This document shows positions 1 through 64,000 of a stretch of 64,000 nt of DNA, one piece after another. Within the stretch, counting starts at the first letter, position 1, and every line of letters starts with the position of its first letter. A program made the translations under genes and the position numbers. The notes beneath the pieces were generated by a model that saw nothing but the letters and a program-made list of their open reading frames with translations, did not search any database and was not told the DNA's origin. Source of the DNA: Streptomyces rapamycinicus NRRL 5491 (GTDB lineage Bacteria; Actinomycetota; Actinomycetes; Streptomycetales; Streptomycetaceae); the NCBI RefSeq assembly GCF_024298965.1, contig NZ_CP085193.1, positions 11,532,001 to 11,596,000 on the forward strand. The letters run 5' to 3'.

Positions 1-2252
1 GCCAGCAGCAGGATGTGCTCGTCGTCTGCGAGCCGGATCAGCAGCGCCCTGGTCAGCGGGCCCTGTCTCAGGTCGTAGGGGCGGTTCAGCTCGGCGGTTA
101 GCGTGGCGTCGAGCGCCTCGGCGCGCCGCCGCGCCGGATGCCCGCCGAGGTCGAGCCGCTCGAGCGGTACGTTCCCGTGCGCGGCCACCCGCTGCACTCC
201 GTGCCCGTCCACGGTGGCGAAGGTGGTGCGCAGGGCGTCATGGCGGGCGGTGAGCCGGTCCAGCGCCCGGCGCAGCGCGGCCGCGTCCAGCGGTCCGTCG
301 AGCCGTAGTCCGGCCCCGGTGTTGTACTCGGTTCCGCCGGAGGTCAGATCGTCCAGGAACCACAGCCGCCGCTGGGCGGAGGACAGCGGCAGCGGACGGT
401 CGCGCGGCGCGGGCGGGATCGGCGCCTCGGGCGTCTCGGCCGCCGTGGCGGGCAGCCTGCCGGCCAGCCGCGCCACCGTCCTGGCGTCGAGCAGATCGCG
501 CAGCGAGAGCTCCACGCCCAGCTCGGCGCGGATCCGGGTCAGCAGCCGCACTCCGAGGACGGAGTCGCCGCCCAGGCCCAGGAAGTCGTCCTCCACGCCC
601 ACGGTGTCCACCGGCAGCACCTCGGACCAGATGCGGGCCAGGGTCCCCTCGGCGGGGGTGCGCGGGGCGATGTGGCGCGAGTCGCCGTCCGGTGCGGAGC
701 GCGGGGCGGGCAGCGCCTCCCGGTCGATCTTGCGGTGCGGGGTGAGGGGGAACGCGTCCAGTACGACGTAGGCGGACGGCACCATATGCGCCGGCAGCAC
801 CCGGGCCACCGCGGCGCGCACCTCCGCGGCCTTCGGCGGGGCCCCGCCGCCGGGCGGCACCAGATAGGCGACCAGCCGCTTCTGACCGGGCTCGTTTTCC
901 CGCACCGTGACCACGGCGGATCCCACCCGGGGGTGGCGGGCCAACGCCGCCTCCACCTCGCCCAGTTCGATGCGGAAGCCGCGTATCTTCACCTGGTGGT
1001 CGGCCCGGCCGAGGAATTCCAGTTCGCCGTCGGCGTTCCAGCGGACCAGGTCACCGGTGCGGTACATCCGCGAGCCGGGCGGGCCGAACGGGCAGGCGGT
1101 GAACCGCTCGGCGGTCAGCCCCGGCCGGTCGAGATAGCCGCGGGCCAGCCCCGCGCCGCCGATGCACAGCTCTCCGGTCACCCCGACCGGCACCTGCCGC
1201 GCCGCCTCGTCCAGTACGAAGACCCGGGTGTTGGGCAGCGGACGGCCGATCGGCGGGGCGCCGGTCCCCGCCGCCAGGGCGTCCGTCCAGGAGGCCACGA
1301 CCGTGGCCTCGGTCGGGCCGTAGGAGTTCACCATCCGCCGCCCGGGCGCCCACAGGTCCACCAGATCGGCGGGGCACGCCTCCGCGCCCACGATCAGCGT
1401 GCGGAAGTCGGGCAGCCCGTCGTGGAGCTGCTCCGGGGGCACGGTCGCGAGCGCCGCCGGGGGGATCAGGGCATGGGTCACCCGCCTCTCCCGCAGCACC
1501 GACGCCAGTTCGGCGCCCAGCAGCGGCCCTTCCGGGGGCACCACCAGGGCCGCCCCGGCGAGCAGGGAGGAGCACAGCTCCAGGACGGAGGCGTCGAAGC
1601 TGGGCGAGGAGAACTGCAGCACCCGGTCGCCGGGCCGGACCCGGTAGTGGGCCGCCGTCGCGGCCGAGAAGTTGCCCAGACCGGCATGTGGCACCAGCAC
1701 GCCCTTGGGCACGCCCGTGGAGCCGGAGGTGTAGATGACATACGCGGGATGCTCGGGGCACAGCGGGCCGAGCAGCTCCCCGCGGCCGGGCGCGTGGTCC
1801 GGGCCCGCCCCGGCCCCCACCTCACGGATCCACGCCGGGTCGTCCAGCACGGCCACCGGCCGGGCGTCGGCCAGCATCATGGCCCGGCGCTCCCGGGGGT
1901 GCGCGGGGTCGATCGGGAGGTACGCGCCCCCCGCCTTCGCCACCGCCAGCTCGGCCACCACCAGTTCCGCCGAGCGGGGCAGCACCAGCGCCACCACCCG
2001 CTCCGGACCCACGCCCTGCCCGATGAGATGGTGGGCCAGCCGGTTCGCCCAGCGCTCGACCTCCCCGAAGGACCACTCGCGCCCGTCCGCCACCAGGGCC
2101 GGCGCCTCGGGGGCGCGCTCCGCCCGGACGGCGAAGAGCTCGCCGAGCGGCGCGCGCGAGACGGCGCGGTCCGTGGCGTTCCACGCCTCCGGAGGGAGGT
2201 CCGGGACGGGCTGGGGTGCGGACACCGATGAGGTCTCGTAGTGGTCCGTCAT
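1..2252 (-). CDS. Nonribosomal peptide synthetase, A-PCP-C start (3' truncated by window edge)
   Basis: NRPS that activates an amino acid as its adenylate and loads it on a carrier protein. The reading frame starts at ATG 2252 and stays open to base 1, giving 750 codons; the remainder lies outside the window. Domains in order: adenylation about 25-515, with core A3 [11 protein letters not shown] (174-184), A5 NSYGPTEAT (309-317), A7 YRTGD (397-401) and A10 Lys508 in PLTPHRKID; carrier protein with GGDS (Ser564); then a condensation domain beginning [12 protein letters not shown] (620-632) and RHDALRTTF. No C domain precedes the A domain, so this looks like an initiation module. By eye against GrsA the specificity positions read roughly DALLIGSVVK, suggesting a hydrophobic substrate; this is tentative. 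It lies downstream of the thioesterase-like gene and the amine oxidase genes on the same strand. Confidence 0.93.
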
Positions 2253-2388
2253 GGTGGGTTGTGGCCCTTCAGAGCGGTTGAACGGGCGGATATGGGGGCG
2301 GCTCGGGCCGGCCGGCGCCGAGCCGGTGCGCCCGCGCCCGGCCGGGGGAGACGTGGGGAGAACGGCCGTGTGCGGGGCGGTGGGAACC

Positions 2389-3750
2389 TCAGACCAGGGC
2401 GCTCTTACGGGCCATCCGGCCCGAGAGCTGGATCCGGTCCACGGCGCCGGTCCGCGGATCGCGGACGAAGCGTCCGCCGGGGAGCCGGCGTCCGGAGGAG
2501 GGGTCCACCAGATCGCAGGTGAGGTCCTCGTGGCAGACCAGCGGCGCGGGGAGGTCGCCGTCCACGGACAGGGCGAGAACGCCGCCGTCGCTGATGGTCA
2601 CCTGGTACTCGACGTCGCCGTTGAGGTAGACCCCGGTGCACTGCGAGGTGGTGGCCATGGGAGTGGCCCGGCGCCGTGGGGTGGGTGTGGGGGGCACCCG
2701 GACGCCGGTGATCTCGACGAGGACATCGGTCAGTTCGTGCCACAGCTCGGTGCCGGTGCCCGCGTTGGCGGTGAAGCCGACCACCGCGCCCGTGGCGGGC
2801 TCGGCCCGCAGGAAGCAGGAGGTGCCCTGGGCGTTGCCGTCGTGCCCGAACCACAGGGCGTCGCCGTGCCGGAAGAGCCCCCAGCCCAGGCCCCAGCCGT
2901 CGGCCAGCACACCGGGGTCGGCGCCGGGCACCGGGCGGCGCATCTCCTCCGCGAGCTCGCGGGGCGGCAGCCCCGCGGCCCCGTCGCCGAGATGGGCCCG
3001 GCCCAGCGCCACCAGATCGAGGGCACTGACCCTCAGCGCACCGGCCGCGGCCTCGGCGGGGGCGAGGTTCTGCCGCACCGGCCGCGTTCTGCCCGTGGCC
3101 TTGTTGGCCGAGTGGCCGCGCGCCGTGGGCCGGTGCGGGGCGCCGGCCGTGCCGATGAAGGACGGCACGGTGCCCAGCGGATCGAGCAGAACGGACCGCA
3201 CGGTCTCCTGCCAGCTCATTCCGGTGACCGTCTCGATCAGCCGGCCCGCGGCCACATAGCCCGCGTTGGAGTAGGAGAAGTCCGTCCCCGGGGGCATCAC
3301 CAGGGTGCGGTCGGTGCAGTGGTCCAACAGATAGCGCGCGGCGCTCAGCGAGGCCACCTGGTCGGAGTCGGGCCCGGACGGCAGCCCCGCGGTGTGGCTG
3401 AGCACCTGGCGCACCGTGCACGGAGGACCGGCCCGCCGCAACTCCGGCACATGGTCGCCGAGCGGGTCGTCCAGCTCCACATCGCCGTCCGCCACCAGGA
3501 GCATCACCACGGTCGCGGTGTACGCCTTGGTGATGGAGCCGATGGGCACGGCCGCGTCGGCGGTGCACGGCTCGCCGGTGTCCGCGTCCAGGACGCCGGT
3601 CTCCACGGCGAGGGTCATTCCGCCGCTGTGCACGGCGAGTTGGGCCCCGGGCACCTGATGGGCGCGGGCCAGGGCGGTCAGCCGGTCCTCGAGGACGCGG
3701 CGTATCTTCGACTCCTCCTCGACGGACGGGGCCGGGGTCGGACGTAACAC
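2389..3750 (-). CDS. Beta-lactamase-fold serine hydrolase with C-terminal domain, candidate PBP-type thioesterase
   Basis: A 453-residue serine hydrolase of the class C beta-lactamase/D,D-peptidase fold. The catalytic SxxK is S72-I-T-K75, YxN is Y160-S-N162, and the HxG-type motif is H303-D-G305. Residues 1 to about 350 form the hydrolase domain; about 365-453 ([14 protein letters not shown] onward) look like a small beta-rich lipocalin-like domain. This two-domain layout and size match stand-alone penicillin-binding-protein-type thioesterases (SurE family) that release and cyclise nonribosomal peptides. It ends 136 bp before the NRPS start on the same strand, which supports that role. The GTG start at 3750 is preceded by AAGGAG at a 6-nt spacing. 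An ATG at 3798 overlapping the upstream stop (ATGA) is the alternative, but has no clear Shine-Dalgarno. Codon 2 is TTA, suggesting bldA control. An ordinary esterase or D,D-carboxypeptidase is possible. Confidence 0.85.
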
Positions 3751-3794
3751 GGTGCACTCCTTGCCGGGGGACGGGACGGGCGACGGGGACCGGG

Positions 3795-5030
3795 TCATGG
3801 CAACTGGCTCGTGGCCGTGAGGTCCCGGGGCACGATCCTGAAGCCCTGCCAGTGGGTGGGCATGGGGTCCTGGTCCTCGTCCCTGGGCACATGGTGGAAG
3901 TCGACACTGACCCAGGCCACCGGGTCGGTCAGCTTCTCGTCGCCGGTGTACTTGTCGACCGAGGTGGCGCAGTCCGGGGCGGTGTTGCCGTAGGCCAGCC
4001 GTTCGCACTCCCGGTACTGCGTGAAGTACATGTCGTGGTGGGTGAACTCCTCGGTCTCGTGCGGGCCCCGGTACTGATCGCTCTGGTGGTTGTCGATCTC
4101 CCAGGACTTGGCGTGGCCGTCGGAGTTCTCGGTGGCGGGGTTCACCACCCGCCAGAAGCGGGTGGGCGCGAGATCCGCCGCGGTCTCATGGGAGAACACC
4201 GTGCGCTTGGTGGTGCGCGCGGCCGTGCCGCTGCCCAGGTAGTCGTACTGCTCCACGGTGTTCTTCGACTCTCCGTCGACGTCGAAGTCCAGCCGCCAGA
4301 AGATGTTGTGCGAGTGGTTCTCGCTGAACCGGGTGGAGCCCACCCCGGTCGGCCAGCCGCTGCTCGCGTCGGAGAACTGGAACGGCGAGAGGCTTCCGGT
4401 GGCGCCCGACCGGGGGGTGATGGAGCCGTCGTCCGAGAAGCGCCACTCGGTGATGTAGTCGTACCAGCCGATCTCGGAGACCGAGAAGACGACCAGATCG
4501 GTGCCGTGCAGCACGCCCTTCTCCACGGCGCTCTTGTAGGCGAACGGCCGCGGCTGCTCCTCGACGCACAGCACCGGGGTGTCCGAGAAGTCGCGCAGCC
4601 GTCCGTCGGGGCAGTCCTCGGCGCTGAGCGGGGTGAGCGTGCCCTGCTCCAGATCGCCGAAGCCGATGGCCGAGACGTCGTAGAAGCGCGGCTGACCGCT
4701 GTCGTAGGGCACATGCACCTCGGCCAGCGAGGCGCTCTTGAGGACCCGGGTGGGGGTGGAGCGGTTCGGGGTGTAGATCACATCGCTCAGCACCGCACCG
4801 GTGTTGCGGTCGATGTCCCAGCACATCTGCCACCGGGCACCGTTCTTGAGAGTTGTGTCGATGCGATCCGCGGCGGGGCAGGACGGGTCCGCCGAGGCCT
4901 TCGCGGGCGCGGCGGAGGCCGGGCCCGGCACCCACAGGGTCAGCAATCCCACCACGGCGATCAGCACACGAGCGCGTCGAAGCGGATGGGCACGCCGAAA
5001 CACCCGGGCACGCCGAAACAGACTGGACAC
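3795..5030 (-). CDS. Copper amine oxidase catalytic domain protein (subunit of a split enzyme)
   Basis: Secreted oxidase predicted to convert primary amines to aldehydes, ammonia and peroxide. The 411-residue product has a signal peptide ending around A40-S-A, then only the catalytic beta-sandwich of copper amine oxidases (full enzymes are about 620-700 residues). Visible active-site counterparts: candidate base D118 in FYDVSAIGFG, topaquinone Tyr190 in SEIGWYDY, copper ligands H239 and H241 in NHSHNIFWRLDFDVDG, and H380 in HHVPRDEDQDPMP. The residue before Tyr190 is Trp; the family consensus is Asn-Tyr-Asp/Glu. GTG 5030 is chosen because GAGGGGAG lies just upstream and the signal peptide starts here. 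It begins 14 bp after the preceding gene's stop and ends in an ATGA junction with a possible start of the hydrolase gene. The missing N-terminal domains appear to be supplied by the upstream gene. Confidence 0.82.
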   Translation of the reverse strand: MSSLFRRARVFRRAHPLRRARVLIAVVGLLTLWVPGPASAAPAKASADPSCPAADRIDTTLKNGARWQMCWDIDRNTGAVLSDVIYTPNRSTPTRVLKSASLAEVHVPYDSGQPRFYDVSAIGFGDLEQGTLTPLSAEDCPDGRLRDFSDTPVLCVEEQPRPFAYKSAVEKGVLHGTDLVVFSVSEIGWYDYITEWRFSDDGSITPRSGATGSLSPFQFSDASSGWPTGVGSTRFSENHSHNIFWRLDFDVDGESKNTVEQYDYLGSGTAARTTKRTVFSHETAADLAPTRFWRVVNPATENSDGHAKSWEIDNHQSDQYRGPHETEEFTHHDMYFTQYRECERLAYGNTAPDCATSVDKYTGDEKLTDPVAWVSVDFHHVPRDEDQDPMPTHWQGFRIVPRDLTATSQLP

Positions 5031-5044
5031 GGACAAGGCTCCCC

Positions 5045-5854
5045 TCACAGGCCGATGACGGCGGCGCGCCTGGCCGACAGATCGATGACGATCCGGCTGG
5101 TGTCGATCCACTTGCCACCCGGAATGCGCACGAACAGCTGCACACACCGGTGCTCACCGCACCGGGACACCTTCCGGGCGCCGTCCACCCCCTCGGCCCG
5201 GGAGCCGAGGAACGACATGCTCTGGAGCCGCAGTTGGGCGGGCGAGGCCAGCCGCTTCCCGGTCTGCGAGGCGTAGGACTCGCGCATCCCCGGGCCGAGC
5301 CGGCGGTCGGCGAGGATGACCTTCACCGCCTCGCGTGCCTCGGCCAGGGTGGGCGGCGGCTGGACGCCGTGCCGGCGGGTGGCGTCGAGGACCTTCTTGG
5401 AGCGCAGATCGACCACCCTGGTGATGAGGGTGTCCGAGGCGTAGTCGTAGAGCTGGACCTCGGCCCGGCTGTCGGTGGCGGATGACGCCGACTTGGCCCG
5501 GGGCACACGGCGGGTGTCCAGCGGCTCGGCGCCGGAGCCGCCCGCGGCGTTCCGCTCCCCGTCACTCTTCTTCGTCGCTTTCTGACGGTCCTTCGCGGTC
5601 CTGGTCCCGGTGGCGGCGTCGATGGCGATACGGGACGCCTCGCGCGATTCCTCCGATGTCAGCCGGCCGGAGTGTGAGGCGACGGCGGCCGCGGGCTCCG
5701 AGGCATCGGACGCGGGCGATCCGGCGGTGCGGAGGGCGGCGATCCCGCCGCCCGCCAGCACCGCGGTCAGACCCAGCGCCGCGGATACGCGCCATCTCCG
5801 GTGACGGCGCCTCCTGGTATCGGCCGCACCCTTGTCCGTCGCGTTGTCTGTCAT
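5045..5854 (-). CDS. Membrane-anchored or secreted protein resembling copper amine oxidase N-terminal domains
   Basis: A 269-residue protein with a basic N-terminus (RRRRHRRWR) and one hydrophobic segment (about 23-41), so probably exported or anchored. The low-complexity linker is followed by a C-terminal half, about 130-269, with AEVQLYDYASDTLITRVVDL and PPPTLAEAREAVKVILADRRL. These resemble the small alpha/beta N2/N3 domains that precede the catalytic domain in copper amine oxidases. It lies immediately upstream of the catalytic gene, so I infer a partner subunit ('subunit B') of a two-chain enzyme. ATG 5854 has a weak ribosome site; in-frame alternatives extend upstream. Two cysteines close together (SRCGEHRC) may form a disulfide outside the cell. 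It is the first gene of the minus-strand run ending in the NRPS. Confidence 0.62.
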   Translation of the reverse strand: MTDNATDKGAADTRRRRHRRWRVSAALGLTAVLAGGGIAALRTAGSPASDASEPAAAVASHSGRLTSEESREASRIAIDAATGTRTAKDRQKATKKSDGERNAAGGSGAEPLDTRRVPRAKSASSATDSRAEVQLYDYASDTLITRVVDLRSKKVLDATRRHGVQPPPTLAEAREAVKVILADRRLGPGMRESYASQTGKRLASPAQLRLQSMSFLGSRAEGVDGARKVSRCGEHRCVQLFVRIPGGKWIDTSRIVIDLSARRAAVIGL

Positions 5855-6168
5855 CACCCAGCCGTTTCCGTTGTCGGTCAAGTAAGCCCGGTGGGGCTCG
5901 CGGTGACAGCACTCGGCCGGATACCGGATTGTCGCTGGTGCGTTCCCCGTCGTGCAGACGGGATTCAAGCCGCTGACAACGGCTCGCGCGGACTCCCCCC
6001 GGACTCTTCGCTGTCCACTGTTAGCTCACGCTTTCACCACTCCGGGCGGCGTAACAGTCGCATTTGTCATCAAGCGGCTGTGAGAAACGCATGTCCCATG
6101 GACGGCCGAGCGGCCGCAAAGCGATGACGGGGAAGGCTCGTGGGAAGGCTCTCTGCCATCATGCTCAC
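5855..6168. other. Divergent intergenic region
   Basis: A 314-bp gap between the divergently read amine oxidase operon (minus strand) and the zinc-ribbon/HhH gene (plus strand). It must carry the promoters of both units. I see no convincing -35/-10 pair and no strong inverted repeat in it. Confidence 0.5.
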
Positions 6169-6582
6169 ATGAGCCATTCGATCACCATTCGATGTGACAT
6201 CTGTGGCGCCACTCATTCCTCCTCAGCGGCCGACAGCGTCGGTGCGCTCCGCGAAGTCATCGTCCAAATGAGCTGGTCGAGGGCGCGATGGGATGGCCGG
6301 GTGATCGATATGTGCGGTGGTTGCGGAGCCCGGGAAATGGCGCCCAGCGCACCCGGACGGAGCTGCGGTTCCTGCGAGGGGGGCGAACTCTTCGATGCCC
6401 TCGGACACGACAGAATCGGACATCGTTTGGCCAACGCATTGCTCAGGGCCGGTGTCGATAATCTCGAACTGCTCTCCGGTTTTTCCGCGCGTCAGCTTCG
6501 TGATCTGGACGGTATCGGTGCGGTGAGCGCACGTCACGCACTCAATCGTCTGCACTCCGCACCGAACGAAAGGCGATCGTGA
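6169..6582 (+). CDS. Small zinc-ribbon / helix-hairpin-helix protein
   Basis: A 137-residue protein of unknown function. Near the N-terminus is CDIC, followed by CGGC and CGSC, consistent with one or two bound zinc ions. The C-terminal third (GHRLANALLRAGVDNLELLSG then LRDLDGIGAVSARHALNRL) reads as a helix-hairpin-helix unit very like the C-terminal domain of RNA polymerase alpha. That suggests binding to DNA or to a protein in a nucleic-acid context; this is inference only. ATG 6169 starts the conserved-looking part; an upstream in-frame ATG at 6124 is possible, and neither has a strong ribosome site. It overlaps the next gene by GTGA. Confidence 0.6.
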   Translation: MSHSITIRCDICGATHSSSAADSVGALREVIVQMSWSRARWDGRVIDMCGGCGAREMAPSAPGRSCGSCEGGELFDALGHDRIGHRLANALLRAGVDNLELLSGFSARQLRDLDGIGAVSARHALNRLHSAPNERRS

Positions 6583-6947
6583 ACGAATATTCCACCGGAA
6601 CATCCGCACGGCCCGCTCTCTACGGCAGTCGGCGGCACCGGGTGCTGTGGGTGGCGGGCGTGGTGTTTTCGGCCGGGCTGCTGGCGCCGCTGTTATTCCT
6701 CGGCGCCGCCCGAAAGGGGATCGTGCCGCGTACCGTACCCGCCGGATACGCGGTGGCGATCTGTCCGATCGCGCTGGGGCGGCAGTGGCTGCCGGACCCG
6801 GGGGACTGGATCTCATGGGCACTCGCGGCCGCGGTGCTCACCGCGGCCGTCCATGCCGCGGTCCTGGACACCGGCCGCACGCCCGCCCATTGCCCCCCGG
6901 GCACGGACCTCAGCCCTGCGCGGTGGGACGGACCACGATCTCATTGA
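6579..6947 (+). CDS. Small integral membrane protein of unknown function
   Basis: A 122-residue protein with two or three hydrophobic segments: VLWVAGVVFSAGLLAPLLFLGA, VPAGYAVAICPIAL and ISWALAAAVLTAAVHAAVL. The GTG start overlaps the stop of the preceding HhH gene, so the two are probably translationally coupled. Codon 39 is TTA (6693-6695), a rare codon in high-GC streptomycetes that makes translation depend on the bldA tRNA. The 3' end overlaps the convergent SDR gene by 38 bp, so the last residues may be poorly conserved. No family is recognised. Confidence 0.55.
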   Translation: MNEYSTGTSARPALYGSRRHRVLWVAGVVFSAGLLAPLLFLGAARKGIVPRTVPAGYAVAICPIALGRQWLPDPGDWISWALAAAVLTAAVHAAVLDTGRTPAHCPPGTDLSPARWDGPRSH

Positions 6948-7650
6948 CGTCGACATCGGCCGGCTGCTCGATGGCGAACGCGATGGCGCGGGCGATGGCG
7001 CCCGGGGAGATCGCGATCTTGTCCATGCGGGTCTGGATCCCGCCCCTCGTGTCCGGGTCGGTGATGGAATCCGCGAGCTCCGTCCGGATGAACCCCGGCG
7101 AGACGGTGGTCACCCGCAGCGATTCGCCCGCCTCCTTGCGCAGCCCTTCGGAGATGGCGCGCACGGCGTTCTTGGTGCCGGCGTAGACCGACATCGTCGG
7201 GACGATGGTCAGCCCGGCGGTGGAGAGGGTGTGCACGAAATGCCCGGAGCCCTGCTCCCGGAAGACGGGCAGGGCCTCGGCGATGCCGTACAGCACCCCC
7301 TTGATGTTGACGTCGACCATCGCCTCCCAGTCCTCGACGCGCAGATCGTCGAGGGCGGAGATCGGGCTGATACCGGCGTTGCCGACCAGGACGTCCAGCT
7401 TTCCGTACCGCTCGCGTGCCGTCGCGACCAGACGGGCCATATCCGCGCGCCGCTTCACATCCGTGACGACGGCGACGGCCTCGCCGCCCGCCCCGGCGAT
7501 CCGGGCCGCCAGTGCCTCGATGCGGTCCGACCGCCGCGCCGCGAGGGCGACCTTGGCGCCGCGCTCGGCCAGCAGCAGCGCGGTCGCCTCGCCGATACCG
7601 CTGCTCGCGCCCGTAATGGCGACGACCTTGCCTTCGATACCCGATGTCAT
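6910..7650 (-). CDS. Short-chain dehydrogenase/reductase
   Basis: A 246-residue classical SDR, an NAD(P)-dependent cytosolic oxidoreductase of unknown substrate. The Rossmann motif TGASSGIG is at 13-20, NAG follows DVLVGNAG, and the catalytic pair is YxxxK in SVYAGTK with an upstream Ser. PGFIRTEL is the typical post-catalytic loop. ATG 7650 is preceded by GGAAGG at good spacing. It is transcribed divergently from a TetR gene; two matched inverted repeats lie in the shared spacer. It is therefore the likely target of that repressor, and the SDR's substrate or product may be the inducer. Confidence 0.88.
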   Translation of the reverse strand: MTSGIEGKVVAITGASSGIGEATALLLAERGAKVALAARRSDRIEALAARIAGAGGEAVAVVTDVKRRADMARLVATARERYGKLDVLVGNAGISPISALDDLRVEDWEAMVDVNIKGVLYGIAEALPVFREQGSGHFVHTLSTAGLTIVPTMSVYAGTKNAVRAISEGLRKEAGESLRVTTVSPGFIRTELADSITDPDTRGGIQTRMDKIAISPGAIARAIAFAIEQPADVDVNEIVVRPTAQG

Positions 7651-7721
7651 GGGGGTTCCTTCCAGTGGAAATATTGCGGGAGGGCAGGGGGAAAGGAGGT
7701 GGCGGCGATGGCCTACAGTGA

Positions 7722-7743
7722 GAAGTGGAGGCGCCGCCACTTC
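7722..7743. promoter_or_regulatory. Candidate TetR operator 1
   Basis: A 22-bp near-perfect inverted repeat, GAAGTGG-N8-CCACTTC, lies between the divergent SDR and TetR genes. Its half-sites (AAGTGG/CCACTT) and spacing are the same as in the second site 31 bp downstream. TetR dimers typically bind such sites to repress both promoters. Confidence 0.7.
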
Positions 7744-7751
7744 ACCCCACA

Positions 7752-7775
7752 CTAAGTGGGTGCTCCTCCACTTAG
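7752..7775. promoter_or_regulatory. Candidate TetR operator 2
   Basis: A 24-bp inverted repeat with perfect 8-bp arms, CTAAGTGG-N8-CCACTTAG. It sits 25 bp before the TetR start codon. The centres of operators 1 and 2 are 31 bp apart, about three helical turns, so two dimers could bind the same DNA face. Confidence 0.72.
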
Positions 7776-7800
7776 CAACCGGGAATGAGGAGAGCCGCCG

Positions 7801-8379
7801 ATGGCCAGGGATCCAGGGCGCCCGCTGCGCGCCGACGCACAGCGCAACCGGGAGAAGATCCTCTCCGCCGCGGTGCGGGTGTTCGCCGAGGAGGGGCTGG
7901 ACGCCCACCTGGAGCGCATCGCCAAGGAGGCGGGCGTCGGCACCGGCACCCTCTACCGGAACTTCCCGACCCGTGAGCTGCTGATCGAGGCCGCCTACCG
8001 CAATGAGCTGGCCCGGCTCTGCGACGCCGCCCCCGAACTGCTGGCGGCCCTGCCCCCGCGCGAGGCCCTGCGGGCGTGGCTGGCCCGCTTCATGGACTAC
8101 GCCAACGCCAAGCTGGGCATGGCGGACGCGCTGCGGGGCGTGGTCGCGTCGGGCGTCAATCCGTACGCGCGGAGCCACGAGATGATCCAGGACGCGCTCT
8201 CGCGGCTGATGGACGCCGCCGTCGCGGCTGGTGTGATCCGGTCGGACATCACCGCCACCGATATGTTCGCCGCCCTCACCGGCATCGCCCTCGCCTCGGG
8301 GAAGCCCGAACAGCGGGAGCAGGCCGACCGCCTCCTCGACCTCACCCTGGACGGGCTGAGCGCCGGATCCGGTCAGTAA
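7801..8379 (+). CDS. TetR family transcriptional repressor
   Basis: A 192-residue regulator. The N-terminal HTH (about 18-63) contains REKILSAAVRVFAEEG and the recognition part VGTGTLYRNFPTRELL. The C-terminal part (about 75-185) is the ligand-binding, dimerising domain. GAGGAG lies 8 bp before ATG 7801. It is divergent from the SDR gene, and two operators with identical half-sites occupy the promoter region, so autorepression and SDR control are likely. Confidence 0.9.
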   Translation: MARDPGRPLRADAQRNREKILSAAVRVFAEEGLDAHLERIAKEAGVGTGTLYRNFPTRELLIEAAYRNELARLCDAAPELLAALPPREALRAWLARFMDYANAKLGMADALRGVVASGVNPYARSHEMIQDALSRLMDAAVAAGVIRSDITATDMFAALTGIALASGKPEQREQADRLLDLTLDGLSAGSGQ

Positions 8380-8443
8380 AGATTTCTGAGTTTTCAGTTC
8401 AGACTCTTGTGTCATCCACTCAGTGCTCTTAACGTGTGCGGCC

Positions 8444-9034
8444 ATGGAGAACGAACACACCACGGACCGGGCCGCGGAAACCGGCGACGAGTCCGTGGGC
8501 GACCGGCTGCGCGCGCTGCGCAAGGCGCGCCGGCTGACGCTGCGGACCGTCGCCGAGGCAGCCGGGATCAGTGAGGGCTATCTCAGCCAGATAGAGCGCG
8601 GGCAGGCCAATCCCAGCATCGCCACCCTCCAGCAGGTCGCCCGCGCCCTCGGCCTGAAGGTGGCGGATCTGTTCGGCGACGACTTCACCAGCGGCCCGAG
8701 CGTGCTGCGCGCCGAGGAGGCGCCCCGGCTCGCCCTCGGGGTGCTCGGCGGGCGCAAGTTCCGGCTGACCCCGGGGCCGCAGCACCATCTCGAAGTGTTC
8801 CTGGGGGAGTTCGACGCCCATGGCTCCACGGGAGAGACCCCCTACAGCCACGGCGACTCGGAGGAGTTCCTGTACGTCCTCGAGGGCACGGTCGGACTCC
8901 AGCTCGGCGAGCGCTCCTTCACCCTCGGCGCCGGTGACAGCATCCGCTACTCCTCGGCCGTACCCCACCGGCTGAGCGAGACGGCCGGGGCGGCCGCCCG
9001 GGTGCTGTGGGTGATCAGCCCACCCAGCTACTGA
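8444..9034 (+). CDS. XRE-cupin transcriptional regulator (PuuR-like)
   Basis: A 196-residue cytosolic regulator with an N-terminal XRE helix-turn-helix (LRALRKARRLTLRTVAEAAGISEGYLSQIERGQANPS) and a C-terminal single cupin barrel (YSHGDSEEFLYVLEGTVGLQLG, then LGAGDSIRYSSAVPH). This fusion is typical of PuuR and related repressors of amine and amino-acid catabolism. It lies just upstream of a DAO-family oxidase and permeases, which fits. ATG 8444 has no obvious ribosome site, so the mRNA may be leaderless or the start may differ (8423 is in frame). Confidence 0.87.
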   Translation: MENEHTTDRAAETGDESVGDRLRALRKARRLTLRTVAEAAGISEGYLSQIERGQANPSIATLQQVARALGLKVADLFGDDFTSGPSVLRAEEAPRLALGVLGGRKFRLTPGPQHHLEVFLGEFDAHGSTGETPYSHGDSEEFLYVLEGTVGLQLGERSFTLGAGDSIRYSSAVPHRLSETAGAAARVLWVISPPSY

Positions 9035-9147
9035 TCCACCCCGCCCCGGCCCATCCCACCTCCAACCACTTCGATCCGCGATGAAACCGGGGCCATCCCA
9101 GGCCGCCCGACCAGCGGCCGTTCGACCACGATTGGCTGAGTGCCGCA

Positions 9148-10515
9148 GTGCTGAACGGAAATGTGTCCTTCTGGTACCGACAGACCGGCTTCCCCGAACG
9201 GCGTCCGCCGCTCGACGGCGACCTCGCCACCGATGTGTGTGTCGTGGGCGGGGGCTTCACCGGGCTGTGGACCGCGTACTACCTCAAACAGGCCGCCCCC
9301 GATCTCGACATCACCGTCGTGGAGCGGGAGTTCGCCGGATTCGGCGCCTCGGGGCGGAACGCCGGCTGGCTCAGCTGCAAGATCGCCGGATCGGCCGGGA
9401 CCTATGCGAGGAAGCGCGGGCGCGAGGCCGTGATCGCCCTCCAGCGGGAGATGATCCACACCGTGGACGAGGTGATCTCGGTGGCCCGTACCGAGGGCAT
9501 CGAGGCCGACATCGTCAAGAGCGGCTATCTCACCGTCGCCCATGGTGCCGCCCAACTGCCCCGGCTGCGCGCCGCGTACGACCAGCTGCGCCACTGGGGC
9601 GGGCAGGACCTGGAGTGGTTGAGCGCACCCCGGCTGGGCGAGCGGCTGCGCCTGGACGGGGCGCTGGCCGGCTACCACAATCCGCACTGCGCCCGGGTCC
9701 ACCCGGCCAAGCTGGTGCGCGGCCTGGCGGCCGCGGTGGAGGCGCTGGGCGTGCGAATCCTGGAGTCCACCCCGGTCACCGCCATCGCCCCCGGCCGGGT
9801 CAGCACTCCGTTCGGCACCATCCGCGCGGGCCGGATCGTCCGCGCCACCGAGGGCTTCACCAGCGGTATCGAGGGCGAGCGGCGCACCTGGCTGCCGATG
9901 AACTCCTCGATGATCGTCACCGAGCCGCTCCCCGGCGAGCTGTGGAAGCGGCTCGGCTGGGAGGGGCAGGAACTCCTCAGCGACGCCACTCACGCCTACA
10001 CCTACGGACAGCGCACCGCGGACGGCCGCATCGCCATCGGCGGCCGCGGAGTGCCCTACAGGTTCGGCTCCCGCACCGACCGGGCGGGGCAGACCAGCGC
10101 GGACACCGTGCGCGCCCTGCGGCGGATCCTCACCGGCCTGTTCCCGGACACCGCCGAGGCCGCCATCGACCACACCTGGTCGGGGGTGCTGGCCGTGCCC
10201 CGCGACTGGTGCGCCTCGATCGGCTACGACCCCGCCACCGGCGTCGGCTTCGCCGGTGGCTACGTCGGCCATGGCGTGGCCGCCACCAACCTCGCCGGGC
10301 GCACCCTGCGCGATCTGCTGCTCGGCCACTCCACCGAGCTGACCGCGCTGCCCTGGGTCGGCCACCGCACCCGGCGCTGGGAGCCCGAACCGTTCCGGTG
10401 GATCGGGGTGCACGGTATGTACGCCGCGTACCGTGCCGCCGACCGCTCGGAGTCCTCCGGCCGCACCACCACATCGCCCATCGCCCGTCTCGCCGACCGC
10501 ATATCTGGACGCTGA
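9148..10515 (+). CDS. FAD-dependent oxidoreductase, DAO family (gamma-glutamylputrescine oxidase-like)
   Basis: A 455-residue flavoenzyme of the D-amino-acid oxidase/PuuB group, predicted to oxidise a secondary amine or amino acid with FAD. The dinucleotide-binding motif is VVGGGFTGLWTAYYL (32-46), followed by an acidic strand end (TVVERE) and GASGRNAGW, typical of PuuB- and sarcosine-oxidase-like enzymes. The C-terminal FAD contact region is GFAGGYVGHGVAATNLAG. The start is GTG 9148, with no strong ribosome site. It lies 2 bp before an MFS transporter gene, so the two are likely co-transcribed. The substrate is not set by sequence; polyamine or N-substituted amino acids are plausible given the XRE-cupin neighbour. 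Confidence 0.85.
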   Translation: MLNGNVSFWYRQTGFPERRPPLDGDLATDVCVVGGGFTGLWTAYYLKQAAPDLDITVVEREFAGFGASGRNAGWLSCKIAGSAGTYARKRGREAVIALQREMIHTVDEVISVARTEGIEADIVKSGYLTVAHGAAQLPRLRAAYDQLRHWGGQDLEWLSAPRLGERLRLDGALAGYHNPHCARVHPAKLVRGLAAAVEALGVRILESTPVTAIAPGRVSTPFGTIRAGRIVRATEGFTSGIEGERRTWLPMNSSMIVTEPLPGELWKRLGWEGQELLSDATHAYTYGQRTADGRIAIGGRGVPYRFGSRTDRAGQTSADTVRALRRILTGLFPDTAEAAIDHTWSGVLAVPRDWCASIGYDPATGVGFAGGYVGHGVAATNLAGRTLRDLLLGHSTELTALPWVGHRTRRWEPEPFRWIGVHGMYAAYRAADRSESSGRTTTSPIARLADRISGR

Positions 10516-10517
10516 CC

Positions 10518-11834
10518 ATGAGCAAGCCCACCGCCACCGCGGCGGCCACCGGCCGCGCCCCGGCCACCGACCGCGAGCGGACCGCCCGCAAGGCCGGTCT
10601 CGCCTCGTTCATCGGCACCACCGTCGAGTGGTACGACTTCTACATCTACTCCACCGCCTCCGCGCTCGTCCTCGGCAAGATCTTCTTCGGCGGCGGCGGG
10701 GACACCACCGGCGCGCTGCAGGCGTTCGGCAGCCTGTGGCTCGGCTTCCTCGCCCGGCCGATCGGCGGCATCGTCTTCGGCCACCTCGGCGACCGGATCG
10801 GCCGGAAGAAGACGCTGGTCACCACGTTGCTGATGATGGGCATCGCCACCACCCTGATCGGGCTGCTCCCCGGCTACGACGAGGTCGGCGTCGCCGCGCC
10901 GATCGCGCTGGTGCTGCTGCGCTTGGTGCAGGGCATCGCGGTCGGCGGCGAGTGGGGTGGCGCCGTCCTCATCGCCAGCGAACACGCGCCCAAGGAGAAG
11001 GCGCTGTCCTTCGGCGCCTTCGCACAGCAGGGGTCCCCGGCCGGATCGATCCTGGCCACCGGGATGTTCGCGCTGCTCACCCAGCTTCCGGACGACGACT
11101 TCGACGCCTGGGGCTGGCGCGTGCCGTTCCTCTTCTCCGCCGTGATGGTGGTCATCGGCCTGGTGGTGCGCCTCAAGGTCGAGGAGTCCCCGGAGTTCGC
11201 CCGGCTGCGCGATGAGAAGCGGGTAGCGAAGGTGCCCCTGCGGGAGCTGGTCACCGGCCACCCCGGATCCCTCGTGCTCGGCGTGCTCGCCAGCTCCATC
11301 GGCATCGCCGCCACCTACTTCATCACCACCTTCGTCCTGGCCTGGTCCACCGACAGCCTCGGCATGGAGCGCTCCACCATGCTGAACGTGCTGCTCGTCT
11401 ACAGCGTTCTGCAGTTCATCACCCAGCCCTTCGGGGTGGTGCTGGCCGCCCGTTTCGGCCCGCGCCGCACCGTGGCGGCCCTGCTGGGGCTCAACTTCGC
11501 TCTGGTGCCGGTGATGTACGCCTGTGTCTCGACGACCCAGCCGGTCGTCGTGGGGCTCGGCATCTCCCTGCTGGGCATCACCGGCGCGATGAACTACGCG
11601 ATCCTGGCCGGACTGCTCGCCGCGGCCTTCCCGATCTCGGTGCGCTACACCGGTATCTCGCTCTCCTACCAGCTGTGTTCGGCGCTCATCGGCGGTACGG
11701 CACCCCTAGTCGGCGAGTGGCTGCTGCACTCGGCCGGCGGATCCATCGTGCCGGTCGTGATCTACCAGATGGTGCTGGTGGCCGTGTCCCTCGTCTGCTC
11801 CCTGGCGCTGCTCAACCGCTCGCGGACGGCATAG
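10518..11834 (+). CDS. MFS transporter, metabolite:H+ symporter family
   Basis: A 438-residue inner-membrane transporter with about 12 hydrophobic segments. It shows metabolite:H+ symporter hallmarks: an N-terminal TTVEWYDFYIYSTAS, loop 2-3 GHLGDRIGRKKTL, and the segment VQGIAVGGEWGGAVLIASEH. Members import organic acids, betaines or amino acids with protons. The ATG lies 2 bp after the oxidase stop, indicating co-transcription; it probably imports the oxidase substrate. Confidence 0.9.
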   Translation: MSKPTATAAATGRAPATDRERTARKAGLASFIGTTVEWYDFYIYSTASALVLGKIFFGGGGDTTGALQAFGSLWLGFLARPIGGIVFGHLGDRIGRKKTLVTTLLMMGIATTLIGLLPGYDEVGVAAPIALVLLRLVQGIAVGGEWGGAVLIASEHAPKEKALSFGAFAQQGSPAGSILATGMFALLTQLPDDDFDAWGWRVPFLFSAVMVVIGLVVRLKVEESPEFARLRDEKRVAKVPLRELVTGHPGSLVLGVLASSIGIAATYFITTFVLAWSTDSLGMERSTMLNVLLVYSVLQFITQPFGVVLAARFGPRRTVAALLGLNFALVPVMYACVSTTQPVVVGLGISLLGITGAMNYAILAGLLAAAFPISVRYTGISLSYQLCSALIGGTAPLVGEWLLHSAGGSIVPVVIYQMVLVAVSLVCSLALLNRSRTA

Positions 11835-11964
11835 CCGCGGCCGGGCCTTGGCCGAACGGTCAAAGCCACGGGTGGGTCTTTGGCCGATGCGTGCACCTCC
11901 CCGCCCGCTCCCTTCCGCATCATCAGGGGCCGTACAGCGCGGCGGCGCGGACAAGGGAGGCAAT

Positions 11965-13440
11965 GTGAACGGTGTGCGAACACAACCGCACGGCCGGCGG
12001 ACCCCGGGGCGGGCCACCGGCCCGGTCGGCAGGCTGACCCGCCGCCGGGAGGTGGCGGAGCTGGTCGCCGAGGCCGGTGGCGGTCCGCTCCGCCGGACCC
12101 TGGGCCTGACCCAGCTCACCCTGCTCAGCGTCGGCGCCACGCTCGGCACCGGGATCTTCGTGGTGCTCGGCGAGGCGGTGCCCCAGGCGGGCCCGGCGGT
12201 GGTGCTCTCCTTCGTCCTCGCCGGGGTCACCGCGCTGTTCTCCGCCCTGTCCTACGCCGAGCTCGCGGGCATGATCCCGGGCGCCGGGTCCTCGTACAGC
12301 TACACCTACGCCACCTTGGGCGAGCTGGTGGCCTGGGTGTGCGGCTGGTGTCTGATCCTGGAGTACGGCGTCTCCGTGGCCGCGGTCGCGGTCGGCTGGG
12401 GCCAGTACGTCAACGAACTGCTCCAGCTCACCGTCGGCCGGACCCTGCCCGACGCGCTCGCCGCCCCGCCCGGCGACGGCGGGGTGCTGAACGCCCCCGC
12501 CGCCGCCATCGTCGTCCTCGCCATGGTGGTGCTGCTGCGCGGCGCCCGGGAGAGCGCCGTGGTCAACACCGTGATGGTGGCGGTGAAACTGGCCGCGCTC
12601 GTCATCTTCTGCGCGGTGGCCTTCACCGCCTTCCACGCCGGGAACTTCCGGCCGCTCTTCCCCCTCGGCACGGCCGGGATGACCGCGGGCGCCTCCTCGC
12701 TCTTCTTCTCCTACATCGGCTTCGACGCCGCCTCCACGGCGGGGGAGGAGGCCAAGCACCCACAGCGCGATCTGCCGCGCGCCATCGTCCTCTCGCTCGG
12801 CCTGGTCACCGCCCTGTACTGCGCGGTGGCGCTGGCGGCGGTCGGCGCGATGCCCTGGCAGCGGTTCGAGGGCACCGAGGCCACGCTCAGCCAGGTCCTC
12901 GTCAGCTCCGTCGGCGGTGGCGAGCTGTGGCCGATCCTGCTCTCCATCGGCGCGGTCGTCGCCACCACCAGCGTGGTCCTCACCGTGCAGTACGGACAGA
13001 TCCGCATCCTGTTCTCGATGTCCCGCGACGGGCTCGTCCCCGGCCTCTTCTCCAGGGTCCACCGGCGCACGGGGGTGCCGCGCGCGGGCACCGTCATCGT
13101 CTCCGCCTTCGTCGCCCTCCTCGCCGCGCTCATCCCGCTCGGCGACCTCGCCGACGCCACCAGCATCGGCACCCTCTTCGCCTTCGCCCTGGTCAACCTG
13201 GCCGTGCTGATCCTTCGCCGCCGCAAGCCGGACGCGCCACGCAGCTTCCGGGTGCCACTCGCACCCGTGACACCCCTGCTGGGAGTGGCCTGCTGCGGGT
13301 ATGTGATGTACGGGCTCGGGGCCGACACCTGGATCGCCTTCGGCGCCTGGATGGCGGTCGGACTCGCGATCTACGGGCTCTACGGCATCCGGCACTCCAC
13401 CCTCAACCGCCCCGCCCCCGAACCGGAGGCCACCCCATGA
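11965..13440 (+). CDS. APC superfamily amino acid permease
   Basis: A 491-residue membrane protein of the amino acid-polyamine-organocation superfamily, of the cationic amino-acid transporter type. Motifs include LSVGATLGTGIFVVLGE in the first helix, SYAELAGMIPGAGSSYSYTYATLGE, and FFSYIGFDAASTAGEEAKHPQRDLPRAI. GTG 11965 is chosen because AAGGGAGG precedes it by 4 bp; a longer in-frame version from 11848 would add 39 unlikely residues. It ends in an ATGA overlap with the M20 deacylase gene, so uptake and deacylation are probably coupled. Confidence 0.9.
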   Translation: MNGVRTQPHGRRTPGRATGPVGRLTRRREVAELVAEAGGGPLRRTLGLTQLTLLSVGATLGTGIFVVLGEAVPQAGPAVVLSFVLAGVTALFSALSYAELAGMIPGAGSSYSYTYATLGELVAWVCGWCLILEYGVSVAAVAVGWGQYVNELLQLTVGRTLPDALAAPPGDGGVLNAPAAAIVVLAMVVLLRGARESAVVNTVMVAVKLAALVIFCAVAFTAFHAGNFRPLFPLGTAGMTAGASSLFFSYIGFDAASTAGEEAKHPQRDLPRAIVLSLGLVTALYCAVALAAVGAMPWQRFEGTEATLSQVLVSSVGGGELWPILLSIGAVVATTSVVLTVQYGQIRILFSMSRDGLVPGLFSRVHRRTGVPRAGTVIVSAFVALLAALIPLGDLADATSIGTLFAFALVNLAVLILRRRKPDAPRSFRVPLAPVTPLLGVACCGYVMYGLGADTWIAFGAWMAVGLAIYGLYGIRHSTLNRPAPEPEATP

Positions 13441-14543
13441 CCCCGCTCGACCCCACCGCCGATGTGCTCGCGCTCACCCGCGCCCTGGTCGACATCCCCT
13501 CGGAAAGCGGCCATGAGGCGCCGCTCGCCGACGCCGTCGAGAGCGCGCTGCGCGCCCTGCCGTGGCTGACCGTCGAGCGGATCGGCCACTCCGTCGTGGC
13601 CCGCACCCAGCTGGGCCGCGACCGGAGGGTGGTCATCGCCGGGCACCTGGACACCGTCCCGGCCGCGGACAACCTTCCCTCCCGGCTGGCCGGGGGACTG
13701 CTGTACGGGCTCGGGGCCTGTGACATGAAGGGCGGTGTCGCGGTCGCCCTCCGGCTCGCGGCCGCGCTCCCCGCGCCCGCGCACGACATCACCTACGTGT
13801 TCTACGAATGCGAGGAAGTGGCCGGCGACCGCAATGGACTGGCCAGGATAGCCGCGGAACGCCCCGAGCTGGTCCGGGGCGATCTGGCGATCCTCATGGA
13901 GCCCTCGGACGCCGGTGTCGAGGCGGGCTGCCAGGGTGTGCTGATGGCGGACATCGCCGTACGCGGCGAGCGAGCGCACACCGCCCGCGCCTGGAAGGGG
14001 GTCAACGCCGCCCACCGCGCCGCCGCCGTCCTGCGGCGCCTGGACGACCACACCGCCGGGCGGATCACCATCGACGGGCTGGAGTACCGCGAGGGGCTGA
14101 GCGCCGTGGCCGTACGCGCGGGCGTGGCCGGGAATGTGGTGCCCGACCTGTGTGTGATCACGGTCAACCTGCGATTCGCGCCCAGCCGTTCACCGCGGGA
14201 GGCCGAGGCGTACGTACGCGACCTCTTCCCCGAGTACGAGGTCGAGATCACCGAGAACACCCCGGGCGCCCTTCCCGGCCTGGACCGGGAAGCGGCCGCC
14301 TCGCTCGTGGCGTACCTCGGCGTGGCGCCCCGCCCCAAACTGGGCTGGACCGATGTCGCCCGCTTCACCGCGCTCGGCACACCGGCACTCAACTACGGCC
14401 CCGGCGACCCGTCCCTGGCCCATACCGCGGGCGAGTGCGTGCCGGTGGAGCAGCTGCGGGAGTGCGAGGCGCGGCTCATGGGCTGGCTCGGGCCTTCCAG
14501 CCCTTCCAGGGGGTACCTCCCAGCGGTAGCTGGGGGAGATTGA
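13437..14543 (+). CDS. M20 family N-acyl/N-succinyl amino acid deacylase (DapE-like)
   Basis: A 368-residue zinc hydrolase of the M20/DapE family, cutting an amide to release a free amino acid. Metal and catalytic residues visible: H70 and D72 in GHLDTVP, D96 in GACDMKGG, E126-E127 in YECEEVAG, and a C-terminal His in LAHTAGE. Annotation as succinyl-diaminopimelate desuccinylase is usual for this type, but the neighbouring N-succinylamino acid racemase and GNAT suggest an N-succinyl-L-amino acid desuccinylase in a catabolic route. The last 15 or so residues (SSPSRGYLPAVAGGD) are encoded inside a common intergenic repeat, so the original C-terminus was probably around MGWLG. Confidence 0.85.
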   Translation: MTPLDPTADVLALTRALVDIPSESGHEAPLADAVESALRALPWLTVERIGHSVVARTQLGRDRRVVIAGHLDTVPAADNLPSRLAGGLLYGLGACDMKGGVAVALRLAAALPAPAHDITYVFYECEEVAGDRNGLARIAAERPELVRGDLAILMEPSDAGVEAGCQGVLMADIAVRGERAHTARAWKGVNAAHRAAAVLRRLDDHTAGRITIDGLEYREGLSAVAVRAGVAGNVVPDLCVITVNLRFAPSRSPREAEAYVRDLFPEYEVEITENTPGALPGLDREAAASLVAYLGVAPRPKLGWTDVARFTALGTPALNYGPGDPSLAHTAGECVPVEQLRECEARLMGWLGPSSPSRGYLPAVAGGD

Positions 14544-14600
14544 GGAGCGGGGTCTGGGGCGGAGCCCCAGTTGCGGGAAGGGGCGGGGAGGGGAACAGCC
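14491..14600. repeat. Streptomycete intergenic repeat with two hairpins (terminator-like)
   Basis: Compound repeat overlapping the 3' end of the deacylase gene. Hairpin 1 is CTCCCAGC-GGTA-GCTGGGGGAG (14517-14538, one mismatch region). Hairpin 2 is a perfect CTGGGGC-GGA-GCCCCAG (14554-14570). It is followed by a G-rich tract (14575-14594) that recurs base for base at 21658-21677, and by a GC block that recurs inverted near 21452-21480. It lies between convergent genes and probably works as a bidirectional terminator. Elements like this are common between streptomycete genes. Confidence 0.7.
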
Positions 14601-14633
14601 CGCCGCAGGCGCCAAGCGCCGCCGGACAACCCC

Positions 14634-16253
14634 CTAGACGCCCGCGCCCCGCAGCCCCGCGAGGGTGCGCAGCTGGAGCCAGAGCACCAGCCGCTCGTCC
14701 GGGTCGTCCAGGTCGATCCCCAACTGCGCCCGGGCCTGCCGCAGCCGGTAGCGGCAGGTGTTGGGGTGGACGGCCAGCAGCCGGGCCGCCCGCGCCATAT
14801 CGCATCCGGCGTCCAGCCAGCACACCAGCGTCCGGGCGTAGTCCGTGCCGTGCCCGGCGTCGTACGCCACGATGTCCCGCCAGGCCCCGGCCGCCAACTC
14901 CCGCCGCTCGCCCAGGAGTTCGCCGAGCCGGAGCAGTACGGCCCGGGCCCGGACCTCCGCCATCGCGGCCACCGTCTCCTCCGGGCCCAGCACCCGCAGC
15001 ACCAGATCGGCGTCCTCCCGCGAGCCGCGGACCTCCGCCACCTCCGGCACCACATCGCCGAGACCGGCCCGTACCGGCACCCTCAGCGCCTGCCCGGCGC
15101 GGCGCACGATGTCCTCGGCGAGCCGCCGCTGCCGCTCCCCGGCCCGCCCGTCGGCCACCGGCAGCAGCGCGTACACCACCCCGTCGACCAGCACACAGGC
15201 ATGCCGCCCGTACCGCGCCTCACACTGCAGCCGTACGAGATCCAGCAGCCGCAGCGCGGCCTGCTCCCCGTCCGGCGCGCCCGCCGCGCCCTCCAGCGCG
15301 AAGGCGGCCACCCGCACCGGTGTGCCGGGGGCCAGCCCCAGCCGCTCGGCGGCGGTGGCGGGCTCGGCGGTGCCGTCCAGGAGACGGCGCAGCAGATCGC
15401 CGGTCATATGGCGGGACAGCTCCTGTGCCGCCCGCGCCCGCAGCAGGAGCAGGGCGGCCGTCGAGGCGCCCTGGGCCAGCGCCTCCTCGGCATCCGGTGC
15501 GAGGGTCCCGTCGTCGACGACCCACAGCGAGCCGAGGGTCTCACCGCCCGCCCGTACGGCGACGGCCAGCCGTGGCAGTTCCTCGGCGCTCAGGGCGGGC
15601 AGGCGCACCGGCCCGTGGGAGGCGAACAGCACCCGGTACTGCTCGGTGTTCTCCGGGCTGCCCGGCACCTGACGGCCCAGGATGCCCTGGCGCCGGGGCT
15701 CGTCCACGGGCTGGCCCGGGATGGTGGAGTGGGCGAGGATGCGCTGGCGCGGATCCTCGATCACGGTGGCGCCGCCCACGGCCGTGGCCACGGCGCCCGC
15801 GAGCGAGAACAGGTCGCCGAGCGCGGCGCCGCCCGCGGGGGAGGGCCGGGCCCCGACCGCACCGGCCAGCAGCAGATGGACATGGTGCCAGGCGGCGTCC
15901 TCGTCCACGGTGAGCAGGGCCAGCCCCCGCTCCCGCGCCCGGGCGACGGCGTCCGCGAGTCCCTGCCCTTGCCCGGACGAGGGCCCTTGCCCGGACGAGG
16001 GCCCGTTCTCACCGCGTACGACGAGACCCGCCATCCGCGCGGCCGCCGCCTCGTCCACCAGCGCCCCGGCCGCGTCCGCCCGCACCCCGACCGCCAGCAG
16101 CAGGGCGCCGGGCGCCCGGTCCGGGAAGGGGGAGTGGGGGTCGTACAGCAGCACCTCGGTGACGGGCGTGGTGAGCCCGGACGGGGCGGTGACCAGCCGC
16201 AGCGCGGGCTCGCCCAGGGTGTCCAGAAGCTCCCCGAGGGTGCGGGTGTCCAT
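14634..16253 (-). CDS. PucR family transcriptional regulator
   Basis: A 539-residue regulator. The C-terminal PucR-type HTH is plain: DAGCDMARAARLLAVHPNTCRYRLRQARAQLGIDLDDP (about 475-512). It is preceded by a GGDEF-like CdaR region (about 295-430) and an N-terminal purine-catabolism (PucR) sensory domain. Members sense a nitrogenous metabolite and activate catabolic genes. It is convergent with the deacylase and divergent from the GNAT/racemase pair, so it is the best candidate regulator of the block. ATG 16253 has GGAAGG about 13 bp upstream. The stretch GPSSGQGPSSGQ comes from an 18-bp tandem duplication near 15970-16005. Confidence 0.86.
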   Translation of the reverse strand: MDTRTLGELLDTLGEPALRLVTAPSGLTTPVTEVLLYDPHSPFPDRAPGALLLAVGVRADAAGALVDEAAAARMAGLVVRGENGPSSGQGPSSGQGQGLADAVARARERGLALLTVDEDAAWHHVHLLLAGAVGARPSPAGGAALGDLFSLAGAVATAVGGATVIEDPRQRILAHSTIPGQPVDEPRRQGILGRQVPGSPENTEQYRVLFASHGPVRLPALSAEELPRLAVAVRAGGETLGSLWVVDDGTLAPDAEEALAQGASTAALLLLRARAAQELSRHMTGDLLRRLLDGTAEPATAAERLGLAPGTPVRVAAFALEGAAGAPDGEQAALRLLDLVRLQCEARYGRHACVLVDGVVYALLPVADGRAGERQRRLAEDIVRRAGQALRVPVRAGLGDVVPEVAEVRGSREDADLVLRVLGPEETVAAMAEVRARAVLLRLGELLGERRELAAGAWRDIVAYDAGHGTDYARTLVCWLDAGCDMARAARLLAVHPNTCRYRLRQARAQLGIDLDDPDERLVLWLQLRTLAGLRGAGV

Positions 16254-16376
16254 GGGTGGTACCGGGCCTTCCAGGGGCTGACGCGCGAGGCGATTGGCTG
16301 ATCGCAACAGGACCCTAGGCCGCGCTTGTGCGTCCGGACAAGCCGAGCGCGGGCCCGTCCCGGGAGACTCGGGCCC

Positions 16377-17255
16377 ATGACATCAGTGACGATGGACGCC
16401 GAGGCGCTGGCCACCGCCGCCGCCCGCGCCGCCGGGGTCGCCGTCCGCACCGTCCACGACGTGGCCGGTGTCCAGGCGGTGGCCGACTTCTTCGCCGAGG
16501 TGTGGCGGCTGCCGCGCAGCCATCCGCCCTATCCGGCCGAGGTGCTGCACAGCATCGTCCACGCGGGCGGCGCGGTGCACGCCGCGTACACCACCGGGCC
16601 CGACGGGCGGGAGGGCGAGCGGCTGTCCGGTGCCGCGGTCGCGGTCTTCGGCCCACCGGCCGACCGGGAGGTGTACTCGCTCGTGGCCGCCGCCACCGCC
16701 TCCGACCGGGGCGTCGGCCACGCCGTCAAACAGGCCCAGCGCGGCTGGGCCCTGGCGCGCGGGGCCCACACCATGCGCTGGACCTTCGACCCGCTGGTCG
16801 CCCGTAACGCCCGCTTCAACCTGGTCAAACTGGGTGCCGTCGGCGCCGAGTACCTGGTCGACCTCTACGGCCCCATGAACGACGGGGTGAACGACGGCGA
16901 CGAGAGCGACCGGCTCACCGCCCGCTGGGACCTCCTCGCACGACCCGCGCCCGCACCCGCCCCCGCCGATGACACCGGCGACCGGGCAGCCGCCCCGGTC
17001 GTCCGCCACGCCCCCGACGACGGCCCGCTCGCCGCCCGCCACGCGGACCGGCTGTGGTGCAGGGTGCCCGGGGACATCGTCGCGCTGCGCACCGCCGACC
17101 CGGCCCTGGCGCTGCGCTGGCGGCACGCCGTGCGCGAGGTCTTCACCGAGGCGTACGCCGAGGGCTTCCGGGCCACCGCGATGTCCCGCGACGGCTGGTA
17201 CCGGCTCACCCGGAACCCCGCCCCGACCACCCCCGGAGAGGATCCGCGGCCATGA
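16377..17255 (+). CDS. GNAT-superfamily acyltransferase, candidate D-amino acid N-succinyltransferase
   Basis: A 292-residue protein of the GNAT-like group that travels with N-succinylamino acid racemase genes. The acyl-CoA region reads VAAATASDRGVGHAVKQAQRGWALARGAHTMRWTFDPLVARNARFNLVKLGA, and a C-terminal extension ends WYRLTRNP. In Geobacillus, the GNAT beside the racemase succinylates D-amino acids from succinyl-CoA; I infer the same here from context. ATG 16377 has GGGAG upstream. The stop overlaps the racemase start (ATGA), so the two are translationally coupled. A proline/alanine linker (PAPAPAPA) divides the two halves. Confidence 0.75.
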   Translation: MTSVTMDAEALATAAARAAGVAVRTVHDVAGVQAVADFFAEVWRLPRSHPPYPAEVLHSIVHAGGAVHAAYTTGPDGREGERLSGAAVAVFGPPADREVYSLVAAATASDRGVGHAVKQAQRGWALARGAHTMRWTFDPLVARNARFNLVKLGAVGAEYLVDLYGPMNDGVNDGDESDRLTARWDLLARPAPAPAPADDTGDRAAAPVVRHAPDDGPLAARHADRLWCRVPGDIVALRTADPALALRWRHAVREVFTEAYAEGFRATAMSRDGWYRLTRNPAPTTPGEDPRP

Positions 17256-18361
17256 GGCTCGAACGCGCCGAACTGCTCCATGTCGCCCTTCCGCTGATCA
17301 CCCCCTTCCGTACCTCCTTCGGGACGATGACCAGCAAGGACACCTTTCTGCTGCATATCGTCACCGACCGGGCCGAGGGCTGGTCGGAGTTCGCCGCCGA
17401 TCCGGAGCCGCTGTACTGCGCGGAGTTCATCGCCGGCGCCGAGATCGTGATCCGCGACTTCCTGCTGCCCCGGGTGGCCGCCCTCCCCACGCCCACGACG
17501 GCGGCCCTCGCCCCCGCCATGGCCGCCGTCAAGGGCCATGAGCTGGCCAAGGCCGCCCTGGAGACCGCACTGCTCGACGCCGAACTGCGCGCCCATGGCA
17601 TGCCGCTGGCCACCTTCCTCGGCTCGGTCCACGAGCGGGTGCCCGCAGGGGTGTCCGTCGGCATCAAGGACTCACTCCCCGAGCTGATCGACGACGTCGA
17701 GCGGTATCTCGCCGAGGGCTATGTGCGCATCAAGCTGAAGATCGAGCCGGGCTGGGACGTGGCGCCGGTGCGCGCGGTACGGGAACGGTTCGGCGAGGCG
17801 CTGCCGCTTCAGGTCGACGCCAACACCGCGTACACCCTCGCCGACGCCGAACACCTCAGGAAGCTCGACGAGTTCGGGCTGCTGCTCATCGAGGAGCCGC
17901 TGGAGGAGAACAACCTCCACGCCCACGCCCGGCTCCAGCGGCGGCTGACCACCCCGGTCTGCCTGGACGAGTCCATCCACAACGCGCGCGACGCCGCGTC
18001 CGCGATCGCGATGGACGCCTGCCGGGTCATCAACATCAAACCGGCCCGGGTCGGCGGCTATCCGGAGGCCCGCCGCATCCACGACCTCGCCGCCGCCCAC
18101 GGCGTCCCGGTGTGGTGCGGGGGCATGCTGGAGACCGGTATCGGCCGCGCCCCCAACCTGGCCCTCGCCGCCCTGCCCGGCTGCACCCTGCCCGGCGACA
18201 CCTCGGCCTCCGGCCGGTACTTCGCCGAGGACATCACCGAGCCGTTCGTCCTCCAGGACGGCCACCTCCCGGTGCCCACCGCGCCCGGCATCGGCATCGA
18301 CCCGCTCCCGGACGTCCTCGCCCGCTTCACCACGGCGCGGCGGCAGCTGTACCCGCGCTGA
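17252..18361 (+). CDS. N-succinylamino acid racemase / o-succinylbenzoate synthase family enzyme
   Basis: A 369-residue enolase-superfamily enzyme of the muconate-lactonizing subgroup. The catalytic lysines are K161/K163 in RIKLKI and K263 in NIKPARVGG; metal ligands are D189 (VDANTAY), E214 (IEEP) and D239 (LDES). K163, D189, E214, D239 and K263 carry the same numbers as the Amycolatopsis N-acyl/N-succinylamino acid racemase, and the length (368-369) agrees. The reaction is interconversion of N-succinyl-D and N-succinyl-L amino acids; many members also make o-succinylbenzoate for menaquinone. There are no other men genes nearby, so the racemase role is favoured. It is coupled by ATGA to the GNAT gene. 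Confidence 0.88.
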   Translation: MRLERAELLHVALPLITPFRTSFGTMTSKDTFLLHIVTDRAEGWSEFAADPEPLYCAEFIAGAEIVIRDFLLPRVAALPTPTTAALAPAMAAVKGHELAKAALETALLDAELRAHGMPLATFLGSVHERVPAGVSVGIKDSLPELIDDVERYLAEGYVRIKLKIEPGWDVAPVRAVRERFGEALPLQVDANTAYTLADAEHLRKLDEFGLLLIEEPLEENNLHAHARLQRRLTTPVCLDESIHNARDAASAIAMDACRVINIKPARVGGYPEARRIHDLAAAHGVPVWCGGMLETGIGRAPNLALAALPGCTLPGDTSASGRYFAEDITEPFVLQDGHLPVPTAPGIGIDPLPDVLARFTTARRQLYPR

Positions 18362-18411
18362 CCCGCACCCGCCACCGTCCCGGTCAGGTCCGGCCGTTCA
18401 GGTCCGTCAGG

Positions 18412-19614
18412 TCAGGTCCGGCCGGTCAGCACGACCGTGCAGCCGCGCAGCTCGTAGCTGTCGATCCCGTCCTTGAAGCCGACCCTGGGCGGGGCCGCCA
18501 TACGGATGCCGGGCAGGGCGAACAGCCGGCTGAGGAAGACATCCGTCTCCAGGAGCGCGATGGTGGCCCCGGGGCATTTGTGCGCACCGTCCCCGAACGA
18601 CAGCCCCGGCGCCCCCGCGCCCGCGGCCATCGGGCGCCCCGGACACAGCCGCTCCGGCCGCTCGCCCACCGTACGGGCGTCGACATTGGCGCGGTGCAGC
18701 AGGACGTCGACCAACTCCCCGGCCGGGACGGTCACTTCCGCGTCCGGGTCCCGGCCGTCGCCGGTCAGCCGGAGCGGTGCGGTGGTACGGCGGCGGAGCC
18801 GGCCGATGACCGGTTCGAGCCGGAGGATCTCCTGGAGGACCGCGATCCGGTCGGGCTCGTCGGCGGCCCGGTAGCGCGCCAGCAGGGCGGCGTCGCCGAA
18901 CAGATGCCACGCGGCCACATTGACGAACTCCCGGGTGGTGACCATGCCCGCGGCCGCGAACGTGAGGCATTCCCCCAGGATCTCGCCGGATGAACACCCC
19001 TCGTCCAGCAGATGGGAGATCAGGTCGTCGCGCCGCCGTCGCCGCCGGGCCCGTACGGCCGGGCGGACATCGCCCCAGTAGAACCGCAGCCAGTTGGAGT
19101 TCTGCCGCACCAGCCAGCGGATTCCGTGGAGGCTGGTCAGCCCGGGCGTCCCGAACTTCTCGGGGAAGAAGCGCTCCAGCCGTCCCCGGATCCCGGGCCG
19201 GCTCTCCGTGAGGCCGATCACGGCACTGGCCACCTCGATGGCCAGGTGGAAGCTCAAGCGGGCGAGGTGGCCCCGGCCGGTCTCCCGGACGGTGTCGAGC
19301 TGTGCCTCCGCCACCTCGACCATGACCTCGCGGTAGTGCTCGTCGACCCGGCGCGGGGTGAAGAACCGGGCGGTCTGCCGCCGGTCCTCGCGGTGTTCCG
19401 CACCGTCCCGGTAGAGCACCGGCCGCCGGAATCGGGACGGCAGCTTCTCCACCGTCTCGACGCCGAGCCCGGCCTGCACGGTGGCCGTGGCGCGCAGTAC
19501 GGCGCGGGCCTCCTCGTAGCCGGACACCTGCCAGATCCCGTCCGGCCTCCGCCGCACCGGACAGCCGTCTCCGTCCGGCCCCCGGCCGACCCTGCGCTCC
19601 CCGTAGTGGTCCAT
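18412..19614 (-). CDS. Cytochrome P450
   Basis: A 400-residue soluble bacterial P450. The heme loop is LSFGDGAHKCPGATIALLE with the Cys ligand, ExxR is EILR in LQEILRLEP, and the I-helix oxygen-activation segment is AAAGMVTTREF. The N-terminal part is short, and no ferredoxin gene adjoins, so redox partners must come from elsewhere. ATG 19614 follows a GGGGGG tract; GTG 19623 is an alternative. It is divergent from an XRE regulator whose promoter region it shares. The substrate is unknown. Confidence 0.9.
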   Translation of the reverse strand: MDHYGERRVGRGPDGDGCPVRRRPDGIWQVSGYEEARAVLRATATVQAGLGVETVEKLPSRFRRPVLYRDGAEHREDRRQTARFFTPRRVDEHYREVMVEVAEAQLDTVRETGRGHLARLSFHLAIEVASAVIGLTESRPGIRGRLERFFPEKFGTPGLTSLHGIRWLVRQNSNWLRFYWGDVRPAVRARRRRRRDDLISHLLDEGCSSGEILGECLTFAAAGMVTTREFVNVAAWHLFGDAALLARYRAADEPDRIAVLQEILRLEPVIGRLRRRTTAPLRLTGDGRDPDAEVTVPAGELVDVLLHRANVDARTVGERPERLCPGRPMAAGAGAPGLSFGDGAHKCPGATIALLETDVFLSRLFALPGIRMAAPPRVGFKDGIDSYELRGCTVVLTGRT

Positions 19615-19700
19615 GGGCGGCACCCCCCGGCCCAGGGTAGGAGTAGCGCGGCCACCTTACGAGGCCCTGACCGTGCTTTCCCCGGTCTACGCTCGGTTTC

Positions 19701-20576
19701 ATGGACAGCGAGAACCCTCTGGGGCGCTTTCTGCGCGCCCGCCGTGAACAGGTGCGGCCCGAGGACGTGGACATCCTGCCCGCCGGCCGACGCCGGGTGG
19801 CGGGGCTGCGCCGGGAGGAGGTCGCGCTGCTGGCCGGGGTCAGCACCGACTACTACATACGGCTGGAGCAGGGCCGGGAGCGGCATCCCTCGGCACAGGT
19901 GGTCGAGGCGCTGGCCCGGGCGCTGGTGCTGGAGGAGGACGCGGTCGCCCATCTGCACCGGCTGGCCCGTCCGGCCCCCGGCCGGCGCCGCCCGGCCGCG
20001 CGGCGGGAGCGGGTGAGCCCGACCCTGCTGCGGATGATGGAGGGCTGGCCGCGGACCCCGGCCGTGGTCCTGGGCCGCTGTCTGACCGTACTGGCCCACA
20101 ACACCCTGGGCAGGGCCCTCTTCGACGGGCACACCCACAGCCGGGATCTGATGCGGCTGGTCTTCCTCGACCCGGACGCGCGGGAGTTCTACCCCGACTG
20201 GGAGCGGGTGGCGGTCAACACCGTCGCCGGGCTCCGCGCGGCGGCCGGAATCGACGCCGAGGACCCGGAACTGATCGCTGTCGTCGGCGAGCTGTCGCTG
20301 AAGAGCGAGACGTTCCGGCGGCTGTGGGCCCGCCATGACATCCGCCAGAAGACCCATGAGACCAAGCGCTTCCGGCACCGCCTGGTCGGTGAGCTGACCC
20401 TGGAGTACGAGGCACTGACCGTGAACAGCGCCCCCGGTCAGCAGCTCATCGTCTACCAGGCCGAGCCGGGCAGCCCCTCCGAGCAGGCGTTGGCCCTGCT
20501 GGGCAGCCTCACCGCCGACGTGGTGGAGGCGCCCCACGACCCCATGAGCACCACGACGAAGGACTCTTCCGCATGA
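19701..20576 (+). CDS. XRE family regulator with MmyB-like ligand-binding domain
   Basis: A 291-residue regulator. The N-terminal HTH (about 8-75) contains GLRREEVALLAGVSTDYYIRLEQGRERHPSAQVVEALARAL. The C-terminal MmyB-type PAS-like domain (about 105-275) includes VLGRCLTVLAHNTLGRALF and LTLEYEALTVNSAPGQQLIVYQAEPGSPS, a highly typical ending. Such regulators usually control a linked SDR; here the SDR follows directly with an ATGA overlap, so the regulator and target are co-transcribed. Confidence 0.9.
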   Translation: MDSENPLGRFLRARREQVRPEDVDILPAGRRRVAGLRREEVALLAGVSTDYYIRLEQGRERHPSAQVVEALARALVLEEDAVAHLHRLARPAPGRRRPAARRERVSPTLLRMMEGWPRTPAVVLGRCLTVLAHNTLGRALFDGHTHSRDLMRLVFLDPDAREFYPDWERVAVNTVAGLRAAAGIDAEDPELIAVVGELSLKSETFRRLWARHDIRQKTHETKRFRHRLVGELTLEYEALTVNSAPGQQLIVYQAEPGSPSEQALALLGSLTADVVEAPHDPMSTTTKDSSA

Positions 20577-21430
20577 CCGTCAATGACTCGCCCGTCTGGT
20601 TCATCACCGGCTGTTCCACCGGTCTGGGCCGGGCCCTGGCCACCGCCGTCCTCGGCCACGGCCACCGCGCGGTGGTCACCGCCCGCGACCCCCGGCAGGT
20701 GGCCGACATCGTCGCCGGTCACGGGGATCGCGCGCTGGCCCTGGCGCTCGACGTCACCGACAAGGACCGGGTGGCGGAGGCGGTGCAGGAGGCGGAAACC
20801 GCCTTCGGCCGCATCGACGTACTCGTCAACAACGCGGGCTACGGCTATCTCGCCGCGCTCGAGGAGGGCGAGGACGAGGAGGTCCGGGCCCTGTTCGACA
20901 CCAACGTCTTCGGCCTGGTGGACGTCACCCGCGCGGTGCTGCCGGGCATGCGCGCCCGCCGCGCCGGCCACATCGTGAACATCTCCTCACTCGGCGGCCT
21001 GGCCGCCTTCGGCACCACCGGCTACTACCACGCCACCAAGTTCGCCGTGGAGGGCCTGTCCGAATCGCTCGCCGCCGAGGTGGCGCCGCTGGGCATCAAG
21101 GTGACGATCGTAGAACCGGCCGCCTTCCGCACCAACTGGTCCGGCCCCTCCATGCGCCAGTCCGCCACCACCATCGACGACTACGCCGGGACCGCGGGCG
21201 CACGGCGCGCCGGCACTCTCGCCACCTACGGCCATCAGCCCGGCGACCCGGTCCGCGCGAGCGAGGCCATCATCGGCGCGGTGGAGGCGGCGGAACCCCC
21301 GCTGCGGCTGCTGCTGGGCAAGGCCGCCTACGACATCGCCCAGGCCCGGCTCGACACCCTCAGGGCCACCTTCGACACCTGGCGCGAGGTCACCCTCGGA
21401 GCCGACTACCCGGTGGCCGCGACGTCCTAG
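20573..21430 (+). CDS. Short-chain dehydrogenase/reductase
   Basis: A 285-residue SDR, NAD(P)-dependent. The cofactor motif is FITGCSTGLGRALA (about 10-23), then NNAGYGYLAALEEG, and the active site is S..Y..K in ISSLGGLAAFGTTGYYHATKFAVEGLSE. The longer C-terminus places it in the oxidoreductase group commonly paired with MmyB-type regulators. ATG 20573 overlaps the regulator stop. A terminator-rich repeat array follows it. Confidence 0.9.
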   Translation: MTVNDSPVWFITGCSTGLGRALATAVLGHGHRAVVTARDPRQVADIVAGHGDRALALALDVTDKDRVAEAVQEAETAFGRIDVLVNNAGYGYLAALEEGEDEEVRALFDTNVFGLVDVTRAVLPGMRARRAGHIVNISSLGGLAAFGTTGYYHATKFAVEGLSESLAAEVAPLGIKVTIVEPAAFRTNWSGPSMRQSATTIDDYAGTAGARRAGTLATYGHQPGDPVRASEAIIGAVEAAEPPLRLLLGKAAYDIAQARLDTLRATFDTWREVTLGADYPVAATS

Positions 21431-21483
21431 GGGCGCCCGGCGGCACGCGTACGCCTGCGGCGGCCTGTTCCCCGCCCCTTACC

Positions 21484-21608
21484 GGGGCTGCGCCCCGGGC
21501 CCCCGAACGGGGGCTGCGTCCCGGACCTCGGATGGGGGCTGCGTCCCGGACGCCGGGCGGGGGCTGCGTCCCAGCCCTCCGCAGGGGCTCCGCCCCTTGA
21601 CCCCAGGG
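21484..21608. repeat. Five tandem 25-bp GC-rich repeats
   Basis: Units begin at 21484, 21509, 21534, 21559 and 21584, an exact 25-bp period. Each opens with GGGGCTGCGYCCC or a close variant (the last is GGGGCTCCGCCCC) and each can form a small hairpin. They fill the gap between two convergent genes. The array is bordered by a GC block related to the repeat near 14575-14600. Confidence 0.75.
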
Positions 21609-21627
21609 TCCAGGGGCGGAGCCCCTG
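21582..21627. terminator. Long perfect hairpin, probable bidirectional terminator
   Basis: Perfect 16-bp inverted arms, CAGGGGCTCCGCCCCT (21582-21597) and its complement (21612-21627), flank a loop that itself holds GACCC-CA-GGGTC. The whole 46-nt element lies between the convergent SDR and membrane-protein genes. No U-tract follows, which is common for streptomycete terminators. Confidence 0.72.
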
Positions 21628-21722
21628 TCACGCGGCGGAGCCGCAAATGCGTGCTGTGGGAAGGGGCGGGGAGGGGAGAGATCAAGATCCGCCGGGCACC
21701 CCCTGGGCCCGCTGGGCGGCCC

Positions 21723-22061
21723 TCAGCGCCCCCGCACCCGGCGGCCCCACCGGCGCAGCAGCCCCCGCCGGGCCCGGGGAGCCCGCGGGCCGGAGGGCCT
21801 GCGGCCCTCCGGCCCTATGCGGCTCGGCGTCCACTGACCGTCGGGGGAGAGGATCGGCGCCTTCCGCTCCGCCTGCGCCACGATCTCGTGGTGGGAGTCG
21901 TAGGCGGTCACTCTGAACGCCTCGTCGTGGGAGGCCAGCGCCGCCCGCAGGGCCGCGCCGGTGGCGCCACGGCGACGGGCGAGGGACGCCACCCAGCCGA
22001 GGAAGCCCATGAGCCCGGCGAGCACACCGGCGACGATCAGATAGGGCAGTAAGTCACTCAT
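21723..22061 (-). CDS. Small membrane protein of unknown function
   Basis: A 112-residue protein with one N-terminal transmembrane helix (LLPYLIVAGVLAGLMGFLGWVASLA), then a short cytoplasmic region and a very basic C-terminus (RAPRARRGLLRRWGRRVRGR). Codon 4 is TTA (22050-22052), implying bldA-dependent translation. Its start overlaps the stop of the upstream ECF sigma-factor gene by 8 bp, so the two are one unit. No family is recognised; a role tied to the sigma factor, such as membrane tethering, is only a guess. Confidence 0.6.
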   Translation of the reverse strand: MSDLLPYLIVAGVLAGLMGFLGWVASLARRRGATGAALRAALASHDEAFRVTAYDSHHEIVAQAERKAPILSPDGQWTPSRIGPEGRRPSGPRAPRARRGLLRRWGRRVRGR

Positions 22062-23001
22062 GGGCCGAGGCTACGTGAGGCCGTACGCCGTCGAGGAGGC
22101 CCAGTTCCAGACCGCTCAGCCGCTCGGGGTCGGCGATCACCTCGTACGCGGCGATCCTCCCGCCCTCGACGGTGACGGTCAGGGCGAGGAGCAGCCGGCC
22201 GTGCGGGGCCACGACGACCCCTACGGACCCGTTCACCAGCGCGGGCTCCGCGAACCGCGCCCTCGGCGCGAAACCGGCGGTCTCCTCCGCCACCGCCCGC
22301 GCACCGCGGGCCACCGTGGGCACCCCCTCGGGCAGGGCGGCGCGGTCGGCACGCCGGACGACATCCGGGTCCAGCACCGCGAGCAGCGCCGCCATGTCCC
22401 CGCCGCGCGCGGCGGCGAGGAAGGCGTCGACGGTGCGCCGCTGCCGGTCCAGCTCGGCGCGGGGCACCGCCGCGATGCCCCGCACCTTCTGGCGGGCGCG
22501 GCTGGCCAGCTTCTTCGTGGCGACCGGTGAGCGCTCCACGATGGGCGCGATCCGGTCAAAGGGCACCGCGAACACATCGTGCAGCACAAAGGCGATCCGC
22601 TCGGCCGGGCCCAGCGTGTCCAGCACCACCAGCAGCGCCCTGCCGACCGAGTCGGCCAGCACCGCCTCGTCCTCCGGACCGCCGCCGTCCCCGGTCTCCC
22701 GGGCCATCTCGGGCAGCTCCTGGCCGACCGGCTCCTCCCGGCGCGCGGTGCGGGAGCGCAGCATGTCCAGGCAGATGCGGGAGACCACCGTCCGCAGCCA
22801 GCCGGTCAGGTTCCCGACCGCCTCGGCGTCCGCGCGGCTGAGCCGCAGCCATGTCTCCTGCACGGCGTCGTCCGCCTCGCTGAGCGAGCCGAGCATCCGG
22901 TAGGCGACCGCCCGCAACTGGCCGCGGTGGGTCTCGAAGCGCTCCGCCAGCCCGTCCTGCGGGTGCCGACGCTGTCCGTTCCCCGGTTTCCGCCCGTCCA
23001 T
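22054..23001 (-). CDS. ECF sigma factor with C-terminal SnoaL-like domain (SigJ/ECF41-like)
   Basis: A 315-residue RNA polymerase sigma factor. Region 2 is YRMLGSLSEADDAVQETWLRLSR (about 35-57). Region 4 is LGPAERIAFVLHDVFAVPFDRIAPIVERSPVATKKLASRARQKVR (about 130-174). The C-terminal 125 residues form a SnoaL-like domain that in ECF41-type factors replaces a separate anti-sigma factor. The end reads VIADPERLSGL, similar to the NPDKL signature of that group, but the DGGG motif expected in the SnoaL part is absent. It is divergent from the old-yellow-enzyme homologue, a typical linked target for this class. Confidence 0.87.
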   Translation of the reverse strand: MDGRKPGNGQRRHPQDGLAERFETHRGQLRAVAYRMLGSLSEADDAVQETWLRLSRADAEAVGNLTGWLRTVVSRICLDMLRSRTARREEPVGQELPEMARETGDGGGPEDEAVLADSVGRALLVVLDTLGPAERIAFVLHDVFAVPFDRIAPIVERSPVATKKLASRARQKVRGIAAVPRAELDRQRRTVDAFLAAARGGDMAALLAVLDPDVVRRADRAALPEGVPTVARGARAVAEETAGFAPRARFAEPALVNGSVGVVVAPHGRLLLALTVTVEGGRIAAYEVIADPERLSGLELGLLDGVRPHVASAHE

Positions 23002-23088
23002 CGGTCACCTTTCCTCGCCGCGCTCCGTCACTTCCCCAGACGTAACCACGACGTATCCCATGCGGCAGAGGTGACGAGGAGAGACACC

Positions 23089-24216
23089 ATGACCACCACC
23101 TGTTCGACCGTCCTGGACCAGCCGCTGCTGCGCCCCGCGGCGCTGGGGGACCTCCAGCTGCCCAACCGGGTGGTGATGGCGCCCATGACCCGGGCCCGGG
23201 CCACGGGCGAGGGGCTGGTCCCGAACGGTATGCACACGGACTACTACGGGCAGCGGGCCGGGGCCGGGCTGATCATCACCGAGGGGACCTGGGTGAGCGA
23301 GCGGGCCATCGGCTTCCCGAACGTCCCCGGTGTCTACAGCGAGGAGCAGATCGGCGGATGGCGCCGGGTCACCGACGTCGTCCACGCACTCGGCGGCCGG
23401 ATCGTGCTGCAGCTGTGGCACACCGGCGCCGCCTCGCACCCCGACCACCTCGGGGGCGCCCTTCCGGCCGGTCCGTCGGCGGTCGACCCCCGGGAGCGGA
23501 CCCACACCCCCGGCGGGCCCAAGGTCACGGTCACCCCACGGGAGATGACGATCACCGACATCCGGGACACGGTCGCGGAGTACCGCGCGGCCGCGGTGCA
23601 CGCCCGCCGCGCCGGTTTCGACGGCGTCGAGGTGCACGCCGTCGGCTCGTTCCTGATCCCGCAGTTCCTCAATCCACGGCTGAACCGCCGCCGCGACGCC
23701 TACGGCGGCGACCAGGCAGGACGGCGGCGACTGCTGATGGAGATCGTCGACGCGGCCGCCGCGGTCTGGGACGGCCGCCGGGTGGGCGTGCGCCTGTCGC
23801 CGTACTGGACCGCCGAGCGGTTCACCGCCGACGAGCGGACGCTCGCCGACTACGACGCGCTGGTGGCGGAGCTGGGCGACCACCCCTTGGCCTATCTGCA
23901 TCTGCGGGGACCGGCCCCCGCCGAGCCCGGCGCCGCCCCGGACCACGACGCCTTCGCCCGCTACCGCCGCCTCTTCGGCGGCCCGCTGATCGCCAACCAC
24001 GGCTTCGGCCGGGAGACCGGCAACGCGGTGATCGAGGCCGGGCTCGCGGACGCCGTCTCCTACGCCACCCACTTCGTGGCCAACCCCGACCTCGTGGCCC
24101 GGTTCGCCCTGGACCGCGAGCTGGCGGCGGGCGACCCGGGCACGTACTACACCGGCGGGGCGGGCGGCTATGTCGACTATCCGGCGAGCCGCTGGAGCGA
24201 CGGCGTCAGGCGTTGA
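23089..24216 (+). CDS. Old yellow enzyme family alkene reductase homologue (altered active site)
   Basis: A 375-residue FMN TIM-barrel protein of the OYE/NemA family. Recognisable parts are NRVVMAPMTRARA, LQLWHTGAASHP, GFDGVEVHAVGSFLIPQFLNPRLNRRRDAYGG, and the phosphate region at GPLIANHGFGRETGNAVIEAGLADAVSYATHFVANPDL. In OYE1 the motif is HSANGYLL, with His191, Asn194 and the proton donor Tyr196; here it is HAVGSFLI. The first His is kept, but Gly replaces Asn and Phe replaces the catalytic Tyr. Ene-reduction may be weak or use another donor. GAGGAGAG precedes ATG 23089. Control by the divergent ECF factor is likely. Confidence 0.88.
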   Translation: MTTTCSTVLDQPLLRPAALGDLQLPNRVVMAPMTRARATGEGLVPNGMHTDYYGQRAGAGLIITEGTWVSERAIGFPNVPGVYSEEQIGGWRRVTDVVHALGGRIVLQLWHTGAASHPDHLGGALPAGPSAVDPRERTHTPGGPKVTVTPREMTITDIRDTVAEYRAAAVHARRAGFDGVEVHAVGSFLIPQFLNPRLNRRRDAYGGDQAGRRRLLMEIVDAAAAVWDGRRVGVRLSPYWTAERFTADERTLADYDALVAELGDHPLAYLHLRGPAPAEPGAAPDHDAFARYRRLFGGPLIANHGFGRETGNAVIEAGLADAVSYATHFVANPDLVARFALDRELAAGDPGTYYTGGAGGYVDYPASRWSDGVRR

Positions 24217-24248
24217 GGGGCGCCCACAGCGGCGTCAGGCGTTGAGGG
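24201..24248. repeat. 19-bp direct repeat spanning two convergent stop codons
   Basis: CGGCGTCAGGCGTTGAGGG occurs at 24201-24219 and 24230-24248, separated by 10 bp. The first copy encodes the last residues and stop of the reductase; the second encodes the last residues and stop of the convergent uppP. It looks like a short local duplication. Confidence 0.85.
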
Positions 24249-25071
24249 CACCCGCGCCGAGCAGTCCGAACAGCGCCAAGCCGATCACGATCCGGTAGAT
24301 CACGAAGGCGTTGAACGAATGCTTGGCGACGAACTTCAGCAGCCAGGCGATGGAGGCGTAGGCCACCGCGAAGGACACCACCGTGCCCACCGCGAGCGGC
24401 ATCGTGCCCACGCCACCGCCCATGGCGTCCTTGAGCTCGTAGAGCCCCGCGCCGGTCAGCGACGGAATGCCCAGGAAGAACGAGAGCCGGGTGGCGGCCA
24501 CCCGGTCCAGGTCGAGCATGAGGCCGGTGGCCATCGTGGCGCCCGAGCGGGAGAAGCCGGGGAAGAGCAGCGCGAGGATCTGCGAGGAGCCGACCAGCAT
24601 CGCGTCCTTGGCGCTGGTGTCGTCCTCCCCGCGCTTGTGGCGGCCCATCCGGTCGGCCAGCCACATCAGCCCGCTGCCCACGATCAGCGAGGCGGCCACC
24701 ACCCACAGGGAGGCCAGCGGGCCCTCGATCAGCGGCTTGGCGGCCAGGCCCACGACCACGATGGGGATCGTGGCGTAGATGACCCACCACGCGAACTTGT
24801 AGTCGTGGTGGTACCGCTCCTCGCGGTTGACCAGCCCCCGCGCCCACGCGGTGGCGAAGCGGCGGATGTCGCGGAAGAAGTACAGCAGGACGGCGGCGAT
24901 GGCGCCGACCTGGATCACCGCGGTGAAGGCCACGACGGACTTGTCGTCCACCGGGATGTCCATCAGCCCCTCGGTGATCTTGAGGTGGCCGGTGGACGAG
25001 ACCGGGAGGAACTCCGTGACCCCCTCCACGACGCCGAGAACGACGGCCTGTCCGATGTTGATCGCGCTCAC
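24235..25071 (-). CDS. uppP: Undecaprenyl-diphosphatase (UppP/BacA)
   Basis: A 278-residue integral membrane phosphatase that recycles undecaprenyl diphosphate to the monophosphate carrier for cell-wall synthesis; it confers bacitracin tolerance. The signature EGVTEFLPVSSTGH (16-29) carries the catalytic glutamates E16 and E20, and PGFSRSGAT carries the second motif with its Ser/Arg. About eight hydrophobic segments are visible. It stands alone in its operon and is convergent with the reductase. The call is confident. Confidence 0.95.
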   Translation of the reverse strand: MSAINIGQAVVLGVVEGVTEFLPVSSTGHLKITEGLMDIPVDDKSVVAFTAVIQVGAIAAVLLYFFRDIRRFATAWARGLVNREERYHHDYKFAWWVIYATIPIVVVGLAAKPLIEGPLASLWVVAASLIVGSGLMWLADRMGRHKRGEDDTSAKDAMLVGSSQILALLFPGFSRSGATMATGLMLDLDRVAATRLSFFLGIPSLTGAGLYELKDAMGGGVGTMPLAVGTVVSFAVAYASIAWLLKFVAKHSFNAFVIYRIVIGLALFGLLGAGALNA

Positions 25072-25227
25072 GTGGTCCGTCCCGCCGGTGGCTTTCCGTG
25101 ATCAGTTGTCCACGGGACGGTAGACGATGAATCGGGACGATGGCCAATCAGCGAACGGCCCGCCGGGAGCGGGCATCGCCGCGGCCCGTGCCCGTACGGA
25201 GCGGGGGCACGGACCGCCGCGGGAGGG

Positions 25228-25629
25228 TCAGGCGGCCGGGCCGGAGCCGCTGAGCAGGCTCCGCACGCCGTTGGCCGAGAGGGTGACGGCCTCCGGGGCG
25301 CCCGCGTCGATGGTCAGCGAGAGCTCTTCGGAGGGCCATCCCTGGGCCAGCGCGCCCAGCGGCACCAGGTGGTACCGCTCGATCTGGGGCAGGGCCTGGT
25401 GCATCCGGGCCGGAGTGGTGAAGACCGGTACCAGCTGCGCGCCGTCCTCCTGCTGGAACACGGGCAGGGTCACGGCCTGCGGGTCCGCCTCCTCTCCGGT
25501 CTCGGCGGAGGGGAGGAGGACCTCACTGTTGGCAAGGGTGTTCAGCGCCGACTCGTCCGCCCGGTCGGCCGCCAGCTCGCCGAGGGCCTGCTGGGTGGCG
25601 GAGACGTTTTCATCGGAAGGGCTGGTCAT
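25228..25629 (-). CDS. SseB family protein
   Basis: A 133-residue soluble protein with the SseB N-terminal fold: SEVLLPSAET, VTLPVFQQEDGAQLVPVFTTPARMHQALP, and SLTIDAGAPEAVTLSANGVRSLL. The DGxQLVPVFTSPERM-like block is the family signature. The molecular function is not established. ATG 25629 (GGA 9 bp upstream) is preferred to ATG 25641, which has no ribosome site. About 150 bp separates it from glpK, and it is probably monocistronic. Confidence 0.82.
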   Translation of the reverse strand: MTSPSDENVSATQQALGELAADRADESALNTLANSEVLLPSAETGEEADPQAVTLPVFQQEDGAQLVPVFTTPARMHQALPQIERYHLVPLGALAQGWPSEELSLTIDAGAPEAVTLSANGVRSLLSGSGPAA

Positions 25630-25789
25630 GATTCCGTCCATGGATCGGGTTTTGGGTCTTGATGGGTTTCTGGGTCCCAGAGCGGCTCGGGTGAACAGCC
25701 GCGGCTGGCTCGAATACCCCGCCTCAGGGAACTCACACGTCCCGTTCCGCCTCGATTCCCGCGCGGCCCGTGGAGGAATATGCCCCGGG

Positions 25790-27295
25790 CTACGACCCGG
25801 CCCAGCCCAGCGACCTCTCGACCGCCCGCCGCCAGCTCTCGTACTCCGCGTCCCGCCGTGCGGGGTCCATCGTGGGCATCCACTGGGCCGCGCGGTGCCA
25901 GTTGCGGCGCAGCCCCTCCAGATCCGGCCAGTAGCCGGAGGCGAGCCCGGCGGCGTAGGCGGCGCCGAGGGAGACGGTCTCGGAGACCATGGGGCGCACC
26001 ACGGGCATGTCCAGAACGTCGGCCAGGAACTGCATCAGCAGATTGTTCGAGGTCATTCCGCCGTCCACCTTCAGCTGGCGCAACGGCCGGGGCGAGTCGG
26101 CGTTGACGGCGTCGACCACCTCCCGGGTCTGCCACCCGGTGGCCTCCAGGACGGCCCGGGCCAGATGCCCCTTGGTGATGTACGAGGTGAGCCCGACGAT
26201 CACCCCGCGCGCGTCGCTGCGCCAGTGCGGGGCGAACAGCCCGGAGAAGGCGGGGACGATGTAGCAGCCGCCGTTGTCCTCGACACCGCGGGCGAGCGTC
26301 TCGATCTCCGGGGCGCTGTGGATCAGCCCCAGGCGGTCGCGGAACCACTGCACCAGTGAGCCGGTGACGGCGATCGGGCCCTCCAGGGCGTAGACCGGCG
26401 GCTCGCCGCCGACCTTGTAGCCCACCGTGGTCAGCAGCCCGTGCCGGGACCGTACGAGCTCGGTGCCGGTGTTGACCAGGAGGAAGCTGCCGGTGCCATA
26501 GGTGCACTTCGCCTCGCCGGGGGCGAAGCACGTCTGCCCGAACAGCGCCGCCTGCTGATCGCCGAGGGCCGCGCAGATCGGGACGTCCGGCAGCAGGGCG
26601 CGGGCCATGCCGTAGCACTCGGCGGAGGAGCGGATCTCCGGCAGCATCGCCCGGGGCACATCGAAATAGGCCAGCAGTTCATCGTCCCAGGCCAGGCTGC
26701 GGATGTTCATCAGCATGGTGCGGCTGGCGTTGGTGGCGTCGGTCAGGTGCAGTCCGCCGTCGGGCCCTCCGGTGAGGTTCCAGATCAGCCAGCTCTCCAT
26801 GGTGCCGAACAGCACCTCGCCGCGCTCCGCGCGCGCATGCAAGCCGTCGACATGGTCGAACAGCCAGCGCAGCCGTGGCGCGGAGAAGTACGTCGTGGGC
26901 GACAGTCCGCAGCGCTCCAGGAAGAAGTCGTCACCGGTGGTCCGCCGCAGCTCCTCGACATAGCCGCTGGTACGGGTGTCCTGCCAGGTGATGGCGTGGC
27001 CCACCGGAACGCCGGTGCGGCGGTCCCAGACCACCGTGGTCTCGCGCTGATTGGCGATGCCGATCGCCGCGATCTGCTCGGGGCGGATCCCGGCGCCCTC
27101 CAGGGCCCGGGGGACGACGACACGGCGCAGATGGGACCAGATCTCGGTGGGGTCGTGCTCGGCCCAGCCGGGCCTGGCGAAGTACTGCTCGTGTTCACGC
27201 TGGCCGACTGAGACCAGCCGTCCCTGGTGGTCGAAGAGGATGCACCGGGTGGACATGGTGCCCTGGTCGATGGACATCACATAGCGTTCAACCAT
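25790..27295 (-). CDS. glpK: Glycerol kinase
   Basis: A 501-residue FGGY kinase that phosphorylates glycerol to sn-glycerol 3-phosphate. Family motifs: N-terminal [53 protein letters not shown] with the catalytic Asp, and [20 protein letters not shown]. The phosphate-binding loop, normally DQGTTSSR, here reads DQGTMSTR. It lies 43 bp after an IclR-type regulator on the same strand, like the gyl systems of streptomycetes, but glpF and glpD are absent here, so it may be a second copy. Confidence 0.93.
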
Positions 27296-27338
27296 GGCCT
27301 GGCCTGTCTTCGGGCGGGTTGGAGCAGGGCATGGGGCA

Positions 27339-28106
27339 TCACCAGCGGGCCGCGCCGAGATCGCGGGAGATCGCCCGGGCGGCGTCGCGCGTCAGCCCGA
27401 CGAGCGAGCCGAGCGGCCGGCCCTTGCTGTCGCAGAGGCGGTCCATGGCGCCGGAGATGCCGACGGCGCCCACCACCAGGCCGCCCTGTCCGCGGATCGG
27501 CGCGGCGATGTCCGCCTCGCCCATCATCATTTCCTGGGCCGCGAACGCCCACCCGGTGTCGCGGATCTCGGCCAGCGCCCGGTTCAGCCGCTGGGGGGAG
27601 TCGAGCGTGTGCCGGGTGTAGCTCTCCAGTTCGGTTTCCATGAGCGGCTCCAGGGGAGTCGCCCCGTACGCCAGCAAAATCTTGCCCAGCGCGCTGGCGT
27701 GCAGGGGCAGCAGCGAGCCCACGTCCAGGGTCTGGAAGGTGTCATCGGGCCGGAAGACGTGGTGGACGATGAGGACCTTGCCCTCCAGGGGCACTCCGAG
27801 GCGGACCGCCTCACCGCTGCGCGCGGCCAGGGCGTCGGTCCAGTTGATGGAGCGGGACCGCAGCTCGTTGATGTCGAGATAGCTGGTCCCCAGGTGCAGC
27901 AGCGCCGCGCCGAGCTGGTACTTCCCCGTCGCCTTGTCCTGTTCGACGAAGTCGACGCTCTGCAGGGTGCGCAGAATCCCGTGCGCGGTGCCTTTCGCGA
28001 GGCCGAGGGAGGCCGCCACCTCGCCCAGACTGAGCCGACCGGACCCCTGGGCGAGCAGCCGCAGGATCGCCGCCGCCCGCTCGATGGACTGCACCGGGCC
28101 GGCCAT
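27339..28106 (-). CDS. IclR family transcriptional regulator (GylR-like)
   Basis: A 255-residue regulator with an N-terminal winged HTH ([50 protein letters not shown], 7-56) and a C-terminal IclR effector domain ([45 protein letters not shown]). It lies directly upstream of glycerol kinase, so it most likely represses that gene in response to glycerol or glycerol 3-phosphate. A palindrome 58 bp before its start may be its operator. Confidence 0.9.
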
Positions 28107-28163
28107 GTCGCGATCGTAGCTCTTCGGCCAGTGGCACAGCCTGTCGGCGAGAACGCCAAACGT

Positions 28164-28176
28164 TCGGCAATGCCGA
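28164..28176. promoter_or_regulatory. Candidate IclR-type operator palindrome
   Basis: Perfect odd-centred palindrome TCGGCA-A-TGCCGA in the spacer between the divergent IclR/glpK operon and the ATPase gene. It lies 58 bp from the IclR start and 11 bp before the -35 element of the opposite promoter, so one bound dimer could affect both directions. Confidence 0.5.
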
Positions 28177-28186
28177 CCCGGATTCG

Positions 28187-28215
28187 TTGACCCCGGCGGT
28201 TGGTGCCCATAGCGT
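28187..28215 (+). promoter_or_regulatory. Probable housekeeping promoter
   Basis: TTGACC at 28187-28192 and TAGCGT at 28210-28215 are separated by 17 bp, a good sigma-HrdB-type pair. It would give a leader of about 80 nt before the GTG start at 28305. Confidence 0.6.
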
Positions 28216-28304
28216 CCGTATCGGGACAAGAAGAGCAGTATGTCGAAAGGTGACCCGAAGGGTGCCCGGCAGAGAGACACAACCCGGCTTGGAGAGGAGG
28301 AGAC

Positions 28305-28946
28305 GTGGCGGAACAACTGAGCCTGCCGACGCCCGGCGTCACCGGGCACGGCGCCACCGGGCCCGGTATCACCAGGCACGGCGTGACCGGGCAGGCCGCG
28401 GGGACCGTCGATCTCACCGACGTCCGTCTCATCGGCTCCCAGGCGCCGGACTCGGACTCCCTGATGGCCTCGGGGGCCACCCGCGCCGAAATCCCGGACC
28501 GGCCGTCGGCGGCGATGCGCGATGAGGCCCCGGACCGGCCCTCGGCGGACGAGGCCGGCGACCATGTCCTGCCCGTCCCGCACATCTGCGAGGCCGTCGC
28601 CACCGTACGGCGGCGGGCGCACGCGCTGCTGTCCGAATGGGAGCTGTCGGCCGACCGGGTCGACGAGGCGCTCATGGTGATCTCGGAGCTGGTCACCAAC
28701 GCGATCCTGCACGCCCTGCCCCCGGCCGTGCTGCGGCTGAGCTGGACCGAGTGCGAGGGCCGCGCCGGACTGCGCATCGAGGTCACCGACGGCGGCCCGA
28801 TCCCCGCCGATCAGCGGGCGGACGAGGACATCGAGCCCGATGAGCACGGCCGCGGGCTCGGCATCGTCACCGCGCTGTCCTCGCGCCACGGCAGCCACAC
28901 CTGCCATGAGGGCATCACCTGGTGGGCGGACCTGCCGGCCGCCTAG
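28305..28946 (+). CDS. HATPase-domain regulatory protein (anti-sigma factor-like)
   Basis: A 213-residue protein. The C-terminal half is a GHKL/HATPase_c_2 domain: N-box ISELVTNAILHAL, G1 box EVTDGGP, and G2 region DEHGRGLGIVTALSSRHG. This layout matches the many streptomycete anti-sigma/serine kinase-like ATPases that bind and inhibit sigma factors or phosphorylate anti-anti-sigma partners. No partner gene adjoins. The N-terminal 85 residues are low complexity, with five-residue repeats (GVTGH GATGP GITRH GVTGQ). GGAGAGGAGGAG precedes GTG 28305. Its TAG stop shares the CTAG palindrome with the convergent P450 stop (4-bp overlap). Confidence 0.82.
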   Translation: MAEQLSLPTPGVTGHGATGPGITRHGVTGQAAGTVDLTDVRLIGSQAPDSDSLMASGATRAEIPDRPSAAMRDEAPDRPSADEAGDHVLPVPHICEAVATVRRRAHALLSEWELSADRVDEALMVISELVTNAILHALPPAVLRLSWTECEGRAGLRIEVTDGGPIPADQRADEDIEPDEHGRGLGIVTALSSRHGSHTCHEGITWWADLPAA

Positions 28947-30202
28947 GGGGCTGCTGCCCGGTCCCAGGTGACCGGGAGCCGGTGGACTCCGTAGATCAGC
29001 ATGTCGTGGCGCAGCGGCACCTCGTCGGGCGGCACCGCCAGGCGGAGCGTGGGGAAGCGCCGCAGCAGGGCGGGGTAGCCCGTCCGCATCTCCATCCGCG
29101 CCAGATGCTGGCCCAGGCACTGGTGAACGCCGTGGCCGAAGGCGATCTGATCACCCGGATCGCGGGTGACGTCCAGGGTGTCCGGGGCGGCGAACCGCGC
29201 GGCGTCCCGGTTGGCCGAGGCCAGCGCCCCGACCACGGTCTCCCCGGCCCGTACCCGCGCCCCGGCGATCTCGAGGTCTTCCCGCGCGACCCGTACGATC
29301 CCGAACTGGACGATGGTCAGATACCGCAGCAGCTCCTCTACCGCGTGGTCGATCACCTCGGGCCGCTCGCGCATCCCGCGCGACTGCTCGGGGTGGCGCA
29401 GCAGCGCGTAGGTGCCCAGGGCCAGCATGTTCGCCGTCGTCTCATGGCCCGCGACGAGCAGCAGCAGCCCCACACCGGTCAGCTCCTCGTCGGTCAGCCC
29501 GGCCGCCGTGGCGCTGCCGGGGCCGCCGGGCGCGTCGTGATCGCCGTTGACGAGACGCGAGAGCAGCGCCTCGTCCGGCCGCTGCCGCTTGGCGTCGATC
29601 AGCCCCCGCATGTAGTCCCACAGCGCGTCCCGGGCCGCGTAGACCTCCTCCTCGCGCTGGCCGAGCCGGAGCAGAACGGTGGCCCACCGCTGGAAGTCGG
29701 CCCGGTCCTCGTATGGCACCCCCAGCAGCTCGCAGATCACCAGCGACGGGATCGGCTGGGCGAACGACGTCACCAGGTCGACCGGGGGACCGGCGCGCTC
29801 CATCGCGGCCAGGTGGTCCTCGACGATCTCCGCGATCCGCGGTTGCAGCCCCCGCAGCCCCCGGGCGGTGAACCACTTGCTCAGCAGCCGCCGGTAGCGG
29901 GTGTGCTCGGGCGGGTCCATACCGATGAACGAGCCCAGCATGCGGCGGTCGCCCGGGCGGACCGGAAACGCGTGTACGGGTGAGGAGGTGCGGCGGCGGT
30001 CCGAGCTGAAGCGGTCGTCCGCCAGCAGCCGCGTCACGTCCTCGTGCCGGGTGAGCAGCCAGCCCGCCTTGCCGTCCGGGAAGGCCAGCCGGCTGGCCCC
30101 GCCGTCCTCCCGCAGCGCCGCGTAGGCGCCGGGCGGATCGAAGGGGCAGTCGCGATGTCTGGGCAGTGGCGCCGGAGCCGCCGCGCGTGATGTGACGGAC
30201 AC
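28943..30202 (-). CDS. Cytochrome P450 (CYP105-like)
   Basis: A 419-residue soluble P450. Motifs: I-helix LLLVAGHETTANM, ExxR as EELLRY, FGIVRVAREDLEIAG, and the heme loop IAFGHGVHQCLGQHLARMEM with the Cys ligand. The N-terminal CPFDPPGAYAALREDGGASRL is typical of the CYP105 type. GTG 30202 is chosen because GAAGGGAG lies 7 bp upstream; the longer frame to 30361 would read into tandem repeats. No ferredoxin gene follows. An MFS exporter gene lies upstream on the same strand beyond a 196-bp repeat-bearing spacer. Confidence 0.92.
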   Translation of the reverse strand: MSVTSRAAAPAPLPRHRDCPFDPPGAYAALREDGGASRLAFPDGKAGWLLTRHEDVTRLLADDRFSSDRRRTSSPVHAFPVRPGDRRMLGSFIGMDPPEHTRYRRLLSKWFTARGLRGLQPRIAEIVEDHLAAMERAGPPVDLVTSFAQPIPSLVICELLGVPYEDRADFQRWATVLLRLGQREEEVYAARDALWDYMRGLIDAKRQRPDEALLSRLVNGDHDAPGGPGSATAAGLTDEELTGVGLLLLVAGHETTANMLALGTYALLRHPEQSRGMRERPEVIDHAVEELLRYLTIVQFGIVRVAREDLEIAGARVRAGETVVGALASANRDAARFAAPDTLDVTRDPGDQIAFGHGVHQCLGQHLARMEMRTGYPALLRRFPTLRLAVPPDEVPLRHDMLIYGVHRLPVTWDRAAAP

Positions 30203-30316
30203 GGAAACGCTCCCTTCGAAGACGAACCGAGTCCCTCCCTTTCGAGCGTAGCTCCGCACGGTGGGCCGGGCGACGGGAGCCTTACGGCAACGGGCCGCCA
30301 CCGTGGGCGGCTTCCC

Positions 30317-30392
30317 GGGCCACCTGCGTGGTGCCGGGCCACCTGCGTGGCGCCGGGCCACCTGCGTGGTGCCGGGCCACCGGCGCGGTGGC
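30317..30392. repeat. Four tandem 19-bp repeats
   Basis: Units GGGCCACCTGCGTGGTGCC at 30317, 30336 and 30355 (the middle one with one change), and a diverged fourth at 30374-30392. Each contains CCAC-CTGC-GTGG, a potential hairpin. They lie between the MFS and P450 genes. They may be a variable-number array or an attenuator-like element. Confidence 0.8.
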
Positions 30393-30398
30393 GGGGCT

Positions 30399-31685
30399 TC
30401 ATGGAGTGGCGGGGGCTTCGTGGCGGGGCCGGGGCGGAGCGGACGCCGGAAGGTCCCGGGAGCGCCGGATGGGGGAGAAGAGCAGGATCAGCCCGGCGAG
30501 CGGAATGCCCGCCGTGGTGATCCACATGGCGGCGCGCAGGCCCAGCGCGGTGCCGAGCGCACCGCCGAGCAGGGCCCCGAGGGGCAGCGTTCCATAGCTG
30601 ACGAACGCCGAGGTGGCGGTGAGCCGGCCGAGGAGCTCCGGCGGGCAGTAGCGCTGCTGGAAGCTCGCCTTGATCACATTGCCGGCCACCACACCGGCGC
30701 TGACGCAGAAACCGCCCGCCACGAACAGCGCCATCCCCGGCCCCCCGGTGGTCATCGGCATGAACAGGGCGCCCACGGCCAGCCCCAGTTCGAACAGGAG
30801 CGTCGCCCGTGCGTCGCCGACCCGGGCGGCCACGCGGCGGGCGCAGAACGCCCCGGCGACGCCTCCGAGGCTGACGGCCGCGGCGAGGCCACCGACCAGC
30901 CCCGGTGACAGACCGACGGTCCGGACCAGGAAGACCACCCGGATCGACTGGTATCCCATCAGCGCCAGATTGGACGCGGCCGCGAAGAGCGTCAGGGTGC
31001 GCAGCCATTGGTCGCCGGCGATCAGCCGCAGTCCCTCGGCCACCTCGCGGACCAGCGCCCGGGGCGGGCGTTCGGCCCGGGGGACGCGCGGTTCGCGGAA
31101 GCGGATGCCGGTCAGGCAGAGAAGGGAGACCAGAAAGGTCGCGGCGTTGACGAACATCCCGTTCACCGCGCCCGCCAACTGTGCGATCAGACCGCCGGAG
31201 CCCTGGCCGGCGATCTGCGCGGCGGACGCGCTGCCGTGCAGTTTGGCATTGCCCTCGGGCTGGTCGGCGGGGTCCAGGAGACCGGCGAGATAGGCGCTGT
31301 AGGCGGTCTGGAAGAAGACCGTCGCCGTACCCGTCAGCAGGGCGACGGCCAGCAGCAGCCCGACGCTCAGCAGCCCGGACCGGGCGGCCACCGGGACGGA
31401 CGCGAACAGCACCAGCGAGACCGCGGCGGCGGCCACCATGACCGGCCTTCTGGGCAGCCGGTCGACCCACGCCCCCACCGGGAGGCCGATGAGCAGCCAG
31501 GGGGCCCATGTGGCGGCGGCCAGCAGACCGACCTCGAAGGTGTCCGCGTGCAGCGTGGAGACGGCGATCAGGGGCATCGCCACACCGGTGACGGCCGCAC
31601 CGTACTTCCCCGCGGTCTCACCGCACCACAGCAGCCGGAAGTCGCGGTGGCGCCGCAGCAGGCCACCGGAGGTTCTGGGAGTCAA
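30399..31685 (-). CDS. MFS exporter (enterobactin exporter/DHA3-like)
   Basis: A 428-residue membrane protein with about 12 hydrophobic segments. The start FRLLWCGETAGKYGAAVTGVAMPLIAV and loop VGAWVDRLPRRPVMV (motif A) place it in the DHA3/EntS-like exporter group, usually drug or siderophore efflux. It begins at TTG 31685 within a TTGA overlap with the LysR stop; GAGGAG lies 10 bp upstream. It therefore sits in an operon with the LysR gene and may be regulated by it. Confidence 0.83.
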   Translation of the reverse strand: MTPRTSGGLLRRHRDFRLLWCGETAGKYGAAVTGVAMPLIAVSTLHADTFEVGLLAAATWAPWLLIGLPVGAWVDRLPRRPVMVAAAAVSLVLFASVPVAARSGLLSVGLLLAVALLTGTATVFFQTAYSAYLAGLLDPADQPEGNAKLHGSASAAQIAGQGSGGLIAQLAGAVNGMFVNAATFLVSLLCLTGIRFREPRVPRAERPPRALVREVAEGLRLIAGDQWLRTLTLFAAASNLALMGYQSIRVVFLVRTVGLSPGLVGGLAAAVSLGGVAGAFCARRVAARVGDARATLLFELGLAVGALFMPMTTGGPGMALFVAGGFCVSAGVVAGNVIKASFQQRYCPPELLGRLTATSAFVSYGTLPLGALLGGALGTALGLRAAMWITTAGIPLAGLILLFSPIRRSRDLPASAPPRPRHEAPATP

Positions 31686-32593
31686 GCCGGTCGGGCTCCT
31701 CGGTCGGGGAGAAGGGCGGCCGCGTGGCGGAGAAGCGCGTGCAGGGCCGGGTTGTCATTGTTCTTGCGCCACACGAGGTTGAGTTCTACCGGCTCCGGAG
31801 TGGTCAACTCCACCGATTTGAAGACGGTGTTGGGGTAGCGCGGCCGGGCGGCGGTCTCCGGGACCAGGGCCACTCCCCAGCCGCCGTTCACCAGCGCCAG
31901 GATGGTGTGGACCTGGCTCAGGTACTGGGCGAAGACCGGGGTGGCGTGTGCGGCCCGGAAGATGCTGATGAGCAGCTCGTTGAAGTAGCGCGCCTCGATG
32001 GGCGAGTACATCAGCAGTTCCTGCCCGTCGAAGTCGGCCACCTTCAGCGGCCCGTCGCCCGCCGCCAGCGGATGTCCGGTCGGCAGGGCGGCCAGCAGCC
32101 GCTCCCGGGCCGCGGGCCGGGAGCGCAGATCCGGTCCGGTGACCGCGGGCCGCACCAGACCCAGGTCCAGGCTCTGCTCGGTGACGGCCTCCAGCTGGTC
32201 ACGGGTGACCATCTCGCGCAGGGTGATCTCCGCGCCCGGCATGGCCGCACGGGCGATCTCCAGCAGTGTGCCCAGCACGGAGTGGGCACTGGCCGCCGTG
32301 AAGCCGATGGCGATGCTCCCCGCCTCGCCCGTGGCCACCTGCTGGGCGGCGAGCGCGGCGTGCTCGGACTGGCGCAGGATGCGGCGGGCCTCGGTGAGGA
32401 AGGCGCGTCCCGCGGGGGTGAGCCGCACCGAGCGGTTGGTGCGCTCCAGCAACTGGACCCGCAACTCGGTCTCCAGCAGCTGGATCTGGCGGCTCAGCGG
32501 CGGCTGGGTCATCTTCAGCCGCTCCGCGGCCCGGGTGAAATGCAGCTCCTCGGCGACCGTCACAAAGCTGGTGAGTTGCATGAGCGTGAACAA
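31682..32593 (-). CDS. LysR family transcriptional regulator
   Basis: A 303-residue regulator: an N-terminal winged HTH (LTSFVTVAEELHFTRAAERLKMTQPPLSRQIQLLETELRVQLLERTNRSVRLTPAGRAFL) and a LysR substrate-binding domain (IAIGFTAASAHSVLG, LDLGLVRPAV, VALVPETAA). It is divergent from the talarate/galactarate dehydratase gene across a 152-bp spacer, so it is the likely aldarate-responsive activator. The TTG start at 32593 has GGGAG upstream; ATG 32581 is an alternative. Confidence 0.9.
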   Translation of the reverse strand: MFTLMQLTSFVTVAEELHFTRAAERLKMTQPPLSRQIQLLETELRVQLLERTNRSVRLTPAGRAFLTEARRILRQSEHAALAAQQVATGEAGSIAIGFTAASAHSVLGTLLEIARAAMPGAEITLREMVTRDQLEAVTEQSLDLGLVRPAVTGPDLRSRPAARERLLAALPTGHPLAAGDGPLKVADFDGQELLMYSPIEARYFNELLISIFRAAHATPVFAQYLSQVHTILALVNGGWGVALVPETAARPRYPNTVFKSVELTTPEPVELNLVWRKNNDNPALHALLRHAAALLPDRGARPA

Positions 32594-32745
32594 CGATGCT
32601 CTCCCGGTATCAACGCATGCCAATTTTAAGTTAGACGTAGATCGTCCGGCGACCTTAGCTTGCAAAGGAGCTCGCCGGCCGCCCGGGGGCGGTTTCGACG
32701 ACATCCACTCGCCCCGCATACGGGCCCCACACACAGGGACAACAC

Positions 32746-33924
32746 GTGGTGACCACATCGCATACGGCAACGCACGCCGCGCAGCAGGCAGGTGAGGCGA
32801 CCCTCGACCGGGTCTCCTGGATCCGAGTGTCCTCGGTCGTCCTTCCCCTGGCCACACCCATCAGCGACGCCAAGGTGCTCACCGGGCGCCAGAAGCCGAT
32901 GACGGAAGTGGCCTTCCTCTTCGTCGAACTCGCCACCGAGGAGGGACACGAGGGCATCGGCTTCAGCTACTCCAAGCGCGCCGGAGGGCCCGGCCAGTTC
33001 GCCCACGCCCAGGAGATCGCGCCCACCCTCCTCGGCGAGGACCCCAGCGACATCGCCAAGATCTGGACGAAACTGGTGTGGGCCGGCGCCTCCGTGGGCC
33101 GCAGCGGACTGTCCACCCAGGCGATCGCGGCCTTCGACATCGCCCTGTGGGACCTCAAGGCCAAGCGGGCCGGGCTGCCGCTGGCCAAGCTGCTGGGCGC
33201 ACACCGCGACACCGTCCGCTGCTACAACACCTCCGGTGGCTTTCTGCACACGCCGACCGAGGAACTGCTGGAGAACGCGACGGCGTCCCTGGCCAGCGGA
33301 ATCGGCGGCATCAAGATCAAGGTGGGCCAGCCGGACGGCAAGGAGGACCTGTGCCGGCTGACCGCCGTACGGGAGCACCTGGGCGACGGCGTACCGCTCA
33401 TGGTGGACGCCAATCAGCAGTGGGACCGGCCCACCGCACAGCGCATGGGGCGCGCCTTCGAGGAGTTCGGCCTGGTCTGGATCGAGGAGCCGCTGGACGC
33501 CTATGACGCGGCCGGCCACGCGGCCCTCGCCGCCTCGCTGGACACCTCCGTGGCCACCGGGGAGATGCTGGCCAGCGTGGCCGAACACTGGGAGCTGATA
33601 CGCCACAACGCGGCGGACATCATCCAGCCCGACGCACCGCGCATCGGCGGCATCACCCAGTTCCTGAAGCTGGCCACTCTCGCCGAGCAGCACCATCTGC
33701 AACTCGCCCCGCACTTCGCGATGGAGATCCACCTCCATCTCGCGGCCGCCTATCCGCAGGAGCCGTGGGTGGAGCACTTCGACTGGCTGGAGCCGCTGTT
33801 CAACGAGCGGCTGGAGATCCGCGACGGCCGGATGCGGGTGTCCGCACGGCCCGGGCTCGGCATCACCCTCAGCGAGCAGGCCCGCGCCTGGACGGGTGCC
33901 AAGGCGGAGTTCGGGGCCCGATAA
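32746..33924 (+). CDS. L-talarate/galactarate dehydratase (enolase superfamily)
   Basis: A 392-residue mandelate-racemase-subgroup enzyme that removes water from an aldarate to give a 5-keto-4-deoxy acid. Active-site residues: K190 and K192 in GGIKIKVGQ, D221 (VDANQQW), E247 (WIEEP), E273 (TGEML) and H323 (APHFAMEIH). All six are offset by exactly five from the Salmonella talarate/galactarate dehydratase set (K195, K197, D226, E252, E278, H328), strong support for that family. AGGGA precedes GTG 32746. It is followed by a GntP permease and glucarate dehydratase. Confidence 0.87.
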   Translation: MVTTSHTATHAAQQAGEATLDRVSWIRVSSVVLPLATPISDAKVLTGRQKPMTEVAFLFVELATEEGHEGIGFSYSKRAGGPGQFAHAQEIAPTLLGEDPSDIAKIWTKLVWAGASVGRSGLSTQAIAAFDIALWDLKAKRAGLPLAKLLGAHRDTVRCYNTSGGFLHTPTEELLENATASLASGIGGIKIKVGQPDGKEDLCRLTAVREHLGDGVPLMVDANQQWDRPTAQRMGRAFEEFGLVWIEEPLDAYDAAGHAALAASLDTSVATGEMLASVAEHWELIRHNAADIIQPDAPRIGGITQFLKLATLAEQHHLQLAPHFAMEIHLHLAAAYPQEPWVEHFDWLEPLFNERLEIRDGRMRVSARPGLGITLSEQARAWTGAKAEFGAR

Positions 33925-33968
33925 GCCCGTTTCGCACCGCGCCGGTCACTGATCCCTGGCCGTACCCA

Positions 33969-33997
33969 TTGACCGGTGGTGTTCACCCCTCTAGCCT
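33969..33997 (+). promoter_or_regulatory. Probable promoter for gntP-gudD
   Basis: TTGACC (33969-33974) and TAGCCT (33992-33997) are separated by 17 bp. The spacer contains GGTG-GTGTT-CACC, a small inverted repeat that could be an operator. An AT-rich patch (CATATATAGA) follows. The transporter and glucarate dehydratase can thus be expressed apart from the first dehydratase. Confidence 0.6.
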
Positions 33998-34104
33998 CCA
34001 TCTGCATATATAGACGGAGTGCATGTACGTGGACTCCTTGGCCCGTCTGGCAGCCGTTCGAGTCTCCGGCTCAACCGCCCGCAGTTCAAAGGGGAACTGA
34101 AGAC

Positions 34105-35442
34105 ATGCCTCTAGTCGTCGTCGGAATCAGCGTGGCGATCCTGCTGTTCCTCATGACCAAGCTGAAGCTCAACGGCTTCATCGCCCTGCTCCTCGTGGCC
34201 GTCGGCGTCGCGCTGGTGCAGGGGGTCGAGATGGAGAAGATCCCCGATGTCCTCGGAGAGGGCGTCGGGGGTCAGATCGGCGACACCATGCTCGTCGTCG
34301 GTCTGGGCGCCATGGTCGGCCGGGTCATGGGCGACTGCGGCGCGGCCCAGCGCATAGCCAACACCCTCATCGACACCTTCGGACTGCGCTGGGTCCAGGT
34401 GGCGATGGTGGTCACCGCCATGCTCATCGGCGTGACCATGTTCTACGAGGTGGCCTTCGTCATCATCGTGCCGGTGGCGTTCACCATCGTCCGGGTCACC
34501 CGCAAGAACCTGCTGTGGGTCGGCCTTCCGATGTCCATCGCCCTGTCCACCATGCACAGCTTCCTGCCGCCCCACCCCGGGCCCACCGCGGTGGCCTCGA
34601 CCTTCAACGCCTCCGTCGGCCTGACCCTGTTCTACGGGCTGTTCATCGCCGTTCCGGCCGGTGCGCTGATCGCCCTGGTGTGGCCGCGCCTTCCGTTCGT
34701 CCGCCGGATGGACCCCGAGATCCCCAAGGGCCTGGTCAGCGAGCGCACCTTCACCGAGGAGGAGATGCCGGGCCTCGGCTGGTCGCTGTCGGTGGCCCTG
34801 GTCCCGGTGGTGCTGATCGCCGGCGCCGCGGTGACCGACATGGCCGTGTCCGGCTCCAGCCCGGTCCTGCACTTCGTCACCTTCATCGGATCCGCGCCGA
34901 TCGCGCTGCTGCTGACCCTGCTGCTGGCGGTGTGGGCGTTCGGCCCGCGGATCGGCCGCAGCCTGTCCGAGGTCAGCGCCTCCTGCAACTCCGCCGCCCA
35001 GGCGATGGCGATGATCCTGCTGGTCATCGGGGCCGGTGGCGCGTTCAAGCAGGTCCTGGTCGAGGGTGGGATATCCGACTACATCAAGGACCTCACCGAC
35101 GACTGGTCCATCTCGCCGATCATCCTCGCCTGGCTCATCGCCGTCGTCCTGCGGGTGGCGCTCGGATCCGCCACGGTCGCCGTGGTCACCGCCGCCGGTG
35201 TGGTGCAGCCGCTCCTGGAGAACAGCGGGGTCCACCCCGAGCTGATGGTCCTCGCCGTCTCCTGCGGATCGATCGCCTTCAGCCATGTGAACGACCCCGG
35301 CTTCTGGATGTTCAAGGAGTACTTCAACCTCTCCGTCATCGACGCCATCAAGGCGCGCACCACCTACACCACCGTGCTCGCGGTCCTCGGCCTCGGCGGC
35401 GTGCTGGCCGTCGAGGCCGCCCTCGAAGCACTCAATGTCTGA
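34105..35442 (+). CDS. GntP family gluconate/aldarate:H+ symporter
   Basis: A 445-residue inner-membrane permease of the GntP (Gnt-II) family, with 12 or more hydrophobic segments. It has family blocks [50 protein letters not shown] and [20 protein letters not shown]. Family members import gluconate or related sugar acids with protons. Flanked by two aldarate dehydratases, it most likely brings in glucarate, galactarate or talarate. ATG 34105 begins at the first membrane helix. Confidence 0.92.
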
Positions 35443-35495
35443 CACTCGAGGTCCGACACTCAAGGTCTGACCGCCCCCGACCCAAGGACGCCACG

Positions 35496-36824
35496 ATGAG
35501 CCAGCAGACCGTCACCTCGTTCTCCGTCTACCCGGTCGCCGGCCGGGACAGCATGGAGCTGAACCTCTCCGGTGCCCACGGCCCCTACTTCACCCGCAAC
35601 GTGGTGGTCCTCGAGGACTCCGAGGGCCGTACCGGACTGGGCGAGGTGCCCGGCGGTGAGAAGATCACCCAGACGCTGCGGGACGCCGAATCCCTCGTCG
35701 TCGGGGCGCGGGTGGGCGACTACAAGCGGGTGCTGCGCGAGATCGGGCAGCGGTTCGGCGACCGCGACGCCGGGGGCCGGGGCACCCAGACCTTCGATCT
35801 GCGCACCACCGTGCACGCCGTCACCGCCGTCGAATCGGCCATGCTGGACCTGCTGGGACAGCATCTGGAGGTGCCCGTCGCGGCGCTCCTGGGCGACGGG
35901 CAGCAGCGCGACTCGGTACGGGTCCTGGGCTATCTGTTCTACGTCGGCGACCCCGACCGGACCGATCTGGAGTACGTCCGGGAACCCGGCGCCGACGCCG
36001 AGTGGTACCGCATCCGCCACGAGGAGGCGCTGACCCCCGAGGCGATCGTCCGCCAGGCCGAGGCCACCTACGACCTCTACGGCTTCGCGGACTTCAAGCT
36101 CAAGGGCGGGGTCCTGGAGGGAAACGAGGAGGTCAAGGCGGTACGGGCGCTCAAGGAGCGGTTCCCCGAGGCCCGTATCACCCTCGACCCCAACGGCGCC
36201 TGGTCGCTGCGCGAGGCGATCGAACTGTGCCGGCCGCTGCTCGGCACGCTCGCCTACGCCGAGGACCCGTGCGGCGCCGAGGACGGCTACTCCGGCCGGG
36301 AGATCCTGGCCGAGTTCCGGCGCGCCACCGGGCTGCCCACGGCCACCAACATGATCGCCACGGACTGGCGGCAGATGACCCACGCGCTGGCGCTGCAGTC
36401 CGTCTCCATCCCGCTGGCCGACCCCCACTTCTGGACCATGCAGGGGTCGGTACGGGTGGCCCAGCTCTGCCATGAGATGGGGCTGACCTGGGGCTGCCAC
36501 TCCAACAACCACTTCGACATCTCCCTGGCCATGGTGGCCCACTGCGGAGCCGCCGCCCCGGGCGCGTACAACGCCCTGGACACCCACTGGATCTGGCAGG
36601 AGGGGCTGGAGCGGCTGACCGTCGAGCCGCCGCGGATCGCCGGTGGTGAGATCGCCATCCCGGACGCCCCCGGGCTGGGGATCCGGCTCGACCGCGACCG
36701 GCTCCTCGCCGCCCACGCCCTCTACCAGGAGAAGGCGCTGGGGGCGCGGGACGACGCGGTCGGCATGCGCTACCTCATTCCGGGCTGGACCTTCGACAAC
36801 AAGCGTCCCTGCCTGGTGCGCTAG
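35496..36824 (+). CDS. gudD: Glucarate dehydratase
   Basis: A 442-residue enolase-superfamily dehydratase converting D-glucarate (and L-idarate) to 5-keto-4-deoxyglucarate. Catalytic and metal residues: K201 and K203 in DFKLKGG, D231 (DPNGAW), E256 (AEDPCG), N285 ([12 protein letters not shown]), D309 and H335 ([11 protein letters not shown]). These are offset by four from the E. coli enzyme (K207, D235, E260, N289, D313, H339). The C-terminal [15 protein letters not shown] is typical. It is probably co-transcribed with gntP, 53 bp upstream. The downstream kdgD/aldolase step is not in this window. Confidence 0.93.
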
Positions 36825-36833
36825 CGGGCCGCC

Positions 36834-36849
36834 GTCCGGCGGGCCGGAC
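36834..36849. terminator. Short hairpin between convergent genes
   Basis: GTCCGG-CGGG-CCGGAC, a 6-bp GC stem, lies just after gudD and before the stop of the convergent roadblock operon. There is a further GGGCCGG/CCGGCCC dyad overlapping it. It is weak as a terminator but suitably placed. Confidence 0.4.
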
Positions 36850-36890
36850 CGGCCCACCGGATTCGCGGGCTCCGGACCGGGCCGTACGGC

Positions 36891-37265
36891 TCAGACCTCC
36901 AGCTCGGTCTCGATCTTGCGCAGCTGGTGGCGTGCCATCGCCAGATTGGCCCGGTTCTTGTCCAGCGCCAGATAGAGGAAGAGGCCCTGGCTGTCCCGGC
37001 CCTTCAGCAGCCGGATCAGGTGGTACTGGTTGCCGAGGGTGATGAGGATGTCCTCGATGGTGTCCTGCAGACCGAGCTGTTCCATGGTCCGCACCTTGGC
37101 GCGCACCACATCGGTGTTGCCCGCCGCGGCCACCGTCAGGTCGAGCTCCTTCCCTCCGCCCACGGTGCCGAGGGCCATCCCGCTGGAGTAGTCGACCAGC
37201 GCGACGCCGAGGGAGCCCTCGATGGACGTCATCGCCTCTTTGAGCGCGGTCTGGGTGTTCGCCAT
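36891..37265 (-). CDS. Roadblock/LC7-like protein
   Basis: A 124-residue small cytosolic protein of the roadblock/LC7 fold: ALKEAMTSIEGSLGVALVDYSSGMALGT, then DILITLGNQYHLIRLLKG and GLFLYLALDKNRANLAMARHQL. Bacterial members usually pair with small Ras-like GTPases or scaffold signalling complexes. It is the last gene of a four-gene minus-strand operon and a clear paralogue of the first (38659-39081), which shares the xYHLxR and LALDxxxxNLAxAR blocks. AAAGGA lies upstream of ATG 37265. Confidence 0.8.
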   Translation of the reverse strand: MANTQTALKEAMTSIEGSLGVALVDYSSGMALGTVGGGKELDLTVAAAGNTDVVRAKVRTMEQLGLQDTIEDILITLGNQYHLIRLLKGRDSQGLFLYLALDKNRANLAMARHQLRKIETELEV

Positions 37266-37350
37266 GATCGTGGCTGTTCCTTTCGATGTCATTGACGTGC
37301 GGTTGGATCTCGGCGCGCGGGGTGCGCGCCGGGCGGGGGAGGTCATGGGG

Positions 37351-37785
37351 TCAGGGCTGCTCGGCCCGGCTGAGGGCGACGCCCATCAGATCGGCGAGTC
37401 GGGCGCCCGAGCGCCGGGCCTCCATATGGAGGCGGCCGACGTTGGTGCGGTCACCGGCCAGTACGGTCAGCACGGCCGTGGACCCCGCGGCGTAGGTGGC
37501 CACGTAGCCGTTCTCACCGCGGACCAGCAGCTCGCGGAAGGAGCCCCGCCCGGTGGCACCCGCCAGCGACTGCGCCACCCCGAGGGCCGCGGCGGTGAGC
37601 GCCGCTACGCCCTCGGGCTCGACGGTGGCCGTGTCATGCGCCAGCACCACGCCATCGCTGGTGGCGGCGAGGGCGCCGGTCACATGGGTCACCCGGGCCC
37701 GCAGCCGGCGCAGCTCCTCCAGCACTTCGGGCTCGGCGGCCAGCAGCCACTTCCGCTCCGTGCGCTGCCGCAGGGTGAGCCTCAT
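37351..37785 (-). CDS. Roadblock/LC7 domain protein (CvnB-like)
   Basis: A 144-residue roadblock/LC7 protein. LEELRRLRARVTHVTGALAATSDGVVLAHD is the usual N-terminal helix and first strand of conservon CvnB proteins, followed by FRELLVRGENGYVATYAAGSTAVLTVLAGDRTNVGRLHMEARRSGARLADL. It is closer to CvnB than its two neighbours are. However, no CvnA kinase, CvnC (DUF742) or CvnD GTPase gene is adjacent, so it is not a standard conservon. It starts 37 bp after the regulator gene. An upstream GTG is an alternative start. Confidence 0.78.
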   Translation of the reverse strand: MRLTLRQRTERKWLLAAEPEVLEELRRLRARVTHVTGALAATSDGVVLAHDTATVEPEGVAALTAAALGVAQSLAGATGRGSFRELLVRGENGYVATYAAGSTAVLTVLAGDRTNVGRLHMEARRSGARLADLMGVALSRAEQP

Positions 37786-37822
37786 GACGCCGCGCACGGG
37801 GCGGGCGGGTCGGTCGGGGGAA

Positions 37823-38662
37823 TCACGGGGTTGCCTCCAAGGCATCGCGGAGCCGACGCAGCAGGTCGATATCGGGATCGGTGAAGACGACCGCGCCGGG
37901 ACCGCGGTCCGGGGCGGTCGGTGCGGAACCGGCGGAACCGGCGGGCGGGCCGGGGTGGCGGCCCGGATGTTCCGGACGTGCGGAGCGTGGGGTGGCGACA
38001 TGGCCCGCCGCCGCCAGCCGCCGTATGTCGATCAGCGTGTGGAAGGCGGGTCGGCCCAGCTCGTGGGCGATACGGGCGGGGGTGCGGACCCCGTCGGCCA
38101 GCGCCAGCACCGCGCGCTGACGGGGGGTGACGGCCGGGGCGCGGCCATCCGGCCGGCGCAGCACCACCGGCTCCGTGTCCACCTGGGGATACGGCCACAG
38201 GGCGGCCAGCAGCTTGCCCCGGCGCCGGGTCTCGCGCTCGACGGCCACCGCGCCCACCGGTCGCACCGGCCCGAGCCAGTGGGCCGCGCCCCGCTGGAAG
38301 CCGCGCGGCCCGCTGCCGTGCCCCAGTGCGAAGTACGCCGCGTCGAACAGCGCGCCCAGATGGCAGATCTCCAGCTCCGCGCCCGACAGCCGGCCGCTGT
38401 CGACGAGGAACCGCCCGACCCCACCGGCCCGGCCGGTCCGGCCCACCGCCTCCCGCCAGCTGTCGGCGGTCAGCCGTCCACCGGTGGTGAGCAGCACCTC
38501 GATCCCGGGGGCCACCGGGCTCTCGGCGTGCACCACCTGGCCGTCCCGGAGATAGACCGTGCCCGCGTCGCACAGCAGGGCGCCGCTGGCCCGCTCGTCG
38601 GCGAGCCCGGTGAGGCTGGGGGCACGCCCGGCTCGGGCTCCGGTCCGGTGCGGCAGGCTCAT
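37823..38662 (-). CDS. DUF4388-like protein with C-terminal winged-helix
   Basis: A 279-residue cytosolic protein. The N-terminal region (SLTGLADERASGALLCDAGTVYLRDGQVVHAESP) resembles DUF4388/PATAN-type domains. The middle has VGRFLVDSGRLSGAELEICHLGALFDAAYFALG. The latter part carries a winged-helix-like segment (VTPRQRAVLALADGVRTPARIAHELGRPAFHTLIDIRRLAAAGHV). DNA binding is possible but unproven. It overlaps the preceding roadblock gene by ATGA, so it is tightly coupled to it. The proline-rich tail before DPDIDLLRRLRDALEAT suggests a flexible linker to a terminal helix. Confidence 0.68.
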   Translation of the reverse strand: MSLPHRTGARAGRAPSLTGLADERASGALLCDAGTVYLRDGQVVHAESPVAPGIEVLLTTGGRLTADSWREAVGRTGRAGGVGRFLVDSGRLSGAELEICHLGALFDAAYFALGHGSGPRGFQRGAAHWLGPVRPVGAVAVERETRRRGKLLAALWPYPQVDTEPVVLRRPDGRAPAVTPRQRAVLALADGVRTPARIAHELGRPAFHTLIDIRRLAAAGHVATPRSARPEHPGRHPGPPAGSAGSAPTAPDRGPGAVVFTDPDIDLLRRLRDALEATP

Positions 38663-39081
38663 ATCAGCGCCAGCCGCCCGCACAGGTCGCGCAGCCGGAT
38701 CCGGGCGAGCGCCAGATTGCCCTCCCGGCGGTCGAGCCACAGGTAGAAGAAGACGCCGCTGTCGAAGGCCGTGTCGACGAAGCGCAGCAGGTGGTAGCAG
38801 GTGCGGGTGGTGACGATGACGTCCTCGACGGTGGGCTCCCCGTCCGCCTCGTCCGGGCCGGCGCCGCTTTTGTCGCTCCCGGGGTCCAGCGCGGCGAACG
38901 CCCGCTGTTCGGCGGCCATCCGGGCCAGCTCCGCCGTCTCCGCCGCGGTGGCCTCGGGGTCCTCGTCGCGCACCTCGCCGACCATGCCGAGCGCGAGTCC
39001 GCTGGTCCACTCGATCACGGCGGCTCCGCGCGCGCCGTTCACGGTCATCGCTTCCAGTAAGCACTCGTCGATTCCGGGCAT
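38659..39081 (-). CDS. Roadblock/LC7-like protein, first gene of the operon
   Basis: A 140-residue paralogue of the roadblock protein at 36891-37265 (LLEAMTVNGARGAAVIEWTSGLALGMVGE, then CYHLLRFVDT and FFYLWLDRREGNLALARIRL). It differs by an acidic insertion of about 30 residues in the middle. GGGAGGGGAGG lies just before ATG 39081. Codon 8 is TTA (39058-39060), so expression of the operon leader probably depends on bldA and is tied to development. It overlaps the next gene by ATGA. Confidence 0.78.
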   Translation of the reverse strand: MPGIDECLLEAMTVNGARGAAVIEWTSGLALGMVGEVRDEDPEATAAETAELARMAAEQRAFAALDPGSDKSGAGPDEADGEPTVEDVIVTTRTCYHLLRFVDTAFDSGVFFYLWLDRREGNLALARIRLRDLCGRLALI

Positions 39082-39582
39082 GCGGCCTCCCCTCCCTGCG
39101 TCACCCATGGCAGGCGCCCACCGGTGGCGCTTCGCCAGTGACGGTGAGGTTACGCAGGGTTCAGCTGTTGGGGGTCAAATCCAGTAATGCTCGGAAATGG
39201 CGGGCGGTGCGTAGTAAGGTCCGCCGCCCCATGGGCCCCGCAGGTCCCGGCAGCCCCTGCCAGGAGCCGTACCGGGCCCGGTCATCGGCCCTCTGGACGA
39301 TTCCTAGCGGGTGCGGAGCCCACCGGGCCACAAGTGGGCGGGCGCATATTCCACCGTCCTATTGCAGGCGTGGTGGATGGGTCAGTAGACGGTCGTGCGA
39401 TGGTCGAGTACGCATACGCATGGAGCCGGGGCGCGGCGCGGTGCCCGCCAGGGGTGGTCATGAGACTCTCCCGGAGCCGTTTCGCACCCCCGCGGCGCAC
39501 AGAGTGGCGTGATTTGACGGTACCGATGTGGCGGAAACCGCCCGCGTTTCACCCGGCTTGTCTGCGCTCTCCTGACGGTGTG
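39082..39582. other. Intergenic region without recognisable gene
   Basis: 501 bp between the roadblock operon start and the end of the DUF4142 gene (both on the minus strand). Base composition is less biased than in the flanking genes, and open frames here lack third-position GC bias. It should hold the roadblock operon promoter. I see TTGACC (minus strand, 39178-39173) with TAACCT 20 bp further on, which is too widely spaced to be convincing. Confidence 0.5.
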
Positions 39583-40401
39583 TTACGGAACGGCGGGCGC
39601 GGAGGGGGAGGAGGTGGCGCCCGGAGTGGCCGGGGAGGCCGACGAGCCCGGCGCGTCGTCGACCGGGGCGGGCGGGGACGCCGTGGGGGGTTCACCCTTG
39701 CCCTCGAGCGAGGCCGGCTTCTTCAGGACGACCATGGGCTCACCGGGCTTGGGCAGCACCGGCTTGGTGAAGTTCGGACCCTGGGTCGGGGTCGCGGTGA
39801 TCTGGGCGGGAAGCCGCTCGTAGTCGACCATCCCGGTGTTCTCCATCTGCGTGATGTGATCCAGCACCGTGTTGTTGGCCTGGGTGGCGAGCTGACGCAC
39901 CAGGGTGTTCTTGCTGGTCGCCCGGATCTTGGCGATGGAGCTGAAGATCTGGCCGTGGGTGATGCGCAGGATCTGGGCCATCTGGCTGTCGAAGTTCTTG
40001 CCCGTGGCGGCCGTCAGGGTGTCCAGGAACCCCTGCTGCTGCGGTGTGGGCTTGTTGGGCAGGGTGATGCCGAGTTTGGGTGCGATGTCCCGTGAGGCGT
40101 CGTCCAGTTGCGCATGCCCCACGACCAGGTGTTCACCGGCTGTCTTCACCGCCGCCGTGGTGCCCTTCTTGATGGCCAGCTCACCGACGGGGTACTCCCA
40201 CAGCCCGGCGAGCCGGACCTTGACCACGAAGTCCCGGTCGGCGCCGGTGAGCGGTCCGTACTGCGTCGTGCTCGTCTTCGCCAGGTTCGTCTGGTTCGTC
40301 TGCTGCACACCCGTCAGGACGGGCGACATGATCACACCGAGGGTGACCACCACGGAACCTATGAGGAGGGAGGTACCTGTCACGAAGTACCGGGATCGCA
40401 T
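39583..40401 (-). CDS. Secreted DUF4142 domain protein
   Basis: A 272-residue exported protein. A signal peptide or anchor (YFVTGTSLLIGSVVVTLGVIM) is followed by a DUF4142 four-helix bundle: ADRDFVVKVRLAGLWEYPVGELAIKK, VKTAGEHLVVGHAQLDDASRDIAPKLGI, QQQGFLDTLTAATGKNFDSQMAQ. DUF4142 is ferritin-like in outline, of unknown function. The C-terminal 65 residues are Pro/Ser/Ala-rich, probably a surface-exposed tail. AGGAGG lies 4 bp before ATG 40401. Stop codon is TAA. An AT-rich patch (TATATA, about 40510) upstream may belong to its promoter. Confidence 0.85.
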   Translation of the reverse strand: MRSRYFVTGTSLLIGSVVVTLGVIMSPVLTGVQQTNQTNLAKTSTTQYGPLTGADRDFVVKVRLAGLWEYPVGELAIKKGTTAAVKTAGEHLVVGHAQLDDASRDIAPKLGITLPNKPTPQQQGFLDTLTAATGKNFDSQMAQILRITHGQIFSSIAKIRATSKNTLVRQLATQANNTVLDHITQMENTGMVDYERLPAQITATPTQGPNFTKPVLPKPGEPMVVLKKPASLEGKGEPPTASPPAPVDDAPGSSASPATPGATSSPSAPAVP

Positions 40402-40531
40402 AGAGCCTCCTGGCGGGGACGCCGGTCGTTGTGCGGAGCAATGTCTGCCCGTGCTTGCACCGGCGAATACGGATCACGAGGGCCCTCTGCTCAATGGCCT
40501 GGCGGCTGTTTATATATCTTTGGGCCGTTAC

Positions 40532-41452
40532 TCACCGCCGCATATGGTCTATCTCACAGCCGCCTCCCGGGCGCTCCTGGCTGAGGACGTCCACCAGTCG
40601 CTGGAGCGCCGGGTTGGGGCTGTCCGGGCTCCAGCAGGCGTGGAGGGTGACGGAGTGGGCGTCGGCCGGGGCCAGTTCGCGGTAGCGCACGCCGTGGACG
40701 CCCATCGCCATGATCGAGCGGGGGATCAGGGCGCAGCCCAGGCCCGCGCGGACCAGGGCGAGCATGGTGGGGACCTGGGAGGTCAACTGGCTGACGGCGT
40801 AGCGGTCCACGCCGATCATCGCGGCGCAGATGTCGTGCAGATAGCGGGAGCCCTCGGGGCTGTAACCGATGTAGTCGTCGGCCGCGTCGGTCAGGGCGAC
40901 GGGGGTGTCATCGTGGTCATGGGCCAGTGGATGGCCGGAGGGGACCGCGAGGACGAGGTCCTCGGAGTGGACCAGGAGCGAGGCGTACCCCTCGGGGATG
41001 GGCGGCCGCACCAGACCCAGGTCGATGCGCAGCTCCGAAAGGGCGGCGAACTGATCGGGGCTGACCAGTTCGGTCAACTCGACGGTGACATCGGGGAGAT
41101 GCCGCTTCACCAGGTCCAGCACGTCGGCCAGGATGGCGTACGCGCCGATCGCGGTGAAGGCCAGCCGCAGGGTGCCGGTGCGGCCCTCGGCGGCGCGGCG
41201 GGTGGCGGTCGGCGCCGCGTCCAGCAGGGCCAGCACCCGGTGGCAGTGGTCGAGGAAGACCCGGCCCGCGGCGGTGATCCGGGCGCCCCGTCCGGTGCGC
41301 TCGAACAGGACGACGTCCAGGGCGCGTTCCAGCGCCTGGATCTGACGGGTCAGCGGGGGCTGGGTCATGTTGAGGCGGGCGGCGGCACGGCCGAAGTGCT
41401 GCTCCTCCGCCACCGCCACGAAGCCGCGGAGCTGCTGCAGGGAGAGGTTCAT
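40532..41452 (-). CDS. LysR family transcriptional regulator
   Basis: A 306-residue regulator with an N-terminal HTH (LSLQQLRGFVAVAEEQHFGRAAARLNMTQPPLTRQIQALERALDVVLFERTGRGARITAAGRVFL) and the usual effector domain (LRLAFTAIGAYAILADVL, IDLGLVRPPI, GLGCALIP). It is divergent, across 115 bp, from the six-gene dehydrogenase/enolase/ABC operon, so it is that operon's probable activator. It is similar in layout to the LysR at 31682, which faces the other enolase-superfamily locus. Confidence 0.9.
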   Translation of the reverse strand: MNLSLQQLRGFVAVAEEQHFGRAAARLNMTQPPLTRQIQALERALDVVLFERTGRGARITAAGRVFLDHCHRVLALLDAAPTATRRAAEGRTGTLRLAFTAIGAYAILADVLDLVKRHLPDVTVELTELVSPDQFAALSELRIDLGLVRPPIPEGYASLLVHSEDLVLAVPSGHPLAHDHDDTPVALTDAADDYIGYSPEGSRYLHDICAAMIGVDRYAVSQLTSQVPTMLALVRAGLGCALIPRSIMAMGVHGVRYRELAPADAHSVTLHACWSPDSPNPALQRLVDVLSQERPGGGCEIDHMRR

Positions 41453-41485
41453 GCCCTCACGGTATGGGGCGATGCGAAAGTGGGC

Positions 41486-41527
41486 TTGGACGGGCATGGC
41501 GGCGCGCCCCTACGGTCATGACGACCG
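41486..41527 (+). promoter_or_regulatory. Candidate promoter and operator of the six-gene operon
   Basis: TTGGAC (41486-41491) and TACGGT (41511-41516) are 19 bp apart, slightly long. The inverted repeat CGGTC-ATGAC-GACCG (41513-41527) overlaps the -10 position. Either could be involved in LysR control; support is modest. Confidence 0.35.
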
Positions 41528-41567
41528 CGCAGGGCAGATCCGCACCGATCCCGTCCGAGGAGCCAGG

Positions 41568-42554
41568 TTGTCCAGACTCGCCGTCGCCATGACCCCCCAG
41601 CGTGCCGCCGATGTGATCAGCGCCGAGGCACGGCGGCTGATGGCGGAACGCTACGAGGTGAGCTGGGCCGATGAGCCGCTGACCGCGGACGTGGTGGCCC
41701 GGCTCGCCGTCGGCAGCGATGTGCTGCTGACCAGCTGGGGCACACCCCCTCTGGACCGGGCGATCTGGGCCGGTGGCGATGGCCCCCGGGTGGTGGCCCA
41801 CGCCGCCGGGACGGTGAAGAAGCTCATCGACCGCGAGGTGCTCGACCAGGGCGTCGCGGTCTTCTCGGCCGCCGGGCGGATCGCCTGGTCCGTGGGGGAG
41901 TACTGCCTGGCGGCGATGCTCACCCTGGCCCGCAGGCTGCCGCTGTTCGACACCGCGATACGCGCCGGCGGCTGGAAGCAGAGCGGCTTCCGGGGCGGTG
42001 AACTCACCGGCCGGCGGGTGGGCGTCCTCGGTGCGAGCTCCACGGCCCGCGCCCTGATCACCCTGCTCAGGCCGTTCCGCTGCGATGTGGTGGTCTACGA
42101 CCCGTATCTGGACCAGGAGGCGGCCGCCGCGCTGGGGGTGCGGACCGGCACGCTGGAGGAGGCCCTCGGCTGCCCGTTCGTCTCCGTCCATGTGCCCGAT
42201 CTCCCCGACACCCGGGGTCTGGTGAGTGCCCGGCTCATCGAGCGGATCCCCGACCACGCCGTGGTCGTCAACTCCGCCCGGGGACCGGCCGTCGACCAGG
42301 GCGCGCTGCTTGAACAGGTTTTGGCGGGGCGGCTGTTCGCCGCGCTGGACGTCTTCGACCCCGAGCCGCCGCGGCTCGGCGAGTCCGTGCTGAGCTGCCC
42401 GAATCTGCTGCTCACCCCGCATATCGCCGGGGACACCGTGGACGGGCATCTGGCGCTGGCCGGATATGTGATGGCGGATGTGGCCGACTGGCTGGACAAG
42501 GGTGTCCGCGGTCCGAGCTTCGTGGACCCCGCCTCCTGGCCCATCGCCGCCTGA
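41568..42554 (+). CDS. D-isomer-specific 2-hydroxyacid dehydrogenase family protein
   Basis: A 328-residue NAD(P)-dependent oxidoreductase, first gene of the operon. Catalytic triad: R238 (NSARGP), E266 (DVFDPEP) and H285 (LLTPHIAGD). The nucleotide loop reads VGVLGASSTARAL; the usual GxGxxG is degenerate, with the third Gly replaced. GAGGAG lies 6 bp before TTG 41568, which sets the start. It probably oxidises or reduces a sugar-derived 2-hydroxy/2-keto acid produced or used by the neighbouring enolase-superfamily enzyme. Confidence 0.85.
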   Translation: MSRLAVAMTPQRAADVISAEARRLMAERYEVSWADEPLTADVVARLAVGSDVLLTSWGTPPLDRAIWAGGDGPRVVAHAAGTVKKLIDREVLDQGVAVFSAAGRIAWSVGEYCLAAMLTLARRLPLFDTAIRAGGWKQSGFRGGELTGRRVGVLGASSTARALITLLRPFRCDVVVYDPYLDQEAAAALGVRTGTLEEALGCPFVSVHVPDLPDTRGLVSARLIERIPDHAVVVNSARGPAVDQGALLEQVLAGRLFAALDVFDPEPPRLGESVLSCPNLLLTPHIAGDTVDGHLALAGYVMADVADWLDKGVRGPSFVDPASWPIAA

Positions 42555-42618
42555 CCGGCCCCCGCGCTCCGCAGCCGGCCGTTCGCGTCATCGACCTCAT
42601 GTCAGGAGTCACTTCACC

Positions 42619-43749
42619 ATGTCGCGTATCACGGCGGTCGAGGTCTTCCCCGTGGCCGTGCCCTTCGCCCGGCGGTTCGTACTGGGCAGCGGCGCCGTCG
42701 GCACCCCCGATCAGGCCGGGTCGGTCATCTTCGTCAAGCTGACCACCGAGGACGGGGTGGTCGGCTGGGGCGAGCAGCGCGCCCTGCCCAGCTGGAGCTA
42801 TGAGACCGCCGAGACGATCGCCGTCGTCATCAAGCGCCATCTGGCCCCCATCCTCCTCGAACTCACCCCGTTCGACGTGGAGTTGTTCCACGCCCGGGCG
42901 AGCCGCCTGCTGAGCCCGTCGGTGTCCAACGGCTTTCCGTTCGCCCGCGCCGCGGTGGACATCGCCCTGCACGACGCGGCCGGCAAACTGGCCGGGCTGC
43001 CGGTCCACGCCCTGCTGGGCGGCAAGCTCCGGGACACCGTGCCGCTCTGCTCGGCCATCGGGGTGGGCGAGCCCGCCGCCGTCCGCGAGCACGCCCAGCA
43101 GTCCTCGGACTACACCGCCTACAAGGTGAAGATCGGCGGCGACCCCGCGGCGGACACCGCGGCCATCACCGCTGTCGCGGAGGTCGCCGCGGGCAAACCC
43201 CTCTGGCTGGACGCCAATCAGTCCTACCGGCCGACCGCCCTCACCCGCCTGATGGGCGCCGTGCGCGAGGTGCCGCACCTGACGTGCGTGGAGCAGCCCG
43301 TGCCGGGCACCGACACCCTCGGCCTGCGCCGGGTGCGGGACCTGATCGGCCTGCCGGTGGCCATCGACGAGGGCAGCTTCACCGCCCAGGACCTCGCCCG
43401 CACCCTGCGCCTGGACGCCGCCGACCTGGTGGTCGTCAAGATCTGCAAATCCGGCGGGCTGCGCAACGCCCTGAAGACCGCCCAGGTCGCACTGGCGAGC
43501 GGCCTTGAGGTGCTGGCCAGCGGGCTGACCGACTGCGGCATCGGCTTCGCGGCCGCGCTGCACCTCTTCAGCCAGCTGGAACTGGCCCTGCCCGCCGAAC
43601 TGAACGGACCGGAGCTGCTGGCCGACCTCTACGTGGAGAACCTGGACATCGTCGCGGCCACCGCCACCGTCCCCTCCGGCCCCGGGCTCGGCGTCGAGGT
43701 CGACGAGGAACGCATCCGCGCCGAATCCCTGGACATGGCCTGGTCCTGA
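42619..43749 (+). CDS. Enolase superfamily enzyme, muconate-lactonizing (MLE) subgroup, unknown substrate
   Basis: A 376-residue TIM-barrel enzyme. Base pair K169/K171 in YKVKIGG, metal ligands D198 (LDANQS), E225 (VEQP) and D250 (IDEG), and the opposite-face lysine K274 in VVVKICKSGG put it in the MLE subgroup (racemases, epimerases, cycloisomerases) rather than among His-dependent aldarate dehydratases. Likely chemistry is proton abstraction alpha to a carboxylate; the substrate is not predictable. AGGAG precedes ATG 42619. It lies 64 bp after the dehydrogenase gene and 38 bp before the binding-protein gene, so it belongs to the same operon. Confidence 0.85.
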   Translation: MSRITAVEVFPVAVPFARRFVLGSGAVGTPDQAGSVIFVKLTTEDGVVGWGEQRALPSWSYETAETIAVVIKRHLAPILLELTPFDVELFHARASRLLSPSVSNGFPFARAAVDIALHDAAGKLAGLPVHALLGGKLRDTVPLCSAIGVGEPAAVREHAQQSSDYTAYKVKIGGDPAADTAAITAVAEVAAGKPLWLDANQSYRPTALTRLMGAVREVPHLTCVEQPVPGTDTLGLRRVRDLIGLPVAIDEGSFTAQDLARTLRLDAADLVVVKICKSGGLRNALKTAQVALASGLEVLASGLTDCGIGFAAALHLFSQLELALPAELNGPELLADLYVENLDIVAATATVPSGPGLGVEVDEERIRAESLDMAWS

Positions 43750-43787
43750 ACATCCGCGCACCCAGACCCAGCAGCGAGGAGACGACG

Positions 43788-45101
43788 ATGTCTTCCAGCT
43801 TTTCCCGGCGCGCCCTGCTCAAGGGGGCGACCCTCGGCGGACTCGCCACCACGGGAGCCCTCAGCGGCTGCTCCTCCGGTCCGCCGCCCTCCACGGCCAC
43901 CTGGTCCATGTGGTCCAGCAGCCCGGAGGAGAACCGGGTCTGGGCCGACTTCGGACACTATGTCGAGCGGCGCATGCACATCAGATCGTCCTCGACCCTC
44001 ACCCCCTCCGACGGCTACCCCACCAAACTCGACCTGCAGCTCGTCAGCGGAACGGCCGGCATGGTCACCGCCCTGAACGGCTGGCTGATCCCCACCTACG
44101 CCTCCCGCGGCGCGCACCGGCCGCTGGACGCTCTCATCGCCGCCGACCCCGACTTCGACCTCGACGACTTCTACCCCGCCATCCGGTCCATCTCCTCGTT
44201 CGCCGGCCACACCTACGCCATCGGCTTCGACGTGGCACCGACCGTGCTCTACTACAACAGGACACTGCTGGAGCGGAACGGTGTCGATCCGCCGTCCCCG
44301 ACCGAGCCCATGAGCTGGGACACCTTCCGGGAGCTGGCCGTCGAGCTGAGCAAGCCGACGGACCAGTACGGCTTCACCTGCGCCCCGACCATCGACGACC
44401 TGGTGTCCTGGATCTACTGCGCCGGTGGCGACGTCCTCGACGGGGACCGTGACACCAGCCCCCTGGACGCCCCCGAGGCTCTGGAGGCGATCCACTACGT
44501 GGTGGAGCTGTTCGTCAAGGACCGGGTCACCCCGCCGATCGACAATCTGGTCGCCCAGAACGCCTCCGGCACCGCCCTGGCCAACTTCCTCCAGGGCAAC
44601 GTGGCATTCATGCAGAACGGCCCGTGGCAGGTGCTCAATGTCCGCAAGGCGCCCTTCACATGGGACATCGTGCCCTTCCCCGCGGGACCGGCCGGATCCA
44701 CACCGCGGGTCTCGGGCTCCAGCTTCGCCATCCCCTCGGGCGTCAAGGACGACGACCTCGACCTGGCGTGGCGGCTGCTGAAGACCCTCACCAGCACGGG
44801 CGCGCTCAACATCTACGCACGGGCCGGGCGCAACAACCCCGCGCGGCTCTCCGCCGCGAGCGCCTTCGAACCGCCGCCCGCCAACCTCGGCATCGTCCAG
44901 CGGATCCTGAAGGGCGAGGTCGCCGGCGGCCATCCCTTCAACGTCACCACCAACTGGAACCGCGTCCGGCTGCTGCTGGGCCAGGAACTGCCCCGGGCCT
45001 TCCTCGGCCAGGTGAGCGTCCGCGACGCGATCGACGGTGTGATGCCACGGCTGAACGCCCTGATGCGCCAGCACCGGGACGCCGTCCGCCAGGCCACCTG
45101 A
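43788..45101 (+). CDS. ABC importer solute-binding lipoprotein (Tat-exported, CUT1 type)
   Basis: A 437-residue extracytoplasmic binding protein. The N-terminus FSRRALLKGATLGGL is a twin-arginine signal, followed by the lipobox LSGC, so it is exported folded and lipid-anchored. The body matches family-1 sugar-binding proteins: GMVTALNGWLIP, APTVLYYNRTLLERNGVDPP, MSWDTFRELAVELSKPT, FLQGNVAFMQNGPWQV. Tat export is less usual for this class and may indicate folding in the cytoplasm. Two permease genes follow at once; no ATPase gene is present. Confidence 0.88.
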   Translation: MSSSFSRRALLKGATLGGLATTGALSGCSSGPPPSTATWSMWSSSPEENRVWADFGHYVERRMHIRSSSTLTPSDGYPTKLDLQLVSGTAGMVTALNGWLIPTYASRGAHRPLDALIAADPDFDLDDFYPAIRSISSFAGHTYAIGFDVAPTVLYYNRTLLERNGVDPPSPTEPMSWDTFRELAVELSKPTDQYGFTCAPTIDDLVSWIYCAGGDVLDGDRDTSPLDAPEALEAIHYVVELFVKDRVTPPIDNLVAQNASGTALANFLQGNVAFMQNGPWQVLNVRKAPFTWDIVPFPAGPAGSTPRVSGSSFAIPSGVKDDDLDLAWRLLKTLTSTGALNIYARAGRNNPARLSAASAFEPPPANLGIVQRILKGEVAGGHPFNVTTNWNRVRLLLGQELPRAFLGQVSVRDAIDGVMPRLNALMRQHRDAVRQAT

Positions 45102-45112
45102 GGAGGATCACG

Positions 45113-46066
45113 ATGGCTGTCGAAACCCCCGCCGCGGCGACCGCGGCCCCACGGCGTACCCCGCGCGGCCCGCTGCGCGGCCCCCGGTTCGGGCGGAACG
45201 GCTCGGAGACGCTCGCCGCCTGGCTGTTCCTGCTGCCGAGCCTGGCCGGATTCCTGATCTTCACCGCCGGTCCCGTGGTCGCGGCCGGGGTGATCTCGCT
45301 GCTGGACTGGAACCTGTTCAGCCCGCCCCACTTCACCGGGCTGGACAACTTCGCCCGGCTCGGCCCGGACACCACCTTCTGGTCGGCGCTCGGCAACACC
45401 GCGTACTTCACCTTCGTCAGTGTGCCGCTGACGCTGCTGGTCAGCCTGGGCCTGGCGCTACTGCTCAACCAGGGGCTGCGGCGCATGGCGGTGTTCCGGT
45501 CGCTGCTCCTGCTGCCCTACGCGACGATCACCGTGGCGGTGGCCTTCGTCTGGGTCTGGCTCTACATCCCGCACGACGGGCTGATCAACGCGGTGCTCGG
45601 CGTCTTCGGAATAGACGGCCCTGCCTGGCTGATCTCGGACGACTGGGCCATGCCCGCCCTCATCCTGATGAGCGTCTGGAAGAGCTTCGGCTTCGGCATG
45701 GTGATCTTCCTCGCCGGGCTGCAGGCCATTCCACAGCAGCTCTACGAGGCGGCCAGGGTGGACGGTGCCTCGCCCTGGCGGACCTTCCGCGCGGTGACGC
45801 TCCCCCTGCTGTCGCCCTCGGTGTTCTTCACCGTGGTCACCTCGATCATCGGCTCCTTCCAGGTCTTCGACCAGGCGCTGGTGATGACGGACGGCGGGCC
45901 GGGATCCAGCACCACCACGCTGGTGATGTACATCTACCGGACCGGATTCCAGAACTACGAGCAGGGCTACGCGGCCGCCCAATCGATGGTGCTGTTCGCC
46001 TTCATCGTCGTCATCACCGCGGCGCAGTTCCTGCTCCAGCGGAGGCTGGTGCACTATGACATCTGA
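45113..46066 (+). CDS. ABC sugar transporter permease (MalF type)
   Basis: A 317-residue membrane component with six hydrophobic segments. The ATPase-contacting EAA loop is EAARVDGASPWRTFRAVTLPLLSPS. Residues before 35 are cytoplasmic and Ala/Pro/Arg-rich. GAGGAGG lies before ATG 45113, 11 bp after the binding-protein stop. In streptomycetes such importers often use the shared ATPase MsiK encoded elsewhere, which would explain the missing ATPase gene. Confidence 0.93.
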   Translation: MAVETPAAATAAPRRTPRGPLRGPRFGRNGSETLAAWLFLLPSLAGFLIFTAGPVVAAGVISLLDWNLFSPPHFTGLDNFARLGPDTTFWSALGNTAYFTFVSVPLTLLVSLGLALLLNQGLRRMAVFRSLLLLPYATITVAVAFVWVWLYIPHDGLINAVLGVFGIDGPAWLISDDWAMPALILMSVWKSFGFGMVIFLAGLQAIPQQLYEAARVDGASPWRTFRAVTLPLLSPSVFFTVVTSIIGSFQVFDQALVMTDGGPGSSTTTLVMYIYRTGFQNYEQGYAAAQSMVLFAFIVVITAAQFLLQRRLVHYDI

Positions 46067-46916
46067 CGTGCCCGCGCTCGTGGCCCTCCGCCGCTCGCCC
46101 GTGGCGGCCCGGCGGCTGCTGGTGTTCACCTGTTTCCTGGTCACCGCGGTCACCCTCACCCCCATCGTGATGATGGTGCTGGTGGCCTTCCAGTCAGACG
46201 CCGAGTCGATGGCGGCACGGCCGTCGTTCTGGCCCGGCAGCTGGCACCCGGAGAACATCGGCCGCGCCTTCGACCTCGTCCCGCTGGGCCGCTATCTGCT
46301 GAACACCGTCTTCTTCGCCGGTGGTACGGCGCTCCTGGAGACGGTCACCGCGGCGCTGGCCGCGTACGCCTTCGCCCGGCTGCGCTTCCGGGGCCGGAGC
46401 GTGCTGTTCGGCGTCTATCTGACCACCTTGATGATCCCCTCGCAGGTCACGCTGATCCCGCAGTTCATCCTGGTGGCGAAGTTGCACGGGGTGGACACCT
46501 GGCCCGGGATGATCCTGCCGCACGCCTTCACCGCGCTCGGGGTGTTCCTGCTCCGCCAGTTCTTCCTGGGCGTGCCCCGCGACTACGAGGAGGCCGCCCG
46601 CCTCGACGGCGCGAACCGCTGGCAGACGTTCATCCGGGTGATCGTCCCGCTGGCCATCCCGGCCATCGCCACCCTGGCGGTGTTCAAGTTCATCAGCCAG
46701 TGGAACAACCTGCTCTGGCCGCTGGTGATATCCAACAGCGACTCCACCAGGACCGCGGCCGTCGGGCTCCAGGTGTTCCAGTCCACCAACGGCACCCAGT
46801 GGAATCTGCTGCTGATGGCGGCCGCCATCACCACCGTGCCGCTCATCCTGCTCTTCTTCCTCACCCAGCGCTGGTTCGTCAAAGGCATCACCATGAGCGG
46901 GCTCGGAGGCCGCTGA
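46056..46916 (+). CDS. ABC sugar transporter permease (MalG type)
   Basis: A 286-residue partner permease with six hydrophobic segments. Its EAA loop is EEAARLDGANRWQTFIRVIVPLAIPAIA, and the typical C-terminal FFLTQRWFVKGITMSGLGG ending of CUT1 permeases is present. It overlaps the first permease gene by 11 bp, so translation is coupled. Confidence 0.93.
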   Translation: MTSDVPALVALRRSPVAARRLLVFTCFLVTAVTLTPIVMMVLVAFQSDAESMAARPSFWPGSWHPENIGRAFDLVPLGRYLLNTVFFAGGTALLETVTAALAAYAFARLRFRGRSVLFGVYLTTLMIPSQVTLIPQFILVAKLHGVDTWPGMILPHAFTALGVFLLRQFFLGVPRDYEEAARLDGANRWQTFIRVIVPLAIPAIATLAVFKFISQWNNLLWPLVISNSDSTRTAAVGLQVFQSTNGTQWNLLLMAAAITTVPLILLFFLTQRWFVKGITMSGLGGR

Positions 46917-46920
46917 CACC

Positions 46921-47715
46921 ATGACATTTCTCTGGTCCGTGTTCACCAAACCGTGGTCCACGCTGCCCGGCGACACCCTGGGCCGGCTGGTGTCCGGCCT
47001 CGGCTTCACCGGCGTGGAGGTCCCGGTCCGGGACACCGCGTACGTCACCCCGGGCGAAGCGGGGCGGCTGCTGCCGGAGTTCACCGCGCGGCTGCGGGCG
47101 GAGGGCGTCGAGGTGATCAGCGTCGCGAGCGACCTCCGCGAACCCGTCTTCGCGGCGTGCCGGGAGGCGGGCGTGCCGATGATCCGGGTCATGGCCGAAC
47201 TGGGCCCCGACGGCTATGCCGCCTCGGTCCGGCGGGCACGGCGACGGCTGGAGGACGCGGCGCCGCTCGCCGAGGGGTATGGCGTCCAGGTCGGGGTGCA
47301 GCCGCACCACGGGCGCTATGTGTCCTCCGCACTGGGGGTGCTGGACCTCCTCGACGGCCTGCCGGTCCAGCACTTCCGGGTGATCTGGGACGCCGCCCAT
47401 GACGCGCTGGCGGGCGACGATCCGCGGGTCACGCTGCCGCTGGTCGCCGAGCGGCTCGGCATCGTCAACCTCAAGAACGCCATCCAGGTGCGCACCGAAC
47501 CGGCCGGTGAGGCCGTCGGCGGGCACTGGAAACCCTGGTTCGTGCCGGGCCCCGAAGGGCTGGCCGACTGGTCGGCGGCGCTCGGCCGGCTGGCGGAGCT
47601 CGGCTTCACGGGCCCGGTGTGTCTGTCCGGGCAGTACTCCGACCCCGGTGTCCCGGTCGAGAAGCGCCTGGTGGCGGATCTGGCGGCGGCACGCGGTGCG
47701 GCGGGCGCCGCATGA
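46921..47715 (+). CDS. Sugar phosphate isomerase/epimerase-like TIM barrel protein
   Basis: A 264-residue xylose-isomerase-like TIM barrel (AP endonuclease 2 family). Barrel strands and metal-binding-like blocks: LGFTGVEVPVRD, VEVISVASDL, VQVGVQPHHGRYV, FRVIWDAAHDAL, LGIVNLKNAIQV, and the C-terminal GFTGPVCLSGQYSD. It begins 4 bp after the second permease, as the last gene of the operon. The reaction is unknown; families of this fold include isomerases, epimerases and dehydratases of sugars and inositols. Confidence 0.8.
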   Translation: MTFLWSVFTKPWSTLPGDTLGRLVSGLGFTGVEVPVRDTAYVTPGEAGRLLPEFTARLRAEGVEVISVASDLREPVFAACREAGVPMIRVMAELGPDGYAASVRRARRRLEDAAPLAEGYGVQVGVQPHHGRYVSSALGVLDLLDGLPVQHFRVIWDAAHDALAGDDPRVTLPLVAERLGIVNLKNAIQVRTEPAGEAVGGHWKPWFVPGPEGLADWSAALGRLAELGFTGPVCLSGQYSDPGVPVEKRLVADLAAARGAAGAA

Positions 47716-47755
47716 CCGGGCGTCCGCTCTCCCGAGAGGAAAGAAGGAAGGTACC

Positions 47756-47796
47756 CCGGGGGGAGCGGGAGAACCCCGCGCCCCCGCTCCCCCCGG
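47756..47796. terminator. Strong hairpin terminator between convergent genes
   Basis: Perfect 14-bp inverted arms, CCGGGGGGAGCGGG at 47756-47769 and its complement at 47783-47796, with a 13-nt loop. It lies between the end of the six-gene operon (47715) and the convergent beta-helix gene (stop 47816), so it may serve both. Confidence 0.75.
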
Positions 47797-47815
47797 CTCC
47801 TCCTCCCAGAGGCCC

Positions 47816-48745
47816 CTACGGCAGGCCGCCCGGCTTCGGCCCCCGGTAACCCGGACGGGACGAGGCGTCGATGCCCACCTCGTAGCGGATACCGGGGTGC
47901 AGGGTGTTGCCGCCGACCCGGGCGCCGGTCGAGTGGTAGGCGAGGCCGATGGCGTGGTGGGTGGGCGCGGCGAACTCATTGCCGGTGATGGTGGCGTTCC
48001 GTACGTCCTCGAACATCAGCGCCTGGGAAGCGCGGAGCGTCTCGCAGTGGTTGCCCCTGATGGTGAAGTCGCCGGTGGTGCCGTGGCCGTCACCCTCGCC
48101 GTCGTTGGGGCCCTCCGCCATCAGACACATGTTGTCGATGTCCTCGCAGCGGTTGTTCTCGATGCGGACACGGTGGCTGGTCGGGGTGTCGCTGGCGAAG
48201 GTCTGCATGCAGTCGGCGTGCCGGCCATGGCCGTTGTCGGTGTCGCGGACGGTGTTGTACGCGATGGTCAGATCGTCGCCGAAGAACCGGATGCCGTCGC
48301 CGTCCCCGCCCCTCGGGCCGATCACGGTGTTGTTCCGCACGGTGACGCGGTGGCCGGTCAGCTCGATCCCGGGCGCCTCCGGCCGGAGGGACCGGAACCC
48401 GTCCACGATCACATCGTCGGCCTCGATGGTGATGCCGTCCACCGCTTCCCCGCCCCCGGCGTAGGCGATCGGGTGCTCCCGGCTCCCGCCCTTGGTGATG
48501 ACCAGCCGCTGCCGGGACAGATCGCCGTCGAAGCAGACGGTGTCCCCCGGCTTCGCCCGGCGCGCCGCCTCCCGCGGGGTGGCGGCACGCAGGGTGCAGC
48601 GCTCGGTCCCCTTCCCGGTGGTGAGCGACGCCGTCGGCCCGGCGGCGTCCCGCCCCTGGGGCCATGACGGACGCGCCAGGGCGGCCAGGAGGGCGAGGAC
48701 CGAGACGGCGAGGAAGCCGAGGACGAGTCTCCAAGTGATCCGCAT
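47816..48745 (-). CDS. Secreted right-handed parallel beta-helix protein
   Basis: A 309-residue exported protein: an N-terminal hydrophobic segment (LVLGFLAVSVLALLAALA) followed by parallel beta-helix rungs (VTVRNNTVIGPRGGDGDGIRF, LTIAYNTVRDTDN, VRIENNRCEDIDNMCL, FTIRGNHCETL, ATITGNEFAAP). This fold is common in polysaccharide lyases and related carbohydrate-binding enzymes, but I see no decisive catalytic set. The basic N-terminus fits a signal anchor. It is monocistronic and divergent from the GH92 gene. Confidence 0.8.
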   Translation of the reverse strand: MRITWRLVLGFLAVSVLALLAALARPSWPQGRDAAGPTASLTTGKGTERCTLRAATPREAARRAKPGDTVCFDGDLSRQRLVITKGGSREHPIAYAGGGEAVDGITIEADDVIVDGFRSLRPEAPGIELTGHRVTVRNNTVIGPRGGDGDGIRFFGDDLTIAYNTVRDTDNGHGRHADCMQTFASDTPTSHRVRIENNRCEDIDNMCLMAEGPNDGEGDGHGTTGDFTIRGNHCETLRASQALMFEDVRNATITGNEFAAPTHHAIGLAYHSTGARVGGNTLHPGIRYEVGIDASSRPGYRGPKPGGLP

Positions 48746-48875
48746 GGCGGGAACCGTAGAGCGGGACCCCGGGGACCGGTCCCGCCGTCAGCCGTGCGCC
48801 GCTGGCGTCCAGTTCACTCCGGCGTCACCATACGCCCCTAGGTTCACTCCGACACATGGAAGGGCGTGATCCCCG

Positions 48876-51332
48876 ATGGAGACGCACAGAGCGCAGCGAA
48901 AGAGACTCAGGTGCCGGTCGGCGCTGGTCGGCGGGGGAGTGGCGGTGGCGGTCGGCGCCCTGCTCGCCCCGCTCGTCGAGGCCCCCGCGGCGAGCGCGGC
49001 GCCACGGGCCGACGAGGTACGTCACCCCGTCGACCACGTGGACCCGCTGATCGGCTCCGCGGGCGGCGGCAACACCTACCCGGGCGCCACCCTGCCGTTC
49101 GGCATGATCGCCTGGTCCCCGACCAGCACCACCGGCGACCAGACCAACACCGCGGCGGCCAACGGCTATTCGTACGACACCACCCGGGTCCGGGGCTTCA
49201 GCCTCACCCATGTCAACGGCGCGGGCTGCCACCCCGGAGCCGCGGGCGATGTGCCGATCATGCCGTTCGTGGGCGAGGTCGACAGCTCTCCCACCGCCGA
49301 CACCAAGGACCAGAAGTACGCCGCCACCTTCTCGCACGAGAAGGAGAAGGCCGAGCCCGGCCACTACCGGGTGGGGCTCGACTCGGGCGCGGCCGCCGAT
49401 CTCGCGGTGAGCGAGCGGGCCGGTGTCGCCGACTTCTCCTTCCCCCGGAACGCCCCGGCCCGACTGCTGTTCCGCACCTCCAACTCGCTCAACGGCAGCG
49501 AGAACGCCCACATCGAGATCGACCGCCGGCGGCACAAGGTGACCGGCTGGGTGCTCACCGGGGCGTTCTGCGGACGGCGCGCCAACGGCGGCGAGAACAA
49601 CCGCAAGACCTACTACCGCCTCTACTTCAGCGCGTCGTTCGACCGTGCCTTCTCCACCGTGGGCACCTGGGAGAACGACCGGCTCTCACCCGGTGCCACC
49701 ACCGCCGACGGCGGCGAGGGCTATCTCACCGGCGCCGACCGGGCCGGGCGCGGCTCCGGCGGATACGTCGGCTTCGACACCGTGCGCGACAACGATGTCC
49801 GGATGCGGCTCGGCATCTCGTACGTCTCCCTCGCGGGCGCCGAGGCCAATCTCCGCACCGAGATAGCGCCCCGGGCGAGCGTCGCCGACGTGGCCGCCGC
49901 GGGACGGGCCGCCTGGGACCGCCGGCTGCGCGCCATCCGCGTCAGCGGCGGCAGTGAGCCGCGCCGCGCCGCGTTCTACACCGCCCTCTACCACGCGCTC
50001 CAGCAGCCCAACCTGATCAGCGACGCCGACGGCCGCTACCCGGGCATGGACGGCACACCGCACCGGATCGAGCGCGGGCAGACGGCGCAGTACAGCAACT
50101 TCTCCGGCTGGGACCAGTACCGTGCCCAGGTGCAGCTGCTCGCCCTGCTCCAGCCCGAGGTCGCGGGGGACTTCGCCCAGTCGCTGCTCAACTTCGCCCG
50201 GCAGAACGGCGGGGTGTGGGACCGCTGGGTGCACATCAGCGGCGCCACCCATGTGATGACCGGCGACCCCTCCGCCGCCACACTCGCCACCTTCTACGCC
50301 ATGGGGGTGCGGAACTTCGACGCCAAGGGCGCCTTCGACTCCCTCTACCGCCAGGCCACCGTCCCCCACCCCGACGGGCTCTCCGACAAGGGCTGCCCGG
50401 GGCAGTGCGAGGGCCAGCGCCCGGGCCTCGCCCAGTACCTGGAATCCCGGTACGCCGCACAGGACGCCTGCCACTGCTGGGGCGGCGCCGCGGAGACCCT
50501 GGAGGACTCCGTCGCCGATGACGCGCTCGCCCGCTGGGCCCGGCTGCTCGGCCGCACGAAGGAGGCCGACGAACTCGGCGCGCGCGGCGGCTACTGGCGC
50601 AATGTGTTCAACCCCCGGGCCACCGGCACGGCGGGCTACATCCAGGCCAGGAACCGGGACGGCTCCTGGGTGACCCCCTTCGACCCGGCGTCCGACCGGG
50701 GCTTCGCCCAGGGCAGCGCGGCCACGTACACCTGGATGGTGCCGCAGGACGTCCAGGGGCTCGCCGACGCCATGGGCGGCCGCGACAAGGCGGCGGCCCG
50801 GCTGGACGGCTTCTTCCACAAGCCCGACGGCTCCTGGTCGGTCCGCGGCGGCGACCCGCTCCGCTACGACCCCACCAACGAACCCGGCATCCACGCCCCC
50901 TGGCTCTACAACGCGCTCGGGCAGCCCTGGAAGACCCAGGAGACGGTGCGCCAGATCGTCACCACCGTGTACGGCACCGGGCCGAAGGGGCTGCCCGGCA
51001 ATGACGACCTGGGCACCATGTCCGCGTGGTACGTGTTCGCGGCGCTCGGCCTCTATCCGCAGGCCCCGGGGCGCGCCGAGGCACTGCTCACCGGTCCGCT
51101 CTTCCCGCGCGCGGTGATCGCCCCGGCGGGGCAGCGGCGCGCCCTGACCATCGACGCCCCGGACGCGTCCGACACCCACCCCTATGTGCACGCGGTGCGG
51201 GTGAACGGCAGGCCGCACGACACCTCCTGGCTCGACGGCTCCGTCGTGCGCCGGGGCGGTTCGCTCTCCTTCGACCTGGCCGACCGGCCCGACACCAGCT
51301 GGGCCACCGACCCGGGCGGGCTGCCCCGCTGA
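48876..51332 (+). CDS. Secreted GH92 family alpha-mannosidase
   Basis: An 818-residue exo-alpha-mannosidase of glycoside hydrolase family 92, exported through an N-terminal signal (ALVGGGVAVAVGALLAPLVEAPAASAA). The family start VDPLIGSAGGGNTYPGATLPFGM is followed by the catalytic domain. The general-acid region is PTNEPGIHAPWLYNALG, and the acidic pair acting as base is in GNDDLGTMSAWYVFAALGLYP. GH92 enzymes need calcium and remove alpha-mannose from mannans or fungal/yeast N-glycans. Two direct copies of GTTCACTCCG lie 30 bp apart just upstream (48812 and 48842) and may be regulatory. Confidence 0.92.
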   Translation: METHRAQRKRLRCRSALVGGGVAVAVGALLAPLVEAPAASAAPRADEVRHPVDHVDPLIGSAGGGNTYPGATLPFGMIAWSPTSTTGDQTNTAAANGYSYDTTRVRGFSLTHVNGAGCHPGAAGDVPIMPFVGEVDSSPTADTKDQKYAATFSHEKEKAEPGHYRVGLDSGAAADLAVSERAGVADFSFPRNAPARLLFRTSNSLNGSENAHIEIDRRRHKVTGWVLTGAFCGRRANGGENNRKTYYRLYFSASFDRAFSTVGTWENDRLSPGATTADGGEGYLTGADRAGRGSGGYVGFDTVRDNDVRMRLGISYVSLAGAEANLRTEIAPRASVADVAAAGRAAWDRRLRAIRVSGGSEPRRAAFYTALYHALQQPNLISDADGRYPGMDGTPHRIERGQTAQYSNFSGWDQYRAQVQLLALLQPEVAGDFAQSLLNFARQNGGVWDRWVHISGATHVMTGDPSAATLATFYAMGVRNFDAKGAFDSLYRQATVPHPDGLSDKGCPGQCEGQRPGLAQYLESRYAAQDACHCWGGAAETLEDSVADDALARWARLLGRTKEADELGARGGYWRNVFNPRATGTAGYIQARNRDGSWVTPFDPASDRGFAQGSAATYTWMVPQDVQGLADAMGGRDKAAARLDGFFHKPDGSWSVRGGDPLRYDPTNEPGIHAPWLYNALGQPWKTQETVRQIVTTVYGTGPKGLPGNDDLGTMSAWYVFAALGLYPQAPGRAEALLTGPLFPRAVIAPAGQRRALTIDAPDASDTHPYVHAVRVNGRPHDTSWLDGSVVRRGGSLSFDLADRPDTSWATDPGGLPR

Positions 51333-51336
51333 CGGA

Positions 51337-51738
51337 CTAGGCCGTCGCGTCGGCGAACGTGTCGGCGCGGATATGGGTCATGGGCCGGCCCACCACCCGG
51401 TACCTGCCGTTGGGCACCCGGTCGGACCGGGACACGTGCACGGTGAGCGGGCCGACCCACTCATAACCCTTGTCCTCCGCATGGCGCATCAGCTGGTCCG
51501 TCAGTTCCTGCCCCACATGACAGCCACGCCGGGTGAGCTCCTCGTGGACCGGGTCGGCGAGCTCGACGTCATAGACGTTGGGCACGACCACCCGGGTCGG
51601 TCCGCACACCACGGTGTGGCTGTCGCATTCACGTTTCAGCGCGCCGAGGAGTTCGACGGGCTCGCCGCGGACCACCTTGGCGAGCAGCGACGCCTCCCAG
51701 CGCTCTATCGCCCGTTCCCATCGGTTCAGCGTCTGCAT
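51337..51738 (-). CDS. DUF3662 / FhaA N-terminal domain protein without FHA domain
   Basis: A 133-residue stand-alone copy of the domain that opens FhaA proteins: NRWERAIERWEASLLAKVVRGEPVELLGALKRECDSHTV, VVVPNVYDVELADP, and RYRVVGRPM at the end. In FhaA this domain is joined by a linker to a C-terminal FHA phosphopeptide-binding domain; here the frame stops with no FHA. It is therefore a truncated or single-domain relative. It is convergent with the GH92 gene (5 bp apart). ATG 51738 is used; GTG 51744 is possible. Confidence 0.82.
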   Translation of the reverse strand: MQTLNRWERAIERWEASLLAKVVRGEPVELLGALKRECDSHTVVCGPTRVVVPNVYDVELADPVHEELTRRGCHVGQELTDQLMRHAEDKGYEWVGPLTVHVSRSDRVPNGRYRVVGRPMTHIRADTFADATA

Positions 51739-51795
51739 GCCCACCCGCGTTCCCGAAACGGATCACCTCATGCCTTGATCGGCGCGGCTCACCGG

Positions 51796-53460
51796 TCATC
51801 GGCGCCGCTCACCGTCGCTACGGGTCCGCCGGAGCGTGAAGGTGTCCACGGGCTCGATACGGCCGTAGAGCCCGGTGACCGCGTAGTAGGTCACCGACAT
51901 GGTGGTGGGGCCGCCCGGCCTGGTGCCGGGGTCGACGGTGAACGCGGCGAAACCGTAGGGGTTCACCCGGTCGCGCACCGCCGACCACGGGGCCGCCTCC
52001 GTCACATAGACCGGGGTTTTCCGGCCGTTCGCACCGGTGTCGCCGACACCGGTGATGACATTGCACCGAGGGGTGTCGAACAGGACGTCCATCGACGGGA
52101 TCGAGGTGCCACCGCCACCGATGACCATGTGCACCGTTCCCGCGCCGGTGTCCACCAGATCGGTACGGGTGGCGGCGGGGGTCGGCGTCATCGTGTCGTT
52201 GGGCTCCCGGCCACGGATCGGGTGGGAGCGCTCGTAGTGGTGTTCATGGCCGCAGACGACCAGGTCGACGCCGTACTTGTCGAAGAGCGGCAGCCACTCC
52301 TGCCGGATGCCGAGGTCGGCGCCGTTGCCCGGGTGGTCGGCCGTGGAGACGACCACCTGGTGCATGACGACCACGATCCAGTCGATGTCCCGGTCGGCCC
52401 GGGCCCGGCTGAGCTCGGCCTCCAGCCAGCGCCGCTGCGCCCCGCCGGAGTAGCCCCGCACATAGGTGTTCCCGGCGTCCTGAAGGGCCACGTCGTCATT
52501 GGCCAGGCTCACCACGCGCACCGAGCCGACGGTGAAGGCGTACCACAGCCCCTGGGTCTCGTCGTCGCCACCGTTGCCGGGCAGTGAGAAGTACGCCTGG
52601 TAGGCGGCGAACCCGATCGGCCCGTTGCCCAGCTCGTTCTCGTGGTTGCCCGCCGCGGGCATCCACGGCCGGAACCGCGAGGACCGGCTGGTCATGTCGA
52701 ACCAGTCCGCCCAGGTGCGCAGCCGGTCCTCGGACAGATTGGCGTAGCACAGATCGCCGTTGATGAGGTGGAACAGGGGCGCGACCCGCTCGACGGCGGT
52801 GGTCACGTCGTTGGCGTACGGCGAGCCGAGGTTGTCGTTGAGATAGGTGAGCTTCTCGGTGATCTTCGGCGGCTTGGGGCCGTTCAGCTTGCCCACCGTG
52901 GGCGTGCCCTGGTCGCCGAAGCTGGTGAAGGTGAACGGCGCCCGGCCCGCCGGCCCGGTGCGGAACGACCCCGCCTCCGGCGTCGCCCCGTCGTGGACTG
53001 CGGCGTAGACGTAGTCGGTGCCGGGGCGCAGCCGGCCCAGCCGGGCGTGGTGGACATACACGCTCTGCCGGGACTTGGCGTCGCGGTAGAAGGTGGTCCG
53101 CGCGGTGACCTCGGTGCCCATGCCCTGGGACGGGGTGCCGAGCATGACACGCGGCCGTCTCACCGGGACCGGTGTCTGCCAGGACACCACGACCTCCCGG
53201 GCGGCGTCGGCCCCGAACTGCAGATGCGGCCCGCTCACCGGTGGCGTCCCGGACCCCTCCGGCCGGGTCCACAGCACCGGCGAGGCCGCCACCGCCTCCT
53301 GCTGGGACAGATATGTGCCCGCACCGGCCGCCGCGGCGCCCGCCACGCCCAGCAGCTCCCGGCGGCTCACCCGGGACGTGGCGGATGCGGTGGCCGCCGT
53401 CGCCGATCCGGTGGCCGGCGCGGCCGATGGGGTGGCCGTGTTCTTCGGTGTCGTCGTCAT
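51796..53460 (-). CDS. Tat-exported purple acid phosphatase-like metallophosphoesterase
   Basis: A 554-residue secreted phosphatase. The twin-arginine signal SRVSRRELLGVAGAAAAGAG follows an Ala/Thr-rich leader. An N-terminal fibronectin-like domain (PHLQFGADAAREVVVSWQTP to FRTGP) precedes the dimetal catalytic domain with FGDQG, NGDLCYANLSED, AGNHENE, VVVMHQ and CGHEHHYERSHP. Cytoplasmic metal loading explains Tat export. It probably releases phosphate from organic monoesters in the medium. No PHO box is evident to me in the 170-bp upstream gap. Confidence 0.9.
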   Translation of the reverse strand: MTTTPKNTATPSAAPATGSATAATASATSRVSRRELLGVAGAAAAGAGTYLSQQEAVAASPVLWTRPEGSGTPPVSGPHLQFGADAAREVVVSWQTPVPVRRPRVMLGTPSQGMGTEVTARTTFYRDAKSRQSVYVHHARLGRLRPGTDYVYAAVHDGATPEAGSFRTGPAGRAPFTFTSFGDQGTPTVGKLNGPKPPKITEKLTYLNDNLGSPYANDVTTAVERVAPLFHLINGDLCYANLSEDRLRTWADWFDMTSRSSRFRPWMPAAGNHENELGNGPIGFAAYQAYFSLPGNGGDDETQGLWYAFTVGSVRVVSLANDDVALQDAGNTYVRGYSGGAQRRWLEAELSRARADRDIDWIVVVMHQVVVSTADHPGNGADLGIRQEWLPLFDKYGVDLVVCGHEHHYERSHPIRGREPNDTMTPTPAATRTDLVDTGAGTVHMVIGGGGTSIPSMDVLFDTPRCNVITGVGDTGANGRKTPVYVTEAAPWSAVRDRVNPYGFAAFTVDPGTRPGGPTTMSVTYYAVTGLYGRIEPVDTFTLRRTRSDGERRR

Positions 53461-53630
53461 GGGGCCGAAGCTCCCACGCGCCCGCCGTCGCCGGACACCG
53501 TGGCGCCGTGAACAGCGCGGTACGGCGGGCTACCGGCGGACGACCGGACGGCGAACCCCGACAACCATCTGGGTGGACGGTGGCGGATGCGCGTTGCCAT
53601 CGGCGGTGGCGGCGCCGCACGCTGGTGTCC

Positions 53631-54116
53631 GTGAGCGATCGGGACGAGGAATTGCGCGGGCTGGACGTGGTGCTGCGGGAGCTGCGCCACGCCCGGCACG
53701 GGCTGTACGGACCGCTGGTGCGGGAGCGCTTCCTGGGCGGGCTGCCCGCCGGTGTCACCCCGACCGGCTACCGGGTGCTGCGCCTCGTCGAGGCCAGCAC
53801 CCCACCGCCGCCCACCGTGTCCGACATCGCCGCCCTGCTGCTGTCCGACCGGGCCCGCGCCGTGCGCGTCGTGGACCGGCTGGCGGCGGCGGGGCTGGTG
53901 ACCCGGGTGCGGGACACCGTGGACCGGCGGATACGGAGGGTGGCGCTGACCGACACCGGGCGCCGCCATGTCGCCCTGGCGGCCGCCCGGCGGACCCGGC
54001 TGCTCGGCGAGGCCGTCGCGGACTGGCCGGACGAGGACCTCGCCCGGCTGACGGACTGCCTGGAGCGGCTCAACGCCTCCGTGGCCCGCCATCTCCCGGT
54101 GCCCGGCGACCGGTGA
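53631..54116 (+). CDS. MarR family transcriptional regulator
   Basis: A 161-residue winged-helix regulator. The core reads LRLVEASTPPPPTVSDIAALLLSDRARAVRVVDRLAAAGLVTRVRDTVDRRIRRVALTDTGRRH, including the D-x-R-wing motif (DTVDRRIRRVALT) typical of MarR. Starts GTG 53631 or GTG 53625 lack a clear ribosome site, so the transcript may be leaderless. It faces the phosphatase gene divergently across 170 bp and is convergent with the lyase gene. Confidence 0.82.
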   Translation: MSDRDEELRGLDVVLRELRHARHGLYGPLVRERFLGGLPAGVTPTGYRVLRLVEASTPPPPTVSDIAALLLSDRARAVRVVDRLAAAGLVTRVRDTVDRRIRRVALTDTGRRHVALAAARRTRLLGEAVADWPDEDLARLTDCLERLNASVARHLPVPGDR

Positions 54117-54122
54117 CGTCGG

Positions 54123-54971
54123 CTACGCCTTGGACGCCCGGAAGTTCCGGAACAGCAGATAGGTGTCGAGGATGTCCGACGAGGCGCTTTCGACCGAGCG
54201 GTAGATGCCCCACTTGGGCCGCTGGTAGTCGTCCTGGTCGGGCATCTTCACATTGGACATGCTGCCCTGGACCGCCACCGGGGCGCCGGACCCGGTGCCG
54301 TTGCGCACCACGCAGGCCGCCTTGCCGTTCGAGCCGACGGTGAAACTCCACTCGATGGTGATCCACTTGTTGCGCAGCGGTGCGAGGTTGGTCGAGGCGA
54401 TGTCCGGTGAGCCGGAGTTGGCGTACGCACGCGCCCGCAGCAGTTCCGTACTGCCGCTGCGGCCCAGGTCCAGGGTGATGTACGGACCGCCGTTGTCCAC
54501 CGGGGTCTTGGTCTGGAAGATATGGGTGAACTTGCTGGTGCCGTGCAGCGAGGTGGGCATGAACATCTCGTAGCTGAGGCTCCACGTCTCACCGTCGCGC
54601 ATCTTCAGGGCGGAGCCGCCCTGCACCATGCCCTTGGACTCGGTGCGCTGGCGGTCGCCGCCCCCGGTGGTGTCCCGGTCGTCCTTCCAGATGTTGAAGC
54701 GGTAGTGGTCACCACCCTCGACGATCACGTACTTCCGGTCGGGGTGAGCGCCGCCTCGGTCGGCCTCGATGCCCTCGAACGCCTTGAGCCCGTCGCTGGA
54801 CGGGTCAGGATGCCAGAGCAACTGCGCGGCCGCGGCGCGCGAGGCGGCGGAGGCCGGGGTGGCGCCCGAGGTCAGCTGTCCGAGGGCGATCGGTGTTCCG
54901 ACGGCTGCCGCGGCCATCGAACCGAGGACCCGGCGGCGGCTCAACGGGCGGGGAGGGGGGAGTTCTGCCAT
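54123..54971 (-). CDS. Tat-exported polysaccharide lyase-like protein (heparin lyase I family fold)
   Basis: A 282-residue secreted protein. The Tat signal LSRRRVLGSMAAAAVGTPIALG is followed by a jelly-roll domain: YVIVEGGDHYRFNIWKDD, TWSLSYEMFMPTSLHGTSKFTHIFQTKT, YITLDLGRSGSTELLRARAY, WITIEWSFTVGSNG, KWGIYRS. This order is characteristic of the Polysacc_lyase (PF14099-type) group of bacterial lyases and beta-glucanase-like proteins. The exact polymer is unknown. AGGAAGG precedes ATG 54971. Inverted and direct repeats upstream suggest sugar-responsive control. Confidence 0.78.
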   Translation of the reverse strand: MAELPPPRPLSRRRVLGSMAAAAVGTPIALGQLTSGATPASAASRAAAAQLLWHPDPSSDGLKAFEGIEADRGGAHPDRKYVIVEGGDHYRFNIWKDDRDTTGGGDRQRTESKGMVQGGSALKMRDGETWSLSYEMFMPTSLHGTSKFTHIFQTKTPVDNGGPYITLDLGRSGSTELLRARAYANSGSPDIASTNLAPLRNKWITIEWSFTVGSNGKAACVVRNGTGSGAPVAVQGSMSNVKMPDQDDYQRPKWGIYRSVESASSDILDTYLLFRNFRASKA

Positions 54972-55029
54972 GGTCGTTGACTTCCTTCCTGATCCGGTAA
55001 AGGAGTGGCGTGCTCATGGCGCACCACGC

Positions 55030-55058
55030 AGATTGGACCGGACCAAATGGACCGTCAA
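55030..55058 (-). promoter_or_regulatory. Candidate promoter with three GGTCC repeats
   Basis: On the minus strand TTGACG (55058-55053) is followed after 17 bp by CAATCT (55035-55030). The spacer holds three GGTCC direct repeats, two of them within TTGG-TCCGGT-CCAA. It lies 59 bp upstream of the lyase start. A GntR- or LacI-type repressor could bind here. Confidence 0.35.
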
Positions 55059-55089
55059 GGCTCACGGGTGGTTCTTTACCCGAGAATTG

Positions 55090-55105
55090 GTTCAGGTAGC
55101 TGAAC
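55090..55105. promoter_or_regulatory. Inverted repeat upstream of lyase gene
   Basis: GTTCAG-GTAG-CTGAAC, perfect 6-bp arms around 4 bp. It lies upstream of the candidate lyase promoter and 114 bp before the divergent TetR gene. The binding protein is unknown. Confidence 0.4.
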
Positions 55106-55180
55106 AAAATCTGACGCCTTCTGGCGTATATGGTGGCATCTCCGTCCCTCATTTTGAGCGTTTGTTCGTTCTTATGAACT

Positions 55181-55197
55181 CGTAGACAGTGTCTACG
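55181..55197. promoter_or_regulatory. Candidate TetR operator 1 (GTAGACA type)
   Basis: Perfect palindrome CGTAGACA-G-TGTCTACG, 22 bp before the TetR start codon. It shares its half-sites with the second copy centred 24 bp downstream. Confidence 0.75.
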
Positions 55198-55205
55198 CAC
55201 CTCTG

Positions 55206-55220
55206 GTAGACAGTGTCTAT
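55206..55220. promoter_or_regulatory. Candidate TetR operator 2, overlapping the start codon
   Basis: GTAGACA-G-TGTCTAT, one mismatch at the edge; its last two bases are the first two of ATG 55219. Binding here should block transcription or initiation directly, giving tight autorepression of the TetR-exporter operon. Confidence 0.75.
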
Positions 55221-55809
55221 GGCTGAGCGTGAGCAGGACACAGGTCTCCGGTCCCGGTTGGTGGACGTTGGAGTGCAACTGGTGGACGAGGAGGGCGTCG
55301 GGGCCCTTTCGCTGCGGGAGATCGCCCGCCGGGCCGGGGTGTCCCACGGGGCCCCGCGGCGGTATTTCCCGACGCACCTGTCCCTGCTGTCCGCCATCGC
55401 GCGCCGCGGCTTCGAGAGCCTGGCCGCCCAGGCCGGTGAGGTGATCGCCGCCCATGAGGGTGATCCGCGTGAGCAGTTGACGGCGCTGGCGCGGAGCTGG
55501 CTCGACTTCGCGCGGACCGACTGCGGCATGTTCGAGCTGATGTTCCGTCACGATCTGCTGGAGAGCGGCCATTTGGGCCTGCGGGAGACGAGCCTGCCGC
55601 TTTTCGCCACCCTCGTCGACCTGGTCGCCAGGGCGCGGCCGGACTCCGGCACGGAGCCACGGATCGTCGCGGGCGCGCTGTGGGCGAATCTGCACGGCAT
55701 CGCCCAGCTGTGGGGCTGGGGCAGCCTTCAGCTCGCGGTGGGGGGCGACGACCCCGAGCCGCTGCTGCGGGCCGCGCTCGACGCACACCTCGGCCCGGAG
55801 GCCCGATGA
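55219..55809 (+). CDS. TetR family transcriptional repressor
   Basis: A 196-residue regulator. The HTH (about 10-55) includes LVDVGVQLVDEEGVGALSLREIARRAGVSHGAPRRYFPTHLSLLSAIA. The C-terminal ligand domain has LARSWLDFARTDCGMFELMFRHDLL. It is coupled by an ATGA overlap to an MFS exporter gene. Two near-identical palindromes just upstream, one touching the start codon, indicate autoregulation of the pair. The inducer is probably a compound exported by the partner. Confidence 0.92.
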   Translation: MAEREQDTGLRSRLVDVGVQLVDEEGVGALSLREIARRAGVSHGAPRRYFPTHLSLLSAIARRGFESLAAQAGEVIAAHEGDPREQLTALARSWLDFARTDCGMFELMFRHDLLESGHLGLRETSLPLFATLVDLVARARPDSGTEPRIVAGALWANLHGIAQLWGWGSLQLAVGGDDPEPLLRAALDAHLGPEAR

Positions 55810-57335
55810 ACTCCCCGCGCGGACGGCGCCTCACCCTCGTCGCGAGCGTCACCGGGGCCGTGATCGTCGCACTGGACGGCACCGTGCTGACCGTCGCCCA
55901 GCCCCGGCTGCAACGGGACCTGGATGCCACGTTCGCCCAGGTCCAGTGGACCAGTACCGGATATCTGATCGCCGTGGCGAGTCTGCTGGTCTTCGCGGGC
56001 CGCCTCGGCGACCGCTACGGCCATCGGCGCGTCTTCGCCCTCGGAATGCTGGGCTTCGGCGCCGCCTCGGCGGGCATCGGGCTCGCGGGCGGCATCGGCT
56101 GGGTGATCGGACTGCGGGTCGCCCAGGGGGTCTTCGGGGCGCTGCTGCAACCCGCCACCCTCGGGATGCTGCGGGCCGCGTATCCGCCCGACCGGCTCGG
56201 CAGGCCCGTCGCGGTGCGGACCGCCGCCATCGGGCTGGCGGCCGTGGCCGGTCCGCTGGCCGGCGGGGCACTGACCACCCATCTGGGGTGGCGGGCGGTG
56301 TTCTTCGTCAATGTCGCGCCCGCCCTCGCCATGGGGCTGGTGGCACTCGCCGTCCGCGCCCCTTCGGCACTTGCCTTCCAGACCCCGGCGGCACTCGCGG
56401 TCCACGCCCCGGCGGTGCCCCGTGAGACCGCCCGGCCGAGGCTCGATCTGCCCGGTGCGGGCCTGCTCGCGGTGGCGCTCGCCGGGCTGGTGCACACGCT
56501 CGTCGGCATCCCCGAAACCGGCTGGACGGTGGCGACCGCGCTCGGGCTCGGCTGCGCCGTGGTGGCCGGGGGCGTCTTCGTACGGCATGAGCGCCGGACG
56601 GCGGATCCGCTGGTGCCGCCCGGCGTGCTGCGGTCGGGCGCCGCGGGCCCGGCGCTCGGTGTGCTGGTGGCCGCGTCGGCCGCACTGTTCGGGGCGCTGT
56701 TCCTCGGCACGTACTACCTCCAGGACGCGCTCGCGCTTGATCCGCTCGACAGCGGGCTGCGGGCGCTGCCGCTCGCGGCGATGATGGTGCTGGCCGCGCC
56801 GGTGGCGGCGATGCTGACGCGTCGTCAGGGGCCTCGCCGGACGGCGGTGGCGGGGATGGTTCTGGTGGCGGCCGGTGTGCTGCTGATGTCCCGTCTCGGC
56901 CGGGGCTCGGGCGCCGAGGCGATCGGTGGCTGCTTCCTCCTGCTGGGCGCGGGCTTCGCCACCGTGATGGTCACCGCGACCACCGTCGTCGTACGCGACG
57001 CGTCCGTGGACACCGCCGGGGTGGCGGGCGGGCTCCAGCAGACCGCCATGAACATCGGGCCCGCGCTGGGAGTCGCCGCCGCGACCACGCTGATGAGCGT
57101 GGCCGGGCGGGGCGACACCGCCGGACGGCCGCCCGGCGACGGGCCGCGCTTTGCGGCCGATGTCTTCCTCTCGGCGATGGGACCGGCGCTGACGGTCCTC
57201 GCGGCCGTGGCCGCGGCCGGTGTGCTGCCGGCCGCCATGCTGCCGGGCCGTGCGGCGGCGCGGCGGCCCGGGGATCAGCCGGTGGAAGAGCTCCCGGACG
57301 GACCCCCGAGGTCCGAGATCGCGTCGAGCGCCTGA
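55806..57335 (+). CDS. MFS drug exporter (DHA2/EmrB-type)
   Basis: A 509-residue, 14-helix-type antiporter. Motif ALDGTVLTVAQPRL in helix 1 and GRLGDRYGHRRVF in loop 2-3 are characteristic of DHA2 multidrug exporters, as is GLQQTAMNIGPALGVAAATTL late in the protein. It likely exports an antibiotic or toxic metabolite with proton exchange under control of the coupled TetR. Its last 61 bp overlap the convergent Dabb-domain gene. Confidence 0.92.
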   Translation: MNSPRGRRLTLVASVTGAVIVALDGTVLTVAQPRLQRDLDATFAQVQWTSTGYLIAVASLLVFAGRLGDRYGHRRVFALGMLGFGAASAGIGLAGGIGWVIGLRVAQGVFGALLQPATLGMLRAAYPPDRLGRPVAVRTAAIGLAAVAGPLAGGALTTHLGWRAVFFVNVAPALAMGLVALAVRAPSALAFQTPAALAVHAPAVPRETARPRLDLPGAGLLAVALAGLVHTLVGIPETGWTVATALGLGCAVVAGGVFVRHERRTADPLVPPGVLRSGAAGPALGVLVAASAALFGALFLGTYYLQDALALDPLDSGLRALPLAAMMVLAAPVAAMLTRRQGPRRTAVAGMVLVAAGVLLMSRLGRGSGAEAIGGCFLLLGAGFATVMVTATTVVVRDASVDTAGVAGGLQQTAMNIGPALGVAAATTLMSVAGRGDTAGRPPGDGPRFAADVFLSAMGPALTVLAAVAAAGVLPAAMLPGRAAARRPGDQPVEELPDGPPRSEIASSA

Positions 57336-57694
57336 CCCCACCGCGGGTGCGTCGCCACCTTCCTCAGATGCATGCCCATGACCCGTTCGCCGAGGGTGGG
57401 GTCCATGTCGTCCGACAGCTGGAACGCCGAGAGCTTCGCGATATGGGGAAGGATCTCGTCGTCACCCGCGATATGCACCGGGTCGTGCAGGTACCGGTCC
57501 AGCGCCTCCAGATCGGCCACCGCCGCGCAGTAGGCGTGGGTGAAGCCCTCGGCGGAGTCGCCGAGGAACTGGCCGGCGGTGGAGAACGAGACCGCCTCCA
57601 CCCCGCCCGTCCGGCGCATCGCCGCCAGAACCTTGGCCTTCTCCTTCTCCGTCGTGCCGTCCTTGAAGCTGAACCGCAACACATTGACCAGCAT
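57275..57694 (-). CDS. Dabb (stress-responsive alpha/beta barrel) domain protein
   Basis: A 139-residue protein. VNVLRFSFKDGTTEKEKAKVLAAMRRTGGVEAVSFSTAGQFLGDSAEGFTHAYCAAVADLEALDRYLHDPVHIAGDDEILPHI is a Dabb ferredoxin-like domain; relatives include polyketide cyclases such as olivetolic acid cyclase and many of unknown role. The last 35 residues go beyond the domain and overlap the exporter gene. AAGGGAA precedes ATG 57694. It is divergent from a TetR gene, with duplicated operators between them, and is that repressor's likely target. Confidence 0.82.
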   Translation of the reverse strand: MLVNVLRFSFKDGTTEKEKAKVLAAMRRTGGVEAVSFSTAGQFLGDSAEGFTHAYCAAVADLEALDRYLHDPVHIAGDDEILPHIAKLSAFQLSDDMDPTLGERVMGMHLRKVATHPRWGQALDAISDLGGPSGSSSTG

Positions 57695-57713
57695 GGGTAG
57701 TTCCCTTCGTATA

Positions 57714-57729
57714 TGAACTGGCGGGTTCA
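57714..57729. promoter_or_regulatory. Candidate TetR operator A (TGAAC-N6-GTTCA)
   Basis: Perfect inverted repeat TGAAC-TGGCGG-GTTCA, 20 bp before the Dabb gene start. It has the same arms and spacing as operator B 60 bp away. Confidence 0.72.
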
Positions 57730-57773
57730 AATTAGTGGCCCGATCGGTCAATGAACAAGAGGGTTGAGATTCT

Positions 57774-57789
57774 TGAACCCATGAGTTCA
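57774..57789. promoter_or_regulatory. Candidate TetR operator B (TGAAC-N6-GTTCA)
   Basis: Perfect inverted repeat TGAAC-CCATGA-GTTCA, 31 bp before the TetR start at 57820. It contains the alternative ATG 57781, which argues that the downstream ATG is the true start. Confidence 0.72.
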
Positions 57790-57819
57790 GTTCGAGGTGT
57801 CGTGGGATACGATGCGCGG

Positions 57820-58482
57820 ATGACGGCAGTGACAGCCTCGTCCGGGCGTAAGGTTCCGCGAGGGCGCATCGACAAGCGGCAGGCGATCCTTGACGCCGCG
57901 TTCACCGTCTTCGCGCGCCGGGGGTACGCACAGTCGTGTGTCCAGGAGATCGCGAATGAGGCGGGGGTCGCCAAGCCCACGGTGTACAACCACCTCACCG
58001 ACAAGGAGACCTTGTTCCGCCATGCCATCGAGGCCGCCGCCGATGCCGTGATGGCGGAGAACCTCGCCGTCGTCGAGCGGCTGCGCGAGCCGGGCGACGA
58101 TCTGCGCGCCGCCCTGGAGGACATGGCGTACCGGATGCTCCAGGTGTGCTGCGGTGAGCGGTCCCGTGCGCTACGGCGGCTCACCTACGCCCAGGCGGCC
58201 GACTTCCCCGATCTGATCGAGACCGTCCAGGGGCGTACGGCCATCCGGCTCGGTGAGGCGCTGGCCGACCGGCTGGCCCGGCTGTCGCTGTCCGGGCGGC
58301 TGCGGCCGGGTGATCCGGCGCAGGCCGCGGAGCAGTTGCTCGCGCTGCTCACCGGCCCCATGGAGGTGAGGTCCCGGCTGGGCACCCACAAGGTCGCCAC
58401 GGCCGAGACGCGCACGGTCGCCCGGTCCGCGGTGGACACCTTTCTGCGGGCATACGGAACCGCCGCCACCGGCCACCCCTGA
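57820..58482 (+). CDS. TetR family transcriptional repressor
   Basis: A 220-residue regulator. The HTH (about 18-62) includes DKRQAILDAAFTVFARRGYAQSCVQEIANEAGVAKPTVYNHLTDKETLFRHAIE, and the C-terminal domain is the common TetR_C type with ERSRALRRLTYAQAADFPDLIETV. ATG 57820 (MTAVTASSGRKVPRG) is chosen over ATG 57781, which lies inside an operator. Divergent from the Dabb gene, it probably controls both genes through the two TGAAC-N6-GTTCA sites. Confidence 0.9.
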   Translation: MTAVTASSGRKVPRGRIDKRQAILDAAFTVFARRGYAQSCVQEIANEAGVAKPTVYNHLTDKETLFRHAIEAAADAVMAENLAVVERLREPGDDLRAALEDMAYRMLQVCCGERSRALRRLTYAQAADFPDLIETVQGRTAIRLGEALADRLARLSLSGRLRPGDPAQAAEQLLALLTGPMEVRSRLGTHKVATAETRTVARSAVDTFLRAYGTAATGHP

Positions 58483-58533
58483 CCCGAGGGCCGGGGGGAC
58501 CGGTGGCGGCGGCGTGTGGCGGGTGTGCTCGGC

Positions 58534-61500
58534 TCAGCTCAGGGCGACCAGCAGATCGCCGCCCTCCACCTGCTGAATCGTGTTGATGGCGATGCGCGAC
58601 ACGGTCCCGCCCTTCGGGGCCGCGATGGTGGCCTCCATCTTCATCGCCTCGATCGTGCCGATGGTGGCACCGGCCTCCACCTGATCGCCCTCGGCCACCG
58701 CCAGTGTCACCACACCCGCGAAGGGCGCCGCCACATGGCCGGGGTCGCTCCGGTCGGCCTTCTCGGTGGCCGGCACATCGGAGGCCGCCGAGGTGTCCCG
58801 CACCTGGACCGGGCGCAACTGCCCGTTCAGCGAGGCCATCACCGTGCGCATGCCGCGCTCGTCGGCGTCGCCGATGGCCTCCAGCTCGATCAGCAGCCGG
58901 ACACCGGGCTCGAGGTCCACCGTGTACTCGTGCCGCGGGCGCAGCCCGTAGAAGAAGTCCTTGCTGTCCAGCACGCTGGTGTCGCCATGGGCCTGCCGGT
59001 GCGCCTCGAACTCCTTGGTCGGGCCGGGGAACAGCAGCCGGTTCAGCGTGGCCCGCGGATCCTTCTCCAACTGCTCCCGGTCCTCCGTGGACAGCTCCGC
59101 GGCCACCGGCTTGGCGGCGGCACGGCCCTCCAGCGCCTTGCCGCGGAACGGCTCGGGCCAGCCGCCCGGCGGATTGCCCAGCTCGCCGCGGAGGAACCCG
59201 ATGACCGAGTCCGGGATGTCGTACCGGCCCGGCTCCGCCTCGAAGTCCTCCGGCGACACCCCCGCCCCCACCAGGTGCAGCGCGAGGTCGCCGACCACCT
59301 TCGACGACGGGGTGACCTTCACCAGATGACCCAGGATCCGGTCCGCCGCGGTGTACATCGCCTCGATGTCCTCGAAGCGGTCGCCGAGCCCCAGCGCGAT
59401 GGCCTGGGTGCGCAGATTGGACAGCTGACCGCCGGGGATCTCGTGGTGGTACACCCGTCCGGTCGGCGAGGCGAGACCCGCCTCGAACGGTGCGTAGATC
59501 TTGCGCACGGCCTCCCAGTACGGCTCCAGTCCGCCGATCGCCTCGAGGTCGAGCCCGGTCGGCCGGTCGGAGTGGTCGGTGGCGGCCACGATCGCCGACA
59601 GCGACGGCTGCGAGGTGGTGCCCGCCATGGAGGCCACCGCGCCGTCCACCGCGTCCGCACCGGCCTGGACCGCCGCGAGATAGGTGGCGAGCTGACCGCC
59701 CGCGGTGTCATGGGTGTGGATGTGCACCGGCAGGTCGAACTCCCGGCGCAGCGCGGAGACCAGCTTCACCGCGGCCGGGGCGCGCAGCAGTCCCGCCATG
59801 TCCTTGATGGCCAGCACATGCGCGCCCGCGTCCACGATCTGCTCGGCGAGCCGCAGATAGTAGTCGAGGGTGTAGAGCCGCTCCGAGGGATCGGACAGGT
59901 CGGAGGTGTAGCAGAGCGCCACCTCGGCGATCGCGGAGTTGGTCTCCCGTACCGCGTCGATCGCGGGCCGCATCTGCCCGATGTCGTTCAGCGCGTCGAA
60001 GATCCGGAAGATGTCGATCCCGGTGGCCGTGGCCTCCCGTACGAAGGAGGTGGTCACCTCCGTCGGGTACGGCGTGTAGCCCACGGTGTTGCGACCGCGC
60101 AGCAGCATCTGGAGACAGATGTTGGGCACCGCCTCGCGCAGCTTGGCCAGCCGCTCCCAGGGGTCCTCGGCGAGGAAGCGCAGCGCCACGTCGTAGGTGG
60201 CCCCGCCCCAGCACTCCAGCGACAGCAGCTGTGGCACGGTCCGCGCCACCACCGGGGCCACGGCCAGCAGGTCCTTGCTGCGGACCCGGGTGGCCAGCAG
60301 CGACTGGTGCGCGTCCCGGAAGGTGGTGTCGGTGATACCGATGGTGGGCGACTCGCGCAGCCGGCGCGCGAAGCCCTCCGGACCCAGCTCGGTGAGCAGC
60401 TGCTTGGAGCCGGCGGGCGGCTCGGTGTCCGGCACCGGGGGCAGCTTGGTGGTCGCGTCGATCAGATGGGGCCGCTCGCCATGGGGCTTGTTCACCGTGA
60501 TGTCGGCGAGATAGGTGAGCAGCTTGGTGCCGCGGTCGGCGGAGTGGCGCGCCGTCAGCAGATGCGGCCGCTGCTCGATGAACGAGGTGGTGACCTGCCC
60601 GGCCCGGAAGTCCGGATCGTCCAGCACCGCCTGGAGGAAGGGGATGTTGGTGGACACCCCGCGGATGCGGAACTCGGCCACCGCGCGCCGGGCGCGGCCG
60701 ACCGCGGTGGCGAAGTCCCGCCCCCGGCAGGTCAGCTTGACCAGCATCGAGTCGAAATGGGCGCTGATCTCCGCACCGGAGTGGGTGGTGCCACCGTCCA
60801 GCCGGATGCCCGAGCCGCCCGGGGAGCGGTACGCGCTGATCATCCCGGTGTCCGGGCGGAAGCCGTTGGCCGGGTCCTCGGTGGTGATCCGGCACTGCAG
60901 CGCCGCCCCCCGCAGATAGACGGTGTCCTGGGCGAGGCCGAGGTCGGACAGCGTCTGACCGGCGGCGATCCGCAGCTGGGACTGGACGAGATCCACATCG
61001 GTGATCTCCTCGGTCACCGTGTGCTCGACCTGGATCCGCGGATTCATCTCGATGAACACATGGCGGCCGTCGCGGTCCAGCAGGAACTCCACCGTACCGG
61101 CGTTGCGATAGCCGATCTCCCGGGCGAACTTCACCGCGTCCTCGCAGATCCGGGCCCGCAGCTCCGGATCGAGGTTGGGCGCGGGGGCCAGCTCGATCAC
61201 CTTCTGGTGGCGCCGCTGCACCGAACAGTCGCGCTCGAAGAGATGGATGACACCGCCCTGCCCGTCGGCGAGGATCTGCACCTCGATATGGCGGGGCTCC
61301 ACCACCGCCTTCTCCAGGAAGACCGTGGAGTCACCGAAGGCGGACTCGGCCTCCCGCGCCGCCGCTTCGATGGACTCGCGCAGCGTCTCCCGGCTCTCGA
61401 CCCTGCGCATCCCGCGCCCGCCGCCACCGGCGACGGCCTTGACGAACACCGGGAAGCCGAGCTCGTCCGCGGCCCGGACCAGCTCGTCCACATCGGTCGA

Positions 61501-61911
61501 CGGCTCGGAGGAGCCGAGCACCGGCACCCCGGCCGCACGGGCCGCGGCCACCGCGCGCGCCTTGTTCCCGGTGAGCTCCAGGATCTGCGCGCTGGGCCCC
61601 ACGAATGTGATCCCCGCCTCCTCGCACGCGCGCGCGAGATCGGGATTCTCGGACAGGAAACCGTATCCGGGGTACACCGCGTCCGCGCCCGCCTGGCGCG
61701 CCGCGTTGACGATCTCCTCGACGGAGAGATAGGCCCGCACCGGATGGCCCGGCTCACCGATCTCGTACGCCTCATCGGCCTTCAGCCGGTGCAGTGAGTT
61801 GCGGTCCTCGTGCGGGAACACGGCGACGGTTCTCGCGCCCAGCTCATAGCCGGCGCGGAAGGCGCGAATGGCGATCTCACCACGATTGGCGACCAGCACC
61901 TTGCGGAACAT
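58534..61911 (-). CDS. pyc: Pyruvate carboxylase
   Basis: A 1125-residue biotin enzyme that carboxylates pyruvate to oxaloacetate using ATP and bicarbonate (anaplerosis). Domains in order: biotin carboxylase (1 to about 455; KAVAGGGGRGMRRV grasp loop, FIEMNPRIQVEHTVTEE), carboxyltransferase (about 530-800; TDTTFRDAHQSLLATRVR, GIDIFRIFDALND, HIHTHDTAG with the metal-binding His pair), the allosteric/tetramerisation region, and biotinyl carrier (about 1055-1125) with EAMKM, Lys1091 being biotinylated. Length is normal for the single-chain type. It is monocistronic and divergent from the NACHT gene across 233 bp. Confidence 0.97.
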   Translation of the reverse strand: MFRKVLVANRGEIAIRAFRAGYELGARTVAVFPHEDRNSLHRLKADEAYEIGEPGHPVRAYLSVEEIVNAARQAGADAVYPGYGFLSENPDLARACEEAGITFVGPSAQILELTGNKARAVAAARAAGVPVLGSSEPSTDVDELVRAADELGFPVFVKAVAGGGGRGMRRVESRETLRESIEAAAREAESAFGDSTVFLEKAVVEPRHIEVQILADGQGGVIHLFERDCSVQRRHQKVIELAPAPNLDPELRARICEDAVKFAREIGYRNAGTVEFLLDRDGRHVFIEMNPRIQVEHTVTEEITDVDLVQSQLRIAAGQTLSDLGLAQDTVYLRGAALQCRITTEDPANGFRPDTGMISAYRSPGGSGIRLDGGTTHSGAEISAHFDSMLVKLTCRGRDFATAVGRARRAVAEFRIRGVSTNIPFLQAVLDDPDFRAGQVTTSFIEQRPHLLTARHSADRGTKLLTYLADITVNKPHGERPHLIDATTKLPPVPDTEPPAGSKQLLTELGPEGFARRLRESPTIGITDTTFRDAHQSLLATRVRSKDLLAVAPVVARTVPQLLSLECWGGATYDVALRFLAEDPWERLAKLREAVPNICLQMLLRGRNTVGYTPYPTEVTTSFVREATATGIDIFRIFDALNDIGQMRPAIDAVRETNSAIAEVALCYTSDLSDPSERLYTLDYYLRLAEQIVDAGAHVLAIKDMAGLLRAPAAVKLVSALRREFDLPVHIHTHDTAGGQLATYLAAVQAGADAVDGAVASMAGTTSQPSLSAIVAATDHSDRPTGLDLEAIGGLEPYWEAVRKIYAPFEAGLASPTGRVYHHEIPGGQLSNLRTQAIALGLGDRFEDIEAMYTAADRILGHLVKVTPSSKVVGDLALHLVGAGVSPEDFEAEPGRYDIPDSVIGFLRGELGNPPGGWPEPFRGKALEGRAAAKPVAAELSTEDREQLEKDPRATLNRLLFPGPTKEFEAHRQAHGDTSVLDSKDFFYGLRPRHEYTVDLEPGVRLLIELEAIGDADERGMRTVMASLNGQLRPVQVRDTSAASDVPATEKADRSDPGHVAAPFAGVVTLAVAEGDQVEAGATIGTIEAMKMEATIAAPKGGTVSRIAINTIQQVEGGDLLVALS

Positions 61912-62144
61912 GCCCGATCCCTTCTACCTGCCCGTTACCAACACACACGCTTGTCGGCGAACCCTACTGCCGCCTGCCACGTGGGACGCCCGGGGTGTGA
62001 TCGAGTTCTCGTGGATGGTGTGCGGCTCGGCATCCGGTCCTCCCGTCCATGGTCGCCGGGGATACACAGAGTGGCCCTGCGACCGCGTCGGGTGGTGCTA
62101 TACATGGACCCGGAACGCCGCTTCAACGCTGGGATCGGTGGGGG

Positions 62145-64000
62145 ATGGAGCCAGGAACCATCGGCGTCGGGGCGCGCGCGGCCTCGGCGGCGGCCGGTCC
62201 GCTGATCCGCAGACTGTTCGCCCAGCCGGCCCCGGGCGCCGAGCTGGTCCACCAGCCGGTGCGCATCTCCGGCCTGGTGGCCTGGCGGGGCGAGAAGCGG
62301 ACCCTGACCGAGGACGACGTCCGCAAACTGGTCGAGGAACTGGTCGAGCGCGCGGCCACCGCCGACCCCAATGAGCCCGCCGTCCCCGAGGGCGAGCGTC
62401 AGGCCGTCACCGACGCGCTGACGACGACCCTGCTGGCCCTGGGCCATATCGGCATGGGTGACGTCCAGGCCGTACGCCTGGGGTACCGCACCCTCGCCCA
62501 CACCCTCAAGAAGCGGGTCCCGCAGGCCACCCGCCAGCTCAGCTCGGACGGCACCCACCTCTACAACAGCCTGCTGGACCTCAGCTGTCTGCAGATCCTC
62601 CACTTCTTCAGCCAGCGCTCCACCTTCATCGCCCGCACCCTGGCCGAGGCCACCCAGCAGCTCCAGGAGCAGTCCCGGCAGCTCGGCATCCTCCTGGAGC
62701 GGGTCCCGCAGCCGGTGCGGGACGCCGGCTTCGAGCACCGCTACAGCGAGCACATCGTCGACAAGCACGGCATGCTCCGGATCCTCGGCCTCAGACTGCG
62801 CCACCAGGAAGGCGACAGCTGGCCCCTGGACGCCGCCTATCTGAGCCTGGAGGCCACCGCCCCCGAAGGCCCCGCCCCCGAGAGCCTCGCGCCCGAAGGC
62901 CTCGGCGCCTACCACCACCCCCGGCCGACCTCGGTGGCCCCGCGCCGGGTGGAGATGCTGCTCCAGGGGCAGCGCCGGGTACTGCTGCGCGGCCACGCCG
63001 GATCGGGGAAGACCACCCTGCTGCAGTGGCTCGCCACCACCACGGCCCGCCGCGCCTTCCCGGCCGAGCTCGACGAGTACAACGACTGCGTCCCCTTCGT
63101 CCTCCAACTGCGCACGCTCACCCGGCGCGAGGCGCTGCCCAGCCCCGCCGGCTTCCTCGCCGCGGTGGGCAGCGTCCTCGCCGACGCCCAGCCGGACGGC
63201 TGGGCGGTCCGCACCCTGGAGTCCGGGCGCGCCCTGCTGCTGATCGACGGGGTGGACGAGGTGACCCAGCACCACCGGGAGCGCACCCGGGAGTGGCTGC
63301 GCGAACTGCTCGCGGCCTACCCCGACGTGCGCTGCCTGGTGACCGTGCGCCCCTCCGCCGTCCAGGACGGCTGGCTGCGCCGCGAGGGGTTCGCCGAGCT
63401 GTGCCTGCTGCCCATGGGACGCGACGACATCGCCGCGTTCATCAGGCACTGGCACCGCGCGGCACGCGCCGAGTCCGCCGGTGAGCAGGAGCGCGCCCGG
63501 CTCGACGCGCTGCGGACGGCGCTCACCGAGACCGTGGCCGTCAACCAGAGCATCGCCCGGCTCGCCGAGAACCCCCTGATGTGCGCGCTGATCTGCGCCC
63601 TGCACCGGGACGAGCAGGCGCGGTTGCCACGGGACCGCAAGGGGCTCTACGAATCGGCGCTCGAACTGCTGCTGGTCCGGCGGGACGCCCACCGCAGCAT
63701 CGACGCCCCCGAGGGCATCCACCTGTCCAAGGAGGCCCAGCTGCGGCTGCTCTCCCGCATCGCCGCCTGGTTCACGCTGCAGAAGCAGTCGGAAGCCGAG
63801 CAGGAGGACGTGGTCGAGGGCGTCCTCGCCGAGACGCTCCCCTCCATCCGGGAGGCCCAGGAGCAGGGCGGACCACAGGAGATCTTCCGCTATCTGCTGC
63901 TGCGCAGCGGACTGCTGCACGCCCCGACCGAGGACTCGGTCGCCTTCATCCACCGCACCTTCCAGGACTACCTGGGCGCCAAGGCGCTCCAGGAGACCCG
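62145..64000 (+). CDS. NACHT domain NTPase, possible NLR-like defence protein (3' truncated by window edge)
   Basis: The first 618 codons of a STAND NTPase. An N-terminal helical region (1 to about 230) is followed by a short APEG/APES linker and a NACHT module: Walker A GHAGSGKT (283-290), Walker B LLLIDGVDE (364-372), the sensor-like VRPSAVQD, and the helical part IARLAENPLMCALICALHRDEQARLPRDRKGLYESALELLL. The closing FIHRTFQDYLGAKAL is the usual end of the NACHT winged/helical region; repeats would be expected beyond. Bacterial NACHT proteins include anti-phage proteins related to animal NLRs, but others have regulatory roles in actinomycetes. ATG 62145 follows GGTGGGG. Confidence 0.88.
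   Translation, partial: MEPGTIGVGARAASAAAGPLIRRLFAQPAPGAELVHQPVRISGLVAWRGEKRTLTEDDVRKLVEELVERAATADPNEPAVPEGERQAVTDALTTTLLALGHIGMGDVQAVRLGYRTLAHTLKKRVPQATRQLSSDGTHLYNSLLDLSCLQILHFFSQRSTFIARTLAEATQQLQEQSRQLGILLERVPQPVRDAGFEHRYSEHIVDKHGMLRILGLRLRHQEGDSWPLDAAYLSLEATAPEGPAPESLAPEGLGAYHHPRPTSVAPRRVEMLLQGQRRVLLRGHAGSGKTTLLQWLATTTARRAFPAELDEYNDCVPFVLQLRTLTRREALPSPAGFLAAVGSVLADAQPDGWAVRTLESGRALLLIDGVDEVTQHHRERTREWLRELLAAYPDVRCLVTVRPSAVQDGWLRREGFAELCLLPMGRDDIAAFIRHWHRAARAESAGEQERARLDALRTALTETVAVNQSIARLAENPLMCALICALHRDEQARLPRDRKGLYESALELLLVRRDAHRSIDAPEGIHLSKEAQLRLLSRIAAWFTLQKQSEAEQEDVVEGVLAETLPSIREAQEQGGPQEIFRYLLLRSGLLHAPTEDSVAFIHRTFQDYLGAKALQET

Follow-up and report, generated by a model that had tools for sequence, protein, structure and literature searches.

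The window, by which we mean the whole stretch of 64,000 nucleotides analysed here, contains a LysR-type regulator gene divergent from a run of six tightly packed genes, as read from its open reading frames and their domains. The features of this predicted operon are as follows:

40532..41452, minus strand: LysR1, LysR-family regulator (PF00126 and PF03466)
41462..41516, plus strand: divergent promoter/operator, predicted (GTAT-N6-AT-N12-TTGGAC-N19-TANNNT)
41568..42554, plus strand: HADH, D-2-hydroxyacid dehydrogenase, TTG start (PF02826, 144.8 bits)
42619..43749, plus strand: MLE-subgroup enolase-superfamily enzyme (KxK/K residues, Mg ligands, fold)
43788..45101, plus strand: SBP, Tat lipoprotein, family-1 solute-binding protein (PF01547/PF13416)
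45113..46066, plus strand: ABC permease, UgpA/MalF type, CUT1 (PF00528; top NCBIfam UgpA, below cut-off)
46056..46916, plus strand: ABC permease, UgpE/MalG type, CUT1 (PF00528; top NCBIfam UgpE, below cut-off)
46921..47715, plus strand: TIM, TIM barrel of the xylose-isomerase-like type whose metal site is degenerate (Q127, D157, N183, S/T236)

The gaps measured across the six-gene run (64, 38, 11, -11 and 4 bp) reproduce the -11 to 64 bp given in an earlier, sequence-only reading of this DNA, and all seven genes were confirmed in the order which that reading gave. The TTG start of the HADH gene is preceded by GAGGAGCC; a second possible ATG of LysR1 lies at 41497, where a start would overlap the operator. 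A simple scan detected no sigma-70-type promoter, and no terminator 3' of TIM, beyond which a convergent gene ends at 47816.

The solute-binding protein and two permeases of a CUT1 importer are present and the ATPase is absent from the operon; in streptomycetes, a shared ATPase encoded elsewhere may serve such importers. The gene set supports the uptake and conversion unit that had been suggested, and the seven genes probably serve, judging from their predicted products, to import a compound and convert it. The further proposal of a full pathway was not supported: aldolase, KdgD, aldehyde dehydrogenase and ABC ATPase are all absent among the seven genes and, without the first three, the product would have to be processed by genes outside the operon. 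Chance alone does not explain the cluster: of the 77 fetched loci, 35 had LysR, HADH, MLE and TIM together and 29 had the complete six-gene operon (own identity cut-offs in both counts). This LysR-HADH-MLE-TIM core is also found in Streptomyces, Kribbella, Pseudonocardia, Kibdelosporangium, Microlunatus and Occultella.

Features of the encoded proteins

No operon protein reached a listed NCBIfam cut-off. Counting from the ATG at 42619, the enolase-superfamily enzyme carries K169/K171, D198, E225, D250 and K274, exactly the residues originally reported. In an alignment of 23 rows (A3), comprising the window's enzyme and 22 of the 63 homologues kept, K169, K171, D198, D250 and K274 were invariant and E225 was kept in at least 90% of the rows. 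The enzyme has the KxK motif on strand 2, the Lys on strand 6, three carboxylate Mg ligands and the fold of the MLE subgroup; residues, alignment and structural comparison all agree with the earlier view that it is MLE-type and not His-dependent. Muconate/chloromuconate cycloisomerases and N-succinylamino acid racemases resemble it in fold, KxK/K bases and Mg ligands, at 24-32% identity in the structural table. Muconate or chloroaromatic catabolism was rejected, since the TIGR02534 (muconate/chloromuconate) score of 187.9 bits is far under the cut-off of 334.95 and no aromatic-pathway gene is found among the seven.

Comparison with PDB profiles gave 232 bits for 2p88 and 117.5 bits for 4ggb, which we take, like 4hpn, to be galactarolactone cycloisomerase (Gci). 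With 4ggb (118 bits, rounded) well below 2p88, classical Gci was rejected as the identity of the enzyme. A 3,6-anhydrogalactose cycloisomerase was also set apart, by gene context, as none of the seven genes encodes a partner from an agar pathway. SCO3480, the 3,6-anhydro-L-galactonate cycloisomerase (PMC9706016), offers a likeness as a Streptomyces cycloisomerase of the enolase superfamily that acts on a sugar acid but differs in belonging to an agar pathway with an aldehyde-type dehydrogenase.

HADH contains the NAD-binding domain PF02826, in which GASSTARA replaces GxGxxG; at least 97% of the 42 sequences compared retain this motif and the R, E and H catalytic positions. The SBP carries SRRALLK and LSGC and, when aligned with 20 of its 31 orthologues (A2), its twin arginines R7 and R8 were invariant and the lipobox C28 nearly so. 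Its top PDB profile match was 6rjy, an arabino-oligosaccharide-binding protein; such proteins and maltose-type ones lead the matches, which are too general for naming a ligand. The TIM-barrel isomerase of the sequence-only reading survives in its fold, which was confirmed as xylose-isomerase-like (AP_endonuc_2), and not in its metal site. Positions mapped by alignment to IolE and to the TIM of a Paenibacillus locus (L048) hold Q127, D157 and N183, all invariant, and S/T at 236 (29 rows), so that three of the four ligands that we presume to be canonical in AP_endonuc_2 isomerases (Glu, Asp, His/Gln, Glu) are replaced. The contexts around two distant TIM homologues (G665, G482) gave no further functional hint.

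A promoter signature common to unlinked aldarate genes

The divergent promoter is conserved, which supports the assignment of a LysR regulator to the operon: GTAT-N6-AT together with TTGGAC was found in all 37 intergenic regions, the spacer being 19 in 35 of them and 18 in two. When the composite signature GTAT-N6-AT-N12-TTRGAC-N18/19-TANNNT was searched with the reversed pattern as control, every one of the 27 operon-bearing genomes searched carried it, with 40 sites in all against none for the control. The short box GGTATNNNNNNATRCNAA was rejected as a specific signature for broad searches, with 43 sites in 39 genomes versus, by our count, 35 reversed-control sites (297 genomes).

The genome from which the window comes (12.47 Mb) holds three signature sites and none of the reversed control. 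They lie at the operon, at the adjacent TalGalDh-GntP-GudD cluster and, elsewhere, at a LysR3-KdgD pair. The adjacent cluster is also in the window:

31682..32581, minus strand: LysR2, 39% identical to LysR1
32607..32661, plus strand: second signature copy, ahead of the aldarate cluster, TTAGAC variant
32746..33924, plus strand: L-talarate/galactarate dehydratase (TalGalDh), most upstream start (NF047820, 709 bits, cut-off 500)
34105..35442, plus strand: gluconate-type permease of the GntP family, start set at MPLVVVG (TIGR00791, 481 bits, cut-off 293)
35496..36824, plus strand: GudD, glucarate dehydratase, start set at MSQQTVTSF (TIGR03247, 788 bits, short of its 829 cut-off)

This second site is not an independent test, because TTRGAC was broadened from TTGGAC after the site had been seen. 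The KdgD site and those of Kribbella and Pseudonocardia all read TTGGAC. Second sites fetched in other genomes stood at a LysR-KdgD-GudD cluster in nine of nine cases (eight Kribbella, mutually non-independent, and one Pseudonocardia), with KdgD at 61-64%, GudD at 66-69% and TalGalDh at 75-79%. In S. antioxidans (L012), positions 601-960 ahead of TalGalDh contain no GTAT-N6-AT.

LysR2 and LysR3 are the sole other LysRs of the genome at E<=1e-40, and the operon LysRs form one clade (support 100/97) beside the aldarate LysRs. The KdgD paired with LysR3 is the only one of nine matches in its genome above the cut-off (407 versus 374 bits); in the Pfam/NCBIfam comparison, the adjoining aldehyde dehydrogenase (PF00171) was not recognised as the ketoglutarate-semialdehyde enzyme (93.6 versus 770 bits). 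The GudD/TalGalDh clusters are like the operon in promoter signature and in having a LysR of related sequence, but their dehydratases match TIGR03247 or NF047820 and adjoin GntP or TctC/TctA transporters, whereas the operon enolase is Lys-dependent and reaches neither cut-off.

A candidate branch of aldarate catabolism

The sugar-acid theme of the sequence-only reading is supported by a promoter common to aldarate genes, and the same promoter points its unspecified acid or sugar-acid conjugate towards D-glucarate/galactarate catabolism. From the genomic evidence we consider it reasonably probable that the operon belongs to the actinobacterial D-glucarate/galactarate (aldarate) pathway as a branch for uptake and conversion. 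LysR1 would be an activator responding to a pathway acid, and the CUT1 system would import a sugar-acid derivative (lactone or conjugate), possibly one that is not carried by the transporters linked to aldarate genes (GntP, TctC/TctA). HADH and the TIM barrel may perform redox or isomerisation steps. In the MLE-type enzyme, K169/K274 would remove the proton alpha to the carboxylate, and by lactone cycloisomerisation or a similar beta-elimination a beta-oxygen leaving group (lactone carboxylate or ether) would depart, which would yield the KdgD substrate 5-keto-4-deoxyglucarate. Gci is the nearest chemical model. According to PMC6353982, it turns galactaro- and glucarolactone into the substrate of KdgD, within an Agrobacterium oxidative uronate/aldarate pathway made of Udh, Gli, Gci, KdgD and alpha-KGSA dehydrogenase; the likeness to the operon lies in the convergence on KdgD and in an enolase-superfamily enzyme that can make its substrate from a lactone. 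The operon differs in that its seven genes include neither a uronate dehydrogenase nor a lactone isomerase, its enolase is MLE-type and not close to 4ggb, and HADH, the TIM barrel and CUT1 import are extra. The missing uronate dehydrogenase and the low 4ggb score speak against the aldarate branch, as does the lack of GTAT-N6-AT in the region searched in S. antioxidans.

A different chemistry within the aldarate branch is possible, if on the unlikely side: the MLE-type enzyme could be an epimerase or racemase in which K169/K274 shift the proton alpha to the carboxylate, in an aldarate or some other acid, turning an unusual stereoisomer into a GudD/TalGalDh substrate, with HADH and TIM handling related isomers.

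We are doubtful that the promoter was merely inherited, LysR1 having derived from an aldarate LysR with its operator kept while the operon came to degrade an unrelated acid. LysR1, LysR2 and LysR3 are indeed paralogues, and paralogous LysRs can keep an ancestral operator while their ligands diverge. Moreover, 15 of the 27 operon-bearing genomes have the operon's own site only, 14 of the 27, including three sister Streptomyces (G748-G750), have no member of this KdgD clade at E<=1e-80, and the operon is complete in genomes where the clade was not found; the two counts speak against the aldarate branch as well. However, GudD lies immediately after TIM in one locus (L047; TIGR03247, 742 bits, below the cut-off of 829), the operon adjoins the aldarate cluster in the S. 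violaceusniger group, and this KdgD clade occurs in 13 of the 27 operon-bearing genomes, a set dominated by Kribbella, versus 30 of 394 genomes of the class. GudD as a general operon neighbour was rejected, since among the fetched loci it was found only in L009-L012 and L047.

It is improbable that a secreted lyase releases the substrate, as an unsaturated uronate or oligo-uronide, and that the MLE-type enzyme acts on its 4,5-double bond beside the carboxylate: a PL7-type alginate lyase (PF08787) adjoins MLE2 in a related cluster (MLE2, two HADH, CUT1, TIM2) of G370 and G221, and a pectate-lyase-like gene (PF12708) lies upstream of MLE in Paenibacillus L048, but the close relationship of G370 and G221 (90% identity in MLE2) leaves one independent case for each lyase type. 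The window's operon has no lyase, and PDB searches with the beta-helix protein at 47816-48745 gave nothing significant (best E 0.036, to alginate lyases).

Within the aldarate branch, we may speculate, while holding it very improbable, that the MLE-type enzyme works on 4-O-substituted aldarates as a Lys-dependent eliminase, which would take the C5 proton of 4-O-methyl- or 4-O-glycosyl-D-glucarate and expel the substituent, yielding 5-keto-4-deoxyglucarate in one step. This is compatible with the chemistry and with CUT1 import of a conjugate, and no sequence feature singles out the substrate. The 4-O-methylglucuronic acid of xylan is a possible source of such compounds. If true, it would be a new enolase-superfamily reaction and would let blocked uronates into the aldarate pathway, while the xylose-isomerase-like barrel, acting without metal, would add another new step.

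What is new here is the regulatory link, the operon having a promoter signature in common with unlinked aldarate genes; that the system is undescribed is consistent with the open-licence PMC papers searched. The signature is a tool for finding more members of the regulon, and it cuts the candidate substrates to the few compounds convertible to aldarates or 5-keto-4-deoxyglucarate, all open to purchase or synthesis for testing. The aldarate pathway serves plant-derived sugar acids and glucaric acid biotechnology. If confirmed, the proposed branch would be a new one, in which a Lys-dependent enolase replaces the usual His-dependent dehydratases, and it would assign a role to an enolase clade widespread in actinobacteria as well as to a clade of xylose-isomerase-like proteins devoid of most canonical metal ligands.

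Operon layout and distribution

The operon is real and conserved. The seven genes, gaps and catalytic residues reported by the sequence-only reading were all confirmed and its layout is right, with a TTG start codon for HADH as a refinement. The window covers 11,532,001-11,596,000 of a 12.47 Mb genome in a single contig, and contains:

17054-18361: MenC/N-succinylamino-acid-racemase-like enolase (TIGR01928, 296 bits vs a cut-off of 201), after a 309-aa ORF
31682-36824: complete-looking aldarate cluster directly upstream of the operon (LysR2; L-talarate/galactarate dehydratase, TalGalDh; permease, GntP; glucarate dehydratase, GudD), with the same promoter signature
40532-41452, - strand: regulator LysR1
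41568-47715, + strand: the operon, i.e. D-2-hydroxyacid dehydrogenase (HADH), MLE-subgroup enolase (MLE), Tat lipoprotein solute-binding protein (SBP), two CUT1 permeases and xylose-isomerase-like barrel (TIM)
47816-51332: secreted-looking beta-helix protein and GH92 family enzyme, among fetched loci conserved in the S. violaceusniger group only

LysR1 most likely starts at 41452, because a longer reading would cover the conserved operator. The run ends after TIM since the next gene (47816-48745) is on the opposite strand, and the spacing suggests that the operon genes are co-transcribed. No description of the operon was found in the open-licence papers searched. Genome-wide, the MLE query finds 19 matches, one more of these enolases lying just past the window end.

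A genome-contig scan gave 77 loci from the best 80 of 154 relatives, among which the best MLE matches belong to the Streptomyces violaceusniger group (98% identity), so the window's genome is probably a member too. Counted by chosen identity cut-offs, homologues occur at 63 (MLE), 41 (HADH), 37 (TIM), 31 (SBP) and 37 (LysR) of these loci; LysR, HADH, MLE and TIM are together in 35/77 and all six operon genes in 29/77. The core is present in Streptomyces, Kribbella, Pseudonocardia, Kibdelosporangium, Microlunatus, Occultella and one Propionibacteriaceae MAG, with SBP and permeases either non-orthologous or non-adjacent in Occultella and Microlunatus. MLE homologues without HADH (n = 22) come from one Paenibacillus, one Actinomycetota-labelled MAG (L071) and 20 other MAGs, mainly Bryobacterales/Acidobacteria. 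Three MLE homologues from Bryobacterales/Acidobacteria MAGs (L052, L062 and L068) carry an N-terminal extension resembling a Tat signal (two of the three read NRRHFAQ and DRRAFAQ), and the WGE of the others is WGM in all three; export would be unusual for enolase-superfamily enzymes. The operon is rare in Streptomycetaceae: among 394 sampled genomes, a TIM match above 70% identity is present only in the window's own genome and G121, the TIM matches at E<=0.001 in 275 genomes being largely weak.

A promoter signature at operon and aldarate genes

An alignment of 37 LysR-HADH intergenic regions, the window's own and those of 36 loci, shows TTGGAC and an upstream GTAT-N6-AT in every one, with TANNNT following TTGGAC after 19 bp (35/37) or 18 bp (2/37). 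At L041 (Microlunatus parietis, ~6956-7010) the signature is kept before HADH, though LysR is ~2.2 kb off behind other ORFs. Within the window GTAT-N6-ATRC matches twice, at the operon promoter and at 32607, in the LysR2-TalGalDh gap. The short form modelled on both, GGTATNNNNNNATRCNAA, is found genome-wide at those two sites only (reversed control, 0). A second LysR paralogue, LysR3, next closest to LysR1 (44%, 2.1 Mb distant), lies beside KdgD, which acts on 5-keto-4-deoxyglucarate; this KdgD (407 bits vs a cut-off of 374) is the sole one above cut-off among 9 genome matches. The promoter of that LysR also carries GGTAT-N6-AT and TTGGAC, and the composite GGTAT-N6-AT-N3-AA-N4..12-TTGGAC has two genome sites, at the operon and at the KdgD-side LysR (control, 0). 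For wider use the short box was rejected as non-specific (43 sites vs 35 control over 297 genomes).

The strict signature GTAT-N6-AT-N12-TTRGAC-N18/19-TANNNT was then put to an independent test: all 27 operon-bearing genomes searched contain it, at 40 sites (reversed control, 0; by base composition, ~0.01 sites expected by chance in the 242 Mb searched). Twenty-seven are the operon's own promoter, one per genome, assigned in the window, in 24 genomes by match to the aligned intergenic sequences and in G769 and G121 by position (locus coordinates). The 13 further sites are (i) two in the window's genome (TalGalDh, KdgD); (ii) two in G748 and G749, whose sequence and distance from the operon identify them as the same TalGalDh promoter; and (iii) nine fetched from other genomes (8 Kribbella, 1 Pseudonocardia), all adjoining, in the 13 kb fetched, a LysR with KdgD (61-64% identity; above the NCBIfam cut-off in two of these genomes), GudD (66-69%) and TalGalDh (75-79%). 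TctC is encoded beside this KdgD-GudD-TalGalDh cluster, in one case with TctA. The TTR widening was made once the TTAGAC site was known, and this site therefore cannot count as independent evidence, whereas TTGGAC is found at the KdgD site and at all of those in Kribbella/Pseudonocardia.

Paralogous LysRs may have operators in common through shared ancestry and not through joint control. In a 28-row tree the 15 operon LysRs form one clade (support 100/97) adjoining LysR2 and LysR3, a junction not strongly supported (92/81). The operon's site stands alone in 15/27 operon-bearing genomes, and the KdgD clade (E<=1e-80) was not found in 14/27, including three sister Streptomyces; its contrast of 13/27 vs 30/394 genomes of the class is inflated by many Kribbella. 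In S. antioxidans, GTAT-N6-AT is absent from the 360 bp scanned before TalGalDh. We consider it likely that the operon belongs to the aldarate regulon.

Related clusters and proposed chemistry

At L047 TIM is followed after ~10 bp by a GudD-type gene, which scores 742 bits against a cut-off of 829, and then by a pyruvate-carboxylase-type gene. A second cluster type, seen in the close relatives G370 and G221, comprises the homologues MLE2 and TIM2, two HADHs and CUT1 proteins, with a PL7-type lyase adjoining MLE2; in G592, HADH, SDR, ThuA, TIM2, a His-type enolase and CUT1 permeases are grouped. An enolase, a hydroxyacid dehydrogenase, this kind of TIM barrel and a CUT1 importer are therefore a recurring combination. 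The MLE2 cluster, with its two HADHs and PL7-type alginate lyase, lies at L101 (7354-11347) and L102 (7278-11282), TIM2 being divergent beside a LacI-type gene. Between HADH and permeases, L101 encodes a 413-aa protein (11347-12585, - strand; 82% identity in G221) for which no Pfam match was found at E 1e-4.

In MLE-type chemistry the carbon alpha to a carboxylate loses its proton, and an oxygen is either expelled from the beta carbon or added to it. The operon's MLE enzyme may act on glucaro- or galactaro-1,4-lactone, or on a 4-O-substituted glucarate, to yield 5-keto-4-deoxyglucarate, the KdgD substrate, with HADH and TIM acting ahead of this step. Galactarolactone cycloisomerase (Gci) performs this conversion on lactones (PMC6353982), as proposed here for MLE. 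We regard this route as one of several possible chemistries, less likely than not when taken singly. Since the aldarate clusters already adjoin GntP or TctC/TctA transporters, the CUT1 cargo is probably something other, a lactone or conjugate. The substrate field, which the sequence-only reading had left open, is narrowed by the promoter that the operon and the aldarate genes have in common.
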